A stretch of DNA of 64,000 nt from Modestobacter versicolor (GTDB lineage Bacteria; Actinomycetota; Actinomycetes; Mycobacteriales; Geodermatophilaceae): the NCBI RefSeq assembly GCF_014195485.1, contig NZ_JACIBU010000001.1, positions 3,038,001-3,102,000 of the forward strand, read 5' to 3'. A program made the position numbers and the translations under genes. A model generated the notes under the pieces. The model saw only the letters and a list, made by a program, of their open reading frames with translations, was not told the DNA's origin and ran no database searches. Within the stretch, counting starts at the first letter, position 1; each line of letters begins with the position of its first letter. Below are positions 1 through 64,000 of the stretch, in pieces.

Positions 1-876
1 GAGGACGTCGGCGAGGTCGAGCTCGTCGAAGCCGACGTGCGCCGGGCGCGGGCCGGGGCGGTCGTGCAGGTGGTGCAGCAGGGCGACGCTGGCCCGGTTG
101 TTGCCGGTGACCACGGCGGTGACGCCGGAGGCGGCCCAGCCGGCGGCCGCGGCCGCGACGCCGTCGGGGTCCAGCGCGCCCAGCGTGACCAGGCCCTCGG
201 TGGGCAGCCCGCGCTCGGCGCAGGCGGCGAGGAAGCCGTCGCGGCGCTGCCGGGAGGTCCAGAACCGCTCGTCGTCGCCGAGGTAGGCGATCCGGCGGTG
301 GCCCTGGTCGGCCAGGTGGTGGACCGCCTGCGCGACGCCGCCGGCGTTGTCCGACAGCACCTCGTCGGTGCCGTGGTCGGCGCTGGGCCGGTCGAGCAGC
401 ACCGCGGGGACGTCGGGCGGCAGGTTCGCCGTCAGCACCTCGTCGCCGACCAGGTTGGGGGCGATGAGCAGGCCGTCGACCCGGCGGGCCGCGAAGGCCT
501 GCACCAGCCGGCCGGCCCGCTCGGGGTCGCCGTCGGCGGAGCCGGTGAGCAGCAGGTAGCCGCGCTCGCGGGCGCTGCGCTCGACCGCGGCGGTGACCGC
601 CGAGTAGAACGACCCGGCGAGGTCCTCCAGGACCAGCCCGATGCTCGCGGTGCTGGTGCCGCGGCGCAGGTGGCTGGCGCCGTCGTGGCGGCGGAAGCCC
701 AGCTCGGCGATGGCCCGCTGGACGCGCTCGACGGTCTCCGGGCGCACCCCGGGCTCGGCGTTCACCACCCGGCTGACGGTCTTCTGCGAGGTGCCGGCCG
801 CCCGGGCGACGTCGACCATCGTGGGCAGCCGGGCACCGCCCTGGGCTGCGGCGACGTCGGATGACAACGTAGTCAT
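1..876 (-). CDS. LacI-family transcriptional regulator (3' end cut by window)
   Basis: Reading in from the right, the product begins with a LacI-type helix-turn-helix: TMVDVARAAGTSQKTVSRVV at about residues 19-38, then a periplasmic-binding-protein-like effector domain with the usual SIGLVLEDLAGSFYSAV opening. Such proteins repress sugar or nucleoside uptake and catabolic genes. About 292 codons are present and the C-terminus lies outside the window. The ATG at 876 is the longest sensible start, but it sits inside a 16 bp operator, so a later start such as ATG 819, just before the HTH, is possible. Two copies of the operator upstream suggest autoregulation and perhaps control of the divergent YceI gene. 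Its own effector and targets cannot be told from what is visible. Confidence 0.9.
   Translation of the reverse strand, partial: MTTLSSDVAAAQGGARLPTMVDVARAAGTSQKTVSRVVNAEPGVRPETVERVQRAIAELGFRRHDGASHLRRGTSTASIGLVLEDLAGSFYSAVTAAVERSARERGYLLLTGSADGDPERAGRLVQAFAARRVDGLLIAPNLVGDEVLTANLPPDVPAVLLDRPSADHGTDEVLSDNAGGVAQAVHHLADQGHRRIAYLGDDERFWTSRQRRDGFLAACAERGLPTEGLVTLGALDPDGVAAAAAGWAASGVTAVVTGNNRASVALLHHLHDRPGPRPAHVGFDELDLADVL
861..876. promoter_or_regulatory. LacI-type operator, copy 1 (overlaps start codon)
   Basis: ATGACAACGTAGTCAT is an imperfect palindrome with ATGAC/GTCAT arms, the form typical of LacI-family operators. It covers the first codons of the LacI gene and is repeated exactly 36 bp upstream. 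Confidence 0.7.
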
Positions 877-896
877 CGGCTCGTCGGGTGCGCCCG

Positions 897-912
897 ATGA
901 CAACGTAGTCAT
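897..912. promoter_or_regulatory. LacI-type operator, copy 2
   Basis: Exact second copy of the 16-mer at 861-876, in the same orientation and 36 bp away. It lies between the LacI gene and the divergent YceI gene. Two sites would allow cooperative or looped repression. Confidence 0.7.
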
Positions 913-1058
913 GCGGGGGATCGTCGGGGTGATGGCGAGCACATGTCAAGCGACCGGCCGGAAGTCGAACGGGCCGAGTCCGTTCCGTGTCGCTCCCGGT
1001 TGCCGGCTGCCCGGCCGGGCCGGGAGTGTTCCCCCAGCTCACGCGACCGGAGGCCCGC

Positions 1059-1550
1059 ATGACCACTGCCCTGCCCGCACCGGGCACCTACCTCGTCGAC
1101 CCGGCCGGCTCGACCGTCCGGTTCACCACCACGCACCTGTGGGGGCTGGGCACCGTGCGCGGCAGCCTGGCGGTCACCGGGGGCCGGATCACCGTGGCCG
1201 CTGACCGGGTCGAGGCGGTCGGCACGGTCGCAGCGGCCAGCTTCGACACCGGGAACGGCGCGCGCGACGGGGCGGTGCGGTCGGCGAGGTACCTGGACGC
1301 CGAGGCGCACCCGGAGATCACGCTCCGGGCGGCCGGCCCGCCCACCGGTCCGGTGCCGGGTGAGCTCACCGTGCGTGGCCGGACGGCGCCGGTGGAGCTG
1401 GCGGTGGTCGACGTCCAGCCCGACGGCGACGTCCTCGTCGTGCGGCTGACCACGACGGTCGACCGCTACGCCCACGGCCTGACGGCGCAGAAGGGGATGA
1501 CCGGCCGGCACCTGCAGCTCGAGCTCACCGCCCGGGCCACCCGCGCCTGA
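1059..1550 (+). CDS. YceI-family protein
   Basis: 163-residue protein with the YceI fold pattern: GTYLVDPAGSTVRFTTTHLWG at the start, a central FDTGNGARDGAVRSARYLDAE segment, and ELTVRGRTAPVEL. YceI proteins are lipocalin-like beta barrels that bind polyisoprenoid lipids; their physiological role is mostly unclear. No signal peptide is visible, as is common for actinobacterial members. The ATG at 1059 follows a good GGAGG site (1050-1054) and gives the family's usual length; longer in-frame starts add an unrelated tail. It is transcribed away from the LacI gene, across the twin operator. Confidence 0.88.
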   Translation: MTTALPAPGTYLVDPAGSTVRFTTTHLWGLGTVRGSLAVTGGRITVAADRVEAVGTVAAASFDTGNGARDGAVRSARYLDAEAHPEITLRAAGPPTGPVPGELTVRGRTAPVELAVVDVQPDGDVLVVRLTTTVDRYAHGLTAQKGMTGRHLQLELTARATRA

Positions 1551-1560
1551 CCTCCTGCGG

Positions 1561-1612
1561 TTGCGCCCTGGAGCACGCCCCCCCCGGGTGGGATGCGCGC
1601 TCCAGGGCGCAA
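1561..1612. terminator. Bidirectional hairpin terminator
   Basis: Perfect 14 bp inverted repeat, TTGCGCCCTGGAGC (1561-1574) against its complement at 1599-1612, in the gap between the convergent YceI and OYE genes. No T-run follows, as is usual in high-GC actinobacteria. The outer arm resembles that of the hairpin at 3675. Confidence 0.7.
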
Positions 1613-1617
1613 ACGGA

Positions 1618-2700
1618 TCAGCTCTGGCTGAGCTGCAGCGTCGGGTAGTCGGTGTAGCCCCGCGCGCCCGGTGCGTAGAAGGTCGCCGGGTCGGGCTCGT
1701 TCTCCGGGTGCTCACCGGCCCAGCGCTCGACCAGGTCGGGGTTGGCGATGGCCAGCCGGCCCACCGCGACGCAGTCGGCGTGCGCGGCCTCGATCAGCCG
1801 CACCGCCTCCTCGCGGGTGGTCACCGTGCCGAAGCCGGAGTTGGCGATCAGCGGGCCGCCGAAGCGGCGGCGCAGCTCCTGGACGAGCTCACCGGCCGGC
1901 TCGGCGTGCAGCACCGACAGGTAGGCCAGGCCCAGCGGGCGCAGCGCGTCGATCAGCGCGCCGTAGGTGGCCCGGACGTCCTCGTGGTCGGTCTCCAGCG
2001 CGTCCTGGATGCCGTGCTCCGGCGAGATCCGCAACCCGACCCTGCCGGGCCCGATCGCCTCGGCGACCGCGGTGACGACCTCGATCACGTACCGGGCCCG
2101 GTTCTCGGGCGACCCGCCGTAGACGTCGTCGCGCCGGTTGCTCGCCGGGGAGAGGAACTCGTGCAGCAGGTAGCCGTTGGCGCCGTGCACCTCCACGCCG
2201 TCCAGGCCGGCCTCGACCGCGCGGCGCGCCGCGGCGACGAAGTCGTCGCGGACCTCGGCGGCCTCCTCGACGGTCAGCGCGTGCGGCACCGGGTAGGGCT
2301 GCTTGCCCTTCTCGGTGTGGCCGGCGCCCTGGATGGCGATGGCGCTGGGCGCCTCGACCCGGCGGCCACCGTTGACGTCGGGGTGGGTGACCCGGCCGCC
2401 GTGCATCACCTGCATGACGATCCGGCCGCCCTCGGCGTGGACGGCGTCGGCGACCCGGCGCCAGCCGGCCACCTGCTCGTCGGTGACGATGCCGGGCTGG
2501 CCGACGAAGGCCTGGGACTCGTACCGGGGGTAGGTGCCCTCGGTGATGATCAGGCCGAGGCCGGCCCGCTGGCGGTAGTGCTCGACGACCAGGTCACCGG
2601 GGACGCCGTCCGCACCGGACCGCATCCGGGTCAGCGGGGCCATGACGACGCGGTTGGCCAGCTGGAGGTCACCGAGGGTGACGGGGGAGAACAGGTCCAT
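1618..2700 (-). CDS. Old yellow enzyme-family NADH:flavin oxidoreductase (alkene reductase)
   Basis: 360-residue FMN TIM-barrel of the OYE/NemA family, reducing activated C=C bonds (enones, nitro compounds, maleimides) with NAD(P)H. Visible landmarks are the N-terminal LFSPVTLGDLQLANRVVMAPLTRMR, the substrate-binding HGANGYLLHEFLSP with the His/Asn pair (about 180-195), and the FMN-phosphate segment IANSGFGTV...AVGRLAIANPDL near the end. The ATG at 2700 is preferred over a TTG four codons upstream. It stands alone, with a terminator hairpin on its 3' side. Cytosolic; the physiological substrate cannot be inferred. Confidence 0.93.
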   Translation of the reverse strand: MDLFSPVTLGDLQLANRVVMAPLTRMRSGADGVPGDLVVEHYRQRAGLGLIITEGTYPRYESQAFVGQPGIVTDEQVAGWRRVADAVHAEGGRIVMQVMHGGRVTHPDVNGGRRVEAPSAIAIQGAGHTEKGKQPYPVPHALTVEEAAEVRDDFVAAARRAVEAGLDGVEVHGANGYLLHEFLSPASNRRDDVYGGSPENRARYVIEVVTAVAEAIGPGRVGLRISPEHGIQDALETDHEDVRATYGALIDALRPLGLAYLSVLHAEPAGELVQELRRRFGGPLIANSGFGTVTTREEAVRLIEAAHADCVAVGRLAIANPDLVERWAGEHPENEPDPATFYAPGARGYTDYPTLQLSQS

Positions 2701-2838
2701 GCCCGGTGCCAAGGTCGTTGCCCCGGCTCACCATTCCGGGACCGGGGCGACTGCGGCGATCGTCACGTCCGGCGGGAACACCTCCGGGGCCCTGTGCGCT
2801 GGCCCACCTCGGACGCTCTACGAGAGGACACAGCACCC

Positions 2839-3660
2839 ATGACCAAGACCTGGTTCATCACCGGCGCATCGCGCGGCTTCGGCAAGGAGTGGTCGATCGC
2901 GGCCCTCGAGCGCGGGGACAGCGTCGCCGCCACCGCCCGCGACACCTCCTCCCTCGACGACCTGGTGCAGCAGTTCGGCGACAAGGTCCTGCCGATCCAG
3001 CTGGACGTCGACGACCGCGCCGCCGTGTTCGCCGCGGTCGCCCGGGCCCACGAGCACTTCGGGCGGCTGGACGTCGTCGTCAACAACGCCGGGTACGGGC
3101 AGTTCGGGATGGTCGAGGAGATCTCCGAGGCCGAGGCGCGCGCGCAGTTCGACACCAACGTGTTCGGCGCGCTGTTCGTCACCCAGGCCGCGCTCCCCTT
3201 CCTGCGCGAGCAGGGCTCGGGGCACTTCCTGCAGGTGTCGAGCATCGGCGGCATCACCGCGTTCCCGAACATCGGCATCTACAACGCCTCGAAGTGGGCG
3301 CTCGAGGCGTTCAGCCAGTCGCTGGCCGCCGAGGTCGCCGACTTCGGCATCAAGGTCACGCTGATCGAGCCGGGCGGGTTCTCCACCGACTGGGGTGGCG
3401 CCTCCGCCAAGCACGCCGAGCCCAACCCGGCCTACGACGAGTACCGGGAGAAGGCCGCCGAGCAGCGCAGGGCCCGGGTGGCCTCGCCCGGCGACCCGAC
3501 CGCCAGCCGCGCCGCCGTCCTGGCGGTCGTCGACGCGGAGGAGCCGCCGCTGCGGGTCTTCTTCGGCGACGGCCCGCTGGCCATCGCGACCCGCGACTAC
3601 GAGTCGCGGCTGGCCGAGTGGCGCCAGTGGGAGCACGTCTCGAAGCTCGCCCAGGGCTGA
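2839..3660 (+). CDS. SDR-family oxidoreductase
   Basis: 273-residue classical short-chain dehydrogenase. The nucleotide-binding TGASRGFG motif is at residues 8-15, NNAG near 84-87, the catalytic Ser in QVSSIGG, and the YNASK Tyr/Lys pair near 152-156. The C-terminal part (VFFGDGPLAIATRDYESRLAEW) resembles actinobacterial SDRs with a short extra helix. The start is set by GAGAGGACA upstream of ATG 2839. It is divergent from the OYE gene with about 138 bp between them, so the two could share a control region, but no clear operator is seen. Substrate unknown. Confidence 0.92.
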   Translation: MTKTWFITGASRGFGKEWSIAALERGDSVAATARDTSSLDDLVQQFGDKVLPIQLDVDDRAAVFAAVARAHEHFGRLDVVVNNAGYGQFGMVEEISEAEARAQFDTNVFGALFVTQAALPFLREQGSGHFLQVSSIGGITAFPNIGIYNASKWALEAFSQSLAAEVADFGIKVTLIEPGGFSTDWGGASAKHAEPNPAYDEYREKAAEQRRARVASPGDPTASRAAVLAVVDAEEPPLRVFFGDGPLAIATRDYESRLAEWRQWEHVSKLAQG

Positions 3661-3674
3661 CCCTCTCCGCCCGT

Positions 3675-3723
3675 TGCGCCACGGAGCCCCCTTCCCGGTG
3701 CGGGAAGGGGGCTCCGTGGCGCA
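3675..3723. terminator. Strong hairpin terminator
   Basis: Perfect 22 bp inverted repeat (3675-3696 with 3702-3723) around a short GTGC loop, between the convergent SDR and ABC transporter genes. The arm contains TTGCGCC..GGAGC, as in the hairpin at 1561, and CCCCTTCCC, as in the hairpin at 8523. Confidence 0.82.
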
Positions 3724-3741
3724 CTCGCGGGGTGCGGCAGG

Positions 3742-5565
3742 TCAGCCGACGAGGACGGCGTCCCGCTCGGCGATCCCGGCCAGCTCGGCGTAGCGGCCGC
3801 CCAGGGCCAGCAGCTCCTCGTGGGTGCCCTGCTCGACGACCCGGCCGTGCGCGAGCACCGCGATCAGGTCGGCGTGCCGCACGGTGGAGAGGCGGTGGGC
3901 GATGGTGATCGTCGTCCGGCCCCGGCTGGCCTCGTCCAGCGCGACCTGGACGGCGCGCTCGGTGGCGTTGTCCAGCGCGCTGGTCGCCTCGTCGAGCACC
4001 AGCACCCGCGGGTCGCGGAGCAGCGTCCGGGCGATCGCCAGCCGCTGCTTCTCCCCGCCGGAGAACCGGTGCCCGCGGGCGCCGACCACGGTGTCGTAGC
4101 CGTCGGGCAGCGCGGCGATGACGTCGTGCACCTGCGCCCGGCGGGCGGCCGCGACCATCTCCGCCTCGGTGGCGTCGGGCTTGGCGTGCCGCAGGTTCTC
4201 CCGGATCGTGCCGTGCAGCAGGTAGGTCTCCTGCGACACGACGCCGACCACCCGGGCCAGGTCGGCCAGCGCCACGTCCCGCACGTCGGTGCCGTCGATG
4301 GTCACCCGCCCGGACGTCGGGTCGTTGAGCCGGGCCACCAGCGAGGCCAGCGTGCTCTTGCCCGAACCGGTCTCGCCCACCAGCGCGAGCGTGGCGCCGG
4401 CGGGGACGACCAGGTCGACGTCGTCCAGCGCGGGCCGGTGGCCGTCGGCGTAGGAGAAGCCGACGTGCGAGAAGCGGACCTCGCCCCGGACGTCGTCCAG
4501 CGGCACCGGGGAGGCCGGGTCGTCGATGTCGACGGGCAGGTCCAGGTACTCGAACACCCGGCTGAACAGCGCCATCGAGGCGGTCAGCGCGACGCCGACG
4601 TCCAGCAGGCCCATCAGCGGGCGGAACAGCGCGCCCTGGAGCGTGGTGAAGGCGACCAGCGTGCCGATGGTCATGCCGCCGCTGGTCGCGGGCAGGCCGG
4701 CGGCCAGGTAGATCAGCGCGGGGATGCCGGCGAACACGATGCTCATGGTGGCCATCCGCCAGCGGCCGGCGAGCTGGGAGCGCACCTCCAGGCCGACCAG
4801 GTCGTCCGACGTCCCGGCGAAGCGCTGCGACTGGGCGGGGCCGGCACCGAGGGTCTTGCCGAGCAGGACGCCGCTGACGCTCAGCCCCTCCTCGACCTGG
4901 GAGTGCAGGTCGGAGAGGTACCGCTGGCGCTGGGCGGTGATGGTGCGGCGCATCCGCGCGACCTTGCGGGTCAGCCAGATGGCCGGCGGCAGCACGATGA
5001 GCGAGAGCAGCGAGAGCCGCCAGCTCAGCGCGGCCATGGCGACGGCGGTGCCGATCACCGTGGTGGCGTTGGAGGCCAGCGACGTGGCGGTGGAGGTGAC
5101 CACCGACTGCATGCCGCCGATGTCGTTGGTCAGCCGGGACTGCACCTCCCCGCCCTTGGTGCGGGTGAAGAAGCCCAGCGACTGGCGCTGCAGGTGGGTG
5201 AAGACCGCGGTGCGCAGGCCGTGCATGACGTGCTGGCCGACCGTCGTGGACAGCCAGGTCTGCAGCACGCCGAGCACGGCGGTGACGGCGGTGACCGCGA
5301 CCATGCCGGCGACGGCCCAGGCGAGCAGCCGGACGTCCTGGCGCGGGAGGGCCTCGTCGATGACCAGCCGGACGAGGAACGGCGTGGCCAGCGCGATGAG
5401 CGAGGAGGCCACGATGAGCGCGACCACGAGGGTCAGCTGCCCGCGGTACGGGCGGAACAGGCCGGCGACGCGGCTCCAGCGCACGGGCGAGCGCTCGAGC
5501 TGGGCCTTGTCGGCCGGGTCGGGTCGGCCGCCGCGGCGGCCCCCGGTGTCGGTGTTGTCGTCCAA
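3742..5565 (-). CDS. ABC transporter, fused permease and ATPase (MsbA/multidrug type)
   Basis: 607-residue half transporter. Six transmembrane helices lie in roughly residues 30-310 (LTLVVALIVASSLIALATPFLV is the first), followed by a nucleotide-binding domain with Walker A GETGSGKST, signature FSGGEKQRLAIA, Walker B VLVLDEATSALD and H-loop IAHRLST. This architecture forms homodimeric exporters of lipids, drugs or peptides. The TTG start at 5565 is chosen because a GAAGGGG site lies just upstream and the hydrophilic leader begins there; the frame stays open further but without credible sequence. A divergent MarR gene and a perfect palindrome between them indicate local repression. Confidence 0.9.
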   Translation of the reverse strand: MDDNTDTGGRRGGRPDPADKAQLERSPVRWSRVAGLFRPYRGQLTLVVALIVASSLIALATPFLVRLVIDEALPRQDVRLLAWAVAGMVAVTAVTAVLGVLQTWLSTTVGQHVMHGLRTAVFTHLQRQSLGFFTRTKGGEVQSRLTNDIGGMQSVVTSTATSLASNATTVIGTAVAMAALSWRLSLLSLIVLPPAIWLTRKVARMRRTITAQRQRYLSDLHSQVEEGLSVSGVLLGKTLGAGPAQSQRFAGTSDDLVGLEVRSQLAGRWRMATMSIVFAGIPALIYLAAGLPATSGGMTIGTLVAFTTLQGALFRPLMGLLDVGVALTASMALFSRVFEYLDLPVDIDDPASPVPLDDVRGEVRFSHVGFSYADGHRPALDDVDLVVPAGATLALVGETGSGKSTLASLVARLNDPTSGRVTIDGTDVRDVALADLARVVGVVSQETYLLHGTIRENLRHAKPDATEAEMVAAARRAQVHDVIAALPDGYDTVVGARGHRFSGGEKQRLAIARTLLRDPRVLVLDEATSALDNATERAVQVALDEASRGRTTITIAHRLSTVRHADLIAVLAHGRVVEQGTHEELLALGGRYAELAGIAERDAVLVG

Positions 5566-5592
5566 GCGACCACCCCTTCGGATTGATGCTGA

Positions 5593-5615
5593 GGTTACCT
5601 CACGGTGTGGTAACC
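5593..5615. promoter_or_regulatory. Probable MarR operator
   Basis: GGTTACC (5593-5599) and GGTAACC (5609-5615) form a perfect 7 bp inverted repeat with a 9 bp spacer, in the 75 bp gap between the divergent ABC transporter and MarR genes. Size and place fit a MarR dimer site repressing both. Confidence 0.65.
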
Positions 5616-5640
5616 GCACAGCTCTCGCTACGATTCCCGG

Positions 5641-6072
5641 GTGGCCGACCCCCCGAGGACCGACGACGGGACGGCGCTGCTCGGTGACCTGGTGATGCGG
5701 CTGGCCCGCACGCTGCGCCGGCGGTTCAGCGCGGTGCTGGAGCCGTGGGAGCTGTCGCCGCACCAGGCCCGGGCGCTGCGGGTGGTCTGCGCCCGCGACG
5801 GGGTGCGCCTGTCGGAGCTGGCCGAGGCGCTGCGGATCGCGCCGCGCTCGGCGACCGAGGTGGCCGACGGGCTGCAGGACCGGGGCCTGGTCGTGCGCGC
5901 CGCCGACCCGGCCGACCGGCGGGCCGTGGTGCTCACGCCCACCGACGACGGCCGCCGGGTGCAGCGCGAGGTGGACGCCGCCCGGGCCGCCGACGCCGAG
6001 GAGCTCTTCGCCCGGCTCTCCCCGGGCGACCGCACCGAGCTGGCCCGCATCCTGCGCTCCCTGGCCGACTGA
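5641..6072 (+). CDS. MarR-family transcriptional regulator
   Basis: 143-residue winged-helix regulator: helical N-terminus, then the HTH in GVRLSELAEALRIAPRSATEVADGLQDRGLV (about 60-90) and the wing DPADRRAVVLTPTDDGRRV. The GTG start at 5641 is the first in frame after the shared promoter region. The gene is divergent from a multidrug-type ABC exporter across a perfect palindrome, the classical arrangement for a ligand-relieved repressor of an efflux pump. Its ligand is unknown. It ends 1 bp before the stop of the convergent DUF3291 gene. Confidence 0.92.
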   Translation: MADPPRTDDGTALLGDLVMRLARTLRRRFSAVLEPWELSPHQARALRVVCARDGVRLSELAEALRIAPRSATEVADGLQDRGLVVRAADPADRRAVVLTPTDDGRRVQREVDAARAADAEELFARLSPGDRTELARILRSLAD

Positions 6073-6073
6073 C

Positions 6074-6583
6074 TCAGCGCCGGCGGTCGGCCGGGCGCCA
6101 CGGCGGGAGCTCGCGCGGTCCCTGGCGGCGCGGGCTGGGCCGGCCGTCGGGCTCGAAGCGCTGGCGCATGCCGAACGCCCGCGCGGTCGGGCCGTACCGC
6201 TGCAGGTACCGCAGCCGCCGGACCGCGTCGTCCGCGGAGGGCCGGTCGCCGTCGTCCACCCACCACAGCACCGCCGCGGGCTGGGTCACCGGCTCGAACC
6301 AGCGGCTGCGCCGTCGCAGGTAGGAGGCGTGCGCGCTGCGGTAGACGAACTCGTGCAGCGGCGGGTAGGCGGTCCAGACCGAGAGGTTCACCAGCACCGG
6401 CGCGTCGTCGTCCTCGACCACCACGGCCCCATGACCGTCCCCCGGGAGGAGCCGCCACACGAACCCGGGGCTGGCCTCGGCGAGGGAGTTGACGGTGTCC
6501 AGCGCCAGCACGAACTCGCGCATCACCGGGTCGTCCCACGGCGCGCGCGGGCGGAAGAGGTTCGCCTGCGCCAGCTGTGCCAC
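6074..6583 (-). CDS. DUF3291 domain protein
   Basis: 169-residue protein matching the DUF3291 pattern (LAQANLFRPRAPWDDPVMREFV, then SPGFVWRLL, LVNLSVWTAYPPLHEFVYRS, and RSRWFEP...LWWVDDG). Members are predicted dimeric alpha/beta-barrel proteins akin to antibiotic-biosynthesis monooxygenases; none has a firm function that I can name. The GTG at 6583 places the start exactly at the domain; longer frames add low-complexity Arg-rich sequence. The C-terminus is basic and Pro-rich. Convergent with the MarR gene with no gap. Confidence 0.82.
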   Translation of the reverse strand: MAQLAQANLFRPRAPWDDPVMREFVLALDTVNSLAEASPGFVWRLLPGDGHGAVVVEDDDAPVLVNLSVWTAYPPLHEFVYRSAHASYLRRRSRWFEPVTQPAAVLWWVDDGDRPSADDAVRRLRYLQRYGPTARAFGMRQRFEPDGRPSPRRQGPRELPPWRPADRRR

Positions 6584-6753
6584 CCGGCCGATCGTCGGCG
6601 ACCGGCCCCGCCGGCGCCAGCCCAGCGGCGGGCCGCCGTTGTGCGCGGATCGTCGGGTCCGGGGCCGGGACACGACGTCCTGCGCACACTCGCGGGCGAC
6701 GCCGCGCGGCGGAGGGGTCGACGCGCAGCGGTCCCGTGCTCCACGATCAGCCG

Positions 6754-7575
6754 ATGACAGAGCCGTCATCGTCCGTACTGGCCGGCTGGGCCGTCGAGCC
6801 CTTCAGCAACGCCGGCATCACCCACGACCTCTACACGCGCGGGACCGGGCCCGGGGTCGTGCTGCTGCCGGAGATCCCCGGCATGACGCCCGAGGTGATG
6901 GGCCTTGCCGACCACCTGGTCGACGCCGGCTTCACGGTCACCGTCATCTCGCTGTTCGGTCAGCCCGGCCGGCCGCTGTCCCCCGGCTACGGGGCGCGGT
7001 CGTTCGCCGGCGCCTGCATCAACCGCGAGTTCCGCGCCTTCGCCAAGCGCGCCGACCGGCCGGTGGCCGAGTACGTGCGGGCCGTGGCGCGCCGGGTGCA
7101 CGACCGGGTGGGCGGTCCGGGCGTCGGCGTCATCGGCATGTGCTTCAGCGGCGGCTTCGCGCTCGCCTCGGCCGTGGAGCCCGCCGTCCTGGCGCCGGTG
7201 GCCAGCCAGCCGAGCCTGCCGATGCCGCTCACCGGCGGCCGCCGCCGGGACCTCGGCATGTCCGACCGCGAGCGGGACGCCATCTCGACGCGGGTCCAGG
7301 AGGACGGCCTGTGCCTGGTCGGCCTGCGGTTCAGCGAGGACAGCGCCTCCCCGACCGACCGGTTCCGCTCGCTGCGCGCCGCCTTCGGCGACGGCTGGCT
7401 GCCGATCTCGCTGAACTCCCGGCCCGGCAACCCGGCCGGCATCGGCAAGCGCGAGCACATGGTGCTGACCAGCAAGGACGTCGACACCCCGGGCCACCCG
7501 ACGAACGAGGCGCGCGCCCAGGTGACGGCGTTCCTGCGGGAACGCCTCGGGGTGCGGACCGCCGCGGACGCCTGA
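6754..7575 (+). CDS. Dienelactone hydrolase-family protein
   Basis: 273-residue alpha/beta hydrolase of the DLH family. GMCFSGGFAL (about residues 129-138) is the nucleophile elbow, in which Cys is expected to be the nucleophile as in carboxymethylenebutenolidase. LPEIPGMTPEVMGLADHLVDAGF is the typical oxyanion region, and a C-terminal His lies in DTPGHPTNEAR. The start ATG 6754 is preferred because the family begins close to this point. No catechol-degradation genes are adjacent, so the substrate is not evident. Confidence 0.85.
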   Translation: MTEPSSSVLAGWAVEPFSNAGITHDLYTRGTGPGVVLLPEIPGMTPEVMGLADHLVDAGFTVTVISLFGQPGRPLSPGYGARSFAGACINREFRAFAKRADRPVAEYVRAVARRVHDRVGGPGVGVIGMCFSGGFALASAVEPAVLAPVASQPSLPMPLTGGRRRDLGMSDRERDAISTRVQEDGLCLVGLRFSEDSASPTDRFRSLRAAFGDGWLPISLNSRPGNPAGIGKREHMVLTSKDVDTPGHPTNEARAQVTAFLRERLGVRTAADA

Positions 7576-7686
7576 CCGCAGGACCCGGGCGCGGGCCGGC
7601 CCGGCACCGCGCCCGGGTCGGCCGACCCGGTACGCCGGCTGCGAACACGCTGGCGTCAAGCTGCCCTGACGAGGACCGTCGGGCAG

Positions 7687-8091
7687 GTGACCAGCCCCGC
7701 GGACCTCGCCCGCCAGCACACCCTGCGCACCGCGGTCGCCCGCTTCGACGACCTGCGGACCCGCGACTCCCTCGCCGACCCCACCGCTGAGGACTCCGTC
7801 GAGGCCGAGCGGCTCTCCCAGACCGAGGCCCTGGAGCTGCTCGCGCTCGGCCAGGTCATCACCAGCAAGGCCGGCTACGGCCAGCAGCTCGCGGTCCGGT
7901 CGGCCCGCGAGGCCGGCGCGACCTGGTCGGCGATCGGCCGCGCGCTGGACGTGAGCAAGCAGGCGGCCTGGGAGGCGCACACCCGCTGGATCGAGGACCA
8001 GGCCGCCCTGCACCGGGCCAGCGGCCACCGCGGGCTCGACGAGGTGTCCGCCGCCCGGGCCAAGCGCCTGGCCGGGCCGCCGGAGAGCTGA
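7687..8091 (+). CDS. Hypothetical protein with HTH-like segment
   Basis: 134-residue acidic protein from GTG 7687. Residues about 72-100 (SAREAGATWSAIGRALDVSKQAAWEAH) look like a sigma-region-4-type or homeodomain-like helix-turn-helix; the rest is charged helix. No SD is strong at the start. Similar small actinobacterial proteins are commonly left as hypothetical. A DNA-binding role is inferred from the HTH-like stretch only. Confidence 0.7.
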   Translation: MTSPADLARQHTLRTAVARFDDLRTRDSLADPTAEDSVEAERLSQTEALELLALGQVITSKAGYGQQLAVRSAREAGATWSAIGRALDVSKQAAWEAHTRWIEDQAALHRASGHRGLDEVSAARAKRLAGPPES

Positions 8092-8100
8092 GCCGGCGCC

Positions 8101-8475
8101 TCAGCCGGACGTGTAGAGGCAGAACGGGTGGCCGGCCGGGTCGAGCATGACCCGGACGTCGTCCTGCGGCTGGAACTCGGCCACCCGGGCCCCGAGCGAC
8201 TGGGCGAACCCGGTCGCGGCGACCAGGTCGTCGACCTCGACGTCGAGGTGCAGCTGCATCTGCTGGTCGCCGGGGCCCTGCGGCCAGGTCGGCGGCACGT
8301 GGTCGGTCTCCAGCTGGAAGGACAGCCCCGGCCCCCCCGGCCCCAGGGTCACCCACCCCGGTTCGTCGGTGGCCACCTCCCGGCCGAGCAGCTCGGCGTA
8401 GAAGCGGGCCAGCCCGCGCGGGTCGGGCGTGCCGAGCACCGTGCTGGTCAGGGTCATCCGGGGTCGGGCGGGCAC
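8101..8475 (-). CDS. VOC (glyoxalase/bleomycin-resistance) family protein
   Basis: 124-residue single-domain vicinal-oxygen-chelate protein: LGTPDPRGLARFYAELLGREV at the N-terminus, LHLDVEVDDLVAATGFAQSLGA in the second half, ending VMLDPAGHPFCLYTSG. This is the pattern of actinobacterial glyoxalase-like proteins that lack a defined substrate. GTG 8475 follows GGAGG at the right distance. It is convergent with the hypothetical gene 7687-8091. Confidence 0.85.
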   Translation of the reverse strand: MPARPRMTLTSTVLGTPDPRGLARFYAELLGREVATDEPGWVTLGPGGPGLSFQLETDHVPPTWPQGPGDQQMQLHLDVEVDDLVAATGFAQSLGARVAEFQPQDDVRVMLDPAGHPFCLYTSG

Positions 8476-8522
8476 AGCTGCCTCCTGCGGTGATCGGTCC
8501 GGCCGGCTCGGCGCAGCGTGGG

Positions 8523-8556
8523 ACGAGGCCCCCTCCCGGCGGGGAAGGGGCCTCGT
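8523..8556. terminator. Hairpin terminator
   Basis: 15 bp stem with one mismatch (8523-8537 with 8542-8556), loop GGCG, downstream of the beta-helix gene (minus strand). It shares the CCCC(C)TTCCC/GGGAAGGGG core with the hairpin at 3675. Confidence 0.6.
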
Positions 8557-8578
8557 TCCGTGCGCTGACGGGGCAGGG

Positions 8579-9862
8579 TCAGCAGAGCCCGCCCGGGTTG
8601 CTGGTCGAGCAGAGGTTGTGCCGGATGACGATCCCCGGTCCGGCGGGTCCCAGGAACGGGTTCGCGGGCTCCCCCGGGGTCACGAAGATGTCGACCGGGG
8701 CGTTGTCGGCGAAGTGGTTGGCGGTCACCTCGACGTGCTCCACCGGCCCCGGTCCGGGAACGCCCTCCGGCAGGGTGCCCGGCGGTGGGGCGAAGGTGAC
8801 CAGGCTCAGGCCGCCCCCCGGGTAGTTGACCGGCGCCGCGCCGGCCGGGACGTTCGCGCGGTTGCCGGTCACCGTGTTGGCCCGGATGGTCACGTGGTCG
8901 GCGTTGGTGACCGACATCCCCACCCCCGACACGACCTGGCTGCCGTCGCGGCCGGCCAGGCAGTACCGGTTGTTGGCGACCGCGGCGTTGGCGGTGATCC
9001 GGAAGTCGCCGCCCTGGACGTTCCCCGTGGCGTCGGGCACCTCGGTGGCGGCGTCGTCGAACATGAGCACGCCGACGCAGTTGCCGGTGACCGTGTTGCC
9101 GGTGATCCGGCCGCCGCGGGACTCGCGGATGAAGATGCCCAGGTTGTAGCCCTGGACCCAGTTGGCCGTGATCCGGGCGTTCGCGCCGTTCGAGTCGCCG
9201 ATGCCGATCCCGCCGGTGCCGGCGTACCAGGGGGCCCCGCGGTCGACGCCCTTCTCCACGTTCGCGGCGATCCGGATGTTCGTGGAGGCCGCGGCGCTGA
9301 TGCCGTACCGCTCGTGGCCGGTGCCCGAGGTGGCGTGCACGTCGAAGCCGTTGGCCCCCCACGCGACGATCCCGTTGGCCGGGTGGTTGCGGGTGCTCAG
9401 CGAGGAGACCGTGACCGGGCCGTCGGGGTAGAGGAAGAACAGCCCCGAGACGTCGTCGGCCAGGGTCCTCGGGTTGCCCTCGGCGTCCGACCGCTCGTGC
9501 GCCTCCCAGCAGGGGTTCGTGGCCACCTCGGGCAGCGGTGCGGCCTGCCCCCAGTCGGGCCAGGTGATCGTCGTCCGCCCCATGCCCGCGCCGACGATCT
9601 TCAGCGCCTTGTGGTCGATGCAGACCGCCTCGGTGAAGGTGCCGGCACCGAGCCGGATCGTGTCGCCGGAGGCGGCCCGGTCGACCGCCGCCTGGATCGA
9701 CTCGCCGGGGTTGACGGTGTGGGTGCTGCCGCCGCGGGCGGCCGCGGTGCCCGCAGGCAGGGCGGCGAGCACGAGGGCCCCGGCCAGGACGACCACCCGG
9801 CTCCGGGAGCGCCATCGGCTCCTGCTGGTCCTGGCCGTGCTGGTGCTGCCGGTGGTGCGCAT
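8579..9862 (-). CDS. Secreted right-handed parallel beta-helix protein
   Basis: 427-residue protein. It begins with a Tat/Sec-like signal peptide: Arg/Ser-rich start, then VVVLAGALVLAALPAGTAAA, cleaved near AAARG. The mature part opens with STHTVNPGESIQAAVDRAASGD, the usual start of a pectate-lyase/NosD-like beta helix, and has many short turns of the type ITANxVxGNxxGI through residues 200-400. Four Cys are spread in the mature chain. Such proteins bind or cleave polysaccharide, but no lyase catalytic motif is evident. Start ATG 9862 follows GGGGAGGG; an ATG one codon upstream is possible. Confidence 0.85.
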   Translation of the reverse strand: MRTTGSTSTARTSRSRWRSRSRVVVLAGALVLAALPAGTAAARGGSTHTVNPGESIQAAVDRAASGDTIRLGAGTFTEAVCIDHKALKIVGAGMGRTTITWPDWGQAAPLPEVATNPCWEAHERSDAEGNPRTLADDVSGLFFLYPDGPVTVSSLSTRNHPANGIVAWGANGFDVHATSGTGHERYGISAAASTNIRIAANVEKGVDRGAPWYAGTGGIGIGDSNGANARITANWVQGYNLGIFIRESRGGRITGNTVTGNCVGVLMFDDAATEVPDATGNVQGGDFRITANAAVANNRYCLAGRDGSQVVSGVGMSVTNADHVTIRANTVTGNRANVPAGAAPVNYPGGGLSLVTFAPPPGTLPEGVPGPGPVEHVEVTANHFADNAPVDIFVTPGEPANPFLGPAGPGIVIRHNLCSTSNPGGLC

Positions 9863-10170
9863 CATCGCCCTCCCCGTTCGAGCCACGCTGGTCGACGAGC
9901 CGGTGCGGAGCTGACCTCGGCACCCGGTCCCTGGCGAGGACCACCCTGACCTGCGCGCCCGCCCAGGCCCAGCGGCCAGGAGTCGGCACCTCGGCCCGCC
10001 CGAGGTGGCAACCCCCGACCAGCGCCGTGGGCCGGGTACGACCTGGGGCGTGTGCCTGCACGACCGCCGGTGCGCGCCCGCGGCCCGGCCTCCCCCGCCC
10101 TGCGACCGATTCGGCCGCGACCTCCCGGGACGACGTCGACAGCGTGTGGCCACCGGAGCACAGTCCGGCC
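9863..10170. other. Intergenic region between divergent genes
   Basis: 308 bp without a convincing gene. It must carry the promoters of the beta-helix gene and of the ABC exporter operon. I see only a short GC-rich hairpin (CCTCGG..CCGAGG near 9985-10008) and no clear operator. Confidence 0.5.
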
Positions 10171-11153
<983 letters not shown>

Positions 11154-11157
<4 letters not shown>

Positions 11158-12041
11158 GCGCGGCGACGATCGCGCGGCCGGCGCCGCGCCGGGCCGCCGG
11201 GTCGCTCGGGGCGATGGTGACCGCCGAGCTGGGCAAGCTGCTGCGGCGGCCGGCGACCTGGGTGCTGCTGGGGCTGTGGCCGTCGCTGCAGCTGGTGTTC
11301 AGCACCGTCATCCCCTTCGTCAGCTACCGGCGCGGCGCCTCCTACGAGGGCAGCCCGCCGGAGGAGCTGCTGGCGGGCACGCTGCCCGACCGGCTGGTGG
11401 AGAACAGCCTGTCCGGGCTCCCGCTGTTCGGTGGCGCCCTGCTGCTCACCCTGGGCGCGCTGCTGGCCGGCAGCGAGTACGGCTGGGGGACGCTGAAGAC
11501 CCTGCTCGGCCAGGGCCCCCGCCGGACGCAGGTCCTCGCCGCCCAGCTGCTCGCGCTGCTCGTGGTGCTCGCCGGGGCGGTGCTGGTGAGCTTCCTGGTC
11601 ACCGGGTGCGTCAGCGGGCTGATCGCCGCCGGCGAGTCCGCGCCGGCCGACTGGCCCTCGGCCGGCCGGCTCGCCCGGGGCCTCGGCGGCGGCCTGCTCA
11701 TCGCCGCCACCTGGGGGGCGCTCGGCGTGCTGCTGGGCACCGCGCTGCGCAGCACCGCCCTGCCGATCGGGCTCGGGCTGGTGTGGGTGCTGGCCGTGGA
11801 GAACCTGGTGGTCAACGTGGCCGCGCCGCTGCTGGGGTTCTTCGATGCCGCCCAGGCCGCGCTGCCCGGGGTGAACGCCGGCTCGCTGGTCGCGGCGCTG
11901 GCCGGCGAGCAGGCGACGCTGCGCACCCCCGGCGTGGCCGCGATCGTCGACGGGACGCAGGCGGCCTGGGTGCTGGGCGGCTTCCTGCTCCTGTTCACCG
12001 CGCTCACCGGCCTGCTGCTGGCCCGGCGCGACGTCGTGTGA
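11154..12041 (+). CDS. ABC-2 type permease
   Basis: 295-residue membrane protein with about six hydrophobic segments (TWVLLGLWPSLQLVF, LPLFGGALLLTLGALLAG, LLALLVVLAGAVLVSFLV, GGGLLIAATWGALGVLLG, LPIGLGLVWVLAVENLVV, AWVLGGFLLLFTALTGLLL). It begins at GTG 11154, inside the stop of the ATPase gene. Together they form a two-subunit exporter. The substrate could be a drug, lipid or pigment precursor; sequence alone does not say. Convergent with the next regulator, 16 bp away. Confidence 0.88.
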
Positions 12042-12057
12042 GGGGCGGCCCCGGCCG

Positions 12058-12873
12058 CTAGGCGGCCGGGGAGTGGTCGCGGTTGACCAGGATGGCCAGC
12101 TGCGTGCGGGTGCGCACCTCCAGCCGGCGCATCACCGCGGTGAGGTGGCTCTTCACCGTCGCCGGGCTCAGGAACAGCCGGCGGGCGATCTCCTCGTTGC
12201 TCAGGCCCTGCGCCACCAGCGCGGCCACCTCGCGCTGCCGCTCGGTGAGCCGGTCCAGGGCCCGGCGCTCGGGGGAGACCTGGGCGCCGTCGCCGGTCAG
12301 GTAGGTGACCAGCTGGGTGGTGACCGTGGAGTCCAGCGCCGCCTCGTGCCGGGCCAGCGCCCGGACCGCCTCGACCAGGCGCTGCGCGGCGGCGCGGCGG
12401 GGCAGGAAGCCCCGCACGCCGGCCTGCAGCACGTCGACGAGCGCCGCCCGGTTGCCGGCGCAGGACTCGGCCAGCACCAGCACGGCCGTCCCGCGCTGGC
12501 ACAGCTCCCGCAGCAGCGGCAGGGTGGCGCCGCCCACCAGCCCCTGCCGGACGACGACGACCTGCGTGCCGGGGCGCTCGGCCACCGCGAGCGCCTCCTC
12601 GAGGTCGGCGGTCTCGGCCACCACGGCGATGTCGGGCTGGGCCTCGAACACCGCGCGCAGCCCGAGCCGGAAGACCTCCTGGTCCTCGCAGAGCAGCACC
12701 TGCACCAGCGGTCGCGGCGGCCGGCTCGCGCAGGGCTGCAGGACGTTCGGTGACCGCCGTTGCTCCGGCACCCGGGCCACGTCGTGGAGGAGGGCGCGTG
12801 CCCTCGGCTCCTCCGACGGGCGCAGCTGCAGGCCGCGGTGGCCCGGATCCGTCCCTACGTCGTCGCTGCCCAT
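12058..12873 (-). CDS. NarL/LuxR-type regulator with Asp-less receiver domain (1)
   Basis: 271 residues: disordered leader (1-55), receiver-like domain (about 56-175), LuxR-type HTH (about 205-265, LTERQREVAALVAQGLSNEEIARR...VKSHL). The receiver keeps the acidic pair (E63, D64), but the strand that should end in the phosphorylated Asp reads QVVVVRQGLVGG, with Arg/Gln at 109-110. The conserved Lys is replaced in GFLPRR. So conventional phosphorylation is unlikely, as in the aspartate-less regulators of several Streptomyces antibiotic clusters, which respond to ligands instead. ATG 12873 follows GGGGAG. Likely regulator of the adjacent polyketide operon, by position. Confidence 0.88.
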   Translation of the reverse strand: MGSDDVGTDPGHRGLQLRPSEEPRARALLHDVARVPEQRRSPNVLQPCASRPPRPLVQVLLCEDQEVFRLGLRAVFEAQPDIAVVAETADLEEALAVAERPGTQVVVVRQGLVGGATLPLLRELCQRGTAVLVLAESCAGNRAALVDVLQAGVRGFLPRRAAAQRLVEAVRALARHEAALDSTVTTQLVTYLTGDGAQVSPERRALDRLTERQREVAALVAQGLSNEEIARRLFLSPATVKSHLTAVMRRLEVRTRTQLAILVNRDHSPAA

Positions 12874-13033
12874 GCGGACTCCCCTGCTCCGCCCCGTGAC
12901 GCAGCCCATCCACCGCCCCGGGGGCCGGCGGATCGCGGTCCGCTCGTCCCTGAGCTGACGGTGATTGCGCTGCACAGACGGTAGCGGACGATTCAGTGCG
13001 GATGACAGTCGTCTCCCACATTTCGCACAGCCT

Positions 13034-13053
13034 GCGCACAGAGCCCTGTGCGC
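13034..13053. promoter_or_regulatory. Perfect inverted repeat between the two regulators
   Basis: GCGCACAG-agcc-CTGTGCGC, 8 bp arms with a 4 bp loop, 16 bp downstream of the second regulator's stop and 160 bp upstream of the first regulator's start. It may terminate the second gene or act as an operator for the first. Confidence 0.45.
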
Positions 13054-13069
13054 CGTGCTGCGCCGCGGC

Positions 13070-13846
13070 TCAGCCGGCCGGGCCCTCCCCCCGGGCCAGG
13101 CCGGTGGCCCGGTGGAACTGGATGGCCAGCTGCGTCCGGTCGCGCAGCCCCAGGCGCCGCAGCGCCACGGTGATGTGGCCCTTCACGGTGGCCCGGCTGA
13201 CGTCGAGCCGCTCGGCGATCTCGGCGTTGGTCAGGCCCTCGGCGACCAGCCGGGACACCGCCATCTGCCGCGCGGTGAGCGCGCCGCTGAAGGCCGACCG
13301 CGCGCCGTCGGCGTGCCGGGGCGTGTCGTCCAGCCGGTGCAGCAGCTCGCCGGTCGCGGCCTCGTCCAGCACCGTCTCCCCCTGCGCCACCGCACGCACC
13401 CCGTCGACCAGGCGCTGCGGGCTCACCGTGGTGTGCACGTACCCGCTGGCGCCGGCCTGCAGCGCGTCGACCAGGTCGCTGCCGGCACCGGGCTCGCCGA
13501 GCAGCACCACCCGCACGCCCATCCCGGTCAGGGACCGCACCAGGCCCTGCACGACCGGTCCCCAGACCCCCAGGCCGACCACCGTGACGTCGGGCCGGGT
13601 CCGGGTGGCGAGCTCGAGCGCCTCCGCCGCGTCCTCCGCCTCGCCGACGACGAGGAGGTCCGGCGCGCGGAGCAGGACCGCGCGCACGCCGTGCCGCAGC
13701 ACCTCGTGGTCGTCGCAGACGAGGACCCGGACAGCCGCCCGGGCGGCCGGGCCGCCGGCGGGCACGGCGGGGGCGGTGCCGGGCAGGCCGGCACGCACGC
13801 CGGGCGAGGCCTGGTCGGCCATGCCGAGGTACGCGTCGCCGGCCAT
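13070..13846 (-). CDS. NarL/LuxR-type regulator with Asp-less receiver domain (2)
   Basis: 258 residues with the same design as its neighbour: receiver-like domain (about 38-160) and C-terminal LuxR HTH (LTARQMAVSRLVAEGLTNAEIAERL...VKGHITVALRRLGL). The acidic pair D45-D46 is present, but the phospho-acceptor site reads DVTVVGLGVWG, with Gly at position 91, and the conserved Lys is absent in GYVHTT. It is therefore a second aspartate-less receiver. ATG 13846 follows GGAGAAGGGG. It is divergent from the polyketide operon across a 375 bp region with three related palindromes, so it is the prime candidate for pathway control. Confidence 0.88.
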   Translation of the reverse strand: MAGDAYLGMADQASPGVRAGLPGTAPAVPAGGPAARAAVRVLVCDDHEVLRHGVRAVLLRAPDLLVVGEAEDAAEALELATRTRPDVTVVGLGVWGPVVQGLVRSLTGMGVRVVLLGEPGAGSDLVDALQAGASGYVHTTVSPQRLVDGVRAVAQGETVLDEAATGELLHRLDDTPRHADGARSAFSGALTARQMAVSRLVAEGLTNAEIAERLDVSRATVKGHITVALRRLGLRDRTQLAIQFHRATGLARGEGPAG

Positions 13847-14221
13847 GGGCCCCTTCTCCGCTCCGGACAGGCCGCGTGGACCGAGCCCGATCAGTTCCGG
13901 TAGTCGGAAGCTAGGGGATCGCGCTGGTCGGGCGCCACACCTCCCCGCGCGTCGCACCCGATCCGGACCAGGGTTCATACCCGGGTAGGGGGTCCGGCCG
14001 CCCGGGGAACGGGGCGGGCCACCCCGGGTGGGGGAGCCCTGCGCCGGAGGGCGGACCGGACCACGCGGACCGGTGGGCGCCGACCGCTCCCTCCGGTGGG
14101 GGCGTGCCCCCGACCCCACCCCCGGGTGGCCGCCGGAACCGTCCGTCCGGCCGATGCCCGGCCCTGCACCGCCGCCCTAGCGTCGACGGCGTCCGACGGT
14201 CCCGCCAGCGCAGGAGCAGCC
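13847..14221. promoter_or_regulatory. 375 bp control region with three related palindromes
   Basis: No gene. It separates the second Asp-less regulator from the polyketide operon. Three palindromes share ACCC..GGGT arms: TACCCGGGTA (13978-13987), CCACCC-C-GGGTGG (14019-14031) and CCACCC-CC-GGGTGG (14116-14129). Iterated copies in a divergent promoter region suggest binding sites for the pathway regulator(s). The GC-richness of the area makes chance palindromes more likely, so this is a moderate call. Confidence 0.5.
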
Positions 14222-14548
14222 GTGCACGAGACGATGATCATCGCGAAGATGGCCCCGGGCGACGCCGACGAGGTCGCCGCCGTCTTCGGCCGCCACGACG
14301 CGACGTCGGTGCCCCACGAGATCGGGGTGCGGCAGCGGTCGCTGTACCAGTTCCACGGCCTCTACGTGCACCTGATCGGCTTCGACCGGCCGGCCCCCGA
14401 GGCGATGCGGATCGCGCAGTCGCTGCCGGCCTTCCGCGCCGTCAGCGAGGACCTCGCGCCCTACATCGAGGCCTACGACCCGAACTGGCGCTCACCGCAG
14501 GACGCGATGGCGCGCCGCTTCTACCACTGGACGTCCTCGCCCGAGTGA
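14222..14548 (+). CDS. TcmI-family type II polyketide cyclase
   Basis: 108-residue protein with the TcmI/WhiE-VII cyclase pattern: HETMIIAKMAPGDADEVAAVF, then RQRSLYQFHGLYVHLIGF, and a C-terminal AMARRFYHW. These small dimeric alpha+beta-barrel enzymes close late rings of aromatic polyketides. GTG 14222 has AGGAG at the right spacing. It is the first gene of the polyketide operon, 31 bp upstream of the carboxyltransferase gene. The family assignment is strong; which ring it closes is not visible. Confidence 0.93.
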   Translation: MHETMIIAKMAPGDADEVAAVFGRHDATSVPHEIGVRQRSLYQFHGLYVHLIGFDRPAPEAMRIAQSLPAFRAVSEDLAPYIEAYDPNWRSPQDAMARRFYHWTSSPE

Positions 14549-14579
14549 GGCTCCGACAGCACCCGGTTGAGAGGCAGCC

Positions 14580-16319
14580 ATGACGCGTTCCCCGATGACC
14601 ACCCCAGGTGTGCCGGCCCCGCCCGGGCAGGCGGGCTGGACCGCCTGCCCGGCCTGCGGCTGGCTGCTCTACCGCAAGCGGCTGGAACGGGACCTGCACG
14701 TCTGCCCGGAGTGCGACGAGCACCTCCGGCTCGACGCCCGCACCCGGATCGACCAGCTCACCGACCCGGGCAGCTTCACCGAGACGGTCGCCCCCTGCCG
14801 CGACTCCGACCCGCTCGCCTTCACCGACCTGCGGCCCTACGCCGACCGCGTCCGGGACGCCGCCCGGCGCTCGGGCGAGTCCGAGGCGGTCGTCGCGGGC
14901 ACGGCCTCGATCGGCGGCTTCCCCGTCGTCCTGGCGGTCATGGACTTCGGCTTCCTCGGCGGCAGCATGGGCGTGGAGGTGGGGCGCCGGGTCGGCGGAG
15001 CGGCCGCGCTGGCCCTCGCGCAGGGCCTGCCGCTGGTCACCGTCTGCGCGAGCGGGGGCGCCCGGATGCAGGAGGGCGTGTTCTCGCTGTTCCAGATGGC
15101 CCGGGTGAGCGAGGCCTTCGGCCGGCTGCGCGAGGCCGGGCTGCTCTCGGTCTGCGTGCTCACCGACCCGACCTACGGCGGGGTCTCCGCCTCGTTCGCC
15201 ACGCTCGGCTCGGTCCTGGTCGCCGAGCGGGGGGCGCACGTGGGCTTCGCCGGCCCGCGGGTGGTGCAGGAGACCATCCGCGCCGAGCTCCCCCGCGACT
15301 TCCAGACCGCGGAGTTCCTGCTGGCCCACGGCCTGGTCGACCGGGTGGAGACCCGGGCCGAGCTGCGGCCGCTGCTGGTCCGGCTGCTCGCCCTGCACGA
15401 CCGGACCCGCGTCCCCGACGTGCGCGCCCGGGCGGCGGAGGCCGGCACCGACGACGCGGACCCGACCGGGTGGCTCGGCGACGACGACCCCTGGGACGTC
15501 GTCCAGCGGGCCCGGGTGGTCGACCGGCCGACCACGCTGGACTACCTGCACACCGCCTTCGACGACTTCGTGGAGCTGCACGGCGACCGGGCCTGCGCCG
15601 ACGACCCGGCGGTGGTCGGCGGGATCGCGGCCATCGGCGGCCACCGGGTGGTGGTGGTCGGGCAGGAGAAGGGGCACTCGGTCCGCGAGCGGGTGGCCCA
15701 CCACTTCGGCATGCCGCACCCGGAGGGCTACCGCAAGGCCCTGCGCCTGCTCGGCCACGCGGAGGCGCACGGGATGCCGGTCGTCACCCTGGTCGACACC
15801 CCCGGGGCGCACCCCGGCCCGGAGGCCGAGGAGCACGGCCAGTCGCACGCGATCGCCGAGATCATCATGCGCAGCAGCCGGCTGCGGGTCCCGGTCGTGG
15901 CGGTGGTGACCGGCGAGGGCGGCAGCGGTGGAGCGCTCGCCCTGTGCACCTCGGACCGGCTGCTGGTGCTGGAGAACGCCTACCTCTCGGTGATCAGCCC
16001 CGAGGGGTGCGCGGCCATCCTGTGGCGGACCGCCGGCGCCGCGCCCACGGCGGCCCGGGCCATGCGCCTGGGCGCCGGCCACCTCTACCGGTCGGGCATC
16101 GCCACCTCCGTCGTCCCCGAACCGCCCGGCGGCGCCCACACCGACCCGGCGGCGGCGGCCCGGCACCTCCGGGCGGCGCTGCTCCGCGAGCTCGACGAGC
16201 TCGCCGGGTGCGACGTGGAGACGCTGCTGGCGGCCCGGTCACGCCGGTTGTCCGGTCTGGACGGCGAGGGCGCGCGGCCGGTCCGCGCGCTGCAGCCGGT
16301 GCTCCCGGGGAGGTCCTGA
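14580..16319 (+). CDS. accDA: Acetyl-CoA carboxylase carboxyltransferase, AccD-AccA fusion
   Basis: 579 residues. An AccD half begins with a C4 zinc ribbon (CPAC at 23-26, CPEC at 42-45) and runs to about 275 (CASGGARMQEG, VLTDPTYGG). An AccA half runs from about 315 to the end (DDFVELHGDR, GHEKG-like GQEKGHS, TLVDTPGAHPGPEAEE, GEGGSGGALAL). It transfers carboxyl from biotin to acetyl-CoA to give malonyl-CoA. A multi-subunit bacterial/plastid-type ACC is unusual for an actinobacterium, where fused AccA3 plus AccD is the rule; here it sits inside a polyketide operon, presumably as a dedicated extender supply. SD GAGAGG precedes ATG 14580; accB starts 1 bp after its stop. Confidence 0.93.
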   Translation: MTRSPMTTPGVPAPPGQAGWTACPACGWLLYRKRLERDLHVCPECDEHLRLDARTRIDQLTDPGSFTETVAPCRDSDPLAFTDLRPYADRVRDAARRSGESEAVVAGTASIGGFPVVLAVMDFGFLGGSMGVEVGRRVGGAAALALAQGLPLVTVCASGGARMQEGVFSLFQMARVSEAFGRLREAGLLSVCVLTDPTYGGVSASFATLGSVLVAERGAHVGFAGPRVVQETIRAELPRDFQTAEFLLAHGLVDRVETRAELRPLLVRLLALHDRTRVPDVRARAAEAGTDDADPTGWLGDDDPWDVVQRARVVDRPTTLDYLHTAFDDFVELHGDRACADDPAVVGGIAAIGGHRVVVVGQEKGHSVRERVAHHFGMPHPEGYRKALRLLGHAEAHGMPVVTLVDTPGAHPGPEAEEHGQSHAIAEIIMRSSRLRVPVVAVVTGEGGSGGALALCTSDRLLVLENAYLSVISPEGCAAILWRTAGAAPTAARAMRLGAGHLYRSGIATSVVPEPPGGAHTDPAAAARHLRAALLRELDELAGCDVETLLAARSRRLSGLDGEGARPVRALQPVLPGRS

Positions 16320-16320
16320 C

Positions 16321-16833
16321 GTGTCCCCCGGTGAGCTCGCCCCCCGCGCGGCCGTCAACGGCGTGCCCGCGCCGGCCGAGGAGCGCACCCGGACGCTCAG
16401 CGACGAGGTGGTGCAGCTGGCCCGCACCCTGCCCGGGGACCTGCGCCGGCTGACCGTCCGCAGCGGCGACGAGACGATCGAGGTCGAGTGGGCGCCGGAC
16501 GACCGCGGCGCGGAGGGGGCGGTGCGCGCGCCCCGGACGAGCACCGCGACCGCGGACGACCCACCCGGCGTCCCGCCCGACGTCGTCACCGTCTGCGCCC
16601 CGCTGGTCGGCACCTTCTACGCGGGACCCTCGCCCGACGCCGGCCCGTTCGTGCGCGTCGGTGACGCCGTCGAGCCCGGCCAGACCCTCGGGATCGTCGA
16701 GGCGATGAAGCTGATGAACCCGATCGTCGCCGAGGAGGCGGGCGTGGTCAGCGAGGTCCTGGTCGGCGACGCGGAGTCCGTCGAGTACGGGCAGGTCCTG
16801 CTGCACCTGCGCCCCGCCGGGGGGCCGCGGTGA
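16321..16833 (+). CDS. accB: Biotin carboxyl carrier protein (AccB)
   Basis: 170 residues from GTG 16321: helical N-terminal part, acidic/Pro linker (60-85), then the biotinyl domain ending with the biotin motif EAMKLMNP; Lys130 is the biotin attachment site. The APLVGTFYAGPSP thumb region is the standard AccB form. It carries CO2 between AccC and the AccDA fusion. The gene starts 1 bp after accDA and overlaps accC by GTGA, so the three subunits are translated together. In many actinobacteria BCCP is fused to BC; here it is free. Confidence 0.95.
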   Translation: MSPGELAPRAAVNGVPAPAEERTRTLSDEVVQLARTLPGDLRRLTVRSGDETIEVEWAPDDRGAEGAVRAPRTSTATADDPPGVPPDVVTVCAPLVGTFYAGPSPDAGPFVRVGDAVEPGQTLGIVEAMKLMNPIVAEEAGVVSEVLVGDAESVEYGQVLLHLRPAGGPR

Positions 16834-18323
16834 TCAGCCGGCTGCTCATCGCCAACCGCGGTGAGATCGCCGTCCGGATCGCCCGGGCCTGCCGGGAGCT
16901 CGGCATCGAGGTCGTCGCCGCCTGCTCCACCCCCGACCGGCACTCCGCGGTCGTGGAGATGGCCGACGAGGCGGTGCACATCGGCCCGCCCGCGCCACGG
17001 CACAGCTACCTGCACGTGCCCAACCTCATCGAGGCGGCGCTGCGCACCGGCGCGGACGCCGTCCACCCCGGTTACGGCTTCCTCTCCGAGGACCCGGACT
17101 TCGCCGAGATCTGCGAGATGGAGGGGCTGACCTTCGTCGGTCCGCCCCCGGAGGTCATGCAGCAGATGGGCAACAAGGCGACCGCGCGCCGGCTGATGGC
17201 CGACGCGGGCCTGCCGCTGCTGCCCGGGGTGGTCGAGCCGGTGCGGACGGCGGAGGAGGGCCGGGCGATCGCCGACGAGATCGGCTACCCGGTGATCATC
17301 AAGGCCGCCGCGGGCGGCGGTGGCCGCGGGATGACCGTGGTGCGCGCGCCCGCGGAGTTCGCCGACGCCTTCACCGCGACCCGGGCGGTCGCCCGCGCGG
17401 TCTTCCGCGACCCGGCCGTCTACGTGGAGCGGTACCTGACCCGGGCCCGGCACGTGGAGGTGCAGGTGCTCTGCGACGGCCACGGCGCCGGGATCCACCT
17501 GGGCGAGCGGGACTGCTCCCTGCAGCGGCGGCACCAGAAGCTGCTCGAGGAGGGCCCGGCCGGCCACCTCACCCCCCGGCAGCGCGCCGAGCTGGGCGCG
17601 CTGGCGGTGCGCGGGGCGCTCTCCGTCGGGTTCACCGGCGCGGGCACGGTCGAGTTCCTGGTCGACGACGCCGGCGCGTACTTCATGGAGATGAACGCCC
17701 GGATCCAGGTCGAGCACCCGGTCACCGAGGTGCTCACCGGGGTCGACCTGGTGCGCGAGCAGCTGCTGGTCGCCGGTGGCCGGCGGCTGCAGCTGCGACA
17801 GGAGGACGTCGTGACCCGCGGCGCCGCGATCGAGTGCCGGATCAACGCCGAGGACCCCACCCGCGGGTTCGCCCCCGCCCCCGGGCACCTCGACGTGCTG
17901 CGGCCCCCGGGCGGCCCGTGGACCCGCTTCGACACCGGCTACCGGCAGGGCGACGACGTCAGCCCGCACTACGACTCGCTGCTGGGCAAGCTCGTGGTCT
18001 GGGCGCCCGACCGGGACCAGGCGATCCGCCGGATGGACCGGGCGCTGGCCGAGCTGCGGGTCGAGGGCCCGGGCCTGCGCACCACCACCGCGCTGCAGCG
18101 GGCCCTGCTGCGGCACCCCGACGTGCGCGCCGACTGCCACGACATCGAGTTCCTCGACCGCTGCCTGCCCGACCTGCTGGTCGAGGCCACCGCTCTCAGC
18201 GCGACGCCCACGGCCACCCTGCCCGCCCCGCGCGGCCCCCTGCAGCTCGTGCCCGCCCCGTCCGACCAGGACTGGCCGGGACCCCTCGCCCACGCACCGC
18301 TCACGGAAGGAACACCGCCATGA
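16830..18323 (+). CDS. accC: Biotin carboxylase (AccC)
   Basis: 497 residues, the size of a stand-alone biotin carboxylase with a short Pro-rich tail. ISRLLIANRGEIAVRIARACRELGI opens the N-terminal domain. The ATP-grasp Gly-rich loop is KAAAGGGGRGM (about 156-166), active-site residues lie in EMNARIQVEHPVTE (about 287-300), and INAEDP follows. It carboxylates biotin on AccB using ATP and bicarbonate. GTG 16830 overlaps the accB stop and its own stop overlaps the ACP start (ATGA), tying carboxylation to chain assembly. Confidence 0.95.
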   Translation: MISRLLIANRGEIAVRIARACRELGIEVVAACSTPDRHSAVVEMADEAVHIGPPAPRHSYLHVPNLIEAALRTGADAVHPGYGFLSEDPDFAEICEMEGLTFVGPPPEVMQQMGNKATARRLMADAGLPLLPGVVEPVRTAEEGRAIADEIGYPVIIKAAAGGGGRGMTVVRAPAEFADAFTATRAVARAVFRDPAVYVERYLTRARHVEVQVLCDGHGAGIHLGERDCSLQRRHQKLLEEGPAGHLTPRQRAELGALAVRGALSVGFTGAGTVEFLVDDAGAYFMEMNARIQVEHPVTEVLTGVDLVREQLLVAGGRRLQLRQEDVVTRGAAIECRINAEDPTRGFAPAPGHLDVLRPPGGPWTRFDTGYRQGDDVSPHYDSLLGKLVVWAPDRDQAIRRMDRALAELRVEGPGLRTTTALQRALLRHPDVRADCHDIEFLDRCLPDLLVEATALSATPTATLPAPRGPLQLVPAPSDQDWPGPLAHAPLTEGTPP

Positions 18324-18574
18324 CCGCACCGTCGTTCACCCTCGAGGACCTGATGGACCTCCTCGCGGAGAAGGCCGGGCTGCCGCCGGAGCAGCGCACC
18401 ACCGACCCCGACGCCCACTTCGCCGACATCGGCCTGGACTCGCTGGCCTTCCTGTCCATGCAGACCGAGCTGCACGACCGCTTCGGCACCGAGATGCCCG
18501 ACGACAGCCCCGACGGCTACACGCTCGGCGACATCGTCGCGACCGTCTCGGCGGCGCAGTCCCAGATGGCCTGA
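18320..18574 (+). CDS. Acyl carrier protein, type II PKS
   Basis: 84 residues. The 4'-phosphopantetheine attachment site is Ser41 in the motif ADIGLDSLAF. Helix-rich ends (LEDLMDLLAEKAG, GDIVATVSAAQ) are normal for ACPs. It tethers the growing chain for KS-alpha/KS-beta and the cyclases. The ATG overlaps the accC stop; GGAAGGA lies upstream. No phosphopantetheinyl transferase is encoded nearby, so activation must come from elsewhere in the genome. Confidence 0.95.
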   Translation: MTAPSFTLEDLMDLLAEKAGLPPEQRTTDPDAHFADIGLDSLAFLSMQTELHDRFGTEMPDDSPDGYTLGDIVATVSAAQSQMA

Positions 18575-18623
18575 TCGCCGCACCGATCCGCCCCCACCCA
18601 CGCACGACCGCCGGAGGACCCAG

Positions 18624-19121
18624 ATGAGCACCCTCGAGGACCAGAGCCGGACCGTCGGCCACACCGACAACTCGATCGTCATCGACGCCGACATCGACCA
18701 CGTGTGGCGGATGACGAACGACCTGCCGTCCTGGCCCGACCTGTTCACCGAGTACGCCGAGGTGGAGGTGCTCGCGCAGTCCGGCTCCACCTTCCGGTTC
18801 CGGCTGAAGATGCACCCCGACGAGAGCGGGCGGGTGTGGAGCTGGGTCTCCGAGCGCACGCTCGACGAGTCCCGGCACGAGGTGGTCGCCCGCCGGGTCG
18901 AGCCCGGGCCGTTCGAGTTCATGGACATCCGGTGGAGCTACGCGCCGGAGGGCGCGGGCACCCGGATGCGGTGGGTGCAGGACTTCCGGATGCGCCCGGA
19001 CGCACCGATCGACACCGCGGCGATGACCGAGCGGATCGACGCCAACAGCAAGGTCCAGATGGCGGTGATCCGGGACAAGGTCGAGGCGGCCGCCCGGCAG
19101 CGCCCGGAGCCGGCGCGGTGA
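18624..19121 (+). CDS. Aromatase/cyclase, SRPBCC (START-like) family
   Basis: 165 residues with the polyketide aromatase/cyclase pattern of WhiE-VI and the TcmN N-terminal domain: HTDNSIVIDADIDHVWRMTNDLPSWPDLFTEY at the start, then VWSWVSERTLDES and MRWVQDFRMRPDAP. These helix-grip proteins direct first-ring closure and aromatisation of unreduced chains. Single-domain form, as expected for a pathway without a ketoreductase. GAGGACC lies before ATG 18624; the stop overlaps the next gene by GTGA. Confidence 0.93.
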   Translation: MSTLEDQSRTVGHTDNSIVIDADIDHVWRMTNDLPSWPDLFTEYAEVEVLAQSGSTFRFRLKMHPDESGRVWSWVSERTLDESRHEVVARRVEPGPFEFMDIRWSYAPEGAGTRMRWVQDFRMRPDAPIDTAAMTERIDANSKVQMAVIRDKVEAAARQRPEPAR

Positions 19122-20089
19122 CCGGCCCGCTCCGGGAGGCCGCCGTCGTCCTCCCGGGCGAGGACGCCGTCGTGCCCGGCGCGCTCGACCCGTGGCTGAC
19201 CGACCAGGCCGCCCGGGACGTGGTCGAGGAGGCCTCGGAGGTGCTGGGCCGCAACGTCGTCCCGTGGTGGCGCGACCGGCTCAACCTCTGCGACCCGGTG
19301 GCTGCGGCCCTGGCGGCCGTGGTGACCGGGGTGGCCGGCGCCCGCAGCCTGGTCGCCCAGGGCCTGCAGCCGGTGGCGTACGCCGGGCACGGCGTCGGGG
19401 AGTACGCGGCGCTGGTGGCCGCCGGCGCCCTCCGGCTGGACCAGGTCGTGGCCCTGGTCGACTGGCGGGCCGAGATGCTCACCCACGCGCCGCGGCCGTG
19501 CTGCGCGGGCATGGCCGCCGTGGTCGGCCCGGGCGCCTCCGAGGTCGCCCGCCGGGTCGTCGCGGACGTCGGGGCCACCGGCAGCCTGACCGTCGCCTCG
19601 GTGGACGCCCCCGCGCAGGTGGTGCTCTCCGGCGGGTGCGACGAGCTGGCCCGGGCCCGCACGGCCGTCACCGCCGCCGGGCTGGACCTCGTGCGGCTGC
19701 CCGGGCGGGTCGCCTGCCACGGGCCGCTGGTGGAGTCCGTCGCCGCCCGGCTGGCCGCCCCGCTCGCCGACCTGGACTGGTCCGTCCCAGCGGTGCCGGT
19801 GCTGCCCAACGTCGACGGCCGGCCCACCCGCGACCCCGACCAGCTGGCCCGCGGCCTGCGCCGGCACCTGACCTCGCCGGTGCAGTGGGAGGCCACCTCC
19901 CGGGCGCTGGTGGAGGCCGGCGCCCGCTGCGTCGTCGAGGTCGGGGCGGTGCCCACCCTCGGCCCGCTGATCCGCCAGGTCCACCCGGACCTCCCCGTCC
20001 AGCTGGCCGGGGGTCCGGGGCTGCCCGCTCCGGCCACCCGCCCGGAACCCGTGCTCACGGGTCCGGCGCCCACCCGAGGAGAGAGATGA
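19118..20089 (+). CDS. Acyltransferase-fold protein lacking the catalytic Ser (pseudo-AT)
   Basis: 323 residues aligning in order with malonyl-CoA:ACP acyltransferases: N-terminal strand, nucleophile elbow, Arg117 (DWRAEM), His201 (VACHGPLVES), and C-terminal VEVGAVPTLGPLI. The elbow reads GHGVGEY (90-96) instead of GHSxGEY, so the Ser nucleophile is Gly92. The usual N-terminal GQG(S/A)Q is also gone (PGEDAVV at 13-19). Two independent losses with an intact reading frame and coupled translation (GTGA before, ATGA after) suggest a retained but non-canonical role, perhaps structural or as a binding partner. Ordinary FabD elsewhere in the genome could load the ACP. Confidence 0.85.
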   Translation: MTGPLREAAVVLPGEDAVVPGALDPWLTDQAARDVVEEASEVLGRNVVPWWRDRLNLCDPVAAALAAVVTGVAGARSLVAQGLQPVAYAGHGVGEYAALVAAGALRLDQVVALVDWRAEMLTHAPRPCCAGMAAVVGPGASEVARRVVADVGATGSLTVASVDAPAQVVLSGGCDELARARTAVTAAGLDLVRLPGRVACHGPLVESVAARLAAPLADLDWSVPAVPVLPNVDGRPTRDPDQLARGLRRHLTSPVQWEATSRALVEAGARCVVEVGAVPTLGPLIRQVHPDLPVQLAGGPGLPAPATRPEPVLTGPAPTRGER

Positions 20090-20508
20090 CGACGATCCAG
20101 CACCCCGTGGCCACCGTGCGCTGCGGGCCGACCGTGTCCCGGGCGGACACCCTGCCCAACCGCCGCCGCGGCGGTGACATCCGCGTGCTGCTCTCCCCCG
20201 CCAGCGTCGGGTCGACCGCCGGCTTCCTCGGCACCCTCACCCTGGAGCCGGGCGAGGTCGTCACCGAGCACTGGCACCCGTACTCGGAGGAGTTCCTCTA
20301 CTGCGTCGCGGGCGAGGTGGTCGCCACGCTGGACGGCGAGCAGCGCCGGCTGCCGGGCGGGTCGGCGGTGCACATCCCGATCGGGGTGCGGCACCGGATC
20401 GTCAACGACGGCGCCGGCCCCGCCGAGCTGGTGTTCTTCTGCGGCCCGCTGGCCCCGCGGCCCGAGCTCGGCCACGTCGACACCGAGCCCGCGCCGGGCA
20501 CCCGATGA
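20086..20508 (+). CDS. Cupin-domain protein of whiE-II type
   Basis: 140-residue single cupin. Metal-ligand motif 1 is [17 protein letters not shown] (HxH...E, about 64-80) and motif 2 is [12 protein letters not shown] (about 103-114). Cupins of this kind accompany spore-pigment type II PKS operons, such as whiE ORFII, directly before KS-alpha, as here. Their chemistry is not settled; a cyclase or oxygenation helper is usually proposed. GAGGAGAG precedes ATG 20086, which lies in the stop of the acyltransferase-like gene; its own stop overlaps KS-alpha. Confidence 0.9.
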
Positions 20509-21803
20509 GCCGCGCCACCGGGCGCCGGGTGGTGCTCACCGGCATCGGCGTGGTCGCGCCCGGCTCGATGGGCCGGGAGGGCTTCTGGGACATGATCACG
20601 GCCGGCCGGACGGCGACCCGGCGGATCACCTTCTTCGACCCCAGCCGCTTCCGCTCGCAGGTCGCGGCCGAGGTGGACTTCGACGGCCGCAAGCTGGGCC
20701 TCACCGCGCACGAGGTGGCCCGCAACGACCGCTTCGTGCAGATGGCGATGGTCGCCGCCGACGAGGCGGTCGCCGACAGCGGGCTGCGGTTCGGCACCGG
20801 CGGCGCCGACGACGCGCCGGACCCGGACCGGGTGGGCGTCGTGCTGGGCACCGCCGTCGGGGCGACCATGCGGCTGGAGAACGAGTACGTGGCGGTCAGC
20901 GACGCCGGCACCCACTGGCTGGTCGACCCCCGCTACGCCTCGCGGTTCCTGCACCACGCCCTGGTGCCCAGCTGCGGCGCCACCGAGCTGGCGGTGCGCT
21001 TCGGCGCCCACGGGCCGGCCACCGTGGTCTCCACGGGCTGCACCTCGGGCATCGACGCGGTGGGCTACGGCAGCCAGCTGATCGAGGACGGCGACGCCGA
21101 CGTGGTGATCTCCGGTGCCAGCGACGCCCCGATCTCGCCGATCTCGATGGCCTGCTTCGACACCATCCGGGCGACGACCGGCAACAACGCCGACCCCGAG
21201 CACGCCTCCCGCCCGTTCGACGCCCGCCGCGACGGTTTCGTGATGGGCGAGGGCGCGGCGGTGCTCGTGCTGGAGGAGCTCGAGCACGCCCGGCGGCGGG
21301 GCGCGGAGGTGTACTGCGAGGTCAGCGGGTACGCCAACCGCTGCAACGCCCACCACATGACCGGGCTGCGCCCCGACGGCGTCGAGATGGCCGAGGCCAT
21401 CCGGCTGGCGCTGGACCAGGGCCGGGTCGACCCCGACGAGGTCGGCTACGTCAACGCGCACGGGTCGGGCACCAAGCAGAACGACCGGCACGAGACGGCG
21501 GCGGTCAAGCTCAGCCTGGGCCCCACGGCGCAGCGGGTCTCGATGAGCTCGATCAAGTCGATGGTCGGCCACTCCCTCGGCGCGATCGGCTCGATCGAGA
21601 TCGCCGCCACCGCGCTGGCCGTGCAGCGCGGCGTCGTCCCGCCGACGGCGAACTACGGGGTGCCCGACCCCGAGTGCGACCTGGACTACGTGCCCAACAC
21701 CGCGCGCGAGCAGAAGGTGGACGTCGCGCTGTCGGTGGGCAGCGGCTTCGGCGGCTTCCAGTCGGCGATCGTGCTGGCCCACCCCTCGCGGAGGACGGCA
21801 TGA
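20505..21803 (+). CDS. Type II PKS ketosynthase alpha (KS-alpha)
   Basis: 432 residues with a complete KS triad: Cys179 in STGCTSGID, His in [11 protein letters not shown] (about 316-326) and His in [16 protein letters not shown] (about 345-360). It performs decarboxylative Claisen condensation of malonyl units as a heterodimer with the next gene's product. The TGCTSG form marks an aromatic (minimal PKS) KS rather than FabF, and the partner CLF confirms it. Translation is coupled at both ends by ATGA overlaps. Confidence 0.96.
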
Positions 21804-23038
21804 CCCGGCTGGTGGTGACCGGGATCGGCGTGGTCGCCCCGACCGGCATCGGCGTCGAGGCGCACTGGTCCTCGCTGGTGCGCGGCGAGGCGGCGATCCG
21901 GCCGATCGAGGGCTTCGACCCCGCGCAGTACGGCGTCAGCCTGGCCGGGCAGGTGCGCGACTTCGAGCCGAAGGCGTTCGTGGCGCCCCAGCTGATGGTG
22001 CAGACCGACCGGTGGACCTGGACGTCGCTGGCGGCGGCCACCCTGGCCGCGCAGGACGCCGGCTACTCCGAGCCCGAGGACGCCTACGCGACCTCGGTGT
22101 TCCTGGCCGCCGGCTCCGGTGGCAACGAGTTCAGCCAGCACGAGATCCAGGGGCTGTGGGCCAAGGGGCCCAAGTCGGTCGGCGCGTACCAGTCGATCGC
22201 CTGGTTCTACGCGGCCAGCACCGGCCAGATCTCCATCCGCGACGGCTACAAGGGCCCGTCGGGGGTGGTGGTCAGCGAGGGCGCGGGCGGGCTGGACAGC
22301 ATCGGCTGGGCGCGGCGCGTCGTCCGGCGCGGGACGCCGGCGGTGCTGGTCGGGGGCACCGAGGCCGGCGTGACGCCCTACGCCCTGCTGTGCCAGGCGA
22401 CCAGCGGCCGGCTGTCGACCGCGACCCGTCCGGAGGACGCGTACAAGCCCTTCGACCGGCGGGCCGACGGCCACGTCGTCGGCGAGGGTGGCGCGATCCT
22501 GCTGCTGGAGGAGGCCGGCGCCGCCCGCGCCCGCGGGGCCCGGCAGGTGTGGGGCGAGGTCGTCGGCCACGGCGCCACCCACGACGCCCACCACCACGAG
22601 GACCCCGCGCCCGACGCCACCCAGTACGCCCGGGCGATCCGGCTCTCCCTGGCCGACGCCGGGGTGACCCCCGACGAGGTCGACCTGGTGCTGGCCGACG
22701 GGGCCGGCGTGCCCGAGCTGGACGCGCTGGAGCTGGAGGCGCTGCAGCGGGTCTTCGGCGGCCGGGCCACCCCCGTGCCGGTGACCGCGCCGTCGTCCTG
22801 GACCGGGCGGCTGATGGCCGGCGGCTCGGCGCTCAACGTCGCGACGGCGCTGCTGGCGATGCGCGACGGGATCGTGCCCGGCACCGCGTTCCTCGACGAC
22901 CCGGTCGACGCCCCCGGCGTCGACCTCGTGCAGCAGCACCGGGTGCAGGAGGTCGGCACGGTCGTCGTCCTGGCCCGCGGCTTCGGCGGGTTCAACAGCA
23001 GCCTGGTGCTGCGCCGTCCCCAGGAGGAGACCTCATGA
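21800..23038 (+). CDS. Type II PKS ketosynthase beta / chain-length factor
   Basis: 412 residues, a KS homologue without the active-site Cys. The equivalent stretch is [14 protein letters not shown] (156-169). Chain-length factors normally have Gln here (SEQAGGLD); this one has Gly161. The second and third KS His positions are also altered ([22 protein letters not shown]). It sets chain length as the KS-alpha partner. The Gln-to-Gly change could affect malonyl-ACP decarboxylation priming, a proposed and debated role of that residue. ATGA overlaps link it to KS-alpha and to the monooxygenase. Confidence 0.95.
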
Positions 23039-25458
23039 CCGCTGTCCAGGACCCACCCACCACCACGCAGGGCGGCGCCGTGCGCACGCTGCTGCGGATG
23101 CGGGTGCGCGAGGGCTGCGAGGCGCAGTTCGAGGAGGCCTGGCAGGCGGCGGCCGCGCAGATCGCCGCGGAGCCGGGCAACGTCCGGCAGGAGCTGCTGC
23201 GTGACGCCGACGACCCGCGGACCTTCCTCATCGCCGGCGACTGGGCCGACCGGGCCGCGGCGGACGCCTTCGGCCGGTCCCGGGCCCGCGAGACGCTGAC
23301 CGCCGCCCTCCGCGACCTGCGCGAGGACGCCGACCGCAGCACCTACGAGGTGCGCTGCGGCATCGCCGGCGGGGAGCAGGGCTCGCACGTCCGGGTGGAC
23401 ATCAGCACCCGGGTCGGGCCCGGCGAGGAGGAGGCGTTCGAGCGGGCCTACGCCGTCGTGACCGACCGGCTGCGCGGGACGCCGGGGCTGATCCGGGAGG
23501 AGCTGCTCCGCGAACCGGGCTCGGACATCTACCACATCTTCGCCGAGTGGGAGTCCGACGAGGACTTCCGCAACTGGGTGGACGACCCCTCGCACGCCGA
23601 CCAGAGCGGGCCGCTGATCCGCTGGCTGTCGGTGTTCTTCGAGCGCAAGCTCTACGAGATCCGGTTCCGCCCGCAGGAGGCCGGCGTCCGCGGCGTCCGG
23701 GCCGCGACGACCACCCCGGCCCCGGCCGGCCCGGTGGCCGAGTCGGTGCCCGCGCCCCGCCCCGCACCGGCGGCCGCCCCGGTCGCCCCGCCCGCGGCCG
23801 CGCCGGTCCGCACCGCCTGCGAGGTGCTCGTGGTGGGCGCCGGGCCCACCGGGCTGACCGCGGCGATCGAGCTGGCCCGCCGGGGCATCGCCGTCCGGGT
23901 CGTGGACAAGCGGAGCGCGCCGGCCGCCCAGGCGGACAAGGCGATCGGCGTGCACTGCCGGACGATGGAGATCTGGGAGGACCAGGGCGTCGTCACCGAG
24001 GCGATGGACGCCGGCAGCTGGCTGTACGGCCAGACGGTGTTCGTCAACGGCCGGCAGACCCACCAGGTCGACTGGTCCGGGCTCGAGGAGCTGCCCTACG
24101 CCCACCTCGGGCTGCCGCAGTACGAGACCGAGCGCATCCTCGGCGACCGGCTCGCCGCGCTGGGCGTGCGGGTCGACCGCGGGGTCGAGCTCACCGGCTT
24201 CAGCCAGGACGACGACGGCGTGACCGCGGAGCTGGTGGACGCCGACGGTGCCCGGTCCAGCACCCGGGCGCAGTACCTGGTCGGCGCCGACGGGTCGGGC
24301 AGCGCGGTGCGCGCCCAGCTCGGGCTCACCTTCGACGGCGGCCTGTCGATGTTCCCGCAGCTGTTCATGCTCGGCGACGTCGACGTCGACTGGGAGATGC
24401 CACCGGGGCACCTGGTCCGCTGGGTGCGGATCGAGGAGGACGGCGACTTCACCGGCATGCTGGTCTGCGTCCCGCTCAAGGGCCGCAACCGGTACCGGGT
24501 GGCGACGCTGGCGCCGCAGCGGCTGCAGCAGACGATCGGCAGCGGGGTCGTGCCGCCCGGGTTCTGGAAGGAGTACGACCCGCCGGGGCTGGCCGACATC
24601 CAGGCCGCCATCGACGACCTCGGCCCGGCCGGGACCACGGCGACCAACCTGCGCTGGTCGTCGGTGTTCCGGGTCAAGCACGGCATCGTCGACCGGTACC
24701 GCGACGGCCGGGTGTTCGTGGCCGGCGACGCCGCGCACCTGCACCCCCCGGCGGGCGGGCAGGGCATGAACACCGGCATCCAGGACGCCTGGAACCTGGC
24801 GTGGAAGGTCGCCCTCGCCGTCCGCGGGCAGGCCTCCCCCGGCCTGCTGGACAGCTACCAGGCCGAGCGGCGTCCCGCGGGCAAGGCGATCGTCGACCGC
24901 GCCGTGGCCATCGCGTTCACCGACGAGATGGACATGGACGACGAGCGGGCGCAGTTCCTGCTCGAGATGCAGATGACGATGAACTACGCCGGGAGCCCGC
25001 TGGTCGGGGAGGTCACCGACTCGCAGGGGTTCGCCGGGGGGCCGGAGCCCGGCCACCGGGCGCCGGACGTGCTGGGGCTGCGCCGGTTCGGCGTCGCCCA
25101 CGACCTGCGGCTGTTCGACCTCACCCGGGGCACCCACTCCACGCTGCTGCTGCACGCCGGGCCCGGCACCTCGCCCGACGAGCTGCGGGCGCTGGAGGAG
25201 CTGGCCGTGGCGGTCCGGGCGTCGACCGGCGGCCAGGTGCGCCCGTACCTGCTGGCCGCCCCGGGGACGTCGGTGCCGCCGCTGGTCGACCTGCCGGTGC
25301 TCAGCGACGCCCGCGGCGCGTTCGCCACCGCCTACGGCACCACCGGCAGCGGGACGGCCGCGTACCTGGTGCGGCCCGACGGGCACGTCGGCTTCCGCAC
25401 CCGCCCGGTGACCGAGCAGGCGCTGCGCGCCCACCTGGCGCAGGTGTTCACCGGCTGA
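23035..25458 (+). CDS. Fusion: two ABM domains plus FAD-dependent polyketide monooxygenase
   Basis: 807 residues in three parts. Two antibiotic-biosynthesis-monooxygenase (ABM) folds lie at about 16-100 and 117-210 (each with an ExxPG-type turn and WxxxxDF helix), then an Ala/Pro linker (about 225-258), then a class A flavin hydroxylase: GAGPTG at 268-273, VGADGSGS for the second FAD site, and the GDAAHLHPPAGGQGMN motif near 560-575, with the thioredoxin-like C-terminal domain of PgaE/RdmE-type aromatic hydroxylases. ABM domains oxidise without cofactor, so one polypeptide may do both quinone formation and hydroxylation. Last gene of the coupled operon; ATGA overlap with KS-beta. Confidence 0.93.
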   Translation: MTAVQDPPTTTQGGAVRTLLRMRVREGCEAQFEEAWQAAAAQIAAEPGNVRQELLRDADDPRTFLIAGDWADRAAADAFGRSRARETLTAALRDLREDADRSTYEVRCGIAGGEQGSHVRVDISTRVGPGEEEAFERAYAVVTDRLRGTPGLIREELLREPGSDIYHIFAEWESDEDFRNWVDDPSHADQSGPLIRWLSVFFERKLYEIRFRPQEAGVRGVRAATTTPAPAGPVAESVPAPRPAPAAAPVAPPAAAPVRTACEVLVVGAGPTGLTAAIELARRGIAVRVVDKRSAPAAQADKAIGVHCRTMEIWEDQGVVTEAMDAGSWLYGQTVFVNGRQTHQVDWSGLEELPYAHLGLPQYETERILGDRLAALGVRVDRGVELTGFSQDDDGVTAELVDADGARSSTRAQYLVGADGSGSAVRAQLGLTFDGGLSMFPQLFMLGDVDVDWEMPPGHLVRWVRIEEDGDFTGMLVCVPLKGRNRYRVATLAPQRLQQTIGSGVVPPGFWKEYDPPGLADIQAAIDDLGPAGTTATNLRWSSVFRVKHGIVDRYRDGRVFVAGDAAHLHPPAGGQGMNTGIQDAWNLAWKVALAVRGQASPGLLDSYQAERRPAGKAIVDRAVAIAFTDEMDMDDERAQFLLEMQMTMNYAGSPLVGEVTDSQGFAGGPEPGHRAPDVLGLRRFGVAHDLRLFDLTRGTHSTLLLHAGPGTSPDELRALEELAVAVRASTGGQVRPYLLAAPGTSVPPLVDLPVLSDARGAFATAYGTTGSGTAAYLVRPDGHVGFRTRPVTEQALRAHLAQVFTG

Positions 25459-25521
25459 CCGGCGGCGCGCTCACCGGGCGACTCTTCCGGTGCAGGTATC
25501 TCATCGCTAAGGTTTCTCGGC

Positions 25522-27594
25522 ATGAGTGCTCGGCGCGTGCGCATCGGCATCGACACCGGGGGCACGTTCACCGACGTCGTCGCCGTCGACGAGGAGACCG
25601 GCGAGGTCGCGACCACCAAGACCCCGTCCACCCCCAGCGACCCGGCCGACGGCTTCCTCGCCGGCGTCCAGAAGGTCCTCGGGCAGCTGGGCCTGGACGG
25701 CAGCGCCGTCACCGCGGTCAGCCACGGGACGACGGTCGCCACCAACCAGCTGCTCGAGGGCAAGCTCGACCGGATCGGGTTCATCACCACCGAGGGCTAC
25801 GAGTCGGTGCTGGAGATCGCCCGCCAGTCGGTGCCCGACGGCTACGGGAACAGCTACTTCTGGGTCAAGCCGCCGCGGATCGTCCCGGCCGACCTGGTCC
25901 GCACCGTGCGCGGGCGGCTCGACGTCACCGGCGCCGAGGTGCGCCCCTTCGACCGGGACGACGCCGTCGCGGCCGCCCGGTTCTTCCGGGACGCCGGGAT
26001 CACCACCATCGGCGTCTGCTTCCTGCACGCCTACGCCGACGACGCGCACGAGCGGGCCATGCTCGACGTGCTCCACGTGGAACACCCCGGCGCGGTGGTC
26101 TCGATCAGCTCCCAGGTGCTGCGCGAGTACCGGGAGTACGAGCGCTCGGTCACCACCCTGGTCGACGCCGCGGTGAAGCCCAAGGTCGGCGCCTACGTGT
26201 CCGGCATCCGCCGCCGGCTCGACGAGATCGCGCCCGGCGTCCCCTTCTACGTGATGAAGAGCAACGGCGGCGTGCTCAGCGCGGCCGAGGTCGTCAACCA
26301 GCCGATCACCACGATGCTGTCCGGCCCGGCCGCCGGAGCGCTGGGCGCGGCGCTGATCGCCGGGACGGCGGGCTTCGACCGGGTGCTCACCTGCGACGGC
26401 GGCGGGACGTCGACCGACGTCACCGTGGTCATCGACGGCGAGCCCACGCTCACCACCGAGGGGTCGGTCGGCGACTACCCGTCCAAGATCCCGATGATCG
26501 ACGTGGTCACCGTCGGAGCCGGCGGCGGCTCGATCGCCTGGCTCTCCCCCGAGGGCACGCTCAAGGTGGGCCCGCGCTCGGCCGGCGCCGACCCGGGCCC
26601 GATCTGCTACGACCAGGGCGGCGACCAGCCCACCGTCACCGACGCCCACGTCGTGCTCGGCCGGATCCCCCCGCACCTGCTGGGTGGGGAGATCCCGCTG
26701 TCGGTCGACGCGGCCCGGGCCGGGCTGGAGCAGCTCGGCGGACAGCTGGGCATGGGCGTCGAGCAGCTGGCCACCGGGATCCTGGAGATCTCCGCGTGGA
26801 ACCAGGCCAACGCGCTGCGCCAGGTCACCGTCGCCCGCGGGCTCGACGTCCGGGACTTCACGCTGACCACGTTCGGCGGCTCCGGCTCGCTGCTGGCCTG
26901 CCGGTTGATGGACGTCCTCGGGCTGCCGCGCACGCTGGTGCCGCCGAACCCGGGCAACGTCAGCGCGTTCGGGCTGCTCACCGTCGACGTCCGCAACGAC
27001 TACGTGCAGACGATGGTGTCCCGGCACGCCGAGCTCTCCCCGGAGTCCGTCGCCGGCGCCTTCGCCGCGCTCGAGGCCCAGGCTGCCGCCGCGCTGGACG
27101 AGGAGGGCTTCGGCCGCGACCAGCAGCGGGTGCAGCGCACCGCGGACCTGCGCTACGTCGGCCAGGCGTTCGAGGTCCGGGTGCCGGTCGGCGCGGGCGA
27201 GCTGGACCCCGCCGCCCTCGACGCCGTGGCCACCGCCTTCCACGCCGCGCACCACCAGCTCTACGGGTACGACTTCGCCGACGACCCGCGGCAGGCCGTG
27301 GAGTGGGTCAACCTGCGGGTGAGCGGGATCGGGCCCATCCGCCGTCCCGACGTGGTGGAGCTGGCGCCGCGCGAGGGCGGGGTGGACCGCTCCGTCACCG
27401 GCACCCGCCGGGTCTTCTTCGACGAGTGGACCGACGCCCCGCTGCACTGGCGGCCGGACCTCGCCCCCGGCGACGTCGTCGTCGGCCCGGCGGTCGTGGA
27501 GGAGTTCGGCTCGACCGTGCCCGTGCACCCCGGTTTCGTCGCCACCGTCGACCGGTACGGCAACCTGCTGCTGACCCGAGAGGACGCCCGATGA
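25522..27594 (+). CDS. Hydantoinase/oxoprolinase-type subunit A (HyuA-like)
   Basis: 690 residues with ASKHA-type ATPase motifs: RIGIDTGGTFTDVVAVD at 6-22, HGTTVATNQLLEG near 74-86, CDGGGTSTDVTVV near 291-303, and a GAGGGSIAWL turn. This family includes N-methylhydantoinase A, 5-oxoprolinase, caprolactamase and the ATP-dependent acetone/acetophenone carboxylase subunits. The exact substrate cannot be told. It starts 63 bp after the polyketide operon and overlaps HyuB by ATGA. It may have its own promoter in that gap or be read through. Confidence 0.9.
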   Translation: MSARRVRIGIDTGGTFTDVVAVDEETGEVATTKTPSTPSDPADGFLAGVQKVLGQLGLDGSAVTAVSHGTTVATNQLLEGKLDRIGFITTEGYESVLEIARQSVPDGYGNSYFWVKPPRIVPADLVRTVRGRLDVTGAEVRPFDRDDAVAAARFFRDAGITTIGVCFLHAYADDAHERAMLDVLHVEHPGAVVSISSQVLREYREYERSVTTLVDAAVKPKVGAYVSGIRRRLDEIAPGVPFYVMKSNGGVLSAAEVVNQPITTMLSGPAAGALGAALIAGTAGFDRVLTCDGGGTSTDVTVVIDGEPTLTTEGSVGDYPSKIPMIDVVTVGAGGGSIAWLSPEGTLKVGPRSAGADPGPICYDQGGDQPTVTDAHVVLGRIPPHLLGGEIPLSVDAARAGLEQLGGQLGMGVEQLATGILEISAWNQANALRQVTVARGLDVRDFTLTTFGGSGSLLACRLMDVLGLPRTLVPPNPGNVSAFGLLTVDVRNDYVQTMVSRHAELSPESVAGAFAALEAQAAAALDEEGFGRDQQRVQRTADLRYVGQAFEVRVPVGAGELDPAALDAVATAFHAAHHQLYGYDFADDPRQAVEWVNLRVSGIGPIRRPDVVELAPREGGVDRSVTGTRRVFFDEWTDAPLHWRPDLAPGDVVVGPAVVEEFGSTVPVHPGFVATVDRYGNLLLTREDAR

Positions 27595-29447
27595 CCACCG
27601 CCGACCCGGTCCTGGTCGAGATCGTCGCCGGCACGCTGGCCGCGATCGAGAAGGAGGTCGAGACGTCGATCGGGCGCACCTCGCGCTCGCCGATGATCCG
27701 CGACGCCCACGACTTCCGCGCCGGCATCCACGACCGGCAGCTGCGCAAGCTCACCGGCCGGTCGTACTCGGCGCTGGTGCACCCCGTCGTCCGCGACCAC
27801 CCGATCCCGACGATGAACCCCGGCGACGTCTACTTCCACAACGACGTCTACCTGTCCGAGGGCGGGATCGGCCACCTGCCCGACCTCTGCGTGACCGTGC
27901 CGGTCTTCGCCGCCGGCCCCGACGGCCAGCCGGAGGTCGTCGCCTTCGTCCAGGCGTTCGGCCACCACGACGACATCGGGGGCGCGGTGCCCGGGTCGAT
28001 GCCCTCGGCCGCGACGTCGGTGTTCGAGGAGGGGCTGATGGTCCCCCCGATCAAGCTGTGGGACCGCGGCGTCCGCAACGAGGCCGCGCTGACGATCATG
28101 ACGCGCAACTCGCGGATGCCCGACTCGCTCGCCGCCGACCTGGACGCCGAGTGCTCGGCGTGCCTCGCCGGTGCCCGGCGGCTGGGCGAGCTGTTCGACC
28201 GGTACGGCGTCGCGGCGGTGGAGGCCTGCTTCGAGGCCATCCTGTCCAGCTCCACCGCGGTGTACCGCCGGGAGGTCCTGTCCCAGATCCCCGACGGCTC
28301 CTACGTCTGGGAGGACTACGCCGAGCACGACGGCGTCGAGGAGCCGCAGCTGCACCGGCAGCGGATCACGCTGACCATGGACTCGACGGCGGAGGTGCCG
28401 CTGGTCATTGACTTCACCGGCACCGGACCGCAGGCCAAGGGGCCGATCAACCACTGCGGCGACTACGCCGACGGCAACTTCCTGAAGAAGTGGCTGGCGC
28501 CTGTCCTGCGCAACCTGGCCGCGACGCCGGAGCGGATGGCCGAGCTCGACGTGAACGAGGGCGTCGTGCCGCTGATCGAGATGCGCTTCCCGGAGAAGGG
28601 CACGCTGCTCACGCCGATCTTCCCCGCGCCCACCAACGCCCGGACGTTCGTGATCCTGCGGCTGCTCGGCGTGCTGGCCGGCGTGCTGGCCAAGGCGACC
28701 GGCGGCCGGATGCCCGCCGACCAGGAGACGATCCGCTACACCGGCGTCTACGGCACCGACGCCGCCGGCGAGCCGTACCTGATGCGCGAGGTGCTCGGCG
28801 GCGGCTCGGGCGGCCGCTACTACGCCGACGGCGAGGACACCATCCACGTCGTCCCGGACTCCCGGAACCTGCCGACGGAGTTCACCGAGTCCCGGTTCCC
28901 GCTGCGCATCGAGCGGCTGGGCCTGGCCGTCGACTCCGGCGGCCCCGGCCGGTACCGCGGCGGCTGCGGCTACGAGAAGGACATCCGGGTGCTCCGCGAC
29001 GCGCACTTCATGTCGATCGCCGACCGCTCGATCCTGTCCTGCTGGGGCGTCAACGGCGGGAAGGCCGGCCGGCCGTTCTCGATCACCGTCGACCCGGGCG
29101 GCCCGGACGAGCACGAGGTCGACGCGCTGGCCGACGCCGAGCCGCTGCGGGCCGGCACCGTCGTGCGGGTGCGGACGACCGGTGGCGGCGGGTGGGGCGA
29201 CCCGCTGGAGCGCCCGGTCGAGGAGGTGCTGCGCGACATCGCGTGGCGGAAGGTCAGCGTCGAGGGGGCCCGGCGCGACTACGGCGTCGTCGTCACGGCC
29301 GACGGGACGGCCGACCACGCCGCGACCGAGGCGCTGCGGGCGGAGGTGCGCGCCGGGCGGGACGACGTCCAGCCGTTCTTCGACCGCGGCCCCGGCTACG
29401 CCCTGCTCTCCGGCGGCGCCGCCTACAACGAGTTCGACCTGCTCTAG
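27591..29447 (+). CDS. Hydantoinase/oxoprolinase-type subunit B (HyuB-like)
   Basis: 618 residues of the hydantoinase B family: DPVLVEIVAGTLAAIEKEVE at the start, DVYFHNDVYLSEGGIGHLPD (metal-binding region, about 82-102), FGHHDDIGGAVPGSMP (about 120-136), and VRVRTTGGGGWGDPLERP at the C-terminus. With HyuA it makes a heteromeric ATP-using hydrolase or carboxylase; such pairs act on cyclic amides or ketones. Given the upstream carbonyl-rich polyketide pathway, action on a pathway product is conceivable but unsupported. A terminator hairpin follows directly. Confidence 0.9.
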   Translation: MTTADPVLVEIVAGTLAAIEKEVETSIGRTSRSPMIRDAHDFRAGIHDRQLRKLTGRSYSALVHPVVRDHPIPTMNPGDVYFHNDVYLSEGGIGHLPDLCVTVPVFAAGPDGQPEVVAFVQAFGHHDDIGGAVPGSMPSAATSVFEEGLMVPPIKLWDRGVRNEAALTIMTRNSRMPDSLAADLDAECSACLAGARRLGELFDRYGVAAVEACFEAILSSSTAVYRREVLSQIPDGSYVWEDYAEHDGVEEPQLHRQRITLTMDSTAEVPLVIDFTGTGPQAKGPINHCGDYADGNFLKKWLAPVLRNLAATPERMAELDVNEGVVPLIEMRFPEKGTLLTPIFPAPTNARTFVILRLLGVLAGVLAKATGGRMPADQETIRYTGVYGTDAAGEPYLMREVLGGGSGGRYYADGEDTIHVVPDSRNLPTEFTESRFPLRIERLGLAVDSGGPGRYRGGCGYEKDIRVLRDAHFMSIADRSILSCWGVNGGKAGRPFSITVDPGGPDEHEVDALADAEPLRAGTVVRVRTTGGGGWGDPLERPVEEVLRDIAWRKVSVEGARRDYGVVVTADGTADHAATEALRAEVRAGRDDVQPFFDRGPGYALLSGGAAYNEFDLL

Positions 29448-29459
29448 CCACCACCGGCA

Positions 29460-29495
29460 CTCGGCGCCGGGACCGGAGCGGGTTCCGGCGCCGAG
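29460..29495. terminator. Hairpin terminator after hyuB
   Basis: Perfect 11 bp stem CTCGGCGCCGG (29460-29470) with its complement at 29485-29495, 12 bp after the hyuB stop and before the convergent small gene. Confidence 0.72.
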
Positions 29496-29518
29496 AGCTG
29501 GTCGGGATGCGGGGCTGG

Positions 29519-29716
29519 CTAGTCAGTGCCGAGGTCGGTGCTGCCGGCGGCGGGCTTGGCGCTGTCGCCGGTCTGGCCCTCGTCACCGGTGTTCGTCGGG
29601 TCGTCGGTGCTGCGCGGGTCGTCGTCGGAGTGCTCGACCGACCCGGGCACGAGCGGCGTCTCCTTGAGCACGTCCTCGCGGGCCTGGTCGCGGTCCGTTC
29701 CTGGTACCTCGGTCAC
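29519..29716 (-). CDS. Small acidic hypothetical protein
   Basis: 65 residues from GTG 29716, which has an excellent GGAGGT site just upstream. The protein is Asp/Glu/Thr/Ser-rich, hydrophilic and probably disordered. The strong SD and clean frame support a real gene. No family is recognised. Confidence 0.6.
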   Translation of the reverse strand: MTEVPGTDRDQAREDVLKETPLVPGSVEHSDDDPRSTDDPTNTGDEGQTGDSAKPAAGSTDLGTD

Positions 29717-29825
29717 GGTGGACCTCCGTCCTCTCGGGAGCCCTGCGCCTACCCGGCTGCCCGGCCGCGCACCCGTCGGCGGTGTTCGCCGTGCGCGAAG
29801 CGCCGCCGGTGGGCAGGCTCGCGGC

Positions 29826-29975
29826 ATGAGCGAGCACGAGGGCGAGAAGGTCAACCTGCACCCCGGGCAGTACGACGAGGGCGGCCACGGGGGCATGGCC
29901 ACCCGCGAGCTGGCCGCCCACCACGGTGCGGAGCCGGTCGAGGTCGAGGTCCTGGCCGAGGACACCGAGGACTGA
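29826..29975 (+). CDS. Small hypothetical protein
   Basis: 49 residues (MSEHEGEKVNLHPGQYDEGG...), acidic and His/Gly-rich. The SD is weak. It sits alone between divergent and convergent small genes; codon use matches its neighbours. No function can be proposed. Confidence 0.5.
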   Translation: MSEHEGEKVNLHPGQYDEGGHGGMATRELAAHHGAEPVEVEVLAEDTED

Positions 29976-29978
29976 CGG

Positions 29979-30461
29979 TCAGGCCGCCCGGCGGCGCCAC
30001 CAGCCGCGTCGCCGGGACGGCGGGGGCTCCGCGACGGCCGGGGCGGGCGGCGTCGGCGGCCGCGAGCGGCGCCACTCGGCGACCACCTGGTCGACGTCGG
30101 CCATGCCCACCGGCACCCACACGCCCTCGACCGGACGGCGGTAGTACTGGTCGACGCGCTCGTTGTGCGCCTCGACCAGGGCTCGCACGGCGTCCTCGGA
30201 GGTCTGCTGGGCGACCTTGCCGGGCAGCTCCTCGCGCTCCTTGCGCAGCGCCAGCCCCGTCGGCAGCATCGCCGCGACGTCGGCCTCCTCGCGCCGCGCC
30301 CACTCCAGCGCCCACTCGTAGCTGGTCTTGTCCCGGTCGCGGCGCGGCAGCGGCTTCCCGGCCAGGGAGAGCCCCTCGAAGGCGCCCTCGTCGTGCGCCC
30401 GGCGGATCTGCTGCTCGACCCAGGTCTCGAACGTCATGCCCTGCGGCTTGCGCTCCGTCAT
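29979..30461 (-). CDS. DUF1992 (DnaJ-C28-like) domain protein
   Basis: 160 residues opening with the DUF1992 signature MTFETWVEQQIRRAHDEGAFEGL..GKPL (about 9-39), then a charged helix (LRKEREELPGKVAQQTSEDAVRALVEAHNERV). The domain also occurs in eukaryotic DNAJC28, and its role is unknown. The C-terminus is Arg/Pro-rich. It is divergent from the NUDIX gene 31 bp away, so their promoters overlap. Confidence 0.85.
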   Translation of the reverse strand: MTERKPQGMTFETWVEQQIRRAHDEGAFEGLSLAGKPLPRRDRDKTSYEWALEWARREEADVAAMLPTGLALRKEREELPGKVAQQTSEDAVRALVEAHNERVDQYYRRPVEGVWVPVGMADVDQVVAEWRRSRPPTPPAPAVAEPPPSRRRGWWRRRAA

Positions 30462-30492
30462 CGGCGTCCTCCCGTCTGCCAGGCTAGGTCCC

Positions 30493-31020
30493 GTGCGCGC
30501 GACGAGCAGCCGGGAGGTCTACCGGAACCCGTGGATCCGGGTCCGCGAGGACGCCATCGAGCGGGACGACGGCTCGACCGGCATCTACGGGGTCGTGGAG
30601 CGGGACCACTTCGGGCTGGTGATCCCGGCCGAGCGGGACGGCTTCTGGCTGGTCGAGCAGTACCGCCACCCGCTGGGCCGTCGCTCGTGGGAGTTCCCGC
30701 AGGGCACCTGGCCGGCCGGGCACGACGGTGCGGCCGACGACCTCGCCCGCGCCGAGCTGGCCGAGGAGACCGGCCTGCGCGCCGCCGAGCTGCGGCACCT
30801 CGGGCACCTGGACCTGGCACCGGGGCTGATCACCCAGGAGTTCGACGTCTGGCTGGCGGCCGGGCTCACCCAGGGGCCGACCGCCCGCGAGGAGACCGAG
30901 GCCGACATGCGCACCGCGTTCGTGCCGGAGACCGAGTTCCGGGCGATGGTCCGCGACGGCCGGTTCACCGACGGCCCCTCGCTGGCCGCCTACAGCCTGC
31001 TGCTGCTCAGCCGGCCGTAG
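30493..31020 (+). CDS. NUDIX hydrolase (ADP-ribose pyrophosphatase-like)
   Basis: 175 residues. The Nudix helix is a variant, DDLARAELAEETGL (about 77-90): the central ELxEExG residues that bind metal are intact, but the usual Arg before the first Glu is Ala. EFPQGTWPAG precedes it, as in many actinobacterial NUDIX proteins. It probably hydrolyses a nucleoside diphosphate linked to another moiety. GTG 30493 is the first start after the shared 31 bp gap. The last 14 bp overlap the 3' end of the convergent FMN reductase. Confidence 0.88.
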   Translation: MRATSSREVYRNPWIRVREDAIERDDGSTGIYGVVERDHFGLVIPAERDGFWLVEQYRHPLGRRSWEFPQGTWPAGHDGAADDLARAELAEETGLRAAELRHLGHLDLAPGLITQEFDVWLAAGLTQGPTAREETEADMRTAFVPETEFRAMVRDGRFTDGPSLAAYSLLLLSRP

Positions 31021-31612
31021 CGGTCGCGGCCGGCTCGGCGACCGGGCGGCGCAGCGGGAGCAGCGCGGTGGTCAGCCGGAGCAGCTCGTCGAGCATCCCG
31101 TTGCCGCCGGCGGTCAGCTGCTCGTTGGGCTGGAACTCGCCGTCCTCGGTGAGGAACTGGGCGAAGAACGGGATGGTGGCGGCCTCCACGACCGGCACCA
31201 TCCGCAGCGAGGTGAGCACCGGCTTGAGCGCGGTCGCCGCACGCAGGCCGGCCGAGACGCCGCCGTAGGAGACCAGCCCGGCGGCCTTGTCGGCCCACTC
31301 GACGTTCAGGTAGTCCAGCGCGTTCTTCAGCGACGCCGGGAAGGAGTGGTTGTACTCCGGCGTCACGAAGACGTAGGCGTCGGCGCGCGCGACCACGGCG
31401 CTCCAGTCGCGGGTGTGCTGGTGGGTGTACTGCTGCAGCCGCGGGTGGTTCGGCTCGTCGAACACCGGCAGCGCCACCTCGGCCAGGTCGACCAGCTCGA
31501 CGTCGAAACCGCCGTGCTGCTGGGCCAGCTGCTGCACCCAACGGGCGACCGCCAGGCCCTTGCGGCCGGGGCGCGTGCTGCCGACGACGACCTGGAGGAC
31601 GGGCTGGGACAC
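31007..31612 (-). CDS. NADPH-dependent FMN reductase-family protein
   Basis: 201-residue flavodoxin-like reductase: FMN-phosphate loop GSTRPGRKG (about 9-17), TPEYNHSFPASLKNALDYL (flavin ring contact, about 77-95), and SYGGVSAGLRA. Homologues reduce quinones, chromate or free FMN with NAD(P)H. GTG 31612 has AGGAG at good spacing. A perfect 16 bp palindrome lies 24 bp upstream, so expression is probably repressed by a ligand- or redox-sensing regulator such as the MarR protein encoded 1 kb away. Confidence 0.92.
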   Translation of the reverse strand: MSQPVLQVVVGSTRPGRKGLAVARWVQQLAQQHGGFDVELVDLAEVALPVFDEPNHPRLQQYTHQHTRDWSAVVARADAYVFVTPEYNHSFPASLKNALDYLNVEWADKAAGLVSYGGVSAGLRAATALKPVLTSLRMVPVVEAATIPFFAQFLTEDGEFQPNEQLTAGGNGMLDELLRLTTALLPLRRPVAEPAATATAG

Positions 31613-31636
31613 GGGGCGGCTCCTGGGTGCAGCGCT

Positions 31637-31652
31637 GGTTGAGGCCTCAACC
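31637..31652. promoter_or_regulatory. Perfect 16 bp palindrome, probable operator
   Basis: GGTTGAGGCCTCAACC between the divergent FMN reductase and STAS genes. TTGAG..CTCAA arms are the form seen in several MarR-family operators. The half-sites are the reverse arrangement of a SoxR box. Confidence 0.6.
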
Positions 31653-31699
31653 GTAGCTGCCGCGGCATGAACTGCGCCCCGATCGGGCAGGACGGGGGC

Positions 31700-32095
31700 A
31701 TGGAGGAGACCGATCCCAGCGTCGAGGTCACCGTCACCGAGCAGGACACCGAGCACGCCGCGATCCGGCTGGTCGGCGAGCTCACCGAGAGCGCCCGCCG
31801 CCCGTTGGTCCGGGTGATGACCGACCTGCTGCTCGGCGCGCCCCAGCTGCGCCGGGTCCAGCTCGACACCTGCGCGGTCGGCTTCATGAACTCCGCCGGC
31901 ATGTCCGCGCTCGTGCAGGTGCAGAAGATGTGCCAGCCGCGCGGCATCGACCTCACCCTGGTCGTGCACGGCAGCGCCGTCAGCCGCCCGCTGCAGCTGA
32001 GCGGGCTGTGGCACCGGTTCACCGTCATCGACCGCCGGGACGACGCCCCGCCCGTCGTCCACGAGGCGACCCACGAGCGCACCGAGCACAGCTGA
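31700..32095 (+). CDS. STAS-domain protein (anti-sigma factor antagonist-like)
   Basis: 131 residues with a STAS fold: beta strand VEVTVTEQDTEHAAIRLVGEL, helix, and the loop CAVGFMNSAGMSALVQV, where the Ser (about residue 61) is the usual phosphorylation site. Such proteins act in partner-switching control of alternative sigma factors together with Ser-kinase anti-sigma factors. No kinase is adjacent, although an ATPase-domain regulator lies 2 kb downstream on the other strand. ATG 31700 is preferred for its purine-rich SD; ATG 31667 would add 11 residues. Confidence 0.82.
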   Translation: MEETDPSVEVTVTEQDTEHAAIRLVGELTESARRPLVRVMTDLLLGAPQLRRVQLDTCAVGFMNSAGMSALVQVQKMCQPRGIDLTLVVHGSAVSRPLQLSGLWHRFTVIDRRDDAPPVVHEATHERTEHS

Positions 32096-32109
32096 GGGAC
32101 GCCGTCCCG

Positions 32110-32127
32110 GCTCAAGCCCCCTTGAGG
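32110..32127. promoter_or_regulatory. SoxR box
   Basis: GCTCAAG-CCCC-CTTGAGG matches the known SoxR operator CCTCAAG-N4-CTTGAGG at all but one position, 32 bp upstream of the soxR start. This indicates autoregulation. Confidence 0.8.
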
Positions 32128-32158
32128 TGATGAGCCCGCAGCCTGCACACTCGCGGGC

Positions 32159-32617
32159 GTGGACGAGCTGCTGGGCATCGGTGAGGTCGCAGCGCGCTCC
32201 GGTGTCTCGGTGCCGGCGGTGCGCTACTACGAGACCCGGGGGCTGCTGACCAGCGTCCGGGACACCGGCAACCGCCGCCGCTACCCGCGCACGGTGCTCC
32301 GCCGGCTGGCCTTCGTGTCCGCGGCCCAGCGGGTCGGGCTGTCGCTGGAGGAGATCGCCGCGTCGCTGGCCGAGCTGCCCGAGGGCCGCACGCCGACCCG
32401 GGCGGACTGGACCCGGCTCTCCCGCTCCTGGCGCGGCCGCGTGGACGCCCGGATCGCCGAGCTCGAGGCGCTCCGCGAGGACCTCGACGGCTGCATCGGC
32501 TGCGGCTGCCTGTCGCTGCGCCGCTGCGCGCTGTCCAACCCCGGCGACGCCGCGAGCGCGGAGGGGCCCGGGTCCCGCTGGCTGCGCCAGGCCCGCGCCG
32601 GCCGCCGGGTGGGCTAG
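32159..32617 (+). CDS. soxR: SoxR-type redox-sensing MerR regulator
   Basis: 152 residues. A MerR HTH lies at the N-terminus (GIGEVAARSGVSVPAVRYYETRGLL), followed by a dimer helix. The [2Fe-2S] ligand set is CIGCGCLSLRRC, i.e. Cx2CxCx5C, the diagnostic SoxR spacing. In actinomycetes SoxR responds to redox-active secondary metabolites rather than superoxide in general and turns on oxidoreductases and pumps. A SoxR box precedes the gene. With a quinone-type aromatic polyketide operon in the same window, a protective response to the organism's own pigment is an attractive inference. Start GTG 32159. Confidence 0.95.
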   Translation: MDELLGIGEVAARSGVSVPAVRYYETRGLLTSVRDTGNRRRYPRTVLRRLAFVSAAQRVGLSLEEIAASLAELPEGRTPTRADWTRLSRSWRGRVDARIAELEALREDLDGCIGCGCLSLRRCALSNPGDAASAEGPGSRWLRQARAGRRVG

Positions 32618-33156
32618 CTCGCGTCCGGGACGCTCCCGGGCACCCGGCCCAGCGCGACCAGCCAGCGGCGCAGCAACCCGGCCAGCTGGTCGGTCTCCTG
32701 CTCCGACAGCCCGGCGAGCATGGCGCGCTCGGTCTCCAGGTGGTCGGGCAGCGCGGCGTCGAGGGCGCGCCGCCCCTCCTCGGTGAGCGTGACGACGACC
32801 GCCCGGCCGTCGGCGTCGCTGCGCCCCCGGGTGATCAGGCCGCGCTCCTCCAGCCGGTCCAGCCGCTGGGTGATCGCCCCGGAGGTGACCAGCGCCGTGC
32901 GCATCAGCGCGGTGGGCGTGAGCTGGTACGGCTCGCCGGCCCGGCGCAGCGCGGCCAGCACGTCGAAGGACGGCGCGTCCAGGCCGTGCCGGGCGAAGGT
33001 GGCGCGCTGGGCCAGGAACACCTCGCGCTGCAGCTGGCTGATCCGGCCGATGACGCCCATCGGCGAGCAGTCCAGGTCGGGGCGCTCCCGGGCCCACTGC
33101 TCGAGGATCACGTCCATGGCGTCGCCCACGCGCTGCACCGTAGTGGGCTCGCTCAC
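32614..33156 (-). CDS. MarR-family transcriptional regulator
   Basis: 180 residues from GTG 33156 (ATG 33117 is an alternative, 13 codons shorter). The core reads QREVFLAQRATFARHGLDAPSFDVLAALRRAG, the HTH is around LMRTALVTSGAITQRLDRLEERGLI (about 88-112), and the wing is SDADGRAVVVTLTEEGRRALD. It lies 13 bp after the NmrA-like gene, so the two form an operon. Its 3' end overlaps the soxR stop by 4 bp. It could bind the palindrome at 31637, but that is inference. Confidence 0.9.
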   Translation of the reverse strand: MSEPTTVQRVGDAMDVILEQWARERPDLDCSPMGVIGRISQLQREVFLAQRATFARHGLDAPSFDVLAALRRAGEPYQLTPTALMRTALVTSGAITQRLDRLEERGLITRGRSDADGRAVVVTLTEEGRRALDAALPDHLETERAMLAGLSEQETDQLAGLLRRWLVALGRVPGSVPDAS

Positions 33157-33169
33157 CGGGTCGGCCGGG

Positions 33170-34018
33170 TCACCGGGACGCGGCGCCGGGCACCGGGAGG
33201 TCGGCCAGGTGCTCGGCGAACGTCCGCGGCGGGCGGCCCAGCAGGTCGGTGAGCACCCGCGGGCTGCCGGTGAACCCGTTGGCGCGGTAGTGGTCGAACA
33301 TCGTGCGGCGGCAGCGGGCGGCGTACCCGGTCGGCACCTCACCGCCGGGGACGACGTCGTCGGCGACGACCTCGTCCCCGAGCCAGGCGGCGATCCGCTC
33401 GGCCAGGTCCGGCGCGGTCAGCGCCTCCGGCCCGGCCGCCTCGAAGGTCCCGCCGTCCAGGCCGTCCTCGGTCAGCAGCACCGCGGCGGCGGCCGCGACG
33501 TCGCGCAGGTCGACCAGCGACTGCGCCGTCCGCAGCCCCCAGTAGCTGCGCAGCACCCCGCTCACCTGGGCCGCCTCCAGCTGGCCGTCGAGGTTGTCGG
33601 CGTAGGCGCACGGCTGGAGCACCCGCCAGGCGCGCAGCCCGCTGGCGTCCAGCGCCTCCTCGGCACGGTCCTTGGCCGCGTGGTGCGGCATCGCCCGCAG
33701 CTGCGGCCGGAGCACCGAGTGGTAGACGACCCGGGGCACGCCGGCGCGGCGCGCCTCGGCGAAGACCGCCGGGGCGCCCTCGGCCTCGTCGGGGTCGAAG
33801 TTCGGCCAGATCAGGTAGAGGGCGTCGACCCCGGTCAGCACCTTCGACCAGGCCATCGGCTGGGTGAGCTCGCCGACGACCACCTCGGCGCCGAGCCCGG
33901 TCAGCTCCGGGCGGGGGCCGCGGTGGTTCACCACCGCGCGCACCTGCTCGCCCCGGGAGCGCAGCTCGCGCACCACTGCCGTGCCGGTGGGCCCGCCGGC
34001 CGCGGTCACCACGATCAC
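33170..34018 (-). CDS. NmrA-like NAD(P)-binding protein
   Basis: 282 residues of the atypical SDR (NmrA/HSCARG) type: IVVTAAGGPTGTAVVRELRSRG is the dinucleotide-binding strand-loop-helix, with a slightly altered Gly motif. No SDR catalytic Tyr-x3-Lys is seen, so it may sense NADP(H) ratio or act as an NAD(P)H:quinone oxidoreductase (QorB-like). GTG 34018 is chosen because AAGGTG sits at the right distance; GTG 34027 lacks an SD. Co-transcribed with the MarR gene downstream. Confidence 0.88.
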   Translation of the reverse strand: MIVVTAAGGPTGTAVVRELRSRGEQVRAVVNHRGPRPELTGLGAEVVVGELTQPMAWSKVLTGVDALYLIWPNFDPDEAEGAPAVFAEARRAGVPRVVYHSVLRPQLRAMPHHAAKDRAEEALDASGLRAWRVLQPCAYADNLDGQLEAAQVSGVLRSYWGLRTAQSLVDLRDVAAAAAVLLTEDGLDGGTFEAAGPEALTAPDLAERIAAWLGDEVVADDVVPGGEVPTGYAARCRRTMFDHYRANGFTGSPRVLTDLLGRPPRTFAEHLADLPVPGAASR

Positions 34019-34078
34019 ACCGGACACCTTAGGGCTGAGGTATCGAGACCGCTCGGTCCTGCGCAGGCAGCCCCGCGG

Positions 34079-35092
34079 TCAGTGCAGCGGCGAGCTCAGC
34101 CGCACGGTCAGGCCGTCGGCGCCGGTCAGCAGGTCGACGTGGTCCCAGAGCTTGCGCGCCAGCCACAGCCCCATGCCCCCGCGGGACAGGTCGTCACCGT
34201 GCGCCGGCTGGAAGCCGGCCAGCTCGTCGCGGTAGCTGGTGCCGCGATCGGTGATCGTGCAGACGATCCAGCCGTCGGCGGCCCACACCCGGGCGGAGAC
34301 CGGCGGCGTGCCGTGCCGGAACGCGTTGGCGGCGATCTCGCTGACCGCCAGGTGCAGGTCCTCCCGCTGCTCGCGGTCGGGCACCTGGGCGGCGAGGACG
34401 GCGGCGAGCTGGTGCCGCAGGTCGGCCAGCGTCGGCGCCCCGGCGACGGCGTAGACCGGCTCGCCCTGCTCCAGCGGCTCGCGGGGCAGCGGCAGGTCGC
34501 GGACGTAGTCGCCGGGCCGCCGGTAGGCCGGGTTCTCGGCCCGGACCCCGCCGGTCAGCAGCAGCGGGTGGGTGGCGGAGGCGCTGGCCGCGGCCTGCTC
34601 GGGGAGCTGGCGCTGGTCGTAGAGGCACAACGCCTCGACCGGCGAGCCCGCCAGCAGCCGGTTGAGCACCGACTCGTAGCGCTGGGCCTCCCGCCAGTCG
34701 CGCGGGGCGGCGCCGAAGTCGGGCGCCCCGAGGATGCGCAGCCGTCCCGACGGGGCCTCCGCGGCGCGGTCGAGCAGCCGGCGGATCGCGACGACGCCGT
34801 CCGGCGGCCGGACGCCGCGCAGCGAGACGCGCGGCTCGTCGACCAGGCCGGCCGGCCGGCCCAGCTCGTCCCGCAGCAGCTCGGCGGTGCCCTGGTCGCA
34901 GGAGAGCACCGTCAGGTCGCCGGCCGCCAGCCCCTCCCGCAGCCACGGGAGCGCGGCGGCGAGCAGCTGCTCGTGGGAGCCGACCACCGCGGCGGCGTGG
35001 CCGTGCGGGCACGGGACGGCCGCAGCGGGACCCCCGCCGTCCTCCCGGGCGCGCTGCAGCGAGCGCGTGGGGTGACCTCCGACCACGGGCAC
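34079..35092 (-). CDS. MEDS-domain and HATPase (anti-sigma/histidine kinase-like) regulator
   Basis: 337 residues. The N-terminal half matches the MEDS (DcmR-type) sensory domain: HAAAVVGSHEQLLAAALPWLREGLAAGDLTVL, later RILGAPDF and ALCLYDQRQL. The C-terminal half is a GHKL ATPase of the RsbW type: LHLAVSEIAANAFRHG (N box, about 252-267), ITDRGTSYRDELA, GGMGLWLARKLWD (G box). There is no His-phosphoacceptor domain, so it resembles the actinobacterial anti-sigma kinases of partner switching. GTG 35092 follows GAGAGG. Pairing with the STAS protein at 31.7 kb is possible but untested. Confidence 0.88.
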   Translation of the reverse strand: MPVVGGHPTRSLQRAREDGGGPAAAVPCPHGHAAAVVGSHEQLLAAALPWLREGLAAGDLTVLSCDQGTAELLRDELGRPAGLVDEPRVSLRGVRPPDGVVAIRRLLDRAAEAPSGRLRILGAPDFGAAPRDWREAQRYESVLNRLLAGSPVEALCLYDQRQLPEQAAASASATHPLLLTGGVRAENPAYRRPGDYVRDLPLPREPLEQGEPVYAVAGAPTLADLRHQLAAVLAAQVPDREQREDLHLAVSEIAANAFRHGTPPVSARVWAADGWIVCTITDRGTSYRDELAGFQPAHGDDLSRGGMGLWLARKLWDHVDLLTGADGLTVRLSSPLH

Positions 35093-35107
35093 GGCACCTC
35101 TCGGGGA

Positions 35108-35146
35108 TCGGTGGCTCAGCGAACTGGTTGCATTCTCAGCCACCGA
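35108..35146. promoter_or_regulatory. Inverted repeat in leader of the MEDS gene
   Basis: TCGGTGGCT (35108-35116) and AGCCACCGA (35138-35146) are a perfect 9 bp repeat around a 21 bp relatively AT-rich spacer, 16 bp upstream of the GTG start. It could be an operator or a leader hairpin near the SD. Confidence 0.4.
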
Positions 35147-35265
35147 CCCCGGCAGCGGGCAATCACCCCCCGCAGCCACCCTCCCACGATCGGGTGACGC
35201 ACCGCCTGAGCTGGGACGTCGCCGCGCCGGTGCCCGACCGGGCGTGACCGGCCCGGCGTGTCGGC

Positions 35266-36471
35266 TCAGCGCGGGCGGCGGCCGGCGAGCCCGTCGAGCG
35301 CCCGGCGGTCCAGCCCGGTGGCCCGCTCCACCTCGGCGACGTCCAGCGCCCCGCAGTCCAGCCCGCGGAGCACCACCGCGGCGAGCGCCCGGGCGGTGGC
35401 CGGCTCGTCGAGCACCCCGCCCTCGACCCGGCTCACGTACGCGGTCAGCCGCGCCGCCGCGGCCGGCAGCGCCGCCCGGAAGAACGCGTAGGTGGCGACG
35501 TACCGGGTGACCAGCTGGGCGGGGTGCAGGTCCCAACCCTGGTAGAAGCCGCGCTCCAGCGCCCGGCGGACCAGCCCAGCGTGCAGCTGCCAGGCGGCGT
35601 GCACCTGGGCCGTCGTCCCGACCGGGAGCACGTTCGTCGACCCGTCCACGGCGCGCGCCCCGGTGCCGGCCACCGCCACCTGCATGGCCTCCTTGGCGGC
35701 GTCGGCCGCCGGGTGGTCGGAGGACTGGTGCGCCGCGGCGATGCCGAGCGAGGCGCTGTAGTCGTAGGTGCCGTAGTGCAGGCCGGTCACCCGCCCCCCG
35801 CCGGCGTGCAGCATCCGGGCCAGGGTGGCCGTCCCGTCCGGCCCGAGCACCGCCTGCGGCGTCTCGACCTGCAGCTCGAGGTCCAGCGCCAGGCCGCTGG
35901 TGCGCTCCAGCGCGTCGAGCACCGCCAGGAACGCGCTGACCTGCTCGACGGCCGTCACCTTGGGCAGCGTCACGACCGCCCGCTCGCGCCCGGCGCCGGC
36001 CAGGCCGGTGAGGAACAGGTCGAGGCTGCGCACCCCGCGCCGCCGGGTGGGCTCCTCCAGCGACTTGGCCCGGATGCCCACGAACGGCGGCAGCACCGGC
36101 TCGGCGGCCAGCACCGCGGCCGCGGCCGCGACGTCGCCGTCCTCGGCCGCAGGGGAGCCGCGGTAGCCGTCCTCGGCGTCGACCCGCAGGTCCTCGACCG
36201 GCTCACCGGCGAGCTTCGCCCGCACCCGGGGCAGCAGCTGCTCGACGAGTGCCGGGTCCAGCCCCAGGTCGGGCAGGCCGTGCTCGTCCAGCGCGGCCAG
36301 CGCCGCGCTCCCCCACGAGGCCACCAGCCCCGGGACGACGGCGTCGGCGGGCACGTAGCAGGTGTGCACCGGCTGGCGGGTCGACGGCTCGCCGGGGTAG
36401 GCGGCCAGCCGTGCGGCGTCGACCGGGGTCAGCCGCCGGTCGAGCTCGTCGAGCAGCTCCTCGGGGATCAT
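35266..36471 (-). CDS. DUF6986 protein, HpcH/HpaI aldolase-like, urate locus
   Basis: 401 residues of a TIM-barrel aldolase/citrate-lyase-like family. VDAEDGYRG (about 97-105), LQVETPQAVLG (about 190-200) and GLHYGTYDYSASLGI (about 218-232) supply the likely Glu/Asp metal ligands. This family is commonly found beside purine-degradation genes in actinobacteria, as here, where it is divergent from uraD-uraH-uricase with only 20 bp between start codons. It presumably acts on a late intermediate of urate/allantoin breakdown; the reaction is not established. GAGG precedes ATG 36471. Confidence 0.82.
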   Translation of the reverse strand: MIPEELLDELDRRLTPVDAARLAAYPGEPSTRQPVHTCYVPADAVVPGLVASWGSAALAALDEHGLPDLGLDPALVEQLLPRVRAKLAGEPVEDLRVDAEDGYRGSPAAEDGDVAAAAAVLAAEPVLPPFVGIRAKSLEEPTRRRGVRSLDLFLTGLAGAGRERAVVTLPKVTAVEQVSAFLAVLDALERTSGLALDLELQVETPQAVLGPDGTATLARMLHAGGGRVTGLHYGTYDYSASLGIAAAHQSSDHPAADAAKEAMQVAVAGTGARAVDGSTNVLPVGTTAQVHAAWQLHAGLVRRALERGFYQGWDLHPAQLVTRYVATYAFFRAALPAAAARLTAYVSRVEGGVLDEPATARALAAVVLRGLDCGALDVAEVERATGLDRRALDGLAGRRPR

Positions 36472-36491
36472 GGGATGGCATCCTCGCAGCC

Positions 36492-37010
36492 GTGGCCCCG
36501 CCCCTCGCCGACCCGGACCCGCTGGACCGCTTCAACGCCGACCCGTCGCACGAGGTCGAGGAGGCGCTGCGCGCGTGCAACGCCGCGCCGTCCTTCGCCG
36601 GCACCGTCGCCGCCGGCCGGCCCTACCCCTCGGCCGACGCGCTCGTCGCGCGGGCCGAGGGGGTCAGCCGGGCGCTGCCGTGGACGGAGGTGCGGGCAGC
36701 GCTGGCCGCGCACCCGCGGATCGGCGACCGGGTCGAGGGCACGTCGGCCGAGGCGGCGGCGTCGCGGCGGGAGCAGAGCGCGATGGGGACGGCGGCGGAC
36801 TCCGTGCGGGCCGCGATGCTGGCCGGCAACCGGGCCTACGAGGACCGCTTCGACCAGGTGTTCCTCATCCGGGCCGCCGGCCGCTCGCCGGAGGAGATGC
36901 TGGCCGAGCTGGACCGCCGGCTGGCCAACGAGCCCGAGCAGGAACGGGCCGAGGTGACCGAGCAGCTGGCGCAGATCACCGGGTTGCGGGTCCGGGGGCT
37001 CCTGACATGA
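36492..37010 (+). CDS. uraD: OHCU decarboxylase (UraD)
   Basis: 172 residues with the 2-oxo-4-hydroxy-4-carboxy-5-ureidoimidazoline decarboxylase motifs: FAGTVAAGRPYPSADALVARA, the catalytic-His motif AAHPRIGD (about 74-81), the ASRREQSAM segment with the conserved Glu, and RSPEEMLAELDRRLANEPEQER. It makes S-allantoin from OHCU. GTG 36492 is the only start near the domain; the SD is weak. Its stop overlaps the start of uraH (ATGA). First gene of the urate operon. Confidence 0.95.
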   Translation: MAPPLADPDPLDRFNADPSHEVEEALRACNAAPSFAGTVAAGRPYPSADALVARAEGVSRALPWTEVRAALAAHPRIGDRVEGTSAEAAASRREQSAMGTAADSVRAAMLAGNRAYEDRFDQVFLIRAAGRSPEEMLAELDRRLANEPEQERAEVTEQLAQITGLRVRGLLT

Positions 37011-37324
37011 GCGTGTCGACGCACGTGCTGGACGCCGTCCTCGGCCGGCCCGCGGCCGGGATGGCCGTGCAGCTGCTGGACGCCCACGGCCTGGTCGCCG
37101 AGGGGACGACGGACGACGACGGGCGCTGCCGGCTGACCGAGCAGCCCACCGGCACCGGCCCGCACCGGCTGGTGTTCGGCACGGGGGCGTGGGCGGCCGA
37201 GCAGGGGCGGGAGACCTTCTGGCCCGAGGTGGTGCTGACCTTCGCCGTCCACGAGCCCGCCGAGCACCACCACGTGCCCCTGCTGCTCTCCCCGTTCGCC
37301 TACTCGACCTACCGGGGCTCGTGA
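37007..37324 (+). CDS. uraH: 5-hydroxyisourate hydrolase (transthyretin-like)
   Basis: 105 residues of the HIUase family: STHVLDAVLGRPAAGMAVQL at the start with the catalytic His in the STHVLD motif, FWPEVVLTFAV in the middle and the signature YSTYRGS at the C-terminus. It hydrolyses 5-hydroxyisourate to OHCU between uricase and UraD. It overlaps uraD by ATGA and ends 53 bp before uricase. That gap holds the imperfect palindrome GTTCCACGTGCAAC (37331-37344), a possible internal control site. Confidence 0.96.
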   Translation: MSVSTHVLDAVLGRPAAGMAVQLLDAHGLVAEGTTDDDGRCRLTEQPTGTGPHRLVFGTGAWAAEQGRETFWPEVVLTFAVHEPAEHHHVPLLLSPFAYSTYRGS

Positions 37325-37377
37325 GCCCACGTTCCACGTGCAACATCCCGGCAACCCAGATGAGCGAGAGTGCGCGC

Positions 37378-38283
37378 ATGGCGATCGTCCTCGGCCCCAA
37401 CCAGTACGGGAAGGCGGAGGTGCGCGTCGTCGCGGTCGACCGCTCCACCCCGCGCCACGCGCTGGTCGACCTCAACGTCAGCTCCGCCCTGCGCGGTGAC
37501 TTCGCGGCGGCGCACACGGCCGGCGACAACGCCCACGTGCTGACCACCGACGCGCAGAAGAACACCGTCTTCGCCTTCGCCCGCGACGGGATCGGCTCCC
37601 CGGAGGAGTTCGGCATCCGGCTGGCCCGGCACTTCGCCGGCTCCTACGCGTGGGTCTCCGGCGCCCGGGTGGCGATCGAGTCCTACGGCTGGGACCGGAT
37701 CACCGTCGGCGGCGCCCCGCACGACCACGCCTTCTCCCGCAACGGCGGCGAGGTGCGCACCGCGGTGGTCACCGTGGACGGCGACGACGTGCACGTGCTC
37801 GCCGGGCTCACCGACCTCGTCGTCCTCAAGTCCACCGGCTCGGAGTTCTGGGGCTTCCCGCGCGACCGCTACACGACCCTGCCGGAGACCGACGACCGGA
37901 TCCTGGCCACGGCGGTGACGGCGCGCTGGCGGTACACCGGCACCGACGTCGACTGGAACGGGACGTACGACTCGATCCGGACGACGCTGCTGGAGACCTT
38001 CGCCGGCACGCACAGCCTGGCGCTGCAGCAGACGCTGTACGCGATGGGTGAGGCGGTGCTCGAGCGGCACGCGGACGTCGCCGAGGTGCGGTTCTCGATG
38101 CCGAACAAGCACCACTTCCTGCAGGACCTGTCGGCGTTCGGGCTGGACAACGCCCTGGACGGCCCCGGCGCCGTCGTCTACCACGCCGACGACCGGCCGT
38201 ACGGGCTGATCGAGGGCACGGTCCTCCGCGACGACGTCCCGGCCTCCCCTGCTGCGTGGCTGGGCACCCCCGGCTTCTGCTGA
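37378..38283 (+). CDS. uox: Urate oxidase (uricase)
   Basis: 301-residue cofactor-free uricase. The catalytic Lys lies in GPNQYGKAEVRVV, the Thr in TTDAQKNTVFAF and the His in MPNKHHFLQDLSAFG near the C-terminal end; two T-fold domains. It oxidises urate to 5-hydroxyisourate with O2. ATG 37378 (MAIVLGPNQYGK) is the family's usual start and has a GAGAG SD; ATG 37360 would add six residues. With uraD and uraH this completes conversion of urate to allantoin. Confidence 0.96.
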   Translation: MAIVLGPNQYGKAEVRVVAVDRSTPRHALVDLNVSSALRGDFAAAHTAGDNAHVLTTDAQKNTVFAFARDGIGSPEEFGIRLARHFAGSYAWVSGARVAIESYGWDRITVGGAPHDHAFSRNGGEVRTAVVTVDGDDVHVLAGLTDLVVLKSTGSEFWGFPRDRYTTLPETDDRILATAVTARWRYTGTDVDWNGTYDSIRTTLLETFAGTHSLALQQTLYAMGEAVLERHADVAEVRFSMPNKHHFLQDLSAFGLDNALDGPGAVVYHADDRPYGLIEGTVLRDDVPASPAAWLGTPGFC

Positions 38284-38341
38284 GGGGTTCCGGGGGAGGC
38301 GGTCCGGGTACCGGTCCAGCCCACCCACCGGAAGGACGACG

Positions 38342-39076
38342 TTGGACCTCGCCCAGGAGTACGCCGCCCAGGTCACCGCTGCCGTGCCCGACCTGCCCGG
38401 ACCCGAACTGCTCCCCGAGCGGCTCGCCCGCGCCTGCGTGGCGGTGCTGCCCGTGGACGGTGCCGGGCTGAGCGCGTTCTTCGCCGCCGACCGGCGGCTG
38501 CCGCTGGGCGCCAGCGACCCGCACTCCGCCACCGCCGAGCGCCTCCAGTTCACCGTGGGCGAGGGGCCGTGCATCAGCGCGCACGCCAGCGGGCAGACGG
38601 TGTTCGCCGACGCGCAGTCGCTGCACGCGCGGTGGCCGGTGTTCGCCGACGCCCTGGTGGCCCGCACGCCGATCCGGGGCGTCATCTCGCTGCCCCTGCA
38701 CGGCGCGCTGACGGGGCTCGGCGCCCTCGACCTGTACGTGCTCCGGCCCGATGACCTCCGCGTCCTGAGCCTGACCGACGCGCTGACCGTGTGCGCCGCC
38801 CTGAGCGACTGCTTCGCCACCGCGATGGCCGGCGAGCCGCGCCGGGAGGGTGGGCCGTCCTGGCTGGACGCGCCGGCCGCCACACGGCGGGCGCTGGTGT
38901 GGCAGGCGATCGGCATCCTCAACGCCGGCCTGGAGCTCCCCAGCCCGGACGCCCTGGCGCTGCTGCGGGCCTGGGCCTACAGCCACGACTCCGACCTGGA
39001 CGACGTCGCGGCCGCCGTCGTGGAGCGCCGGCTGCCGGTGGAGGCGCTGTCCCTGGCGACGGACCCCACGCGCTGA
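38342..39076 (+). CDS. GAF and ANTAR-like domain protein
   Basis: 244 residues from a TTG start at 38342 with GGAAGGA upstream. A GAF domain covers about 20-155 (AVLPVDGAGLSAFFAADRRLPLGASD, VGEGPCISAHASGQ, GVISLPLHGALTGLGALDLY). The C-terminal 60 residues (RRALVWQAIGILNAGLEL...DALALLRAWAYSHDSDLDDVAAAVVERRL) follow the three-helix ANTAR pattern, which binds RNA hairpins to antagonise termination. Actinobacteria carry many such GAF-ANTAR proteins; the target is unknown. Confidence 0.8.
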   Translation: MDLAQEYAAQVTAAVPDLPGPELLPERLARACVAVLPVDGAGLSAFFAADRRLPLGASDPHSATAERLQFTVGEGPCISAHASGQTVFADAQSLHARWPVFADALVARTPIRGVISLPLHGALTGLGALDLYVLRPDDLRVLSLTDALTVCAALSDCFATAMAGEPRREGGPSWLDAPAATRRALVWQAIGILNAGLELPSPDALALLRAWAYSHDSDLDDVAAAVVERRLPVEALSLATDPTR

Positions 39077-39130
39077 GCCGGCGCCGGGGTCACGTCACCG
39101 GCCCGGTCCCCCACCTGCGACGATCCACCG

Positions 39131-39634
39131 GTGAGCGACTCCGCCGGCGCCGACCGCGAGACACTGACCTACGAGGACTTCGGCCGGGCGGCCCGTGAGC
39201 TGGCCCAGCAGGTCGCCGACAGCGGCTTCGAGCCGGACATCATCCTGTCCATCGCCCGGGGCGGCCTGTTCCTCGGCGGGGCGCTGGGCTACGCGCTGGA
39301 CGTGAAGAACCTCTTCGTGATGAACGTCGAGTTCTACACCGGCGTGGACGAGCGGCTGGAGCTGCCGGTGGTGCTGCCGCCGACGCTGGACGTGGTCGAC
39401 CTGACCGGCACGAAGGTCCTCGTCGCCGACGACGTCGCCGACACCGGCAAGACGCTGGAGCTGGTCAAGGACTTCTGCGCCGGGCACGTCACCGAGGTGC
39501 GGACGGCGGTCGTCTACGAGAAGCCGCGGTCCGTCGTCCGCTGCGACTACACCTGGAAGCAGACCGACGCCTGGATCGACTTCCCGTGGTCCACGCTCCC
39601 GCCGGTCGTCTCCCGCGGCGGCAGCGGCCACTAG
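39131..39634 (+). CDS. Purine-type phosphoribosyltransferase
   Basis: 167 residues of the type I PRTase fold. The PRPP loop is VLVADDVADTGKTL (about 97-110), with ILSIARGGLFLGGAL as the pyrophosphate loop (about 37-51). C-terminal aromatic residues (YTWKQTDAWIDFPW) resemble the hood of xanthine/hypoxanthine phosphoribosyltransferases. It would salvage purine bases to nucleotides, which fits its place just after the urate genes. Start GTG 39131. The exact base is not determinable by eye. Confidence 0.85.
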   Translation: MSDSAGADRETLTYEDFGRAARELAQQVADSGFEPDIILSIARGGLFLGGALGYALDVKNLFVMNVEFYTGVDERLELPVVLPPTLDVVDLTGTKVLVADDVADTGKTLELVKDFCAGHVTEVRTAVVYEKPRSVVRCDYTWKQTDAWIDFPWSTLPPVVSRGGSGH

Positions 39635-39651
39635 GAGGACCTGCAGCCCCG

Positions 39652-41235
39652 TCAGAGGCGGAAGCGGGCCACCGTGGTGTTGAGCTGGGCGGCCAGCCGG
39701 GCCGCCTCGTCGATGGCCACCTGGGCGTCGCCCATGGCGCGGGTGGTGGCGCCGGTCGCCTCGGCGACCGAGCCGACGCTGCCGGCGATCTGACCCACGC
39801 CGACCGCGGCCTGCGCGACGCTGCGGCTCATCTCGGCTGCGGTCGCCGTCTGCTCCTCCACCGCGGCGGCGATGGTGCTCTGCGCGTCGTCGATCCGGGC
39901 GATGATCGCGGTGATCTCCTCGATCGCCGCGACCGCCCCGCGGGTGTCGGCCTGGATGCTCTCCACCTGGCCGGTGATGTCCCGGGTCGCCCGGGCCGTC
40001 TCCTGGGCCAGCTCCTTCACCTCGTTGGCCACCACGGCGAAGCCCTTGCCCGCGTCGCCGGCCCGGGCGGCCTCGATGGTGGCGTTGAGGGCCAGCAGGT
40101 TGGTCTGCTCGGCGATCGTGGTGATCACGTTGACGACGGTGGCGATCTCGGTGGAGGACCGGCCGAGCTGGCCCACCGTGGCGGTCGCGGCCCCGGCGAC
40201 GCCGACCGCCTGAGCGGCGATCCGGGCGACGTCGGTGGCGTTCTGCGCGATCTCCCGGATCGAGCTGCCCATCTCGTCGGTGCCGGCGGCGACGGTCTGC
40301 ACGTTGCCGGACACCTGCCCGGCGGTCTCCGCGACGATGCCGGTCTGGTGGGCGGACTCCCCCGCCAGCCGGGTCATGTCCTGCGCGGTGGCCGACAGCT
40401 CCTCGGTCGCCGAGGCGAGCGTGGTGGAGCTGTCGCCGATGGTGGCGAGGACGCCGCGCATGGTGGCCATCGACGCCTCCAGCGCCGTGGCGATGGCCCC
40501 CACCTCGTCGGTGCTGGTGATCCCGGTCGTCCCGCGCAGGTCGCCGTCGGCCAGCCCGTCCACCACCTCCCGGACCTTCCGCAGCGGGCGGACCACCGAC
40601 CGGGTCACCACCCAGCCGAGCAGCCCGAGCACCAGGACGCCGCCGGTGCCGACGGCCACCGAGGCGGTGATCGCCGCGGAGCGCTGGTCGGCGCTCGCCC
40701 GGGCAGCGGCGGCCGCCTCCGCCCCGACGGCCTCCCCCACGGTGGGCAGCGCCTCCTCGAGGCCCTCGAAGGCGGCGAGGAACTCCGGGTACTGGGCGGT
40801 GGCGGTGGCCGGGTCGGCGCCGGCCTGCGCGACGATCTGCTGGCCGGCGCCCAGGTAGGCGGCCACCTCGTCGGCGACGTCGTCCACCGCCTGCACGACG
40901 TCCGGGCCCAGGCCACCGCCGCGCACCGCGGCCAGCGCGGCCTGCAGCGTCGCGGCGTGGTCGGCCAGGTCGGTGACGGCGGAGTCGTACCGGGTGCCGC
41001 TGCCGCTGAGCAGCGCCTGGAGCACGTCGGCCCGCACGGCGTCGTGCATCATGTCCGCCTCGGCCGCCGACCCGGTCGCGGTCGTCGTCCGCAGCAGCTC
41101 CTCGGTGCGCTCGCCGGTGCTGTGCAGGGCGGTCACCGAGATGCCACCGAAGACGACCAGGGCGAGCGAGCCGGCGAGGACCAGCGTCGCCAGCTTCACC
41201 CCGAGCGGCCGGTCGGGCCACCACGAGCGGGACAT
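39652..41235 (-). CDS. Methyl-accepting chemotaxis protein (1)
   Basis: 527 residues. TM1 at about 13-35 ([23 protein letters not shown]), an Ala-rich helical periplasmic domain of about 160 residues, TM2 near 193-215 ([20 protein letters not shown]), then HAMP, and the signalling hairpin tip [18 protein letters not shown] about 90 residues from the C-terminus. Coiled-coil flanks are intact. ATG 41235 has GAGGAGAG. No che or flagellar genes are nearby. It is similar in design to the receptor at 42627-44231, on the opposite strand. Confidence 0.94.
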
Positions 41236-41351
41236 GGGCTCTCCTCGGGCACGGCGAGGTGAGCGCGTCCACCCTCGGTGCTGCCAGCATCGGCGGCACC
41301 GCCACGGGGTTGAGCCCAAGATCCGGACTCAGCGGTTCCGTCCGCGTGGGG

Positions 41352-42485
41352 TCAGCGCCGGGTGGACGCCGTGACCGTGAACGTCGGGTCCCGGGTCACC
41401 TGGCGGGTCGGGCCGACGAGCCGGCGCAGCGCGTCGCGGTGCGGGAGGTGGCTGTTGTAGACGCACCACAGCTCACCGCCGGGACGCAGCACCCGCGCCG
41501 CGCCCGCGAACAGCCGGTGGGCGAGGGTCTCCGAGACCGCCACCCCCAGGTGGAACGGCGGGTTGCAGACCACCAGGTCGACGCTGCCGTCGGGCAGGCT
41601 CGCCGCGGCGTCGTCGCGCACCACGCGCACCCGGTCGGTGAGCCCGTTGGCGGCGGCGGTGGCGGCCGCCGAGGCGCAGGCCGCCGCCGACTGGTCGGCG
41701 GCCACGACCGAGAGCCCGGGCCGGGCCGCGGCCAGCGCGGCCGCCAGCACGCCGGTGCCGCAGCCGAGGTCCAGCGCGGTGGCGGCGTCCGGGACGGCGC
41801 CGGGCAGCGCGGCGAGCAGCGCGCGGGTGCCCCGGTCGACCTTCGCCCCGGCGAACGCGGCGCCGTGCGCGCAGACGGTGAGGCCGAGGTCGGCGTGCTC
41901 CCGGCAGACCGGGAACGAGCTGCGCACCGGGCGCGGGCCGCGGGCCACCAGCACCCGCGACTTCTGCCGGGCCAGCGTGGCGTGCACGTCGGTGAAGCCC
42001 TCGCCGAGCACGTCGTTCATGCCGAGCGTCATGTGCTTGACCCGGCCGCCGACGTGCAGGGTCACCGCCGGGTCGGCGTCCGCGGCCACCACCTGCACCA
42101 GCTCGCGGAGCGCCTCCAGGCTCTTGGGCGCCTTGGCCAGCACCACCCGGGCACCGCGCACCAGCTCGGGGCCCAGCGGAAGCGACCGGTACGAGCCGGC
42201 CAGCCCGGTGCGCTCGGCGTTGGCGGCCAGCGCCAGCTCGCCGACCAGCAGGTCCTGGTGCACCCGCACCCCGGTGGCCCCGTGCAGGCCGGCGGCGCCC
42301 AGGGTCAGCGCGCCGTGGCCGTCGTCGACCACCACGACGGCGTCCGGGGCCGCGGCGATCGCGGCGGCCGCCTCGTCGAGCAGCAGCCGGTCGGTGGCGT
42401 CGACGGCGACGAGGTCGGGGGCATCGACGTCCGGCTCGCGGCGGAGCTGGGCGAAGAGCTCGGCGGGGTCGGGCACGGCGTCCAC
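41352..42485 (-). CDS. RsmC/RlmG-type rRNA guanine-N2 methyltransferase
   Basis: 377 residues: an inactive N-terminal MTase-like half (about 1-190), then a catalytic half with SAM motif ALDLGCGTGVLAAAL (about 228-242) and the N-methyltransferase motif VVCNPPFHLG (about 303-312). The duplicated architecture and NPPF motif fit RsmC/RlmG, which methylate G1207 of 16S or G1835 of 23S rRNA; which of the two is not decided here. GTG 42485 is used; GTG 42476 is also possible. Flanked by two unrelated chemoreceptor genes. Confidence 0.88.
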   Translation of the reverse strand: MDAVPDPAELFAQLRREPDVDAPDLVAVDATDRLLLDEAAAAIAAAPDAVVVVDDGHGALTLGAAGLHGATGVRVHQDLLVGELALAANAERTGLAGSYRSLPLGPELVRGARVVLAKAPKSLEALRELVQVVAADADPAVTLHVGGRVKHMTLGMNDVLGEGFTDVHATLARQKSRVLVARGPRPVRSSFPVCREHADLGLTVCAHGAAFAGAKVDRGTRALLAALPGAVPDAATALDLGCGTGVLAAALAAARPGLSVVAADQSAAACASAAATAAANGLTDRVRVVRDDAAASLPDGSVDLVVCNPPFHLGVAVSETLAHRLFAGAARVLRPGGELWCVYNSHLPHRDALRRLVGPTRQVTRDPTFTVTASTRR

Positions 42486-42626
42486 TGTGCCCGGCGCGCC
42501 ACACCGCCCCTGCACCGACCCGTTCGCCTGATCAGGTGATCTCGTTCCGGAACAGCGCCCGGGGTGCCGATGGGCGTACTGCCGGCCGCGATCCCGCGGG
42601 CGGAGCACCTCCTTGGGAGACCCCCG

Positions 42627-44231
42627 ATGCCCCGCTCCACAGGCCTGCCCGGCGCGCAGTGGTTCGCCGACCGCCCGGTCCGGATCAAGGTCCTCGCCTC
42701 CACGGCCGCCGCCGGCGTCGTCGCCGCGGTCATCGGCGGCCTCGGCCTCACCGCGCTCGCCGACTCGGCGGCCACCAGCGAGGCCATCTACGCCGACAAC
42801 GTCCTCAGCATCGAGGAGATCGGGCTGATGATCGACGACGTCGAGCAGATCCGGCTGTCGATCAGCGCCGCGACCGCCGTCGACACCCACGCGCCGCCGC
42901 TGTCGGAGGTGCACGCGCTGGTGGCCGACTACGGGCGCCAGGTGAGCGCCTACGCCGCCGCCCACCGGTCCGGGGCGGAGCACGAGCTGGTCGTCGAGGC
43001 GACCGACGACCTGGCGCAGATCGACTCCCTGACCAGCAGCGTCCTGCTCCCCGCCGCCACCGCCGGCGTGACGACGGCGGTGCCTGCGGGCGCCGAGGCG
43101 GTCGACCCGCTGCTCACCGAGGTGATCGAGGACCTCGACGAGCTGCGGGCGATCGACACCCGCGAGGCGGCGGCCGCGGCGGCCAGCGCCCGGGCGTCCT
43201 ACGAGCACCACCGCACCGTGGCCCTGGTCGTGCTCGGGGTGGGGCTGGCCGTCGCGGCGACCATCGGCCTGCTGGTGGCCGCGGTCATCACCCGCGGCGT
43301 CCGGTCGGTGCAGCATGTCGCCGAGGGCCTGGCCCAGGGCGACCTGACCCGCACCACCGGCCTGTCCAGCAGGGACGAGCTGGGCCGGATGGGCGCGTCG
43401 CTGGACGAGGCGACCGGGACGATGCGCGGCGTGATGGCCGACGTCGGAGCGTCCGCCGACGCGGTCGCCGCGGCCGCGGAGGAGCTGTCCGCCTCCGCCG
43501 CGCAGATCGCCTCCTCCGCCGAGGAGACCAGCGCCCAGTCCCAGGTGGTGAGCGCGGCCGCCGAGGAGGTCTCCCGCAGCGTCAGCACGGTCTCCGCCGG
43601 CGCGGAGGAGATGGGCGCGTCCATCCGGGAGATCTCGCAGAGCGCCAACGCGGCGGCCGGGGTCGCCGCCACGGCGGTGACCCAGGCACGGGAGGCGACG
43701 GCCACCGTCTCCGCCCTCGGTGAGTCCAGCCGCGAGGTGACCGCGGTGGTCGCCCTGGTCACCTCGATCGCCGAGCAGACCAACCTGCTCGCCCTCAACG
43801 CCACCATCGAGGCCGCCCGGGCCGGCGAGGCCGGCAAGGGCTTCGCGGTCGTGGCCGGCGAGGTCAAGGAGCTGGCCGAGCAGACCGCCCGGGCCACCGA
43901 CGAGATCGTCCGCCGGGTGGAGGCGATCCAGGCCGACTCCGCCGGCGCCGTCACGGCGATCGACCGGATCAGCGGTGTGATCGGGCAGATCAGCGACCAC
44001 CAGACGACGATCGCCAGCGCCGTCGAGGAGCAGACCGCGACCACCGCGGAGATGGCCCGGTCGGTGACCGAGGCGGCCAGCGGGACGGGCGAGATCGCCG
44101 GCAACATCACCGGGGTGTCGAGCGCGGCCGAGTCCACCACGGTGGCGCTGGCGCAGACCCGCACCGCGGTGGACGACCTCTCCCGGATGGCGGCCGGCCT
44201 GCGCACGACGGTGGGCCGCTTCCGCTGGTGA
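42627..44231 (+). CDS. Methyl-accepting chemotaxis protein (2)
   Basis: 534 residues: TM1 at about 20-45 ([22 protein letters not shown]), a four-helix-bundle-like sensor domain, TM2 near 195-218 ([23 protein letters not shown]), HAMP, then a long Ala/Glu/Ser coiled coil with hairpin tip [18 protein letters not shown] (about 383-400). Ends TTVGRFRW, much like the TTVARFRL end of the other receptor, so the two are paralogues. ATG 42627 follows GGGAGA. Ligand unknown. Confidence 0.94.
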
Positions 44232-44341
44232 CGCCGGCCCGGTGACGTGCCGACGCCCCCCGCTCGTCCTGCGACCCACCGCGGCCTGGTCCAAGGTGAT
44301 CACGGCGCGACGCCGCGCCGCTGGACGAGGAACGGGAGCAG

Positions 44342-45109
44342 ATGAGCACTGAGCAGCTGTCGGGACGGGTCGCGCTGGTGACCGGGGCGGCGAGCGGGCT
44401 GGGCCGGGCGGTCGCGGCCGCGCTGGCCGAGGCCGGGGCGACCGTGGTGCTGGGCGACATCGACACCGAGGGCGCGGAGAAGAGCCGCGCGCAGATCGGC
44501 GCCGACGCCGAGGTGGTGGAGCTCGACGTCACCTCCGACGACGCCCGCCGCCGGGTGGTCGCCGACCTGTTCGAGCGGCACGGCGACCGGTTCGACCTGC
44601 TGGTCAACGTCGCCGGCATCGACCGGCCCGGCTACATCACCGACATCGACCTGGCCGACTACCGGATGGTCCACGCGGTGAACTGCGAGGGCCCGGTCTT
44701 CCTGACCAGCGAGTTCCTCAAGGTGGTCCAGCACCGCCCGGCCGACACGGTCGCCGACGTCGTCCACGTGACGTCGCTGTCCGCGGTCACCTCCGGCGCC
44801 GGCGCGATCGCCTACAACAGCTCGAAGGCCGCCTTCCGCAGCGCGACCCGGTGCATCCAGCGGGAGCTGCGCGAGAAGGCCACCGTCGGCCCGGACGGCG
44901 CCGAGACGCCGTTCCCGGCCCGGGTGCACAGCATCGTCCCGGCGGCGATGGACACCCCGATGATGGAGCGCTGGGGCATCCCGGTGCACCGGATGATGCC
45001 GCCCTCCGACGTCGCCCGGATGGTGCTGACGATGGTGACGATGCCGGGCACCAGCTTCGTGCCCGAGGTGTTCGTGGTGCCCCGCAACGAGCCGGACTTC
45101 CCGCGGTGA
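44342..45109 (+). CDS. SDR-family oxidoreductase
   Basis: 255-residue classical SDR: VTGAASGLGRAV (about 14-25), DID acidic residue after strand 2 favouring NAD(H), NVAG (about 89-92), catalytic Ser in VTSLSAVTSG and Tyr/Lys in AYNSSKAA (about 161-168). GGGAG precedes ATG 44342. The stop overlaps the start of the following MDR-family reductase (GTGA), so the pair is co-translated and probably acts on the same carbonyl compound series. Substrate unknown. Confidence 0.92.
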   Translation: MSTEQLSGRVALVTGAASGLGRAVAAALAEAGATVVLGDIDTEGAEKSRAQIGADAEVVELDVTSDDARRRVVADLFERHGDRFDLLVNVAGIDRPGYITDIDLADYRMVHAVNCEGPVFLTSEFLKVVQHRPADTVADVVHVTSLSAVTSGAGAIAYNSSKAAFRSATRCIQRELREKATVGPDGAETPFPARVHSIVPAAMDTPMMERWGIPVHRMMPPSDVARMVLTMVTMPGTSFVPEVFVVPRNEPDFPR

Positions 45110-46125
45110 GCATCCCGACCCGCGAGTGGCAGCTGGTCCGCCGCCCGCACGGCGAGCCGGTCGACGAGGACTTCGCGCTGGTGTCGATGGAGCGGCCGGA
45201 CCCGGCGCCCGGGGAGGTCGTCGTCCGCACCCTGGCGATGTCGGTCGACCCGTACATGCGCGGGCGGATGAACGCGACGAGGTCGTACGCGCCCAGCTGG
45301 GAGCTCGGCGAGACGATGCAGGGGGGCGCGATCGGGCAGGTCGTCGACTCCCGGTCGGACGAGGTGCCGGTCGGCGCGCTCGTGCTGCACGGCCTGGCCT
45401 GGCGGGACGTCGCCGTGGTGCCCGCCGCGCACGTGTCGGTGGTCGACCCGCTGCCGGGGCTGCCGCTGTCGCTGTACCTGGGCGTGCTCGGGATGCCCGG
45501 GCTCACCGCCTGGGCGGGGCTCTTCCGGCTGGCCGCGTTCGCCGAGGGCGACGCCGTCTTCGTCTCCGGTGCGGCCGGCGCGGTCGGCAGCCTGGTGGGC
45601 CAGTTCGCGAAGCTGCGCGGCGCCTCGCGGGTGGTGGGCAGCGCCGGGACGGCGGAGAAGGTCGCCTGGCTCGGCGAGATCGGGTTCGACGCCGCCTTCG
45701 ACTACCACGCCGGTGCGGTCGCCGACCTGCTCGCCGAGGCGGCACCCGACGGCATCGACGTCTTCTTCGACAACGTCGGCGGCGAGCACCTCGAGGCCGC
45801 GATCGGCGCGTTCCGCACCTACGGCCGGGCCGCGCTGTGCGGGTCGATCTCGGGCTACAACGCGGTCAGTGCCCCGCCGGGGCCGCGCAACCTGTCGCTC
45901 GTCGTCGGCAAGCGGTTGTCGCTGCGCGGCTTCATCGTCGGCGACCACGCCGACCTCCGGCCGGAGTTCGTGGCCGCGGTGTCCGGCTGGCTGCAGGACG
46001 GGTCGCTGGTCGCGAGGGAGACGGTGGTGGAAGGGCTGGACTCCGCCGTCGAGGCGTTCCGGTCGCTGCTGGGCGGCGGCAACACCGGGAAGATGGTCGT
46101 CCGGCTGGCGCCCGACCCGGCCTGA
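45106..46125 (+). CDS. NADP-dependent MDR oxidoreductase (CurA/prostaglandin reductase type)
   Basis: 339 residues of the zinc-free leukotriene B4 dehydrogenase/CurA group: TREWQLVRRPHGEPVDEDFAL start, LAMSVDPYMRGRM (about 44-56), nucleotide loop VSGAAGAVGSLVGQFAKLRG (about 152-171), DVFFDNVGG. It reduces alpha,beta-unsaturated ketones with NADPH. GTG 45106 lies in the stop of the SDR gene. Together the pair could reduce both the C=C and the C=O of an enone. Confidence 0.93.
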   Translation: MSIPTREWQLVRRPHGEPVDEDFALVSMERPDPAPGEVVVRTLAMSVDPYMRGRMNATRSYAPSWELGETMQGGAIGQVVDSRSDEVPVGALVLHGLAWRDVAVVPAAHVSVVDPLPGLPLSLYLGVLGMPGLTAWAGLFRLAAFAEGDAVFVSGAAGAVGSLVGQFAKLRGASRVVGSAGTAEKVAWLGEIGFDAAFDYHAGAVADLLAEAAPDGIDVFFDNVGGEHLEAAIGAFRTYGRAALCGSISGYNAVSAPPGPRNLSLVVGKRLSLRGFIVGDHADLRPEFVAAVSGWLQDGSLVARETVVEGLDSAVEAFRSLLGGGNTGKMVVRLAPDPA

Positions 46126-46183
46126 GGGGCAGCGGACCGCGCGGTCCGGTTGACCGGGGTCCGGAGCGGGCAGACTGCTGATC

Positions 46184-46387
46184 ATGTGGCTCTTCCTCAC
46201 CCGCCGGTTCCGCATGTGGGTCGTCCTGACCGTCCTCGCCCCGCTCGCCACCAAGGTGCTGCGGTCGCTCGGCCAGGCCCTCCAGCGGCGCAACGGGCCC
46301 AGCGCGATCAGCAACGGCCTGCTCAAGGCCGGCGACGTCGGCGAGCGGGCGCGCGTCCGGCTGGGCGGCAAGCCGCGCCGCCGCTGA
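46184..46387 (+). CDS. Small basic conserved protein
   Basis: 67 residues: a hydrophobic N-terminal segment (MWLFLTRRFRMWVVLTVLAPLATKVL), possibly one membrane helix, then a basic tail ending KPRRR. No family with known function is recognised. It stands 58 bp after the MDR gene and could be in the same transcript. Confidence 0.62.
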   Translation: MWLFLTRRFRMWVVLTVLAPLATKVLRSLGQALQRRNGPSAISNGLLKAGDVGERARVRLGGKPRRR

Positions 46388-46451
46388 CCGACCGCTCGGG
46401 GCGTCGGCGCCGGACGCCGGACGCCCCTCCCGCCGACACCCCGAGGACGAC

Positions 46452-47189
46452 GTGAGCTCCGATCACCCGTTCGCCAGCCCCGACGCCGACCGGCCCGACC
46501 CCGGCTCCCCCGCGCTGGAGCAGCGCGCCACTCAGGGCGAGACCCGGGGCATCGCGCTGTTCTGCCACGGCGGCACCGCAGCCAGCCTGGAGCCGCCCAA
46601 GGAGCGCGCCCTCTCGCTGGTGCGGATGCGCGCCTTCGAGAACTTCGTGCACTCCTCCGCCGGCGCGCAGGGGATCGTCACCGCGCTGATCCGCTACCGG
46701 GTCGCCGGCTGGAACGGGGAGGCCGCCGATGCGTTCCAGGACGTCCGCTGGGCGATCGCGCAGCTGCGCGAGCAGCACGGCACCGACGTGCCGGTCGTGC
46801 TGGTCGGCCACTCCATGGGCGGCCGCGCCGCGCTGCGGGCCGGCGGCGAGCCCGCGGTGACCGCGGTCTGCGCGCTCGCACCGTGGACACCGCCCGGCGA
46901 GCCGGTGATGCACCTGCGCGACCAGACGGTGGCGATCTTGCACGGCCGGGCCGACCGCTGGGTGCCCGCGCGGCTCTCGGCCGAGTTCGCCGTCCGGGCC
47001 CGGCGGGCCGGCGCGCGGGTCGCCCGCTTCGAGATCGACGGCGGCCACACCATGGTCCGGCGGGCCCACCGGTGGCACACCTTCGCCCGGGACGTGGTGC
47101 TGGCCGGCACCGGGATCGAACCGATGCGCCCCGACATCACCACCGCCCTGCACCAGCCCACCCCGGAGGGCCTGGCGGTGCCGCTCTAG
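46452..47189 (+). CDS. Alpha/beta hydrolase
   Basis: 245 residues. The nucleophile elbow is LVGHSMGGRAAL (about 115-126, Ser at GHSMG), the oxyanion region ALFCHGGTA, the acid in LHGRADRWVP and the His in DGGHTMVRRAH (about 196-206), so the triad is complete. Probably an esterase or lipase-like enzyme; substrate unknown. GTG 46452 follows GAGGACGA. The Pro/Ala-rich first 25 residues look disordered. Confidence 0.85.
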   Translation: MSSDHPFASPDADRPDPGSPALEQRATQGETRGIALFCHGGTAASLEPPKERALSLVRMRAFENFVHSSAGAQGIVTALIRYRVAGWNGEAADAFQDVRWAIAQLREQHGTDVPVVLVGHSMGGRAALRAGGEPAVTAVCALAPWTPPGEPVMHLRDQTVAILHGRADRWVPARLSAEFAVRARRAGARVARFEIDGGHTMVRRAHRWHTFARDVVLAGTGIEPMRPDITTALHQPTPEGLAVPL

Positions 47190-47373
47190 GGCCTGGGACC
47201 GCGCGCCCTGCTGACCACCGCGTGCGCCCCCTGGACGGGTGACCGGCTCACGCACGGTCACCGGATCCGGGCCAGGTGCACCCGATCGGACGACCCGTTC
47301 CACCCAGCCGCCACCGGCGGATCGGCGTTGACTCTTCGTGAGCACCCGATGACCGATGGTGGAGGGAGGCGCG

Positions 47374-48195
47374 ATGACCGAGCACGAGTCCCGCGCCACC
47401 CGTCTGCCCCGCTGGGCCGGGCGGGCGCTGCTGCTGACCGGCCTCGGGACCGGGCTGTGGCTGATCGGCGCCGCCGGCCCCGCCTCCGCCTCGGAGGTCC
47501 CGGCGCCCTCCGCTCCGCTGACCGCGCTGGCCGGTGAGCTGCTCGCGCCGCTGGAGCCGGTCACGGCCCCGGTGGTGCAGCAGGTGCTCACCCCGGTCGT
47601 CGAGGACGTCGTCGTCCCGGTGGTCGCGCCGGTCGCCACCCCCGTCGTCGAGCACGTCGTCACGCCGGTGCTCCGCCCGGTCGTCGAGCAGGTGCTCACC
47701 CCGGTCGTCGAGCAGGTGCTGACCCCGGTGGTGACCCCGGTCGTGGAGCAGGTCGTCGCACCGGTCGTCGTCCCCGTGGTCGCGCCCGTCGTCACGCCGG
47801 ACCCCTCTCCGGTGGTGCAGGACGTCGTCGCACCGGTCGTGACCGGCGTCCCGGCGTTGCCCGCCGATGCCCTCGGTGCGGCCTCGGCGACCGGGGCCCC
47901 GGCCGCACCCGCCACCGACTCCCCGTCGGCTGCCCCGACGGCTGCCACCGAGGCCGCCGTCGCAGCGCCCGCCGGCCTCCCGCTCGGCCTGCCGACCGGC
48001 CTCCCGGCCGGGCTGCCGGTCGCCGCCGTGCTGACCACGTCGGTGTCGTCGGCGTCCTCGGCCGGCGAGCAGCTCCCCGCAGACCTCCCGTCCTCCGCCC
48101 GGACCCGCACCCTCACCGCCCTCCCGGCGGTCGGTGCCCCGGGCTCCGGAGCGCCGGGCAGCACCCCGTTCGACCCCTCCTTCTCGCCCGACTGA
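47374..48195 (+). CDS. Secreted Val-Pro repeat protein
   Basis: 273 residues from ATG 47374, with a very strong GGAGGGAGG site. A signal peptide or membrane anchor covers about 15-40 (ALLLTGLGTGLWLIGAAGPASAS). Then about 100 residues of degenerate short repeats such as VVEQVLTPVV and VAPVVVPVVAPVV (about 60-155), and an Ala/Pro/Ser-rich tail with LPLGLPTGLPAGLP. No Cys and no sortase motif. Composition suggests an extended or beta-rich surface or coat protein. It lies 108 bp before the chaplin-like gene and may be co-expressed with it. No known family is recognised. Confidence 0.75.
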   Translation: MTEHESRATRLPRWAGRALLLTGLGTGLWLIGAAGPASASEVPAPSAPLTALAGELLAPLEPVTAPVVQQVLTPVVEDVVVPVVAPVATPVVEHVVTPVLRPVVEQVLTPVVEQVLTPVVTPVVEQVVAPVVVPVVAPVVTPDPSPVVQDVVAPVVTGVPALPADALGAASATGAPAAPATDSPSAAPTAATEAAVAAPAGLPLGLPTGLPAGLPVAAVLTTSVSSASSAGEQLPADLPSSARTRTLTALPAVGAPGSGAPGSTPFDPSFSPD

Positions 48196-48303
48196 GCGCG
48201 CCGCCGTCAGCGGTCTCCCGCTGACCTGCGGCACTCCCCGGTCCACCGCCTGTGCGGGACCGGTCCCCCTCAGTCCGGCACCACCCTCGAGAAGGAACCC
48301 CTC

Positions 48304-49518
48304 ATGAACGTGTGGATGAAGCGCGCCCTGCAGACGGGCCTGTTCACCGGCGGCCTGCTCGCCCTCGGCTCGGGCATCGCCTCGGCCGACGACAGCGCCG
48401 TCGACGTGACCGTCCCGGTCACCATCACCGACAACGCCCTGGCCGTGCTCGGCGCGACCGGCAGCACCCCGGCCGAGGTCCAGCTCCCCGCCGTGAGCGG
48501 CACCATCGCCGCCGACCTCGGGGCGATCACGGTCGCCGTGCCGATCACCCTCGGCGGGAACGCCGCCGACGCCGCGGGCATCGACGTCGCCCAGCCGGCC
48601 GCCGCGCCGGCGTCCGGTGGGCAGGACGGCTCCGTCGTGGACGCCGACGTCCCGGTCACCGTCACCGGCAATGCGGTCGCCGTGCTCGGTGAGGCGGCCG
48701 CCAGCGGCACCGCGCCGGCGGGCAGCGCGGGCGGTGACGGCAGCAGCGCCTCGCTCGCCGACGTCGACGTCCCGGTGCTGGTGTGCGGCAACGGCGTCGG
48801 TGTCCTCGGCGACGCGAGCGGCGCCTGCACCACCCCGGTGGCGCCCGCTGCCGGCTCGGGCGGCGACTCCGTCGTCGACGCCGACGTCCCCGTCCTGGTG
48901 TGCGGCAACGGCGTCGGGGTCCTCGGCGACGCCAGCGGCGCCTGCACCACCCCCGCGGCCACCACCCCGGGCACCCCGGGCACCGGCGGCCAGCCCACCG
49001 TGGACGTCGACGTCCCGGTGACCGCCTGCGGCAACGGCGTCGGCGTCCTCGCCGACGCGAGCGGCGCCTGCACCACCCCGGCGGCCACCACCCCGGGCAC
49101 CCCGGGCACCGGCGGCCAGCCCACCGTGGACGTCGACGTCCCGGTGACCGCCTGCGGCAACGGCATCGGCGTCCTCGCCGACGCCAGCGGCGCCTGGACC
49201 ACGCCGGGCACGCCGGGCACCCCGGTCGAGCCGGCCACCCCGGGGACGACCGAGCCCCAGCCCCCGGTGTCCGGTCAGCCCGGCGCCTTCCCCGGCGTCG
49301 TCGGGTCCGCGTCGTCCGGCCTGCCGGTCCCGCGGGACGGCAGCACCGGCACCAGCACGGCCGACACCAGCACGACCGGCACCAGCACGACCAGCACCAG
49401 CGCCGACGGCGAGCTCGCCTACACCGGCACCCCGGTCACCGGGATGCTGCTCACCGGGCTGCTCGCCCTGGCGCTCGGCCTGGGCCTGGCCGTCGCCTCC
49501 CGGCGGCGCGTGAGCTGA
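48304..49518 (+). CDS. Long chaplin-like repeat protein with LAYTG sortase signal
   Basis: 404 residues. Signal peptide 1-28 (ends SGIASADD). Mature part holds six related repeats: two or three early ones without Cys (VTVPVTITDNALAVLG at 35-50; DVPVTVTGNAVAVLG at 115-129) and four of the form VPVxxCGNGVGVLxDASGAC at about 156-175, 195-214, 237-256 and 279-298. These resemble the hydrophobic two-Cys chaplin domain. In the last repeat the second Cys is Trp298. Then Pro/Thr/Ser linker, LAYTG at 371-375, a transmembrane helix and RRR tail, a class E sortase (LAxTG) signal. It is expected to be wall-anchored and to coat aerial or spore surfaces. Confidence 0.88.
   Translation: MNVWMKRALQTGLFTGGLLALGSGIASADDSAVDVTVPVTITDNALAVLGATGSTPAEVQLPAVSGTIAADLGAITVAVPITLGGNAADAAGIDVAQPAAAPASGGQDGSVVDADVPVTVTGNAVAVLGEAAASGTAPAGSAGGDGSSASLADVDVPVLVCGNGVGVLGDASGACTTPVAPAAGSGGDSVVDADVPVLVCGNGVGVLGDASGACTTPAATTPGTPGTGGQPTVDVDVPVTACGNGVGVLADASGACTTPAATTPGTPGTGGQPTVDVDVPVTACGNGIGVLADASGAWTTPGTPGTPVEPATPGTTEPQPPVSGQPGAFPGVVGSASSGLPVPRDGSTGTSTADTSTTGTSTTSTSADGELAYTGTPVTGMLLTGLLALALGLGLAVASRRRVS
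48958..49209 (+). repeat. Tandem 126 bp coding repeat (two units)
   Basis: Two near-identical 126 bp units (48958-49083 and 49084-49209) encode 42 residues each, ATTPGTPGTGGQ linker plus one two-Cys repeat. The unit boundaries are in frame, so copy number can change by recombination without frameshift. The second unit has Trp in place of the second Cys. Confidence 0.85.
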
Positions 49519-49528
49519 TCCAGGACAC

Positions 49529-49566
49529 CCGCGGGCCCGGCCACCACCTGGTGGCCGGGCCCGCGG
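49529..49566. terminator. Strong bidirectional terminator
   Basis: Perfect 18 bp stem (49529-49546 with 49549-49566) with a 2 nt apex, between the convergent chaplin-like and acdS genes. Confidence 0.85.
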
Positions 49567-49574
49567 TCGTGCCT

Positions 49575-50591
49575 TCAGGAGAACAGCGCGCTGTAGCCGT
49601 TGAGCGCCGGCTGCCCACCGAGGTGGGCGTAGAGCACGGTGGACGACGGGTCGATCTCGCCGCGGCCGACCAGGTCGATGGTGGCGGCCATCGACTTCCC
49701 CTCGTAGACCGGGTCGGTGACCATGCCCTCGGTGCGCGCGGCCAGCTCCATCGCGGCGATCGTGGTGGCGTCCGGGATCCCGTAGATGCCGGCGTGGAAG
49801 CGCTCGTCGAGCTCGACGTCGTCGGCGGTGAGCTCCCGCTGCAGGCCGATGGCGGTCGCCGTCCGCTGGGCGATCCGGAGCACCTGGTCCCGGGTCTCCA
49901 CGGGCTTGGCCGAGGCGTCGATGCCGAGCACCCGCCGCGGCCGGGCGCCCTGCTCCTCCAGCTGCGCGAAGCCGGCCACCATGCCGGCCTGCGTCGACCC
50001 GGTGACCGAGCAGACGACGACGGTGTCGAAGAAGACGCCCAGCTCGGCCTCCTGCGCCGCCACCTCCTGCGCCCAGCCGGCGAAGCCCAGCCCGCCCAGC
50101 GGGTGGTCCGACGCGCCGGCCGGGATCGGGTAGGGCTTCCCGCCGCGCGCCTCGATCTCGCGCAACGCGGTCTCCCAGCTCTCCTTGAAGCCGATGCCGA
50201 AGCCGGCCTTGACCAGCCGCACGTCGGCGCCGGCCAGCCGGGAGATCAGGATGTTGCCGACCTTGTCGTAGACGGCGTCGGGCCAGTCCACCCAGCTCTC
50301 CTGCACCAGCACGCACTTCAGGCCGACGTGCGCGGCGACAGCGGCCACCTGCCGGGTGTGGTTGCTCTGCACGCCGCCGATCGAGACCAGCGTGTCGCAG
50401 CCCTGCGCCAGCGCGTCGGCGACCAGGTACTCGAGCTTGCGGGTCTTGTTGCCGCCGAACGCGATGCCCGAGTTCACGTCCTCCCGCTTGGCCCAGACGG
50501 CGGCGCCGCCGAGGTGGGCGGTGAGCCGGTCGAGGCGGTGCACCGGCGACGGGCCGAAGAGCAGCGGGTGGCGCGGGAAGTCACTCAGCAT
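49575..50591 (-). CDS. acdS: 1-aminocyclopropane-1-carboxylate deaminase
   Basis: 338-residue PLP enzyme of the tryptophan synthase-beta fold. The PLP Lys is in [12 protein letters not shown] (about 45-56), followed by [21 protein letters not shown] (phosphate loop), and VYEGKSM carrying the Glu that separates ACC deaminases from D-cysteine desulfhydrases. It converts the ethylene precursor ACC to 2-oxobutyrate and ammonia, a trait of plant- and soil-associated bacteria. The start overlaps the end of the upstream GntR gene by 11 bp, so regulator and enzyme form one operon. Confidence 0.93.
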
Positions 50592-51243
50592 CAGGGGTCT
50601 CCAGTTCCGACAGCAACGCCGTCCAGATCTCGGTGGTGGTGGCGACGGCGGCGGCGACGTCGTGCTGCGCGCAGGCAGCGATCAGGGAGTCGTGCAGCGC
50701 GACCGACCCGCGGCCGTGGGCGGCGGCGAAGCGCTGCCGCTCGAGCCGCCGGACGGCCGGGGTGAAGCGGTCGATCGTGGCCCGCACCGCGCCGTTGCCG
50801 CAGCGGGCCAGCAGCACCTCGTGCAGCTCGTCGTCGGCGGCCAGGGCGGCGTCCAGGTCACCGGACCCGACCGCTGCGGCGAACCGCTGGTTGGCCGCGC
50901 GCATCGCCGCGACGTCGTCCTCGGTGACGTCGCCGGCGGCCTCGGCGACCGCGAGCTCGTGCATCGCCCGCACCACGACCGCGGCGTCGCGCACCTGCTG
51001 CAGCACCAGCGGGGTGACCCGGGTGTGGCTCTGCGGCTTGCTCTCGACCAGCCCCTCGTCGGCGAGCCGGGCCAGCGCGGTGCGCACCGGGGCCACCGAC
51101 AGACCGAGCCGGCCGGCCAGCTCGGTGTCCTTGACGACGGCGCCGGGCGCCAGCTCGCCGCTGACGATCGCCGACCGGATCAGCGAGACGGCCTGGTCGC
51201 GCAGCAGCACGCGGGACACCGGGGCGAGAGGCACAGCTGACAT
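50581..51243 (-). CDS. GntR-family regulator (FCD type), acdS operon
   Basis: 220 residues: winged HTH at the N-terminus ([46 protein letters not shown], about 21-67) and an all-helical FCD effector domain with [19 protein letters not shown] and [12 protein letters not shown] supplying His/Asp metal ligands. First gene of the acdS operon, with a perfect palindrome next to its ATG. It probably senses an amino-acid-like ligand and autoregulates. Confidence 0.92.
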
Positions 51244-51255
51244 CTGACATGTCAG
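51244..51255. promoter_or_regulatory. GntR operator candidate
   Basis: CTGACATGTCAG is a perfect 12 bp palindrome immediately upstream of the GntR start. A TGACAT/ATGTCA pair (51238-51243 and 51265-51270) lies around it, so a second site may exist. Confidence 0.6.
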
Positions 51256-51393
51256 TGCGCTCGGATGTCAATGCCTCTGCACTTTCCGCGGAAGGTGAAC
51301 AGCTCTGCGCCGGCGCTTGGGCGGCGGGATCGTTGCGATGCGGGGCGGTCCAGCCACTCGTCCGGACGGCGGGCGGTCCCTAGCGTTCCGCCC

Positions 51394-51840
51394 ATGAGCC
51401 TGGACTGGACCACCGACCCCGCCGACGCCGCCGCCCACTTCGCCCGCCGGCTGGCCGTGGAGACCGACGTCTCCGACGTCCACGCGGCCCTGGAGTCCGG
51501 CCGGCCGGGCTTCGTGCTGGTCGACAGCCGCAGCGCCGAGTCCTGGGCGCAGGGGCACGTGCCCGGGGCGGTGCACCTGCCGGGCCGGGAGATCGCCGGG
51601 CGGGCCGCGGCCGAGCTCGACCCCGCCGTCCCGGTGGTCACCTACTGCTGGGGCCCCGGCTGCAACGGCGCCACCCGCGCGGCGCTGACGCTGGCCCAGC
51701 GCGGCTACCGGGTGCGCGAGATGATCGGCGGGTTCGAGTACTGGGCGCGCGAGGGCCTGGCGGTGGAGACCGAGCACGGCACCACGCGCCCGGACGTCGA
51801 CCTGCTCACCGCCCCCGCCGGCGCCAGCTGCGGCTGCTGA
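51394..51840 (+). CDS. Rhodanese-like domain protein
   Basis: 148 residues: VLVDSRSAESWAQGHVPGAVHLPGREI (about 49-75) and the active-site loop TYCWGPGCNGATRAAL with the catalytic Cys at about 88 or 93; GFEYWAREGL near the end. It ends in SCGC, three nearby Cys/Ser residues that could be functional. Likely a sulfurtransferase. ATG 51394 starts just before the domain; the SD is weak. Convergent with the HxlR gene 3 bp away. Confidence 0.88.
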   Translation: MSLDWTTDPADAAAHFARRLAVETDVSDVHAALESGRPGFVLVDSRSAESWAQGHVPGAVHLPGREIAGRAAAELDPAVPVVTYCWGPGCNGATRAALTLAQRGYRVREMIGGFEYWAREGLAVETEHGTTRPDVDLLTAPAGASCGC

Positions 51841-51843
51841 GGG

Positions 51844-52197
51844 TCAGCAGTCCCCGGTGCAGCGCTCGACGGGGAGGCTGTCCCGTGCCCAGTCGGCGAG
51901 CTGCTCGAGCACCGGCCGCAGGGCCGAGCCGGCCTCGGTGAGCTGGTAGCTGACGGCGACCGGGGGCCCGTCGTCGACGGTGCGCTGCACCAGCCCGGCC
52001 AGCGCCAGCTCGGTCAGCCGGTCGGACAGGACCGAGTCGCTGATCCCGCCCACGGCCCGCCGCAGCCCGGTGAAGCTCGCCGGCCCACCGGCCAGGACAC
52101 CGATGATCAGCCCGTTCCACCGCTTGCCCAGGAAGCCGAAGGCGCGCACCAGGGCGCCGTCGCACGCCTCGGGCGTGTGCAGCAGCTCCTCGGTCAC
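51844..52197 (-). CDS. HxlR-family transcriptional regulator
   Basis: 117 residues: LVRAFGFLGKRWNGLIIGVLAGGPASFTGLRRAVGGISDSVLSDRLTEL is the typical HxlR winged HTH. A Cys near the N-terminus (EACDGAL) is the redox or electrophile-sensing position known in HypR/YodB relatives, and two more Cys lie at the C-terminus. It is divergent from an azoreductase gene across four tandem repeats, the layout of quinone-responsive YodB/AzoR1 systems. GTG start at 52197. Confidence 0.92.
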   Translation of the reverse strand: MTEELLHTPEACDGALVRAFGFLGKRWNGLIIGVLAGGPASFTGLRRAVGGISDSVLSDRLTELALAGLVQRTVDDGPPVAVSYQLTEAGSALRPVLEQLADWARDSLPVERCTGDC

Positions 52198-52222
52198 GCC
52201 GACATCCTAGGCCGCGCTCGCC

Positions 52223-52290
52223 TTTTCGTAGCGCTCGTCTTTCCGTAGTGCTAGCTTTCCCGAAGCGCTAGCTTTCCGCTAGCAACTAGC
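52223..52290. promoter_or_regulatory. Four tandem ~17 bp repeats in HxlR/azoreductase promoter
   Basis: Units at 52223-52239, 52240-52255, 52256-52272 and 52273-52290, each TTT(T/C)C...CTAGC-like (consensus close to TTTCCGTAGCGCTAGC). The run fills the gap between the divergent genes and is much less GC-rich than its surroundings. Probably an array of HxlR binding sites over both promoters. Confidence 0.65.
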
Positions 52291-52307
52291 TTCGAGGGAG
52301 TCCCACC

Positions 52308-52961
52308 ATGTCGCTGTTCCGTCTGGACGCCAGCATCCGGGTCGAGGGGTCGGCCAGCCGCGAGATCGCCGACATCGTCGAGCGGGAGTGGCGGTCGGGG
52401 AACCCCGACGCCCCGGTGACCCGCCGGCACGTCGGCACCGAGCCGATCCCGGCCACGAGCTGGGCCGAGGCGGTGAGCGGGTCGTACCTGCCGGCCGACC
52501 AGCGCACCCCCGCCCAGGCCGAGGCCGCCGCCCTCGCCGCCACGCTGGCCGACGAGCTGGCCGACGCCGAGGCGCTGCTGTTCGCCGTCCCGCTCTACAA
52601 CTTCGGCGTCTCGCAGCACGTCAAGAGCTACGTCGACATGGTCATCACCGACCCGCGCTTCGGCCCTCGCGCCGAGGCTCCGACCACCGGGAAGCCCGCG
52701 GTGCTGGTCACCGTGCGCGGCGGCAACTACAGCGCCGGCACGCCGCGCGAGGGCTGGGACCACGCCACCAGCTGGATGCGCCGCATCCTCGAGGACGTGT
52801 GGGGGATGGACCTGCGCGTCGTCGAGCGCGACTTCACCCTGGTCGGGGTGAACCCGGCGCTGGACTCCTTCGCCGAGCTGGCCGCAGAGCTCAAGCAGAC
52901 CGCCGAGCGCGAGGCCGCCGAGCACGGCCGACTGCTCAGCAGCGCCCGCGTCGCCGCCTGA
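52308..52961 (+). CDS. azoR: FMN-dependent NADH-azoreductase / quinone reductase
   Basis: 217-residue flavodoxin-fold reductase: LFRLDASIRVEGSASREIADIV at the start, AVPLYNFGVSQHVKSYVDMV (flavin-binding, about 98-117) and TVRGGNYSAGTPREGWDH. Such enzymes reduce quinones and azo compounds by two electrons, giving protection from electrophiles. GAGGGAG precedes ATG 52308. The divergent HxlR gene and repeat array suggest induction by quinone-like stress. Confidence 0.9.
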   Translation: MSLFRLDASIRVEGSASREIADIVEREWRSGNPDAPVTRRHVGTEPIPATSWAEAVSGSYLPADQRTPAQAEAAALAATLADELADAEALLFAVPLYNFGVSQHVKSYVDMVITDPRFGPRAEAPTTGKPAVLVTVRGGNYSAGTPREGWDHATSWMRRILEDVWGMDLRVVERDFTLVGVNPALDSFAELAAELKQTAEREAAEHGRLLSSARVAA

Positions 52962-52982
52962 GGCGGTGGCCCGGCCCCCGGC

Positions 52983-53525
52983 TCACCGTCGCGCCGGGGC
53001 AGGGTCGTCGCTCAGCCGGCTCCACAGCAGTTCGTCGTGCCGGACGCCGTCGCCGTAGCGGTGCGACCGGCGCAGCCGTCCCTCGCAGGTGAAGCCCGCC
53101 TTGGCCGCCACCCGGCCGGACGCCGTGTTCTCCACGGCGTGGTACAGCTGGACCCGGTCCAGCTCCAGGGTGCCGAAGGCCCAGCGGCAGGCCGCGTCGG
53201 CGGCCCGGGCCGCGATCCCCCGCCCCCGCGCGGCGGCCACCGTCCAGTAGCCCACCTCGCCCTCGGCCTGCTCGCGGTCGATCTGGTGCAGGGACATCGA
53301 CCCCACCAGCTGGTCGGCGGCGACCACCGCCCAGGAGCAGTGGTCGCCGCCGGTCCAGTCGGCCCGGCGGGCCAGCAGCGCGAGGACGGCGTCCCGGTGG
53401 GAGGAACCGGTCGCGTTCCACCGCCGCAGGTCCGGGTCCTGGAACGCCGCCCACACCGCGTCGACGTCGTCCGCGCGCCAGGGGCGCAGCAGCAGCTCGT
53501 CCACCGCGAGCTCGACCGGCTGCAC
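52983..53525 (-). CDS. GNAT-family N-acetyltransferase
   Basis: 180 residues of the RimJ/RimL-like GNAT type: ELLLRPWRADDVDAVWAAFQDPDLRRWN start, SMSLHQIDREQAEGEVGYW, acetyl-CoA loop ARGRGIAARAADAACRWAF (about 98-116), ENTASGRVAAKAGFTCEG. GTG 53525 lies 3 bp after the DasR-like gene's stop, so the two are probably co-transcribed. An acetyltransferase tied to an amino-sugar regulator may act on an amino sugar or a protein N-terminus; not resolvable here. Confidence 0.88.
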   Translation of the reverse strand: MQPVELAVDELLLRPWRADDVDAVWAAFQDPDLRRWNATGSSHRDAVLALLARRADWTGGDHCSWAVVAADQLVGSMSLHQIDREQAEGEVGYWTVAAARGRGIAARAADAACRWAFGTLELDRVQLYHAVENTASGRVAAKAGFTCEGRLRRSHRYGDGVRHDELLWSRLSDDPAPARR

Positions 53526-53528
53526 GGC

Positions 53529-54269
53529 TCAGCCCGCGCCCAGCTCGACGGTCATCTGCACCTCGTAGCGGTCGCCCCGGTACGTCGACTCGGCGTGCTC
53601 CACCGGGCGGCCGCCGCTGTAGGAGACCCGGTCGAAGACGAGCACCGGCCGGCCGGCGGGCAGCCCGAGCACCATCGCGGTCTCCCGGTCGGCGTCGGCG
53701 GCCCGGACGGTCTGCTCGGCCCGGTCGATGGTGCAGCCGTAGCGCTCGTCGAGCAGCGTGTAGAGCGAGCCGGTGAGGTCCTGGGTGTCGAGGTCGGGCA
53801 GCAGGTCGGCGAGGTACCAGGCGTCGTCGATGGACATCGGCTGCCCGTCGGCCAGCCGCAGCCGCCGCACGTGCCAGGCCGGCGCGCCGGCCGGCAGCTC
53901 CAGCGCCCGGCGGGTCGCCGGCGGGGGCACCAGCCGCGCCACGGCGAGGACGGCGGTGCTCGGCTGCAGCCCCAGCCGGCGCATGTCGTCGGAGAAGGAG
54001 GCCAGGTGCAGCCGCGAGCGGGCGGCCCGCTCGGCGACGAAGGTGCCCTTGCCGCGCACCCGCACCAGCACGCCCTCGCTGACCAGCTGCCCGATCGCCT
54101 CGCGCACGGTGATCCGGCTGACGCCGTGCTCGACGCAGAGCTGGCGCTCGCCGGGCAGCGGTGCACCGGCGGGCAGCCGGGCCGCCAGCTCGGTGAGCCG
54201 GCCGCGCAGCTGCTCGTGCTTGGGCACCACCCCGTCGACGATCAGGGGTTCGGCGGACACGCCGGCCAT
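53529..54269 (-). CDS. dasR: GntR/HutC-family regulator, DasR-like
   Basis: 246 residues: winged HTH (PLPGERQLCVEHGVSRITVREAIGQLVSEGVLVRVRGKGTFVA, about 37-79) and a UTRA effector domain (RRLRLADGQPMSIDDAWYLADLLPDL; GRPVLVFDRVSY). DasR senses glucosamine-6-phosphate and represses chitin/GlcNAc genes in actinomycetes, and in Streptomyces also antibiotic clusters. It sits beside nagB, nagA and PTS genes and two dre-like sites, which supports the name, although I cannot exclude another UTRA paralogue. Confidence 0.87.
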   Translation of the reverse strand: MAGVSAEPLIVDGVVPKHEQLRGRLTELAARLPAGAPLPGERQLCVEHGVSRITVREAIGQLVSEGVLVRVRGKGTFVAERAARSRLHLASFSDDMRRLGLQPSTAVLAVARLVPPPATRRALELPAGAPAWHVRRLRLADGQPMSIDDAWYLADLLPDLDTQDLTGSLYTLLDERYGCTIDRAEQTVRAADADRETAMVLGLPAGRPVLVFDRVSYSGGRPVEHAESTYRGDRYEVQMTVELGAG

Positions 54270-54304
54270 GCTGCCAGTGCGCCCGCCGCCCGGCCGACGG
54301 ATGG

Positions 54305-55102
54305 TCACCACCCCTGGTCGGCCAGCTTGTGCCCGAGCACGTAGCGGTAGTGCGCGGCGCGGGCCAGCCGGCTGCCGGCCGCCTCGTCGACGACCAGCGT
54401 GACGTGCGGGTGCAGCTGCAGCACCGAACCCGGGCAGGACGCCGTCAGCGGCCCCTCGACCGCGGCGGCCACCGCCTCCGCCTTGCGCTCCCCCGTCGCC
54501 ACCAGCACCAGGTGCTGCGCGCCGAGGATGGTGCCCAGGCCCTGGGTGATCACGTGCCGCGGCACGGCCTCGACGTCGCCGCCGAAGAAGCGCGCGTTGT
54601 CGACCCGGGTCTGCTCGGTCAGCGTCTTGATCCGGGTGCGGCTGGCCAGCGACGAGCCCGGCTCGTTGAAGCCGAGGTGCCCGTTGGCACCGATGCCGAG
54701 CACCTGGACGGCGACCGGGCCGGCGGCCAGCAGCTGCTGCTCGTAGTCGCGGGCGGCCTGCAGCGGGTCGGCCGCCGACCCGTCGGGCCCGTGCACCACC
54801 GCCGGGTCCAGCCCGAGGGAGTCGGTGAGCTCCCGCCGGATCACCTCCCGGTAGGACTCCGGGTGCCCGGCCGGCAGCCCGACGTACTCGTCGAGCAGGA
54901 AGGCGTGCACCCCGGCGAAGGACAGGCCCTCGTCGCGGTGCCGGCGCAGCAGCTCGCGGTAGGCCAGCAGCGGCGACGAGCCGGTGGCCAGGCCCAGCAC
55001 CACCGGCCCGCCGCGGGCCAGCGCGGCCAGCACCGACCCGGCGACGGCGTCGGCGACCACCCGCCCGCAGTCCTGGGCGGTGGGCAGCAGGACGACCTCC
55101 AC
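54305..55102 (-). CDS. nagB: Glucosamine-6-phosphate deaminase
   Basis: 265 residues: phosphate loop LGLATGSSPLLAY (about 36-48), catalytic Asp in FLLDEYVGLP (about 67-76), GIGANGHLGFNEPGSS (about 133-148) with the catalytic His, and RHVITQGLGTIL. It converts GlcN-6-P to fructose-6-P and ammonia. GAGGAGAG precedes GTG 55102, which is 2 bp after nagA's stop, so nagA and nagB are co-transcribed from upstream. Confidence 0.95.
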   Translation of the reverse strand: MEVVLLPTAQDCGRVVADAVAGSVLAALARGGPVVLGLATGSSPLLAYRELLRRHRDEGLSFAGVHAFLLDEYVGLPAGHPESYREVIRRELTDSLGLDPAVVHGPDGSAADPLQAARDYEQQLLAAGPVAVQVLGIGANGHLGFNEPGSSLASRTRIKTLTEQTRVDNARFFGGDVEAVPRHVITQGLGTILGAQHLVLVATGERKAEAVAAAVEGPLTASCPGSVLQLHPHVTLVVDEAAGSRLARAAHYRYVLGHKLADQGW

Positions 55103-55104
55103 GG

Positions 55105-56262
55105 TCAGCTCTCCTCTCGGCGCACCCAGCGGCCGGCCCGGAGGACCCCCGTCGGGTGCAGTTCTCGGTCGGTGACGAGCACGTCGGCGCGGGCGCCGGG
55201 GGCGAGGTGGCCCACGTCGTCCCGGCCGAGCAGCCGGGCGGGGGTGCCGGACGCCGCGAGGACGGCGTCGGCCAGCGGCACACCCGCGGCCACGGTCTGC
55301 CGGACGACGTCCACCAGGCGCGCCGTCCCACCGGCGATCGCCCCGGGTCCGTCTCCGGTCACCAGCCGGGCGACGCCGCCGGCGACCTGCACCGGGAGCG
55401 CGCCGAGCTGGTAGCGGCCGTCGGCCACCCCGGCCGCGGCCATCGCATCGCTGACCAGGGCGACCTGCGCCGGGCCGACCAGGTCGAACACGGCGGCCAC
55501 GGTCTCCGGCGCCAGGTGCACGCCGTCGGCGATCAGCTCCAGCACGATCTCGCCCCGGGCGGCCGCGGCCAGGCAGGCGCCCACCGGGCCGGGGGCGCGG
55601 GACAGCAGCGGCGGCATGCCGTTGAACAGGTGGGTGGCCGACAGCCGGCCGTCGGGTGCGGCCGCGCGGACGGCGGCGGTGGTCTCCGCGGCGGAGGCGT
55701 CGGTGTGCCCGAAGCTCGGCAGCACGCCGTGCGCCCGCAGGACGGCGACGAGCTCCGCGGCGTGCGCGGTCTCCGGGGCGAGGGTCACCGAGACGACGAC
55801 GCCCGTCCCGACCAGCTCCTCGAGCAGCGCCGGGTCGCCGGGCACCAGCGCCGCGGGGTCCTGGGCACCGCACCGGGCAGCGGAGAGGAACGGGCCCTCC
55901 AGGTGCACGCCGGCCAGCTCGCCGGCCCGGACCAGCGGGGCCAGCAGCGCCAGCCGGTCGCGCAGCACCGCGGCCGGCGCGGAGACCAGGCTGGCGACCA
56001 GCGTCGTCGTCCCGTGCGCCCGGTGGTGCGCGGCCGCGGCGAGGACGCCGTCCAGGTCGTCGTCGGGGAAGCCGTGGCCCGCCGCGCCGTGGCAGTGCAC
56101 GTCGACCAGCCCGGGCAGCAGCAGCCGGTCCGGCGCGGGCGGTGGCAGCTCACCCCCGTGCCAGCCCGCCGCCGGGCCGGCGTAGGCGACCCGGTCGCCG
56201 ACGACGGTGACCACACCGTCGTCGACGACCGAGCCGCCGGTCACGAGCCGGCCCCGCAGCAC
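55105..56262 (-). CDS. nagA: N-acetylglucosamine-6-phosphate deacetylase
   Basis: 385 residues of the amidohydrolase superfamily: VDVHCHGAAGHGF (first His pair), GVHLEGPFLS (metal Glu), SFGHTDASA, THLFNGMPPL, and catalytic Asp in LVSDAMAAAG. It removes acetate from GlcNAc-6-P. GTG 56262 is the first usable start, 26 bp after the PTS gene; no clear SD, so translation may be coupled. Order on this strand is PTS IIC, nagA, nagB. Confidence 0.92.
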   Translation of the reverse strand: MLRGRLVTGGSVVDDGVVTVVGDRVAYAGPAAGWHGGELPPPAPDRLLLPGLVDVHCHGAAGHGFPDDDLDGVLAAAAHHRAHGTTTLVASLVSAPAAVLRDRLALLAPLVRAGELAGVHLEGPFLSAARCGAQDPAALVPGDPALLEELVGTGVVVSVTLAPETAHAAELVAVLRAHGVLPSFGHTDASAAETTAAVRAAAPDGRLSATHLFNGMPPLLSRAPGPVGACLAAAARGEIVLELIADGVHLAPETVAAVFDLVGPAQVALVSDAMAAAGVADGRYQLGALPVQVAGGVARLVTGDGPGAIAGGTARLVDVVRQTVAAGVPLADAVLAASGTPARLLGRDDVGHLAPGARADVLVTDRELHPTGVLRAGRWVRREES

Positions 56263-56288
56263 GGGGCCGGCGGGTGGGGGGACGTCGG

Positions 56289-57578
56289 TCAGGACCGGTC
56301 CCTGCCCTCGACCGTGCTGGTGGGGGCGACCGTCTCCGGCGTCGCGGCCGGGGCCGCGCCGTCGTCGGTGCTGCCCACCGTGGCGTCGGCGTCGTCCTCG
56401 CGACCCGGCGTCTTGAGGTTCCACCTCCGGATCACGAAGCGGAACAGCACGTAGTAGATCGCCGCGTAGACCAGGCCGATCGGGATGAGCCACAGCGGCT
56501 TGTCCGCCTGCCCGAAGTTCAGCAGGTAGTCGATCGCCCCGGCGGAGAAGGTGAACCCGTCGTGGATCCCGAGCGCGTTGGTCAGCGCCAGCGAGGTGCC
56601 GGTCAGCAGCGCGTGCACCAGGTACAGCGGCCAGGCCACGAAGAGGAAGGAGAACTCCAGCGGCTCGGTGATGCCGGTGAGGAAGGCGGTCAGCGCGGTC
56701 GACAGCATGATGCCGCCGACGATCTTCTTCTGGTCGGGCCGGGCCTCGTGCCAGATCGCGATCGCCGCGGCCGGCAGGGCGAACATCATGATCGGGAAGA
56801 AGCCGGTGGTGAAGATGCCCGCGGCGGGGTCGCCGGCGAAGAACCGGGAGATGTCGCCCTGGACGCCGTCGAACTCGCCGAGCTGGAACCACACGACGGT
56901 GTTGAGGATGTGGTGCAGGCCCAGCGGGATCAGCAGCCGGTTGACCGTGCCGAAGATGCCGCCGCCGACCACGCTGTTGCCCTCGACCGCCTCGCCCAGG
57001 TCGGTGAGCACGCTGTCGAAGGGCTTGTAGACGAAGGACATGACGACCGCGAGCAGCATCATGCTGACCGCGGTGATGATCGGGACGAACCGCCGGCCGC
57101 CGAAGAAGGCCAGGTAGGTGGGGAGCTTGATCCGGTAGTACCGCTGCCAGAGCATCGCGGTGAAGACGCCGACCAGGATGCCGCCGAGCACCCCGAAGTT
57201 GATCATCTCCTGCTCCTCGCCCTCGGCCGCGGCGCCCAGCACGATGGGGCTCATCGCCTCGAAGACCTCGGACAGCACCAGGTAGCCGACGACGGCGGCC
57301 AGCGCGGTGGAGCCGTCGGCCTTCTTCGCCCAGCCGATCGCGATGCCCACGGCGAAGATCAGCGGCAGGTTGCCGAACAGGGCGTTGCCGGCCGCGGCGA
57401 GCACGGCGGCCACGTCCTCCGTCGACGACCAGCGGCCGAGCATGTCGGCCTGGCCGAGGCGGAGCAGCAGGCCGGCCGCAGGCAGGGCGGCGATGGGCAG
57501 CATGAGGCTGCGGCCCAGGCGCTGGAGGCCGGCGAGACCTCGACGCTCCTTGGGCGGTGCGGCGGTGAGGGCGGTCAT
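56289..57578 (-). CDS. nagE: PTS permease IIC, N-acetylglucosamine type
   Basis: 429-residue membrane protein of the glucose/GlcNAc IIC family: RLGRSLMLPIAALPAAGLLLRLG start, about ten hydrophobic segments, KLPTYLAFFGGRRFVPI (about 150-166), GLHHILNTVVWFQ and GITEPLEFSFLF (substrate-site motif). It lacks fused IIB and IIA domains, which are encoded divergently at 57816-58522, as in Streptomyces NagE2/NagF/Crr. Upstream of nagA and nagB, so uptake and breakdown are co-regulated. GAGGAG precedes ATG 57578. Confidence 0.93.
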   Translation of the reverse strand: MTALTAAPPKERRGLAGLQRLGRSLMLPIAALPAAGLLLRLGQADMLGRWSSTEDVAAVLAAAGNALFGNLPLIFAVGIAIGWAKKADGSTALAAVVGYLVLSEVFEAMSPIVLGAAAEGEEQEMINFGVLGGILVGVFTAMLWQRYYRIKLPTYLAFFGGRRFVPIITAVSMMLLAVVMSFVYKPFDSVLTDLGEAVEGNSVVGGGIFGTVNRLLIPLGLHHILNTVVWFQLGEFDGVQGDISRFFAGDPAAGIFTTGFFPIMMFALPAAAIAIWHEARPDQKKIVGGIMLSTALTAFLTGITEPLEFSFLFVAWPLYLVHALLTGTSLALTNALGIHDGFTFSAGAIDYLLNFGQADKPLWLIPIGLVYAAIYYVLFRFVIRRWNLKTPGREDDADATVGSTDDGAAPAATPETVAPTSTVEGRDRS

Positions 57579-57672
57579 GGAGCGGTCTCCTCGTGGAGTG
57601 CGCGGACTGGTGACGTGCCTGCGGGGACTGCGTTCACCGGCCATTCCCTCGGACGCCCACCAACCGGTACCG

Positions 57673-57688
57673 TCCGGTCATGACCAGT
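57673..57688. promoter_or_regulatory. dre-like site 1 (DasR)
   Basis: TCCGGTCATGACCAGT agrees with the DasR-responsive element ACTGGTCTAGACCAGT at 12 of 16 positions, with a perfect GGTCATGACC core, 95 bp upstream of the IIC gene. Confidence 0.6.
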
Positions 57689-57763
57689 TGACCGGGGAGG
57701 ATGGCGGGCACGACCGTTGCCTGTCAACACCCTGGACGCGAGCCGGTCCGGTGCCGTACCTCT

Positions 57764-57779
57764 ACGACTCCAGACCAGC
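57764..57779. promoter_or_regulatory. dre-like site 2 (DasR)
   Basis: ACGACTCCAGACCAGC matches the right half of the dre consensus (AGACCAG) but only half of the left arm; 36 bp upstream of the IIB gene. Weaker than site 1. Confidence 0.45.
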
Positions 57780-57815
57780 TGACCGCGGCCGTCGCGCCGC
57801 CGGGAGGAGCACTCC

Positions 57816-58046
57816 GTGGGCAAGGCAGAGCAGATCGTCGCCGGACTCGGCGGCGCGGCCAACATCGACGACGTCGAGGGCTGCATCACCCGGCTGCGGA
57901 CCGAGGTCAAGGACCCGTCGCTGGTCGACCAGGCCGCGCTGAAGAAGGCCGGCGCGCACGGCGTGCTGGTCGCCGGGAAGATCGTCCAGGTCGTCGTCGG
58001 GCCGGAGGCGGACATGCTGGCCGACGACGTGAACGACCTGCTGTGA
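57816..58046 (+). CDS. nagF: PTS IIB component, GlcNAc/glucose type
   Basis: 76-residue stand-alone IIB domain. The phosphorylated Cys is in DVEGCITRLRTEV (about residues 18-30, Cys near 23). GGGAGGAG precedes GTG 57816. Its stop overlaps the IIA start (GTGA). It passes phosphate from IIA to the sugar in IIC. Divergent from the IIC gene across two dre-like sites. Confidence 0.93.
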   Translation: MGKAEQIVAGLGGAANIDDVEGCITRLRTEVKDPSLVDQAALKKAGAHGVLVAGKIVQVVVGPEADMLADDVNDLL

Positions 58047-58522
58047 CGCCGCCGCTCGTCGTCACCGCACCGCTGCCGGGCACCGTCCTGGCGATCACCG
58101 ACGTGCCCGACCCGGTGTTCGCCGCCTCGATGGTGGGGGCGGGCGTGGGGATCGAGCCAGCACCCGACGCGGGCCTGGTCGACGTCGTCGCACCGGTGAC
58201 CGGGCGGCTGCTCAAGGTGCACCCGCACGCGTTCATCGTGCTCACCCCGGAGGGCCGCGGGGTGCTGGTGCACGTGGGCATCGACACCGTGCGGCTGGAC
58301 GGGGCGCCGTTCACCCTGCACGTCACCGAGGGCGACGACGTCGCGGCCGGCGACCGGGTGGTGACCGTCGACGTGGCCGCGGTGCGCGCAGCCGGCATGT
58401 CGCCGGTCAGCCCGGTGGTGGTGATGGACGCGGCCGCGGACACCATGCCCCCGGTCGGTGCGGGCGCGACGGTGGCCGCGGGTGACGCCTTGTTCGAGTG
58501 GCCGGTAGCGTCGGTTGGGTGA
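58043..58522 (+). CDS. crr: PTS IIA component (Crr-like)
   Basis: 159 residues of the glucose-type IIA fold: APLPGTVLAITDVPDPVFAASMVGAGVGIEP, then HAFIVLTPEGRGVLVHVGIDTVRLDG, where the phosphorylated His is in LVHVGIDTV (about 75-83). Many actinomycetes have a single Crr serving several permeases. GTG 58043 is in the IIB stop; its own stop overlaps the thioesterase start, so three genes are coupled. Confidence 0.93.
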   Translation: MTPPLVVTAPLPGTVLAITDVPDPVFAASMVGAGVGIEPAPDAGLVDVVAPVTGRLLKVHPHAFIVLTPEGRGVLVHVGIDTVRLDGAPFTLHVTEGDDVAAGDRVVTVDVAAVRAAGMSPVSPVVVMDAAADTMPPVGAGATVAAGDALFEWPVASVG

Positions 58523-59034
58523 TCGAACCGACCCGCGAACGCACGTACACCTGGGGCGACCCGTCGCTGAGCGCGGAGGCGGCCCGGACGTCGGCCGGTC
58601 TCGAGGTGCTCCAGGCGATGGCGGCCGGTGAGCTGCCCGCCCCGCCGGTGATCGCCACGCTCGGCTTCACGATGGACTCCGCGGAGCGGGGGCGCGTGCA
58701 GTTCTCCTTCGAGCCGGCCGAGTACCACTACAACCCGATCGGCTCGGTGCACGGCGGCGTGTACGCCACGCTGCTGGACTCGGCGACCGGCTGCGCGGTG
58801 CACTCGGCGCTGCCGGCCGGCGTGGGCTACACCAGCCTGGACCTGACGGTGAAGTTCCTGCGCCCGATCACCGTGGACACCGGGCGGGTGCGCTGCATCG
58901 GCACGGTCACCCACCTCGGCGGCCGCACGGCGCTCGCCGAGGCGCAGCTGCTCGACGGCGCCGACCGGCTGCTCGGCACGGCGGTCAGCAGCATCCTGGT
59001 CATCCGCCCGCAGCCCGGGGCCGCGGTCAGCTGA
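58519..59034 (+). CDS. PaaI-type hotdog thioesterase
   Basis: 171 residues with a hotdog fold: YHYNPIGSVHGGVYATLLDSATGCAVHSALPAG carries the HGG turn and catalytic Asp, then VGYTSLDLTVKFLRPI. It hydrolyses acyl- or aryl-CoA thioesters. GTG 58519 overlaps the IIA stop, an odd coupling with a sugar PTS; it may simply share the transcript. Its 3' end overlaps the convergent MBL gene by 8 bp. Confidence 0.88.
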   Translation: MIEPTRERTYTWGDPSLSAEAARTSAGLEVLQAMAAGELPAPPVIATLGFTMDSAERGRVQFSFEPAEYHYNPIGSVHGGVYATLLDSATGCAVHSALPAGVGYTSLDLTVKFLRPITVDTGRVRCIGTVTHLGGRTALAEAQLLDGADRLLGTAVSSILVIRPQPGAAVS

Positions 59035-59794
59035 CGACGGTGCGCACCCCCGGCGCGGCCTCGACCAGCCGGTCGGCGAGCCCCGCGGCGGTCAGCGCGG
59101 CCCGGACGTCGTCCCGGTCCTCGCTGAAGTGCGCCCACGAGTCGCAGTGGACGACGACCACCCGGCCGGCGTCCAGCCGCTGGACCGCCTCCGCCACGTC
59201 CGCGCCGGTCAGGGTGAGCGGCGCACCGTCGAACAGCGCGGTGCGGGCGGCCCCGGCGAAGAGCACGGCCACGTCGACCTGCGGGAACGCGGCCCGCACC
59301 TCGTCCACGCAGTCCAGCGACGCGTTGTCGCCGCTGACGTAGACCGTCGGCAGGCCGTCGCCGTGCAGCACGAAGCCGGTGACCGGGCCGGTGAGCCGCT
59401 CGGCTCCCGGCGGGCCGTGCTCGGCGCGCGCGCCGGTGACCTGCAGCGGGCCCAGCGGCACCGTCTCGCCGGTGCGGAGGGCGCGCGCCGCGCCACCCAG
59501 CCGCTCGGCAGCCGCCTCGGTGGTGAGCACCAGCGGTGCGTCGGCGAGGGCGGCCCGGCCGGCGGTGTCGAGGTTGTCCGGGTGCTGGTCGTGGCTGAGC
59601 AGGACGGCGTCGACCGGTCCGACGTCGGCGGCCGAGAGCGCCGCCGGCGCGGTCTTGGTCAGCGACCGGCCGCCGCCGAGCGGGTACTCACCCGGCGGGT
59701 CGAACGTCGGGTCGACCAGCAGGCGCAGCGCCCCCAGCTCGAGCAGGGCGGTGGGCCCGCCGGTCAGCGTGACGGCGAGGACGTTGATGGCCAC
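59027..59794 (-). CDS. MBL-fold metallohydrolase (UlaG-like)
   Basis: 255 residues. Metal motif LLSHDQHPDNLD (HxxxxDxxD-like variant of HxHxDH; first His then Asp, about 66-77), later YVSGDNASLD with the bridging Asp, and VVVHCDSWAHFSED near the C-terminus. The second His of the usual HxHxDH is replaced by Gln in this motif (HDQHPDN), as in some UlaG/RomA-like proteins. Substrate unknown. Start GTG 59794. Confidence 0.82.
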   Translation of the reverse strand: MAINVLAVTLTGGPTALLELGALRLLVDPTFDPPGEYPLGGGRSLTKTAPAALSAADVGPVDAVLLSHDQHPDNLDTAGRAALADAPLVLTTEAAAERLGGAARALRTGETVPLGPLQVTGARAEHGPPGAERLTGPVTGFVLHGDGLPTVYVSGDNASLDCVDEVRAAFPQVDVAVLFAGAARTALFDGAPLTLTGADVAEAVQRLDAGRVVVVHCDSWAHFSEDRDDVRAALTAAGLADRLVEAAPGVRTVVS

Positions 59795-59806
59795 CCCGCC
59801 ACCGTG

Positions 59807-60319
59807 TCACGCCGGGACGGACACCCCGATGCCGCCCTTGGTCTGCGCGCCGTAGCGGGTGATCTCGGCCTCCAGGTCCAGCGGCCGCGTGGTGGCGCCC
59901 TGGGCCTCGACGTCCGGGGTGATCAGGGCGGCGGGCAGCAGCCAGGAGACCTCGAACTCGATGCCGTCGGGGTCGCGGGCGTAGAGCGCCTTGGTGGTGG
60001 CGTGGTCCGACGCCCCGGCGAGCGCACCGGCCTCGGCGAGCGCCCCGCGGATGCGGGCCAGCTCGGCCAGGGTGTCGACCTCCCAGGCCAGGTGGTACAG
60101 CCCGACGGTGCTCCGCCCGGCGCCCGAGGGCCCGGCGGCCGCACCCACCGCGAACAGGCCCAGGTCGTGGTCGTTGGTCGACCCCTCCGCCTGCAGGAAC
60201 ACCGCCCGGCCGGGCATCTCGACCTTCACCCGGAAGCCGAGGACGTCGCGGTAGAAGGCGGCGCTGCGGTCGACGTCGCGGACGAAGAGGACGGCGTGGT
60301 TGAGGCGCTGGACGGGCAC
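59807..60319 (-). CDS. VOC-family dioxygenase-like protein
   Basis: 170 residues: LNHAVLFVRDVDRSAAFYRDVLGF (His ligand), LYHLAWEVDTLAELARIRGAL (His ligand) and DPDGIEFEVSWLLP (Glu ligand). This is the arrangement of extradiol dioxygenase and glyoxalase folds with an intact metal site. GTG 60319 follows GGAG. A perfect 18 bp palindrome 46 bp upstream implies control by a dedicated regulator, which is not in the window's immediate vicinity. Confidence 0.87.
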   Translation of the reverse strand: MPVQRLNHAVLFVRDVDRSAAFYRDVLGFRVKVEMPGRAVFLQAEGSTNDHDLGLFAVGAAAGPSGAGRSTVGLYHLAWEVDTLAELARIRGALAEAGALAGASDHATTKALYARDPDGIEFEVSWLLPAALITPDVEAQGATTRPLDLEAEITRYGAQTKGGIGVSVPA

Positions 60320-60364
60320 GGTGCACTCCTGCTGTTCGGTGGGGACCACCAGTCTCCCCCCAGT

Positions 60365-60382
60365 TACTTGATAGTTCAAGTA
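60365..60382. promoter_or_regulatory. Perfect 7-4-7 palindrome, operator of VOC gene
   Basis: TACTTGA-TAGT-TCAAGTA, strikingly AT-rich for this genome, between clpP and the VOC gene and upstream of the latter. Size and arms suit a MarR- or HxlR-type dimer. Confidence 0.65.
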
Positions 60383-60416
60383 CCTGTCGCACGAGTGCCC
60401 CGGCCCGCCTCCGCGG

Positions 60417-61019
60417 TCAGCCCACGCCGAACGGCATGCGGCCCTCCGGCAGCGCGGACGCGTCGGTGAGCACCGAGTCGACGAGGCCGTAGCCCACCGC
60501 CTCGGCCGGGGTGAACCAGCGGTCCCGGTCGGAGTCGCGCTCGATCTGCTCGACGCTCTGCCCGGAGTGCGCTGCCTGGAGCTCGTTGAGCTGCCGCTTC
60601 ATCTTGCCCAGCATGTCGGCCTGGATGGTGATGTCGGCAGCGGTGCCGCCCAGCCCGGCCGACGGCTGGTGCATCATGATCCGCGCGTGCGGCAGGGCGA
60701 ACCGCTTTCCCGGCGTGCCGGCGCTCAGCAGGAACTGGCCCATCGACGCGGCCATGCCCATCGCGTAGGTGGCGACGTCGCAGTCGACGAACTGCATCGT
60801 GTCGTACAGCGCCATCCCGGCCGTGACGCCGCCGCCGGGTGAGTTGACGTAGAGGTGGATGTCCCGCCGCGGGTCCTCGGCGGAGAGCAGCAGCATCTGG
60901 GCGGCGAGCTGGTTGGCGATCACGTCGTCGACCTCGCGGCCGAGGAAGACGATCCGCTCGCGCAGCAGCCGCTCGTAGACGGCGTCGCCCAGGGTGGCGG
61001 TGGTGCTCGGGGTGGTCAT
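60417..61019 (-). CDS. clpP: ATP-dependent Clp protease proteolytic subunit
   Basis: 200-residue ClpP: catalytic Ser in GMAASMGQFLL (about 92-102), His in MMHQPSAG (about 120-127) and Asp in RDSDRDRWFTPAEA (about 165-178). Forms the tetradecameric chamber with ClpX or ClpC. It is alone here, without the usual clpP1-clpP2-clpX neighbours, so it is likely an extra paralogue. GGAGAGG precedes ATG 61019. Confidence 0.93.
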   Translation of the reverse strand: MTTPSTTATLGDAVYERLLRERIVFLGREVDDVIANQLAAQMLLLSAEDPRRDIHLYVNSPGGGVTAGMALYDTMQFVDCDVATYAMGMAASMGQFLLSAGTPGKRFALPHARIMMHQPSAGLGGTAADITIQADMLGKMKRQLNELQAAHSGQSVEQIERDSDRDRWFTPAEAVGYGLVDSVLTDASALPEGRMPFGVG

Positions 61020-61183
61020 CGGGGCAGTTCCTCTCCGGCAGTGGAATGGACGACGCCAGCCAATCCGGGCGCGCCGGGAAAAGCGACACCGGAATGGCAC
61101 ATTGCGCTCTCCGCGCAGTTCTTCTGCTGTCAGGGAAATGGTCTGGACGGCGTCCGGGTCCGGCTGCGTGGTCTGATGGCGCG

Positions 61184-61792
61184 GTGACCGAACCACCCGC
61201 CGTCCGGGTCGCCACCCGCGCCGACGTCCCCCGGATCGCGGCGACCCTGGCGGCCGCCTACCCCGACTACCGGTGGACCTCCTGGGCGCTGCCCGAGGAC
61301 GGCCGGGCGCAACGGCTGTCGCGCTGGGCCGAGCTGTGGGGCGGGCTGGTGCCGGTGCTCGCCGGGACGGCATGGGTGACCGACGACGTGAGCTCGGTGG
61401 CGGCCTGGACCGCCCCCGACGCCGAGCCGCACGCCGCTGACCTGCAGGCGGTCATCGACCGGGACCTGCCGCGGGTGTTCGGGGCCCGCCAGCCGGTCGT
61501 GCTCGCCAGCGAGCGGCTGGGCGCCCTGGGCCGCCCCGACGAGCCGCACTGGTGGCTGCACGCGGTGGGCACCCGGCCGGCCAGCCGGCACGCCGGCCTC
61601 GGGGCAGCCGTGCTGCAGCCGGTGATCGAGCGGTGCGACGCCGAGGGGGTGCCGGCCGCGGCGACGGTCTACACCTCCACCGTCGTCCGCTGGCTGCAGC
61701 GCTCCGGGTTCGCCGTCACGCACAACACCCGGACCGCGGTCGACCACGAGCTGCCGATCTGGACCCTGGTCCGCCAGCCGAAGCGGAGTTGA
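61184..61792 (+). CDS. GNAT-family N-acetyltransferase
   Basis: 202 residues: [35 protein letters not shown] start, [37 protein letters not shown] carries the acetyl-CoA loop (RHAGLG), then [16 protein letters not shown]. Substrate unknown. GTG 61184 is the first start at the domain. Divergent from clpP. Confidence 0.87.
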
Positions 61793-61877
61793 CCCGCAGG
61801 GGCCACGGCTCGGCACGGGGGTGACGTCCGGGCCGGGGATGACCACGCCGTCCGCACACCGCGACGGAGGAGACCCC

Positions 61878-62504
61878 GTGCCCGAGTACACCCTGCCCGA
61901 CCTGCCCTACGACCACAGCGCGCTCGAGCCGCACATCAGCGGCCGGATCATGCAACTGCACCACGACAAGCACCACCAGACCTACGTCACCGGTGCCAAC
62001 ACCGCGCTGGAGAAGCTGGCCGAGGCGCGGGCCACGGGGAACTTCGACACGGTCAACCAGCAGGAGAAGAACCTCGCGTTCAACCTCGCCGGCCACGTCA
62101 ACCACTCGGTGTTCTGGCCGAACATGACCCCCGACGGCGCCGGCCGCCCCGAGGGCGAGGTCGCCGCCGCCATCGACGACCAGTTCGGCGGGTTCGACGG
62201 GTTCCAGGGGCACTTCACGGCCACCGCGCTGGGCGTGCAGGGGTCCGGCTGGGCGGCGCTGACCTGGGACTCGGTGGGCCAGAAGCTGCTGGTCAACCAG
62301 TTCTACGACCACCAGGGCAACCTCGCGGCGGGGCTGGTGCCGCTGCTGCTGCTCGACATGTGGGAGCACTCGTTCTACCTGGACTACCAGAACGTGAAGG
62401 CCGACTACGTGACGGCGTGGTGGAACGTCGTCAACTGGGCCGACGTCGAGCAGCGCCTGGCCCGGGCCCGGACGGCGACCAGCGGGCTGATCGTCCCGGC
62501 GTGA
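61878..62504 (+). CDS. sodA: Superoxide dismutase, Mn/Fe type
   Basis: 208 residues: [19 protein letters not shown] start, metal ligands His in [11 protein letters not shown] (about 27-37), His in GHVNHSVFW (about 73-81), Asp and His in [12 protein letters not shown] (about 164-175). Cytosolic. Which metal is used is not decided by eye, but the Nramp Mn transporter next door suggests manganese. GGAGGAG precedes GTG 61878. Confidence 0.96.
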
Positions 62505-62510
62505 AGTGAG

Positions 62511-62574
62511 CCTGTCCTGACCCCCGGGGGCCACAGGTCGGCCCGAGCGGCCCCCGCGGGTCGGGCAGGACAGG
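62511..62574. terminator. Long hairpin between sodA and mntH
   Basis: Outer arms CCTGTCCTG (62511-62519) and CAGGACAGG (62566-62574), inner arms GGGGGCC (62526-62532) and GGCCCCC (62549-62555). It begins 6 bp after the sodA stop, so it is probably its terminator; being 39 bp upstream of the transporter start it could also be a leader element. Confidence 0.6.
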
Positions 62575-62613
62575 GGTGACCGCTCCTGCCCGACCGCCCC
62601 CCGCGAGGTCACC

Positions 62614-63906
62614 GTGTACCTGTCGAAGACCGAGGCCGCCGTCCTCACCAGCACGCTCCCCCGCACCGTCACCCGGCCGGCGCCGTCGCCGTCGAAGCGG
62701 CGGCTGTGGACCATGCTCGGACCGGCGTTCGTCGCCGCCGTCGCCTACGTCGACCCGGGCAACTTCGCGACCAACTTCTCCGGCGGCGCCTCGTTCGGCT
62801 ACACGCTGCTGTGGGTGATCGTCGCGGCGAACCTGATGGCGATGCTCATCCAGTCGCTCACCGCGAAGCTGGGCCTGGCCACCGGGCGCGACCTGGCCAC
62901 CAACTGCCGCGAGCGGCTCCCCCGGCCGGTCACCTGGGGCCTGTGGGCGCAGGCCGAGGCGGTCGCCATCGCCACCGACCTGGCCGAGATCGTCGGCGGC
63001 GCGGTGGCGCTGTACCTGCTCTTCGGCGTGCCGCTGCCGATCGGCGGGCTGATCACCGCCGTCGTCGCGTTCGTGCTGCTGGCGGCGCAGTCGCGAGGGC
63101 ACCGCCCGTTCGAGCGGGTGATCACCGGGCTGCTGCTGGTCATCGGCGGCGGGTTCGCGTACACGCTGGTGGGCTCCGGGGTCGACATGGGCGGGGTCGC
63201 CTCCGGGATGGTGCCGAGCTTCGCCGGCAGCGACAGCCTGCTGCTGGCCACCGGCATCCTCGGCGCCACGGTCATGCCGCACGTCATCTACGTGCACTCC
63301 GCGCTCACCCCCGGCCGGTACGGCGACGCCGTCACCGCCGGGAAGACGCACACCGGACGGCGCCGCCTGCTGCGCGCCCAGCGGCTCGACGTGCTGCTGG
63401 CGATGGGCCTGGCCGGGCTGGTCAACGCCGCGATGCTGGTCATCGCCGCGCAGCTGTTCACCGGCGACGCCTCGATGGACTCGCTGGAGGCCGTGCACGC
63501 CGGGCTCGGCGACCAGCTGGGCACCGGTGCCGCGCTGGCCTTCGCGCTGGCCCTGCTCGCGTCCGGGTTCGCCAGCTCCTCGGTCGGCACGCACGCCGGC
63601 CAGGTCGTGATGGCCGGGTTCCTGCGCAAGCACATCCCGGTGCTGGTGCGCCGGCTGGTCACCCTGGCCCCGGCGCTGCTGGTGCTGGGCCTGGGCGGCG
63701 ACCCGACCACCGCGCTGGTCTGGTCCCAGGTGGTGCTCTGCTTCGGCATCCCGTTCGCGCTGGTGCCGCTGCTCTGGCTCACCTCACGCAAGGACCTGAT
63801 GGGCGGGTGGGTGAACCGGCGGGTCACCACGCTCACCGGGTCGGTCGTCGCCGCCCTGATCATCGGGCTCAACGGCTACCTGCTGACCAGCACCTTCCTC
63901 GGCTGA
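62614..63906 (+). CDS. mntH: Nramp-family divalent metal transporter
   Basis: 430 residues with about eleven hydrophobic segments. The metal-binding TM1 motif DPGN is in AAVAYVDPGNFATNFSGG (about 42-59) and the TM6 motif MPH in ILGATVMPHVIYVHS (about 210-224). It imports Mn2+ (or Fe2+) with protons. GTG 62614 is used, with GCGAGG upstream. Its place behind superoxide dismutase fits manganese supply for that enzyme. Confidence 0.94.
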   Translation: MYLSKTEAAVLTSTLPRTVTRPAPSPSKRRLWTMLGPAFVAAVAYVDPGNFATNFSGGASFGYTLLWVIVAANLMAMLIQSLTAKLGLATGRDLATNCRERLPRPVTWGLWAQAEAVAIATDLAEIVGGAVALYLLFGVPLPIGGLITAVVAFVLLAAQSRGHRPFERVITGLLLVIGGGFAYTLVGSGVDMGGVASGMVPSFAGSDSLLLATGILGATVMPHVIYVHSALTPGRYGDAVTAGKTHTGRRRLLRAQRLDVLLAMGLAGLVNAAMLVIAAQLFTGDASMDSLEAVHAGLGDQLGTGAALAFALALLASGFASSSVGTHAGQVVMAGFLRKHIPVLVRRLVTLAPALLVLGLGGDPTTALVWSQVVLCFGIPFALVPLLWLTSRKDLMGGWVNRRVTTLTGSVVAALIIGLNGYLLTSTFLG

Positions 63907-63909
63907 GCG

Positions 63910-64000
63910 TCAGATCGGGACGACCGGGCCCTCCGCGCGGGGGAAGAGCGGGAAGCGGCTGACGATGCCGTGCCGGGCCAGCGCCTCGTGGAGCCCGCCC
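63910..64000 (-). CDS. C-terminal end of unidentified protein (cut by window)
   Basis: Only the last 29 codons are visible on the minus strand, ending ARHGIVSRFPLFPRAEGPVV-PI and stop. It is convergent with mntH and 3 bp away. Too short to assign to a family. Confidence 0.5.
   Translation of the reverse strand, partial: GGLHEALARHGIVSRFPLFPRAEGPVVPI

Follow-up and report, generated by a model that had tools for sequence, protein, structure and literature searches.

An acetyl-CoA carboxylase probably dedicated to a type II polyketide synthase operon of Geodermatophilaceae, with a serine-less MAT-like protein

How malonyl is supplied to the acyl carrier proteins (ACPs) of type II polyketide synthases (PKSs), by a shared FabD or by self-loading, has long been debated. 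The whiE spore-pigment cluster of Streptomyces coelicolor is not known to contain an acetyl-CoA carboxylase (ACC) or a MAT. An ACC inside an aromatic-polyketide operon is an arrangement already known elsewhere. In the persiamycin cluster of Streptomonospora sp. PA3, perHIJ encode an AccDA-like protein (PerH), AccC (PerI) and AccB (PerJ) (PMC7296137), and the map legend of the formicamycin cluster of Streptomyces formicae includes ACC (PMC5414599). A title cited in PMC12664062 names ZhuC as an AT homologue belonging to the R1128 type II PKS, and whiE is treated in PMC4255298.

The window analyzed here is a 64,000-nucleotide stretch of Modestobacter versicolor (contig NZ_JACIBU010000001.1), in which ORF calling and Pfam/NCBIfam profiles place 11 consecutive ORFs on the + strand, filling the whole of 14222-25458. 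An 11-gene operon had been proposed here by a sequence-only reading, and it is real, with exact coordinates and all genes on one strand. Seven of the ten junctions are 4-base overlaps, which are what speaks for co-transcription, the remaining three being gaps of 31, 1, and 49 bases, and each gene assignment is backed by Pfam or NCBIfam. The operon opens with a TcmI/WhiE-VII-type polyketide cyclase (14222..14548; PF04673, 141.6 bits), followed by AccDA, the fused carboxyltransferase beta and alpha of ACC (14580..16319; TIGR00515 and NF041504 over cut-off, PF03255), the biotin carboxyl carrier protein AccB (16321..16833; PF00364, with TIGR00531 at 109.5 bits against a cut-off of 115.2) and the biotin carboxylase AccC (16830..18323; NF006367, 598.7 bits, cut-off 597). 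Next come the ACP (18320..18574; PF00550), a TcmN/WhiE-VI-type aromatase/cyclase (18624..19121; PF03364/PF10604), a MAT-like protein of FabD/MdcH fold (19118..20089; PF00698 over cut-off) and a TcmJ/WhiE-II-type cupin (20086..20508; PF07883). KS-alpha (20505..21803; FabF-like profile, TGCTSGID), KS-beta or chain-length factor (CLF), recognized by profiles and by a motif lacking the active-site Cys (21800..23038; SEGAGG), and an ABM-ABM-FAD monooxygenase fusion (23035..25458; two stretches of PF03992, and the FAD-binding hydroxylase family PF01494) complete the set. The functions named in the earlier reading stand, but its list left out the MAT-like gene, which is serine-less and the most unusual of all. 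Genes for a ketoreductase, a methyltransferase, glycosylation, or transport are absent from the eleven. Upstream and divergent from the operon, and conserved together with it, are two LuxR-type response regulators on the - strand (12058..12975 and 13070..14119, the real start of the latter possibly lying inside this frame; PF00196 and PF00072 in both), whose receivers lack the phospho-acceptor Asp and which probably control the operon.

An active-Cys KS-alpha, a Cys-less CLF and a separate DSL-motif ACP mark the locus as a type II PKS. Across the 36 clusters, motifs of the cupin, KS-alpha, ACP, AccDA, AccB, and AccC are intact or conservatively varied: TGCTSGID in KS-alpha and GLDSLAF in the ACP are present in 36/36, and the Cys position of the CLF reads E[GSA]AGG throughout (36/36; EGAGG in the window). 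The Gly that this CLF has in place of the usual Gln was considered as a novelty and rejected, since other type II CLFs have Gln, Glu, Ala, His, or Gly there. All the parts of a heteromeric ACC are likewise present, namely biotin carboxylase, biotinyl-Lys carrier and fused carboxyltransferase, with GARMQEG and GEGGSGGALAL in AccDA and GGGGRGM in AccC in 36/36 clusters and the biotin-lysine motif of AccB reading EAMKLMNP in 35 and EAMKLLNP in one. Among the ACC-subunit profiles, NF041504, TIGR00515, and NF006367 exceed their cut-offs, whereas the equivalogs TIGR00513, NF004344, TIGR00514, and TIGR00531 fall below.

Subunits so complete and of ordinary bacterial type would also suit a role in general lipid metabolism, with the acc genes placed in the PKS operon by coincidence. 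This seems very improbable, given that the AccDA ortholog (>=75% identity), found in 35 of 112 Geodermatophilaceae genomes, occurs exclusively with the PKS, KS-alpha lying no more than ~6 kb away in every one, and that the genome has other carboxylase genes. The latter comprise two more biotin carboxylase-plus-carrier genes, one with an adjoining carboxyltransferase gene, a pyruvate-carboxylase-sized frame and an AccDA-like gene at 39-40% identity, so that the operon's acc genes are not the only ACC-type genes of the organism, and on this point the earlier reading stands. Because the host has these genes as well as FabD, the operon ACC is an extra one. We therefore consider it likely, judging from sequence, that this ACC is dedicated to the operon, which in Geodermatophilaceae encodes a type II PKS of the non-reducing kind.

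The gene order of the operon is kept in 35/35 other loci, with L232 lacking the MAT-like gene and the available sequence ending inside the monooxygenase frame in ~12 of the 35; this recurrence indicates that the arrangement is not due to chance. Together, order and ortholog survey support the view that a complete AccDA-B-C set lies within a type II PKS operon and is inherited with it. KS-alpha itself (E 1e-80) was detected in 36 of the 112 family genomes, the 35 that bear AccDA and G066, at 64%. By genus, with some of the surveyed genomes incomplete, it is present in 20/26 genomes of g4 (which by inference contains Geodermatophilus), 12/23 of g1 (likewise Modestobacter) and 1/23 of g2 (likewise Blastococcus), and was found in 0/16 genomes of g3 and 0/9 of g9. 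The cluster is also present in L094, a Blastococcus record beyond the family survey.

Some observations lie beside this pattern. A dedicated ACC is not generally required, as no relative of AccDA passed the search thresholds in G066. In the phylum sample, no AccDA relative was found at these thresholds near 21 of 22 KS-alpha places outside the family, where, as in the other phylum search and the class search below, 3 to 5 candidates per genome were scored and misses are possible; one of the AccDA-less places, L242, still has an AccC-like match. Hydantoinase genes lie downstream of the cluster in five g1 regions (L103, L104, L106, L220, and L234), the remaining loci reaching at most ~0.7 kb beyond the monooxygenase.

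The new and unexpected part is the serine-less MAT, retained in nearly all related clusters. The protein has the fold of the FabD/MCAT family, the substrate Arg (invariant, 35/35) and usually the catalytic His (33/35, gone in L226 and L229), but the nucleophile Ser of GHSxG has become Gly in 34 of the 35 clusters having the gene (AGHGVGEY in the window) and the oxyanion Gln has become Glu in 33, again including the window. The fold rests on a confident predicted structure (pLDDT 89.1; PDB matches 3h0p and 1mla, FabD, at TM 0.85-0.86), and scores against the NCBIfam mdcH and fabD models are well under cut-off. From its residues, the protein is predicted to be unable to perform the normal serine ping-pong reaction. 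The one other PF00698 protein in the genome, with GHSVGEL and PGQG, is an intact housekeeping FabD. ZhuC is similarly an acyltransferase relative within a type II PKS cluster; unlike the operon's serine-less MAT, it is said to be an active acyl-ACP thioesterase with its Ser retained. Across the class, MAT matches at E 1e-20 occur in 63/394 genomes, the window's own counted, and the nucleophile, read for that genome and the 29 others with loci given, is Ser in all 29. AccDA-B-C adjoins MAT only in G678 and G613 among the eight genomes read (L211-L218, 16-20 kb).

Why such a protein should be kept can be read in more than one way. It may be a slow vestige, an active MAT that arrived with the ACC cassette, was redundant with FabD, lost its Ser and is now disappearing, a reading that we would sooner doubt than adopt. 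L230 keeps an intact MAT (GHSLGEY) and L232 has no gene, which shows that clusters of this kind neither all carry the pseudo-MAT nor depend on it; the absence in L232 and the further His losses in L226 and L229 would fit a vestige, as would the intact MAT behind AccDA-AccB-AccC in L211 and L212. In the sister pair L101/L230, L230 retains both Ser and Gln and L101 only Gln, which on a simple reading means that two or more lineages lost the Ser, and the protein has the lowest share of invariant columns of the ten compared (17%), although the mean identity of AccB is lower still. Against decay, the reading frame is retained in 35/36 clusters, Arg is invariant within a confidently modeled fold, and mean dN/dS (0.244, 14 pairs) is comparable to that of the cyclases (0.229 and 0.242), by a simple Nei-Gojobori estimate on very GC-rich genes. 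The pseudo-MAT might instead be a retained non-catalytic binding helper, which we think rather unlikely. More specifically, and by analogy with CLF as the cysteine-less partner of a ketosynthase, a repurposed subunit could dock the ACP or hold malonyl and so couple ACC to KS/CLF, an unlikely proposal by our own estimate.

From gene families and intact motifs, AccC would carboxylate the biotin on AccB, and AccDA would transfer the carboxyl to acetyl-CoA to give malonyl-CoA alongside the PKS. The operon ACP may be malonyl-loaded by the housekeeping FabD or by self-malonylation, KS-alpha/CLF would then assemble a chain that stays unreduced, the TcmN-, TcmJ-, and TcmI-type cyclases would fold it, and oxidation by the ABM-ABM-FAD monooxygenase would yield a quinone-type aromatic.

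The dark-pigment chemistry of Geodermatophilus and Modestobacter is believed to be unsettled. The cluster could be orthologous to whiE and produce a pigment of spores or cells, possibly tied to the dark colors of the family, which we hold as a tentative possibility. Every whiE-type function is present, and the genus spread of KS-alpha given above is in keeping, but whiE is not known to include an ACC, the Blastococcus record outside the survey has the cluster too, and the window's CLF has EGAGG where 8/10 cupin-linked loci among L241-L262 have DEAGG. The spore-pigment-like product put forward earlier is thus one option only. A black-pigmented Geodermatophilus has been reported with type II PKS clusters, possibly including the operon's kind, and antiSMASH there names formicamycins, which speaks against a whiE product (PMC12453565). 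Alternatively, the product could be a pentangular or tetracenomycin-type aromatic that is excreted, like those of persiamycin and formicamycin clusters, a reading that we find conceivable without favoring it. It would suit the ACC trio and WhiE-type cyclases shared with the persiamycin cluster (PMC7296137), the matching order in Nonomuraea and the single pentangular prediction for Geodermatophilus obscurus in the PKMiner table (PMC3462128); the eleven genes, however, include none for ketoreduction, methyl transfer, glycosylation, or transport.

Whichever product is made, these clusters are a clean system, found widely, whose aromatic PKS and supply of extender units pass on together as a single block. 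They also offer a natural experiment on malonyl loading, with 34 clusters carrying a serine-less MAT, one an intact MAT and one none, which makes the question testable, and the cluster is a candidate source of dark pigment in Geodermatophilus and Modestobacter.

The earlier view that a full ACC set within such an operon is exceptional in actinobacteria is not borne out, nor is a full set near a type II PKS unique, as persiamycin, formicamycin, and four further settings (Pseudonocardia, Embleya, Nonomuraea, and genome G282, all with AccDA-B-C at type II PKS loci) speak against it. No single PKS-ACC clade is resolved in the AccDA tree, where several deep supports range from 0.06 to 0.86; of 24 loci entered, 18 plus the window were used, matches <350 aa being dropped (L108, L109, L117, L121, L123, and L126, where AccD and AccA are apparently separate genes). 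In the AccC tree (matches in 17/24 loci, plus the window), the window's family groups with G251, G678, and G613 (0.942) and Nonomuraea joins at 0.852, other PKS-linked AccCs being placed elsewhere. Nonomuraea gerenzanensis (L240) and Embleya (L239) share cyclase-AccDA-AccB-AccC together with cupin, KS-alpha, CLF, and aromatase, in L240 as two blocks ~8 kb apart (cyclase-AccDA-AccB-AccC and ACP-cyclase-cupin-KS-CLF); their KS-alpha is 66-67% and AccDA 51-52% identical to those of the operon, and they have no MAT-like match. The PKS, cyclase, cupin, and oxygenase functions of S. coelicolor whiE are also those of the operon. The formicamycin cluster resembles the operon as a type II PKS cluster with ACC in its map legend and differs in its halogenase (PMC5414599). 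In the persiamycin cluster, the ACC trio, the WhiE-paralog KS/CLF and the WhiE II, VI, and VII-type cyclases are all like those of the operon, whereas the ketoreductase, sugar, and methyl-transfer genes, the gene order and a gene table listing no MAT are not (PMC7296137). With AccDA-B-C, KS-alpha/CLF and WhiE/Tcm cyclases together, the operon belongs among the ACC-bearing aromatic PKS clusters of the persiamycin kind.

Eleven forward-strand genes span 14222-25458 of the window, with a 4-base overlap at seven of the ten gene junctions and gaps of 31, 1, and 49 bases at the other three. Pfam and NCBIfam identify their products as a TcmI-type cyclase, the acetyl-CoA carboxylase (ACC) subunits AccDA, AccB, and AccC, an ACP, a TcmN-type cyclase, a malonyltransferase (MAT)-like protein, a cupin, the type II PKS ketosynthase pair KS-alpha and CLF, and an ABM-ABM-FAD monooxygenase. 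This agrees with the whiE-type functions and ACC trio listed in the sequence-only reading, which left out the MAT-like gene; its absence of ketoreductase and methyltransferase also holds among the 11 genes. In the monooxygenase (23035-25458, forward strand) a FAD-binding hydroxylase is fused to two ABM stretches; pentangular clusters are described as having two adjacent monooxygenase genes (PMC4383371). Downstream lie hydantoinase/oxoprolinase A and B genes (25522-29447), also seen 3' of the operon in five regions of the genus group containing Modestobacter, while most other loci end before that point. Two divergent LuxR-type response regulators are encoded upstream on the reverse strand, RR1 (12058-12975) and RR2 (13070-14119). 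RR1 is present in all 18 loci extending far enough upstream (L089-L106) and RR2 reaches at least 50% identity in 33 of 35 (48% in locus L099; cut off in L107). At the phospho-acceptor position, judged by motif, RR1 carries Arg (17/18) or Gly (1/18) and RR2 Gly (32/33) or Ser (1/33). Lacking this Asp, both are atypical response regulators, and may perhaps be ligand- or product-responsive.

The family survey covered 112 Geodermatophilaceae genomes, of which 96 have a completeness of 90% or higher. AccDA orthologs of at least 75% identity were found in 35, with next-best matches at or below 42% among the matches listed, and KS-alpha (E 1e-80) in 36, namely these 35 and G066. AccDA and KS-alpha share a contig, ~6 kb apart at most, in all 35 genomes with both. 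The KS-alpha of G066 is 63-64% identical to the window's; this genome lacks an AccDA ortholog of the ≥75% type, and no ACC or MAT-like gene match was found in the 20 kb around its different type II PKS (L169). Gene order was compared in 35 loci, comprising 16 further genome regions and 19 named loci (18 from survey genomes; L094 additional). The order cyclase-AccDA-AccB-AccC-ACP-cyclase-MAT-cupin-KS-CLF-monooxygenase is kept in 34, L232 differing by the missing MAT alone; L101 has an extra monooxygenase-like match upstream. The window's genome holds further biotin carboxylase and carboxyltransferase genes, so the operon trio is an extra set and not the organism's only ACC-type genes, a situation that the sequence-only reading had named as part of what would refute it. 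Among ACC-bearing type II PKS clusters, that of Geodermatophilaceae is a new, well conserved variant.

The MAT-like protein (pseudo-MAT) occurs in 35 of 36 clusters (the window and 35 loci). Its nucleophile elbow in the window is AGHGVGEY as opposed to GHSxG, and position 92 is Gly in 34 of 35 proteins, L230 alone having Ser. Glu replaces the oxyanion Gln in 33, whereas L230 and L101 have Gln. Catalytic His is retained in 33 (Gly in L226 and L229), and the FabD-type substrate Arg, whose role in FabD is to bind the malonyl carboxylate, is invariant (35/35). L101 and L230 are sisters (support 0.997 in the MAT tree, 1.000 in the nine-gene tree) and only L230 has Ser, so the straightforward reading is that Ser was lost on two or more lineages; it may possibly have been regained in L230. 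In contrast to MAT, the proteins AccDA, AccB, AccC, ACP, cupin, and KS-alpha keep their motifs, unchanged or with conservative variation, in the 36 clusters. Outside the family, all 29 MAT loci examined have the nucleophile Ser. Two of these outside genomes, G678 and G613, carry an intact MAT directly after AccDA-AccB-AccC, which suggests a possible source of the ACC-MAT cassette.

Mean dN/dS over 14 close pairs, excluding L101 and L230, was 0.244 for MAT. The cyclases gave 0.229 and 0.242, AccB 0.332, and ACP 0.571; cupin, KS-alpha, CLF, AccC, and AccDA ranged from 0.106 to 0.183. The AlphaFold2 model of the MAT-like protein (pLDDT 89.1) has structural matches to FabD and to the type II PKS MCAT of 6smd. 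The pseudo-MAT may be a slow vestige or, with only slightly lower probability, a binding helper, both tentative readings; an unorthodox activity takes part of the remaining probability. The sole other PF00698 protein of the window's genome has PGQG, GHSVGEL, and AFH, so malonyl could be loaded without the operon's MAT-like protein. By eye, the open frame that contains this FabD-like MAT (L263, G000:C1:1594784-1595671) has a biotinyl/lipoyl-domain-like C-terminal stretch without an obvious EAMK motif. The observed side of the mechanism is the genes, their order, conservation, and motifs. The operon ACC would supply the PKS with malonyl-CoA, malonyl would be loaded by FabD or by self-loading of the ACP, and the unreduced chain would be cyclised and then oxidised.

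Among 396 genomes sampled across the phylum, and leaving aside the window's own, 11 carry KS-alpha relatives (E 1e-120), at 22 places in total. G282 has two KS-alpha genes, one of them ~4 kb from an AccDA relative (E 1e-85), and is the one genome of the 11 with such a relative. At another of the 22 places, L242, an AccC-like match (46%) adjoins KS-alpha, so incomplete ACC sets may be more frequent. Plasmid-collection records at E 1e-80 contain a KS-alpha relative in 91 cases and an AccDA relative in six, and the ACC trio shares a stretch with type II PKS in Pseudonocardia pBCI1-2, Embleya, and Nonomuraea. On the Pseudonocardia alni plasmid pPaSha1 (L238) this trio comes immediately after type I PKS genes, which makes it look like a portable malonyl-CoA cassette. 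A literature search returned, among the matches listed, no paper on the ACC or MAT-like gene of the Geodermatophilaceae cluster. For Geodermatophilus obscurus the PKMiner table predicts a pentangular type (PMC3462128), and matches of formicamycin type among T2PKS clusters are reported for two Geodermatophilus strains in a species description from 2024 (PMC12453565); these may concern the window-type cluster. The window-type cluster is present in G048, taken as G. obscurus. The persiamycin cluster contains the ACC genes perHIJ (PMC7296137), and ACC is listed on a formicamycin cluster map (PMC5414599). Across the phylum, plasmid, and published examples, ACC genes are paired with PKSs repeatedly but in a minority of cases, and the sequence-only description of an ACC set in a PKS operon as unusual for an actinobacterium gives way to the recurrence of such pairing in persiamycin, formicamycin, Pseudonocardia, Embleya, Nonomuraea, and G282. 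The unexpected feature of the cluster is not its ACC but its retention of a MAT that lacks the serine.
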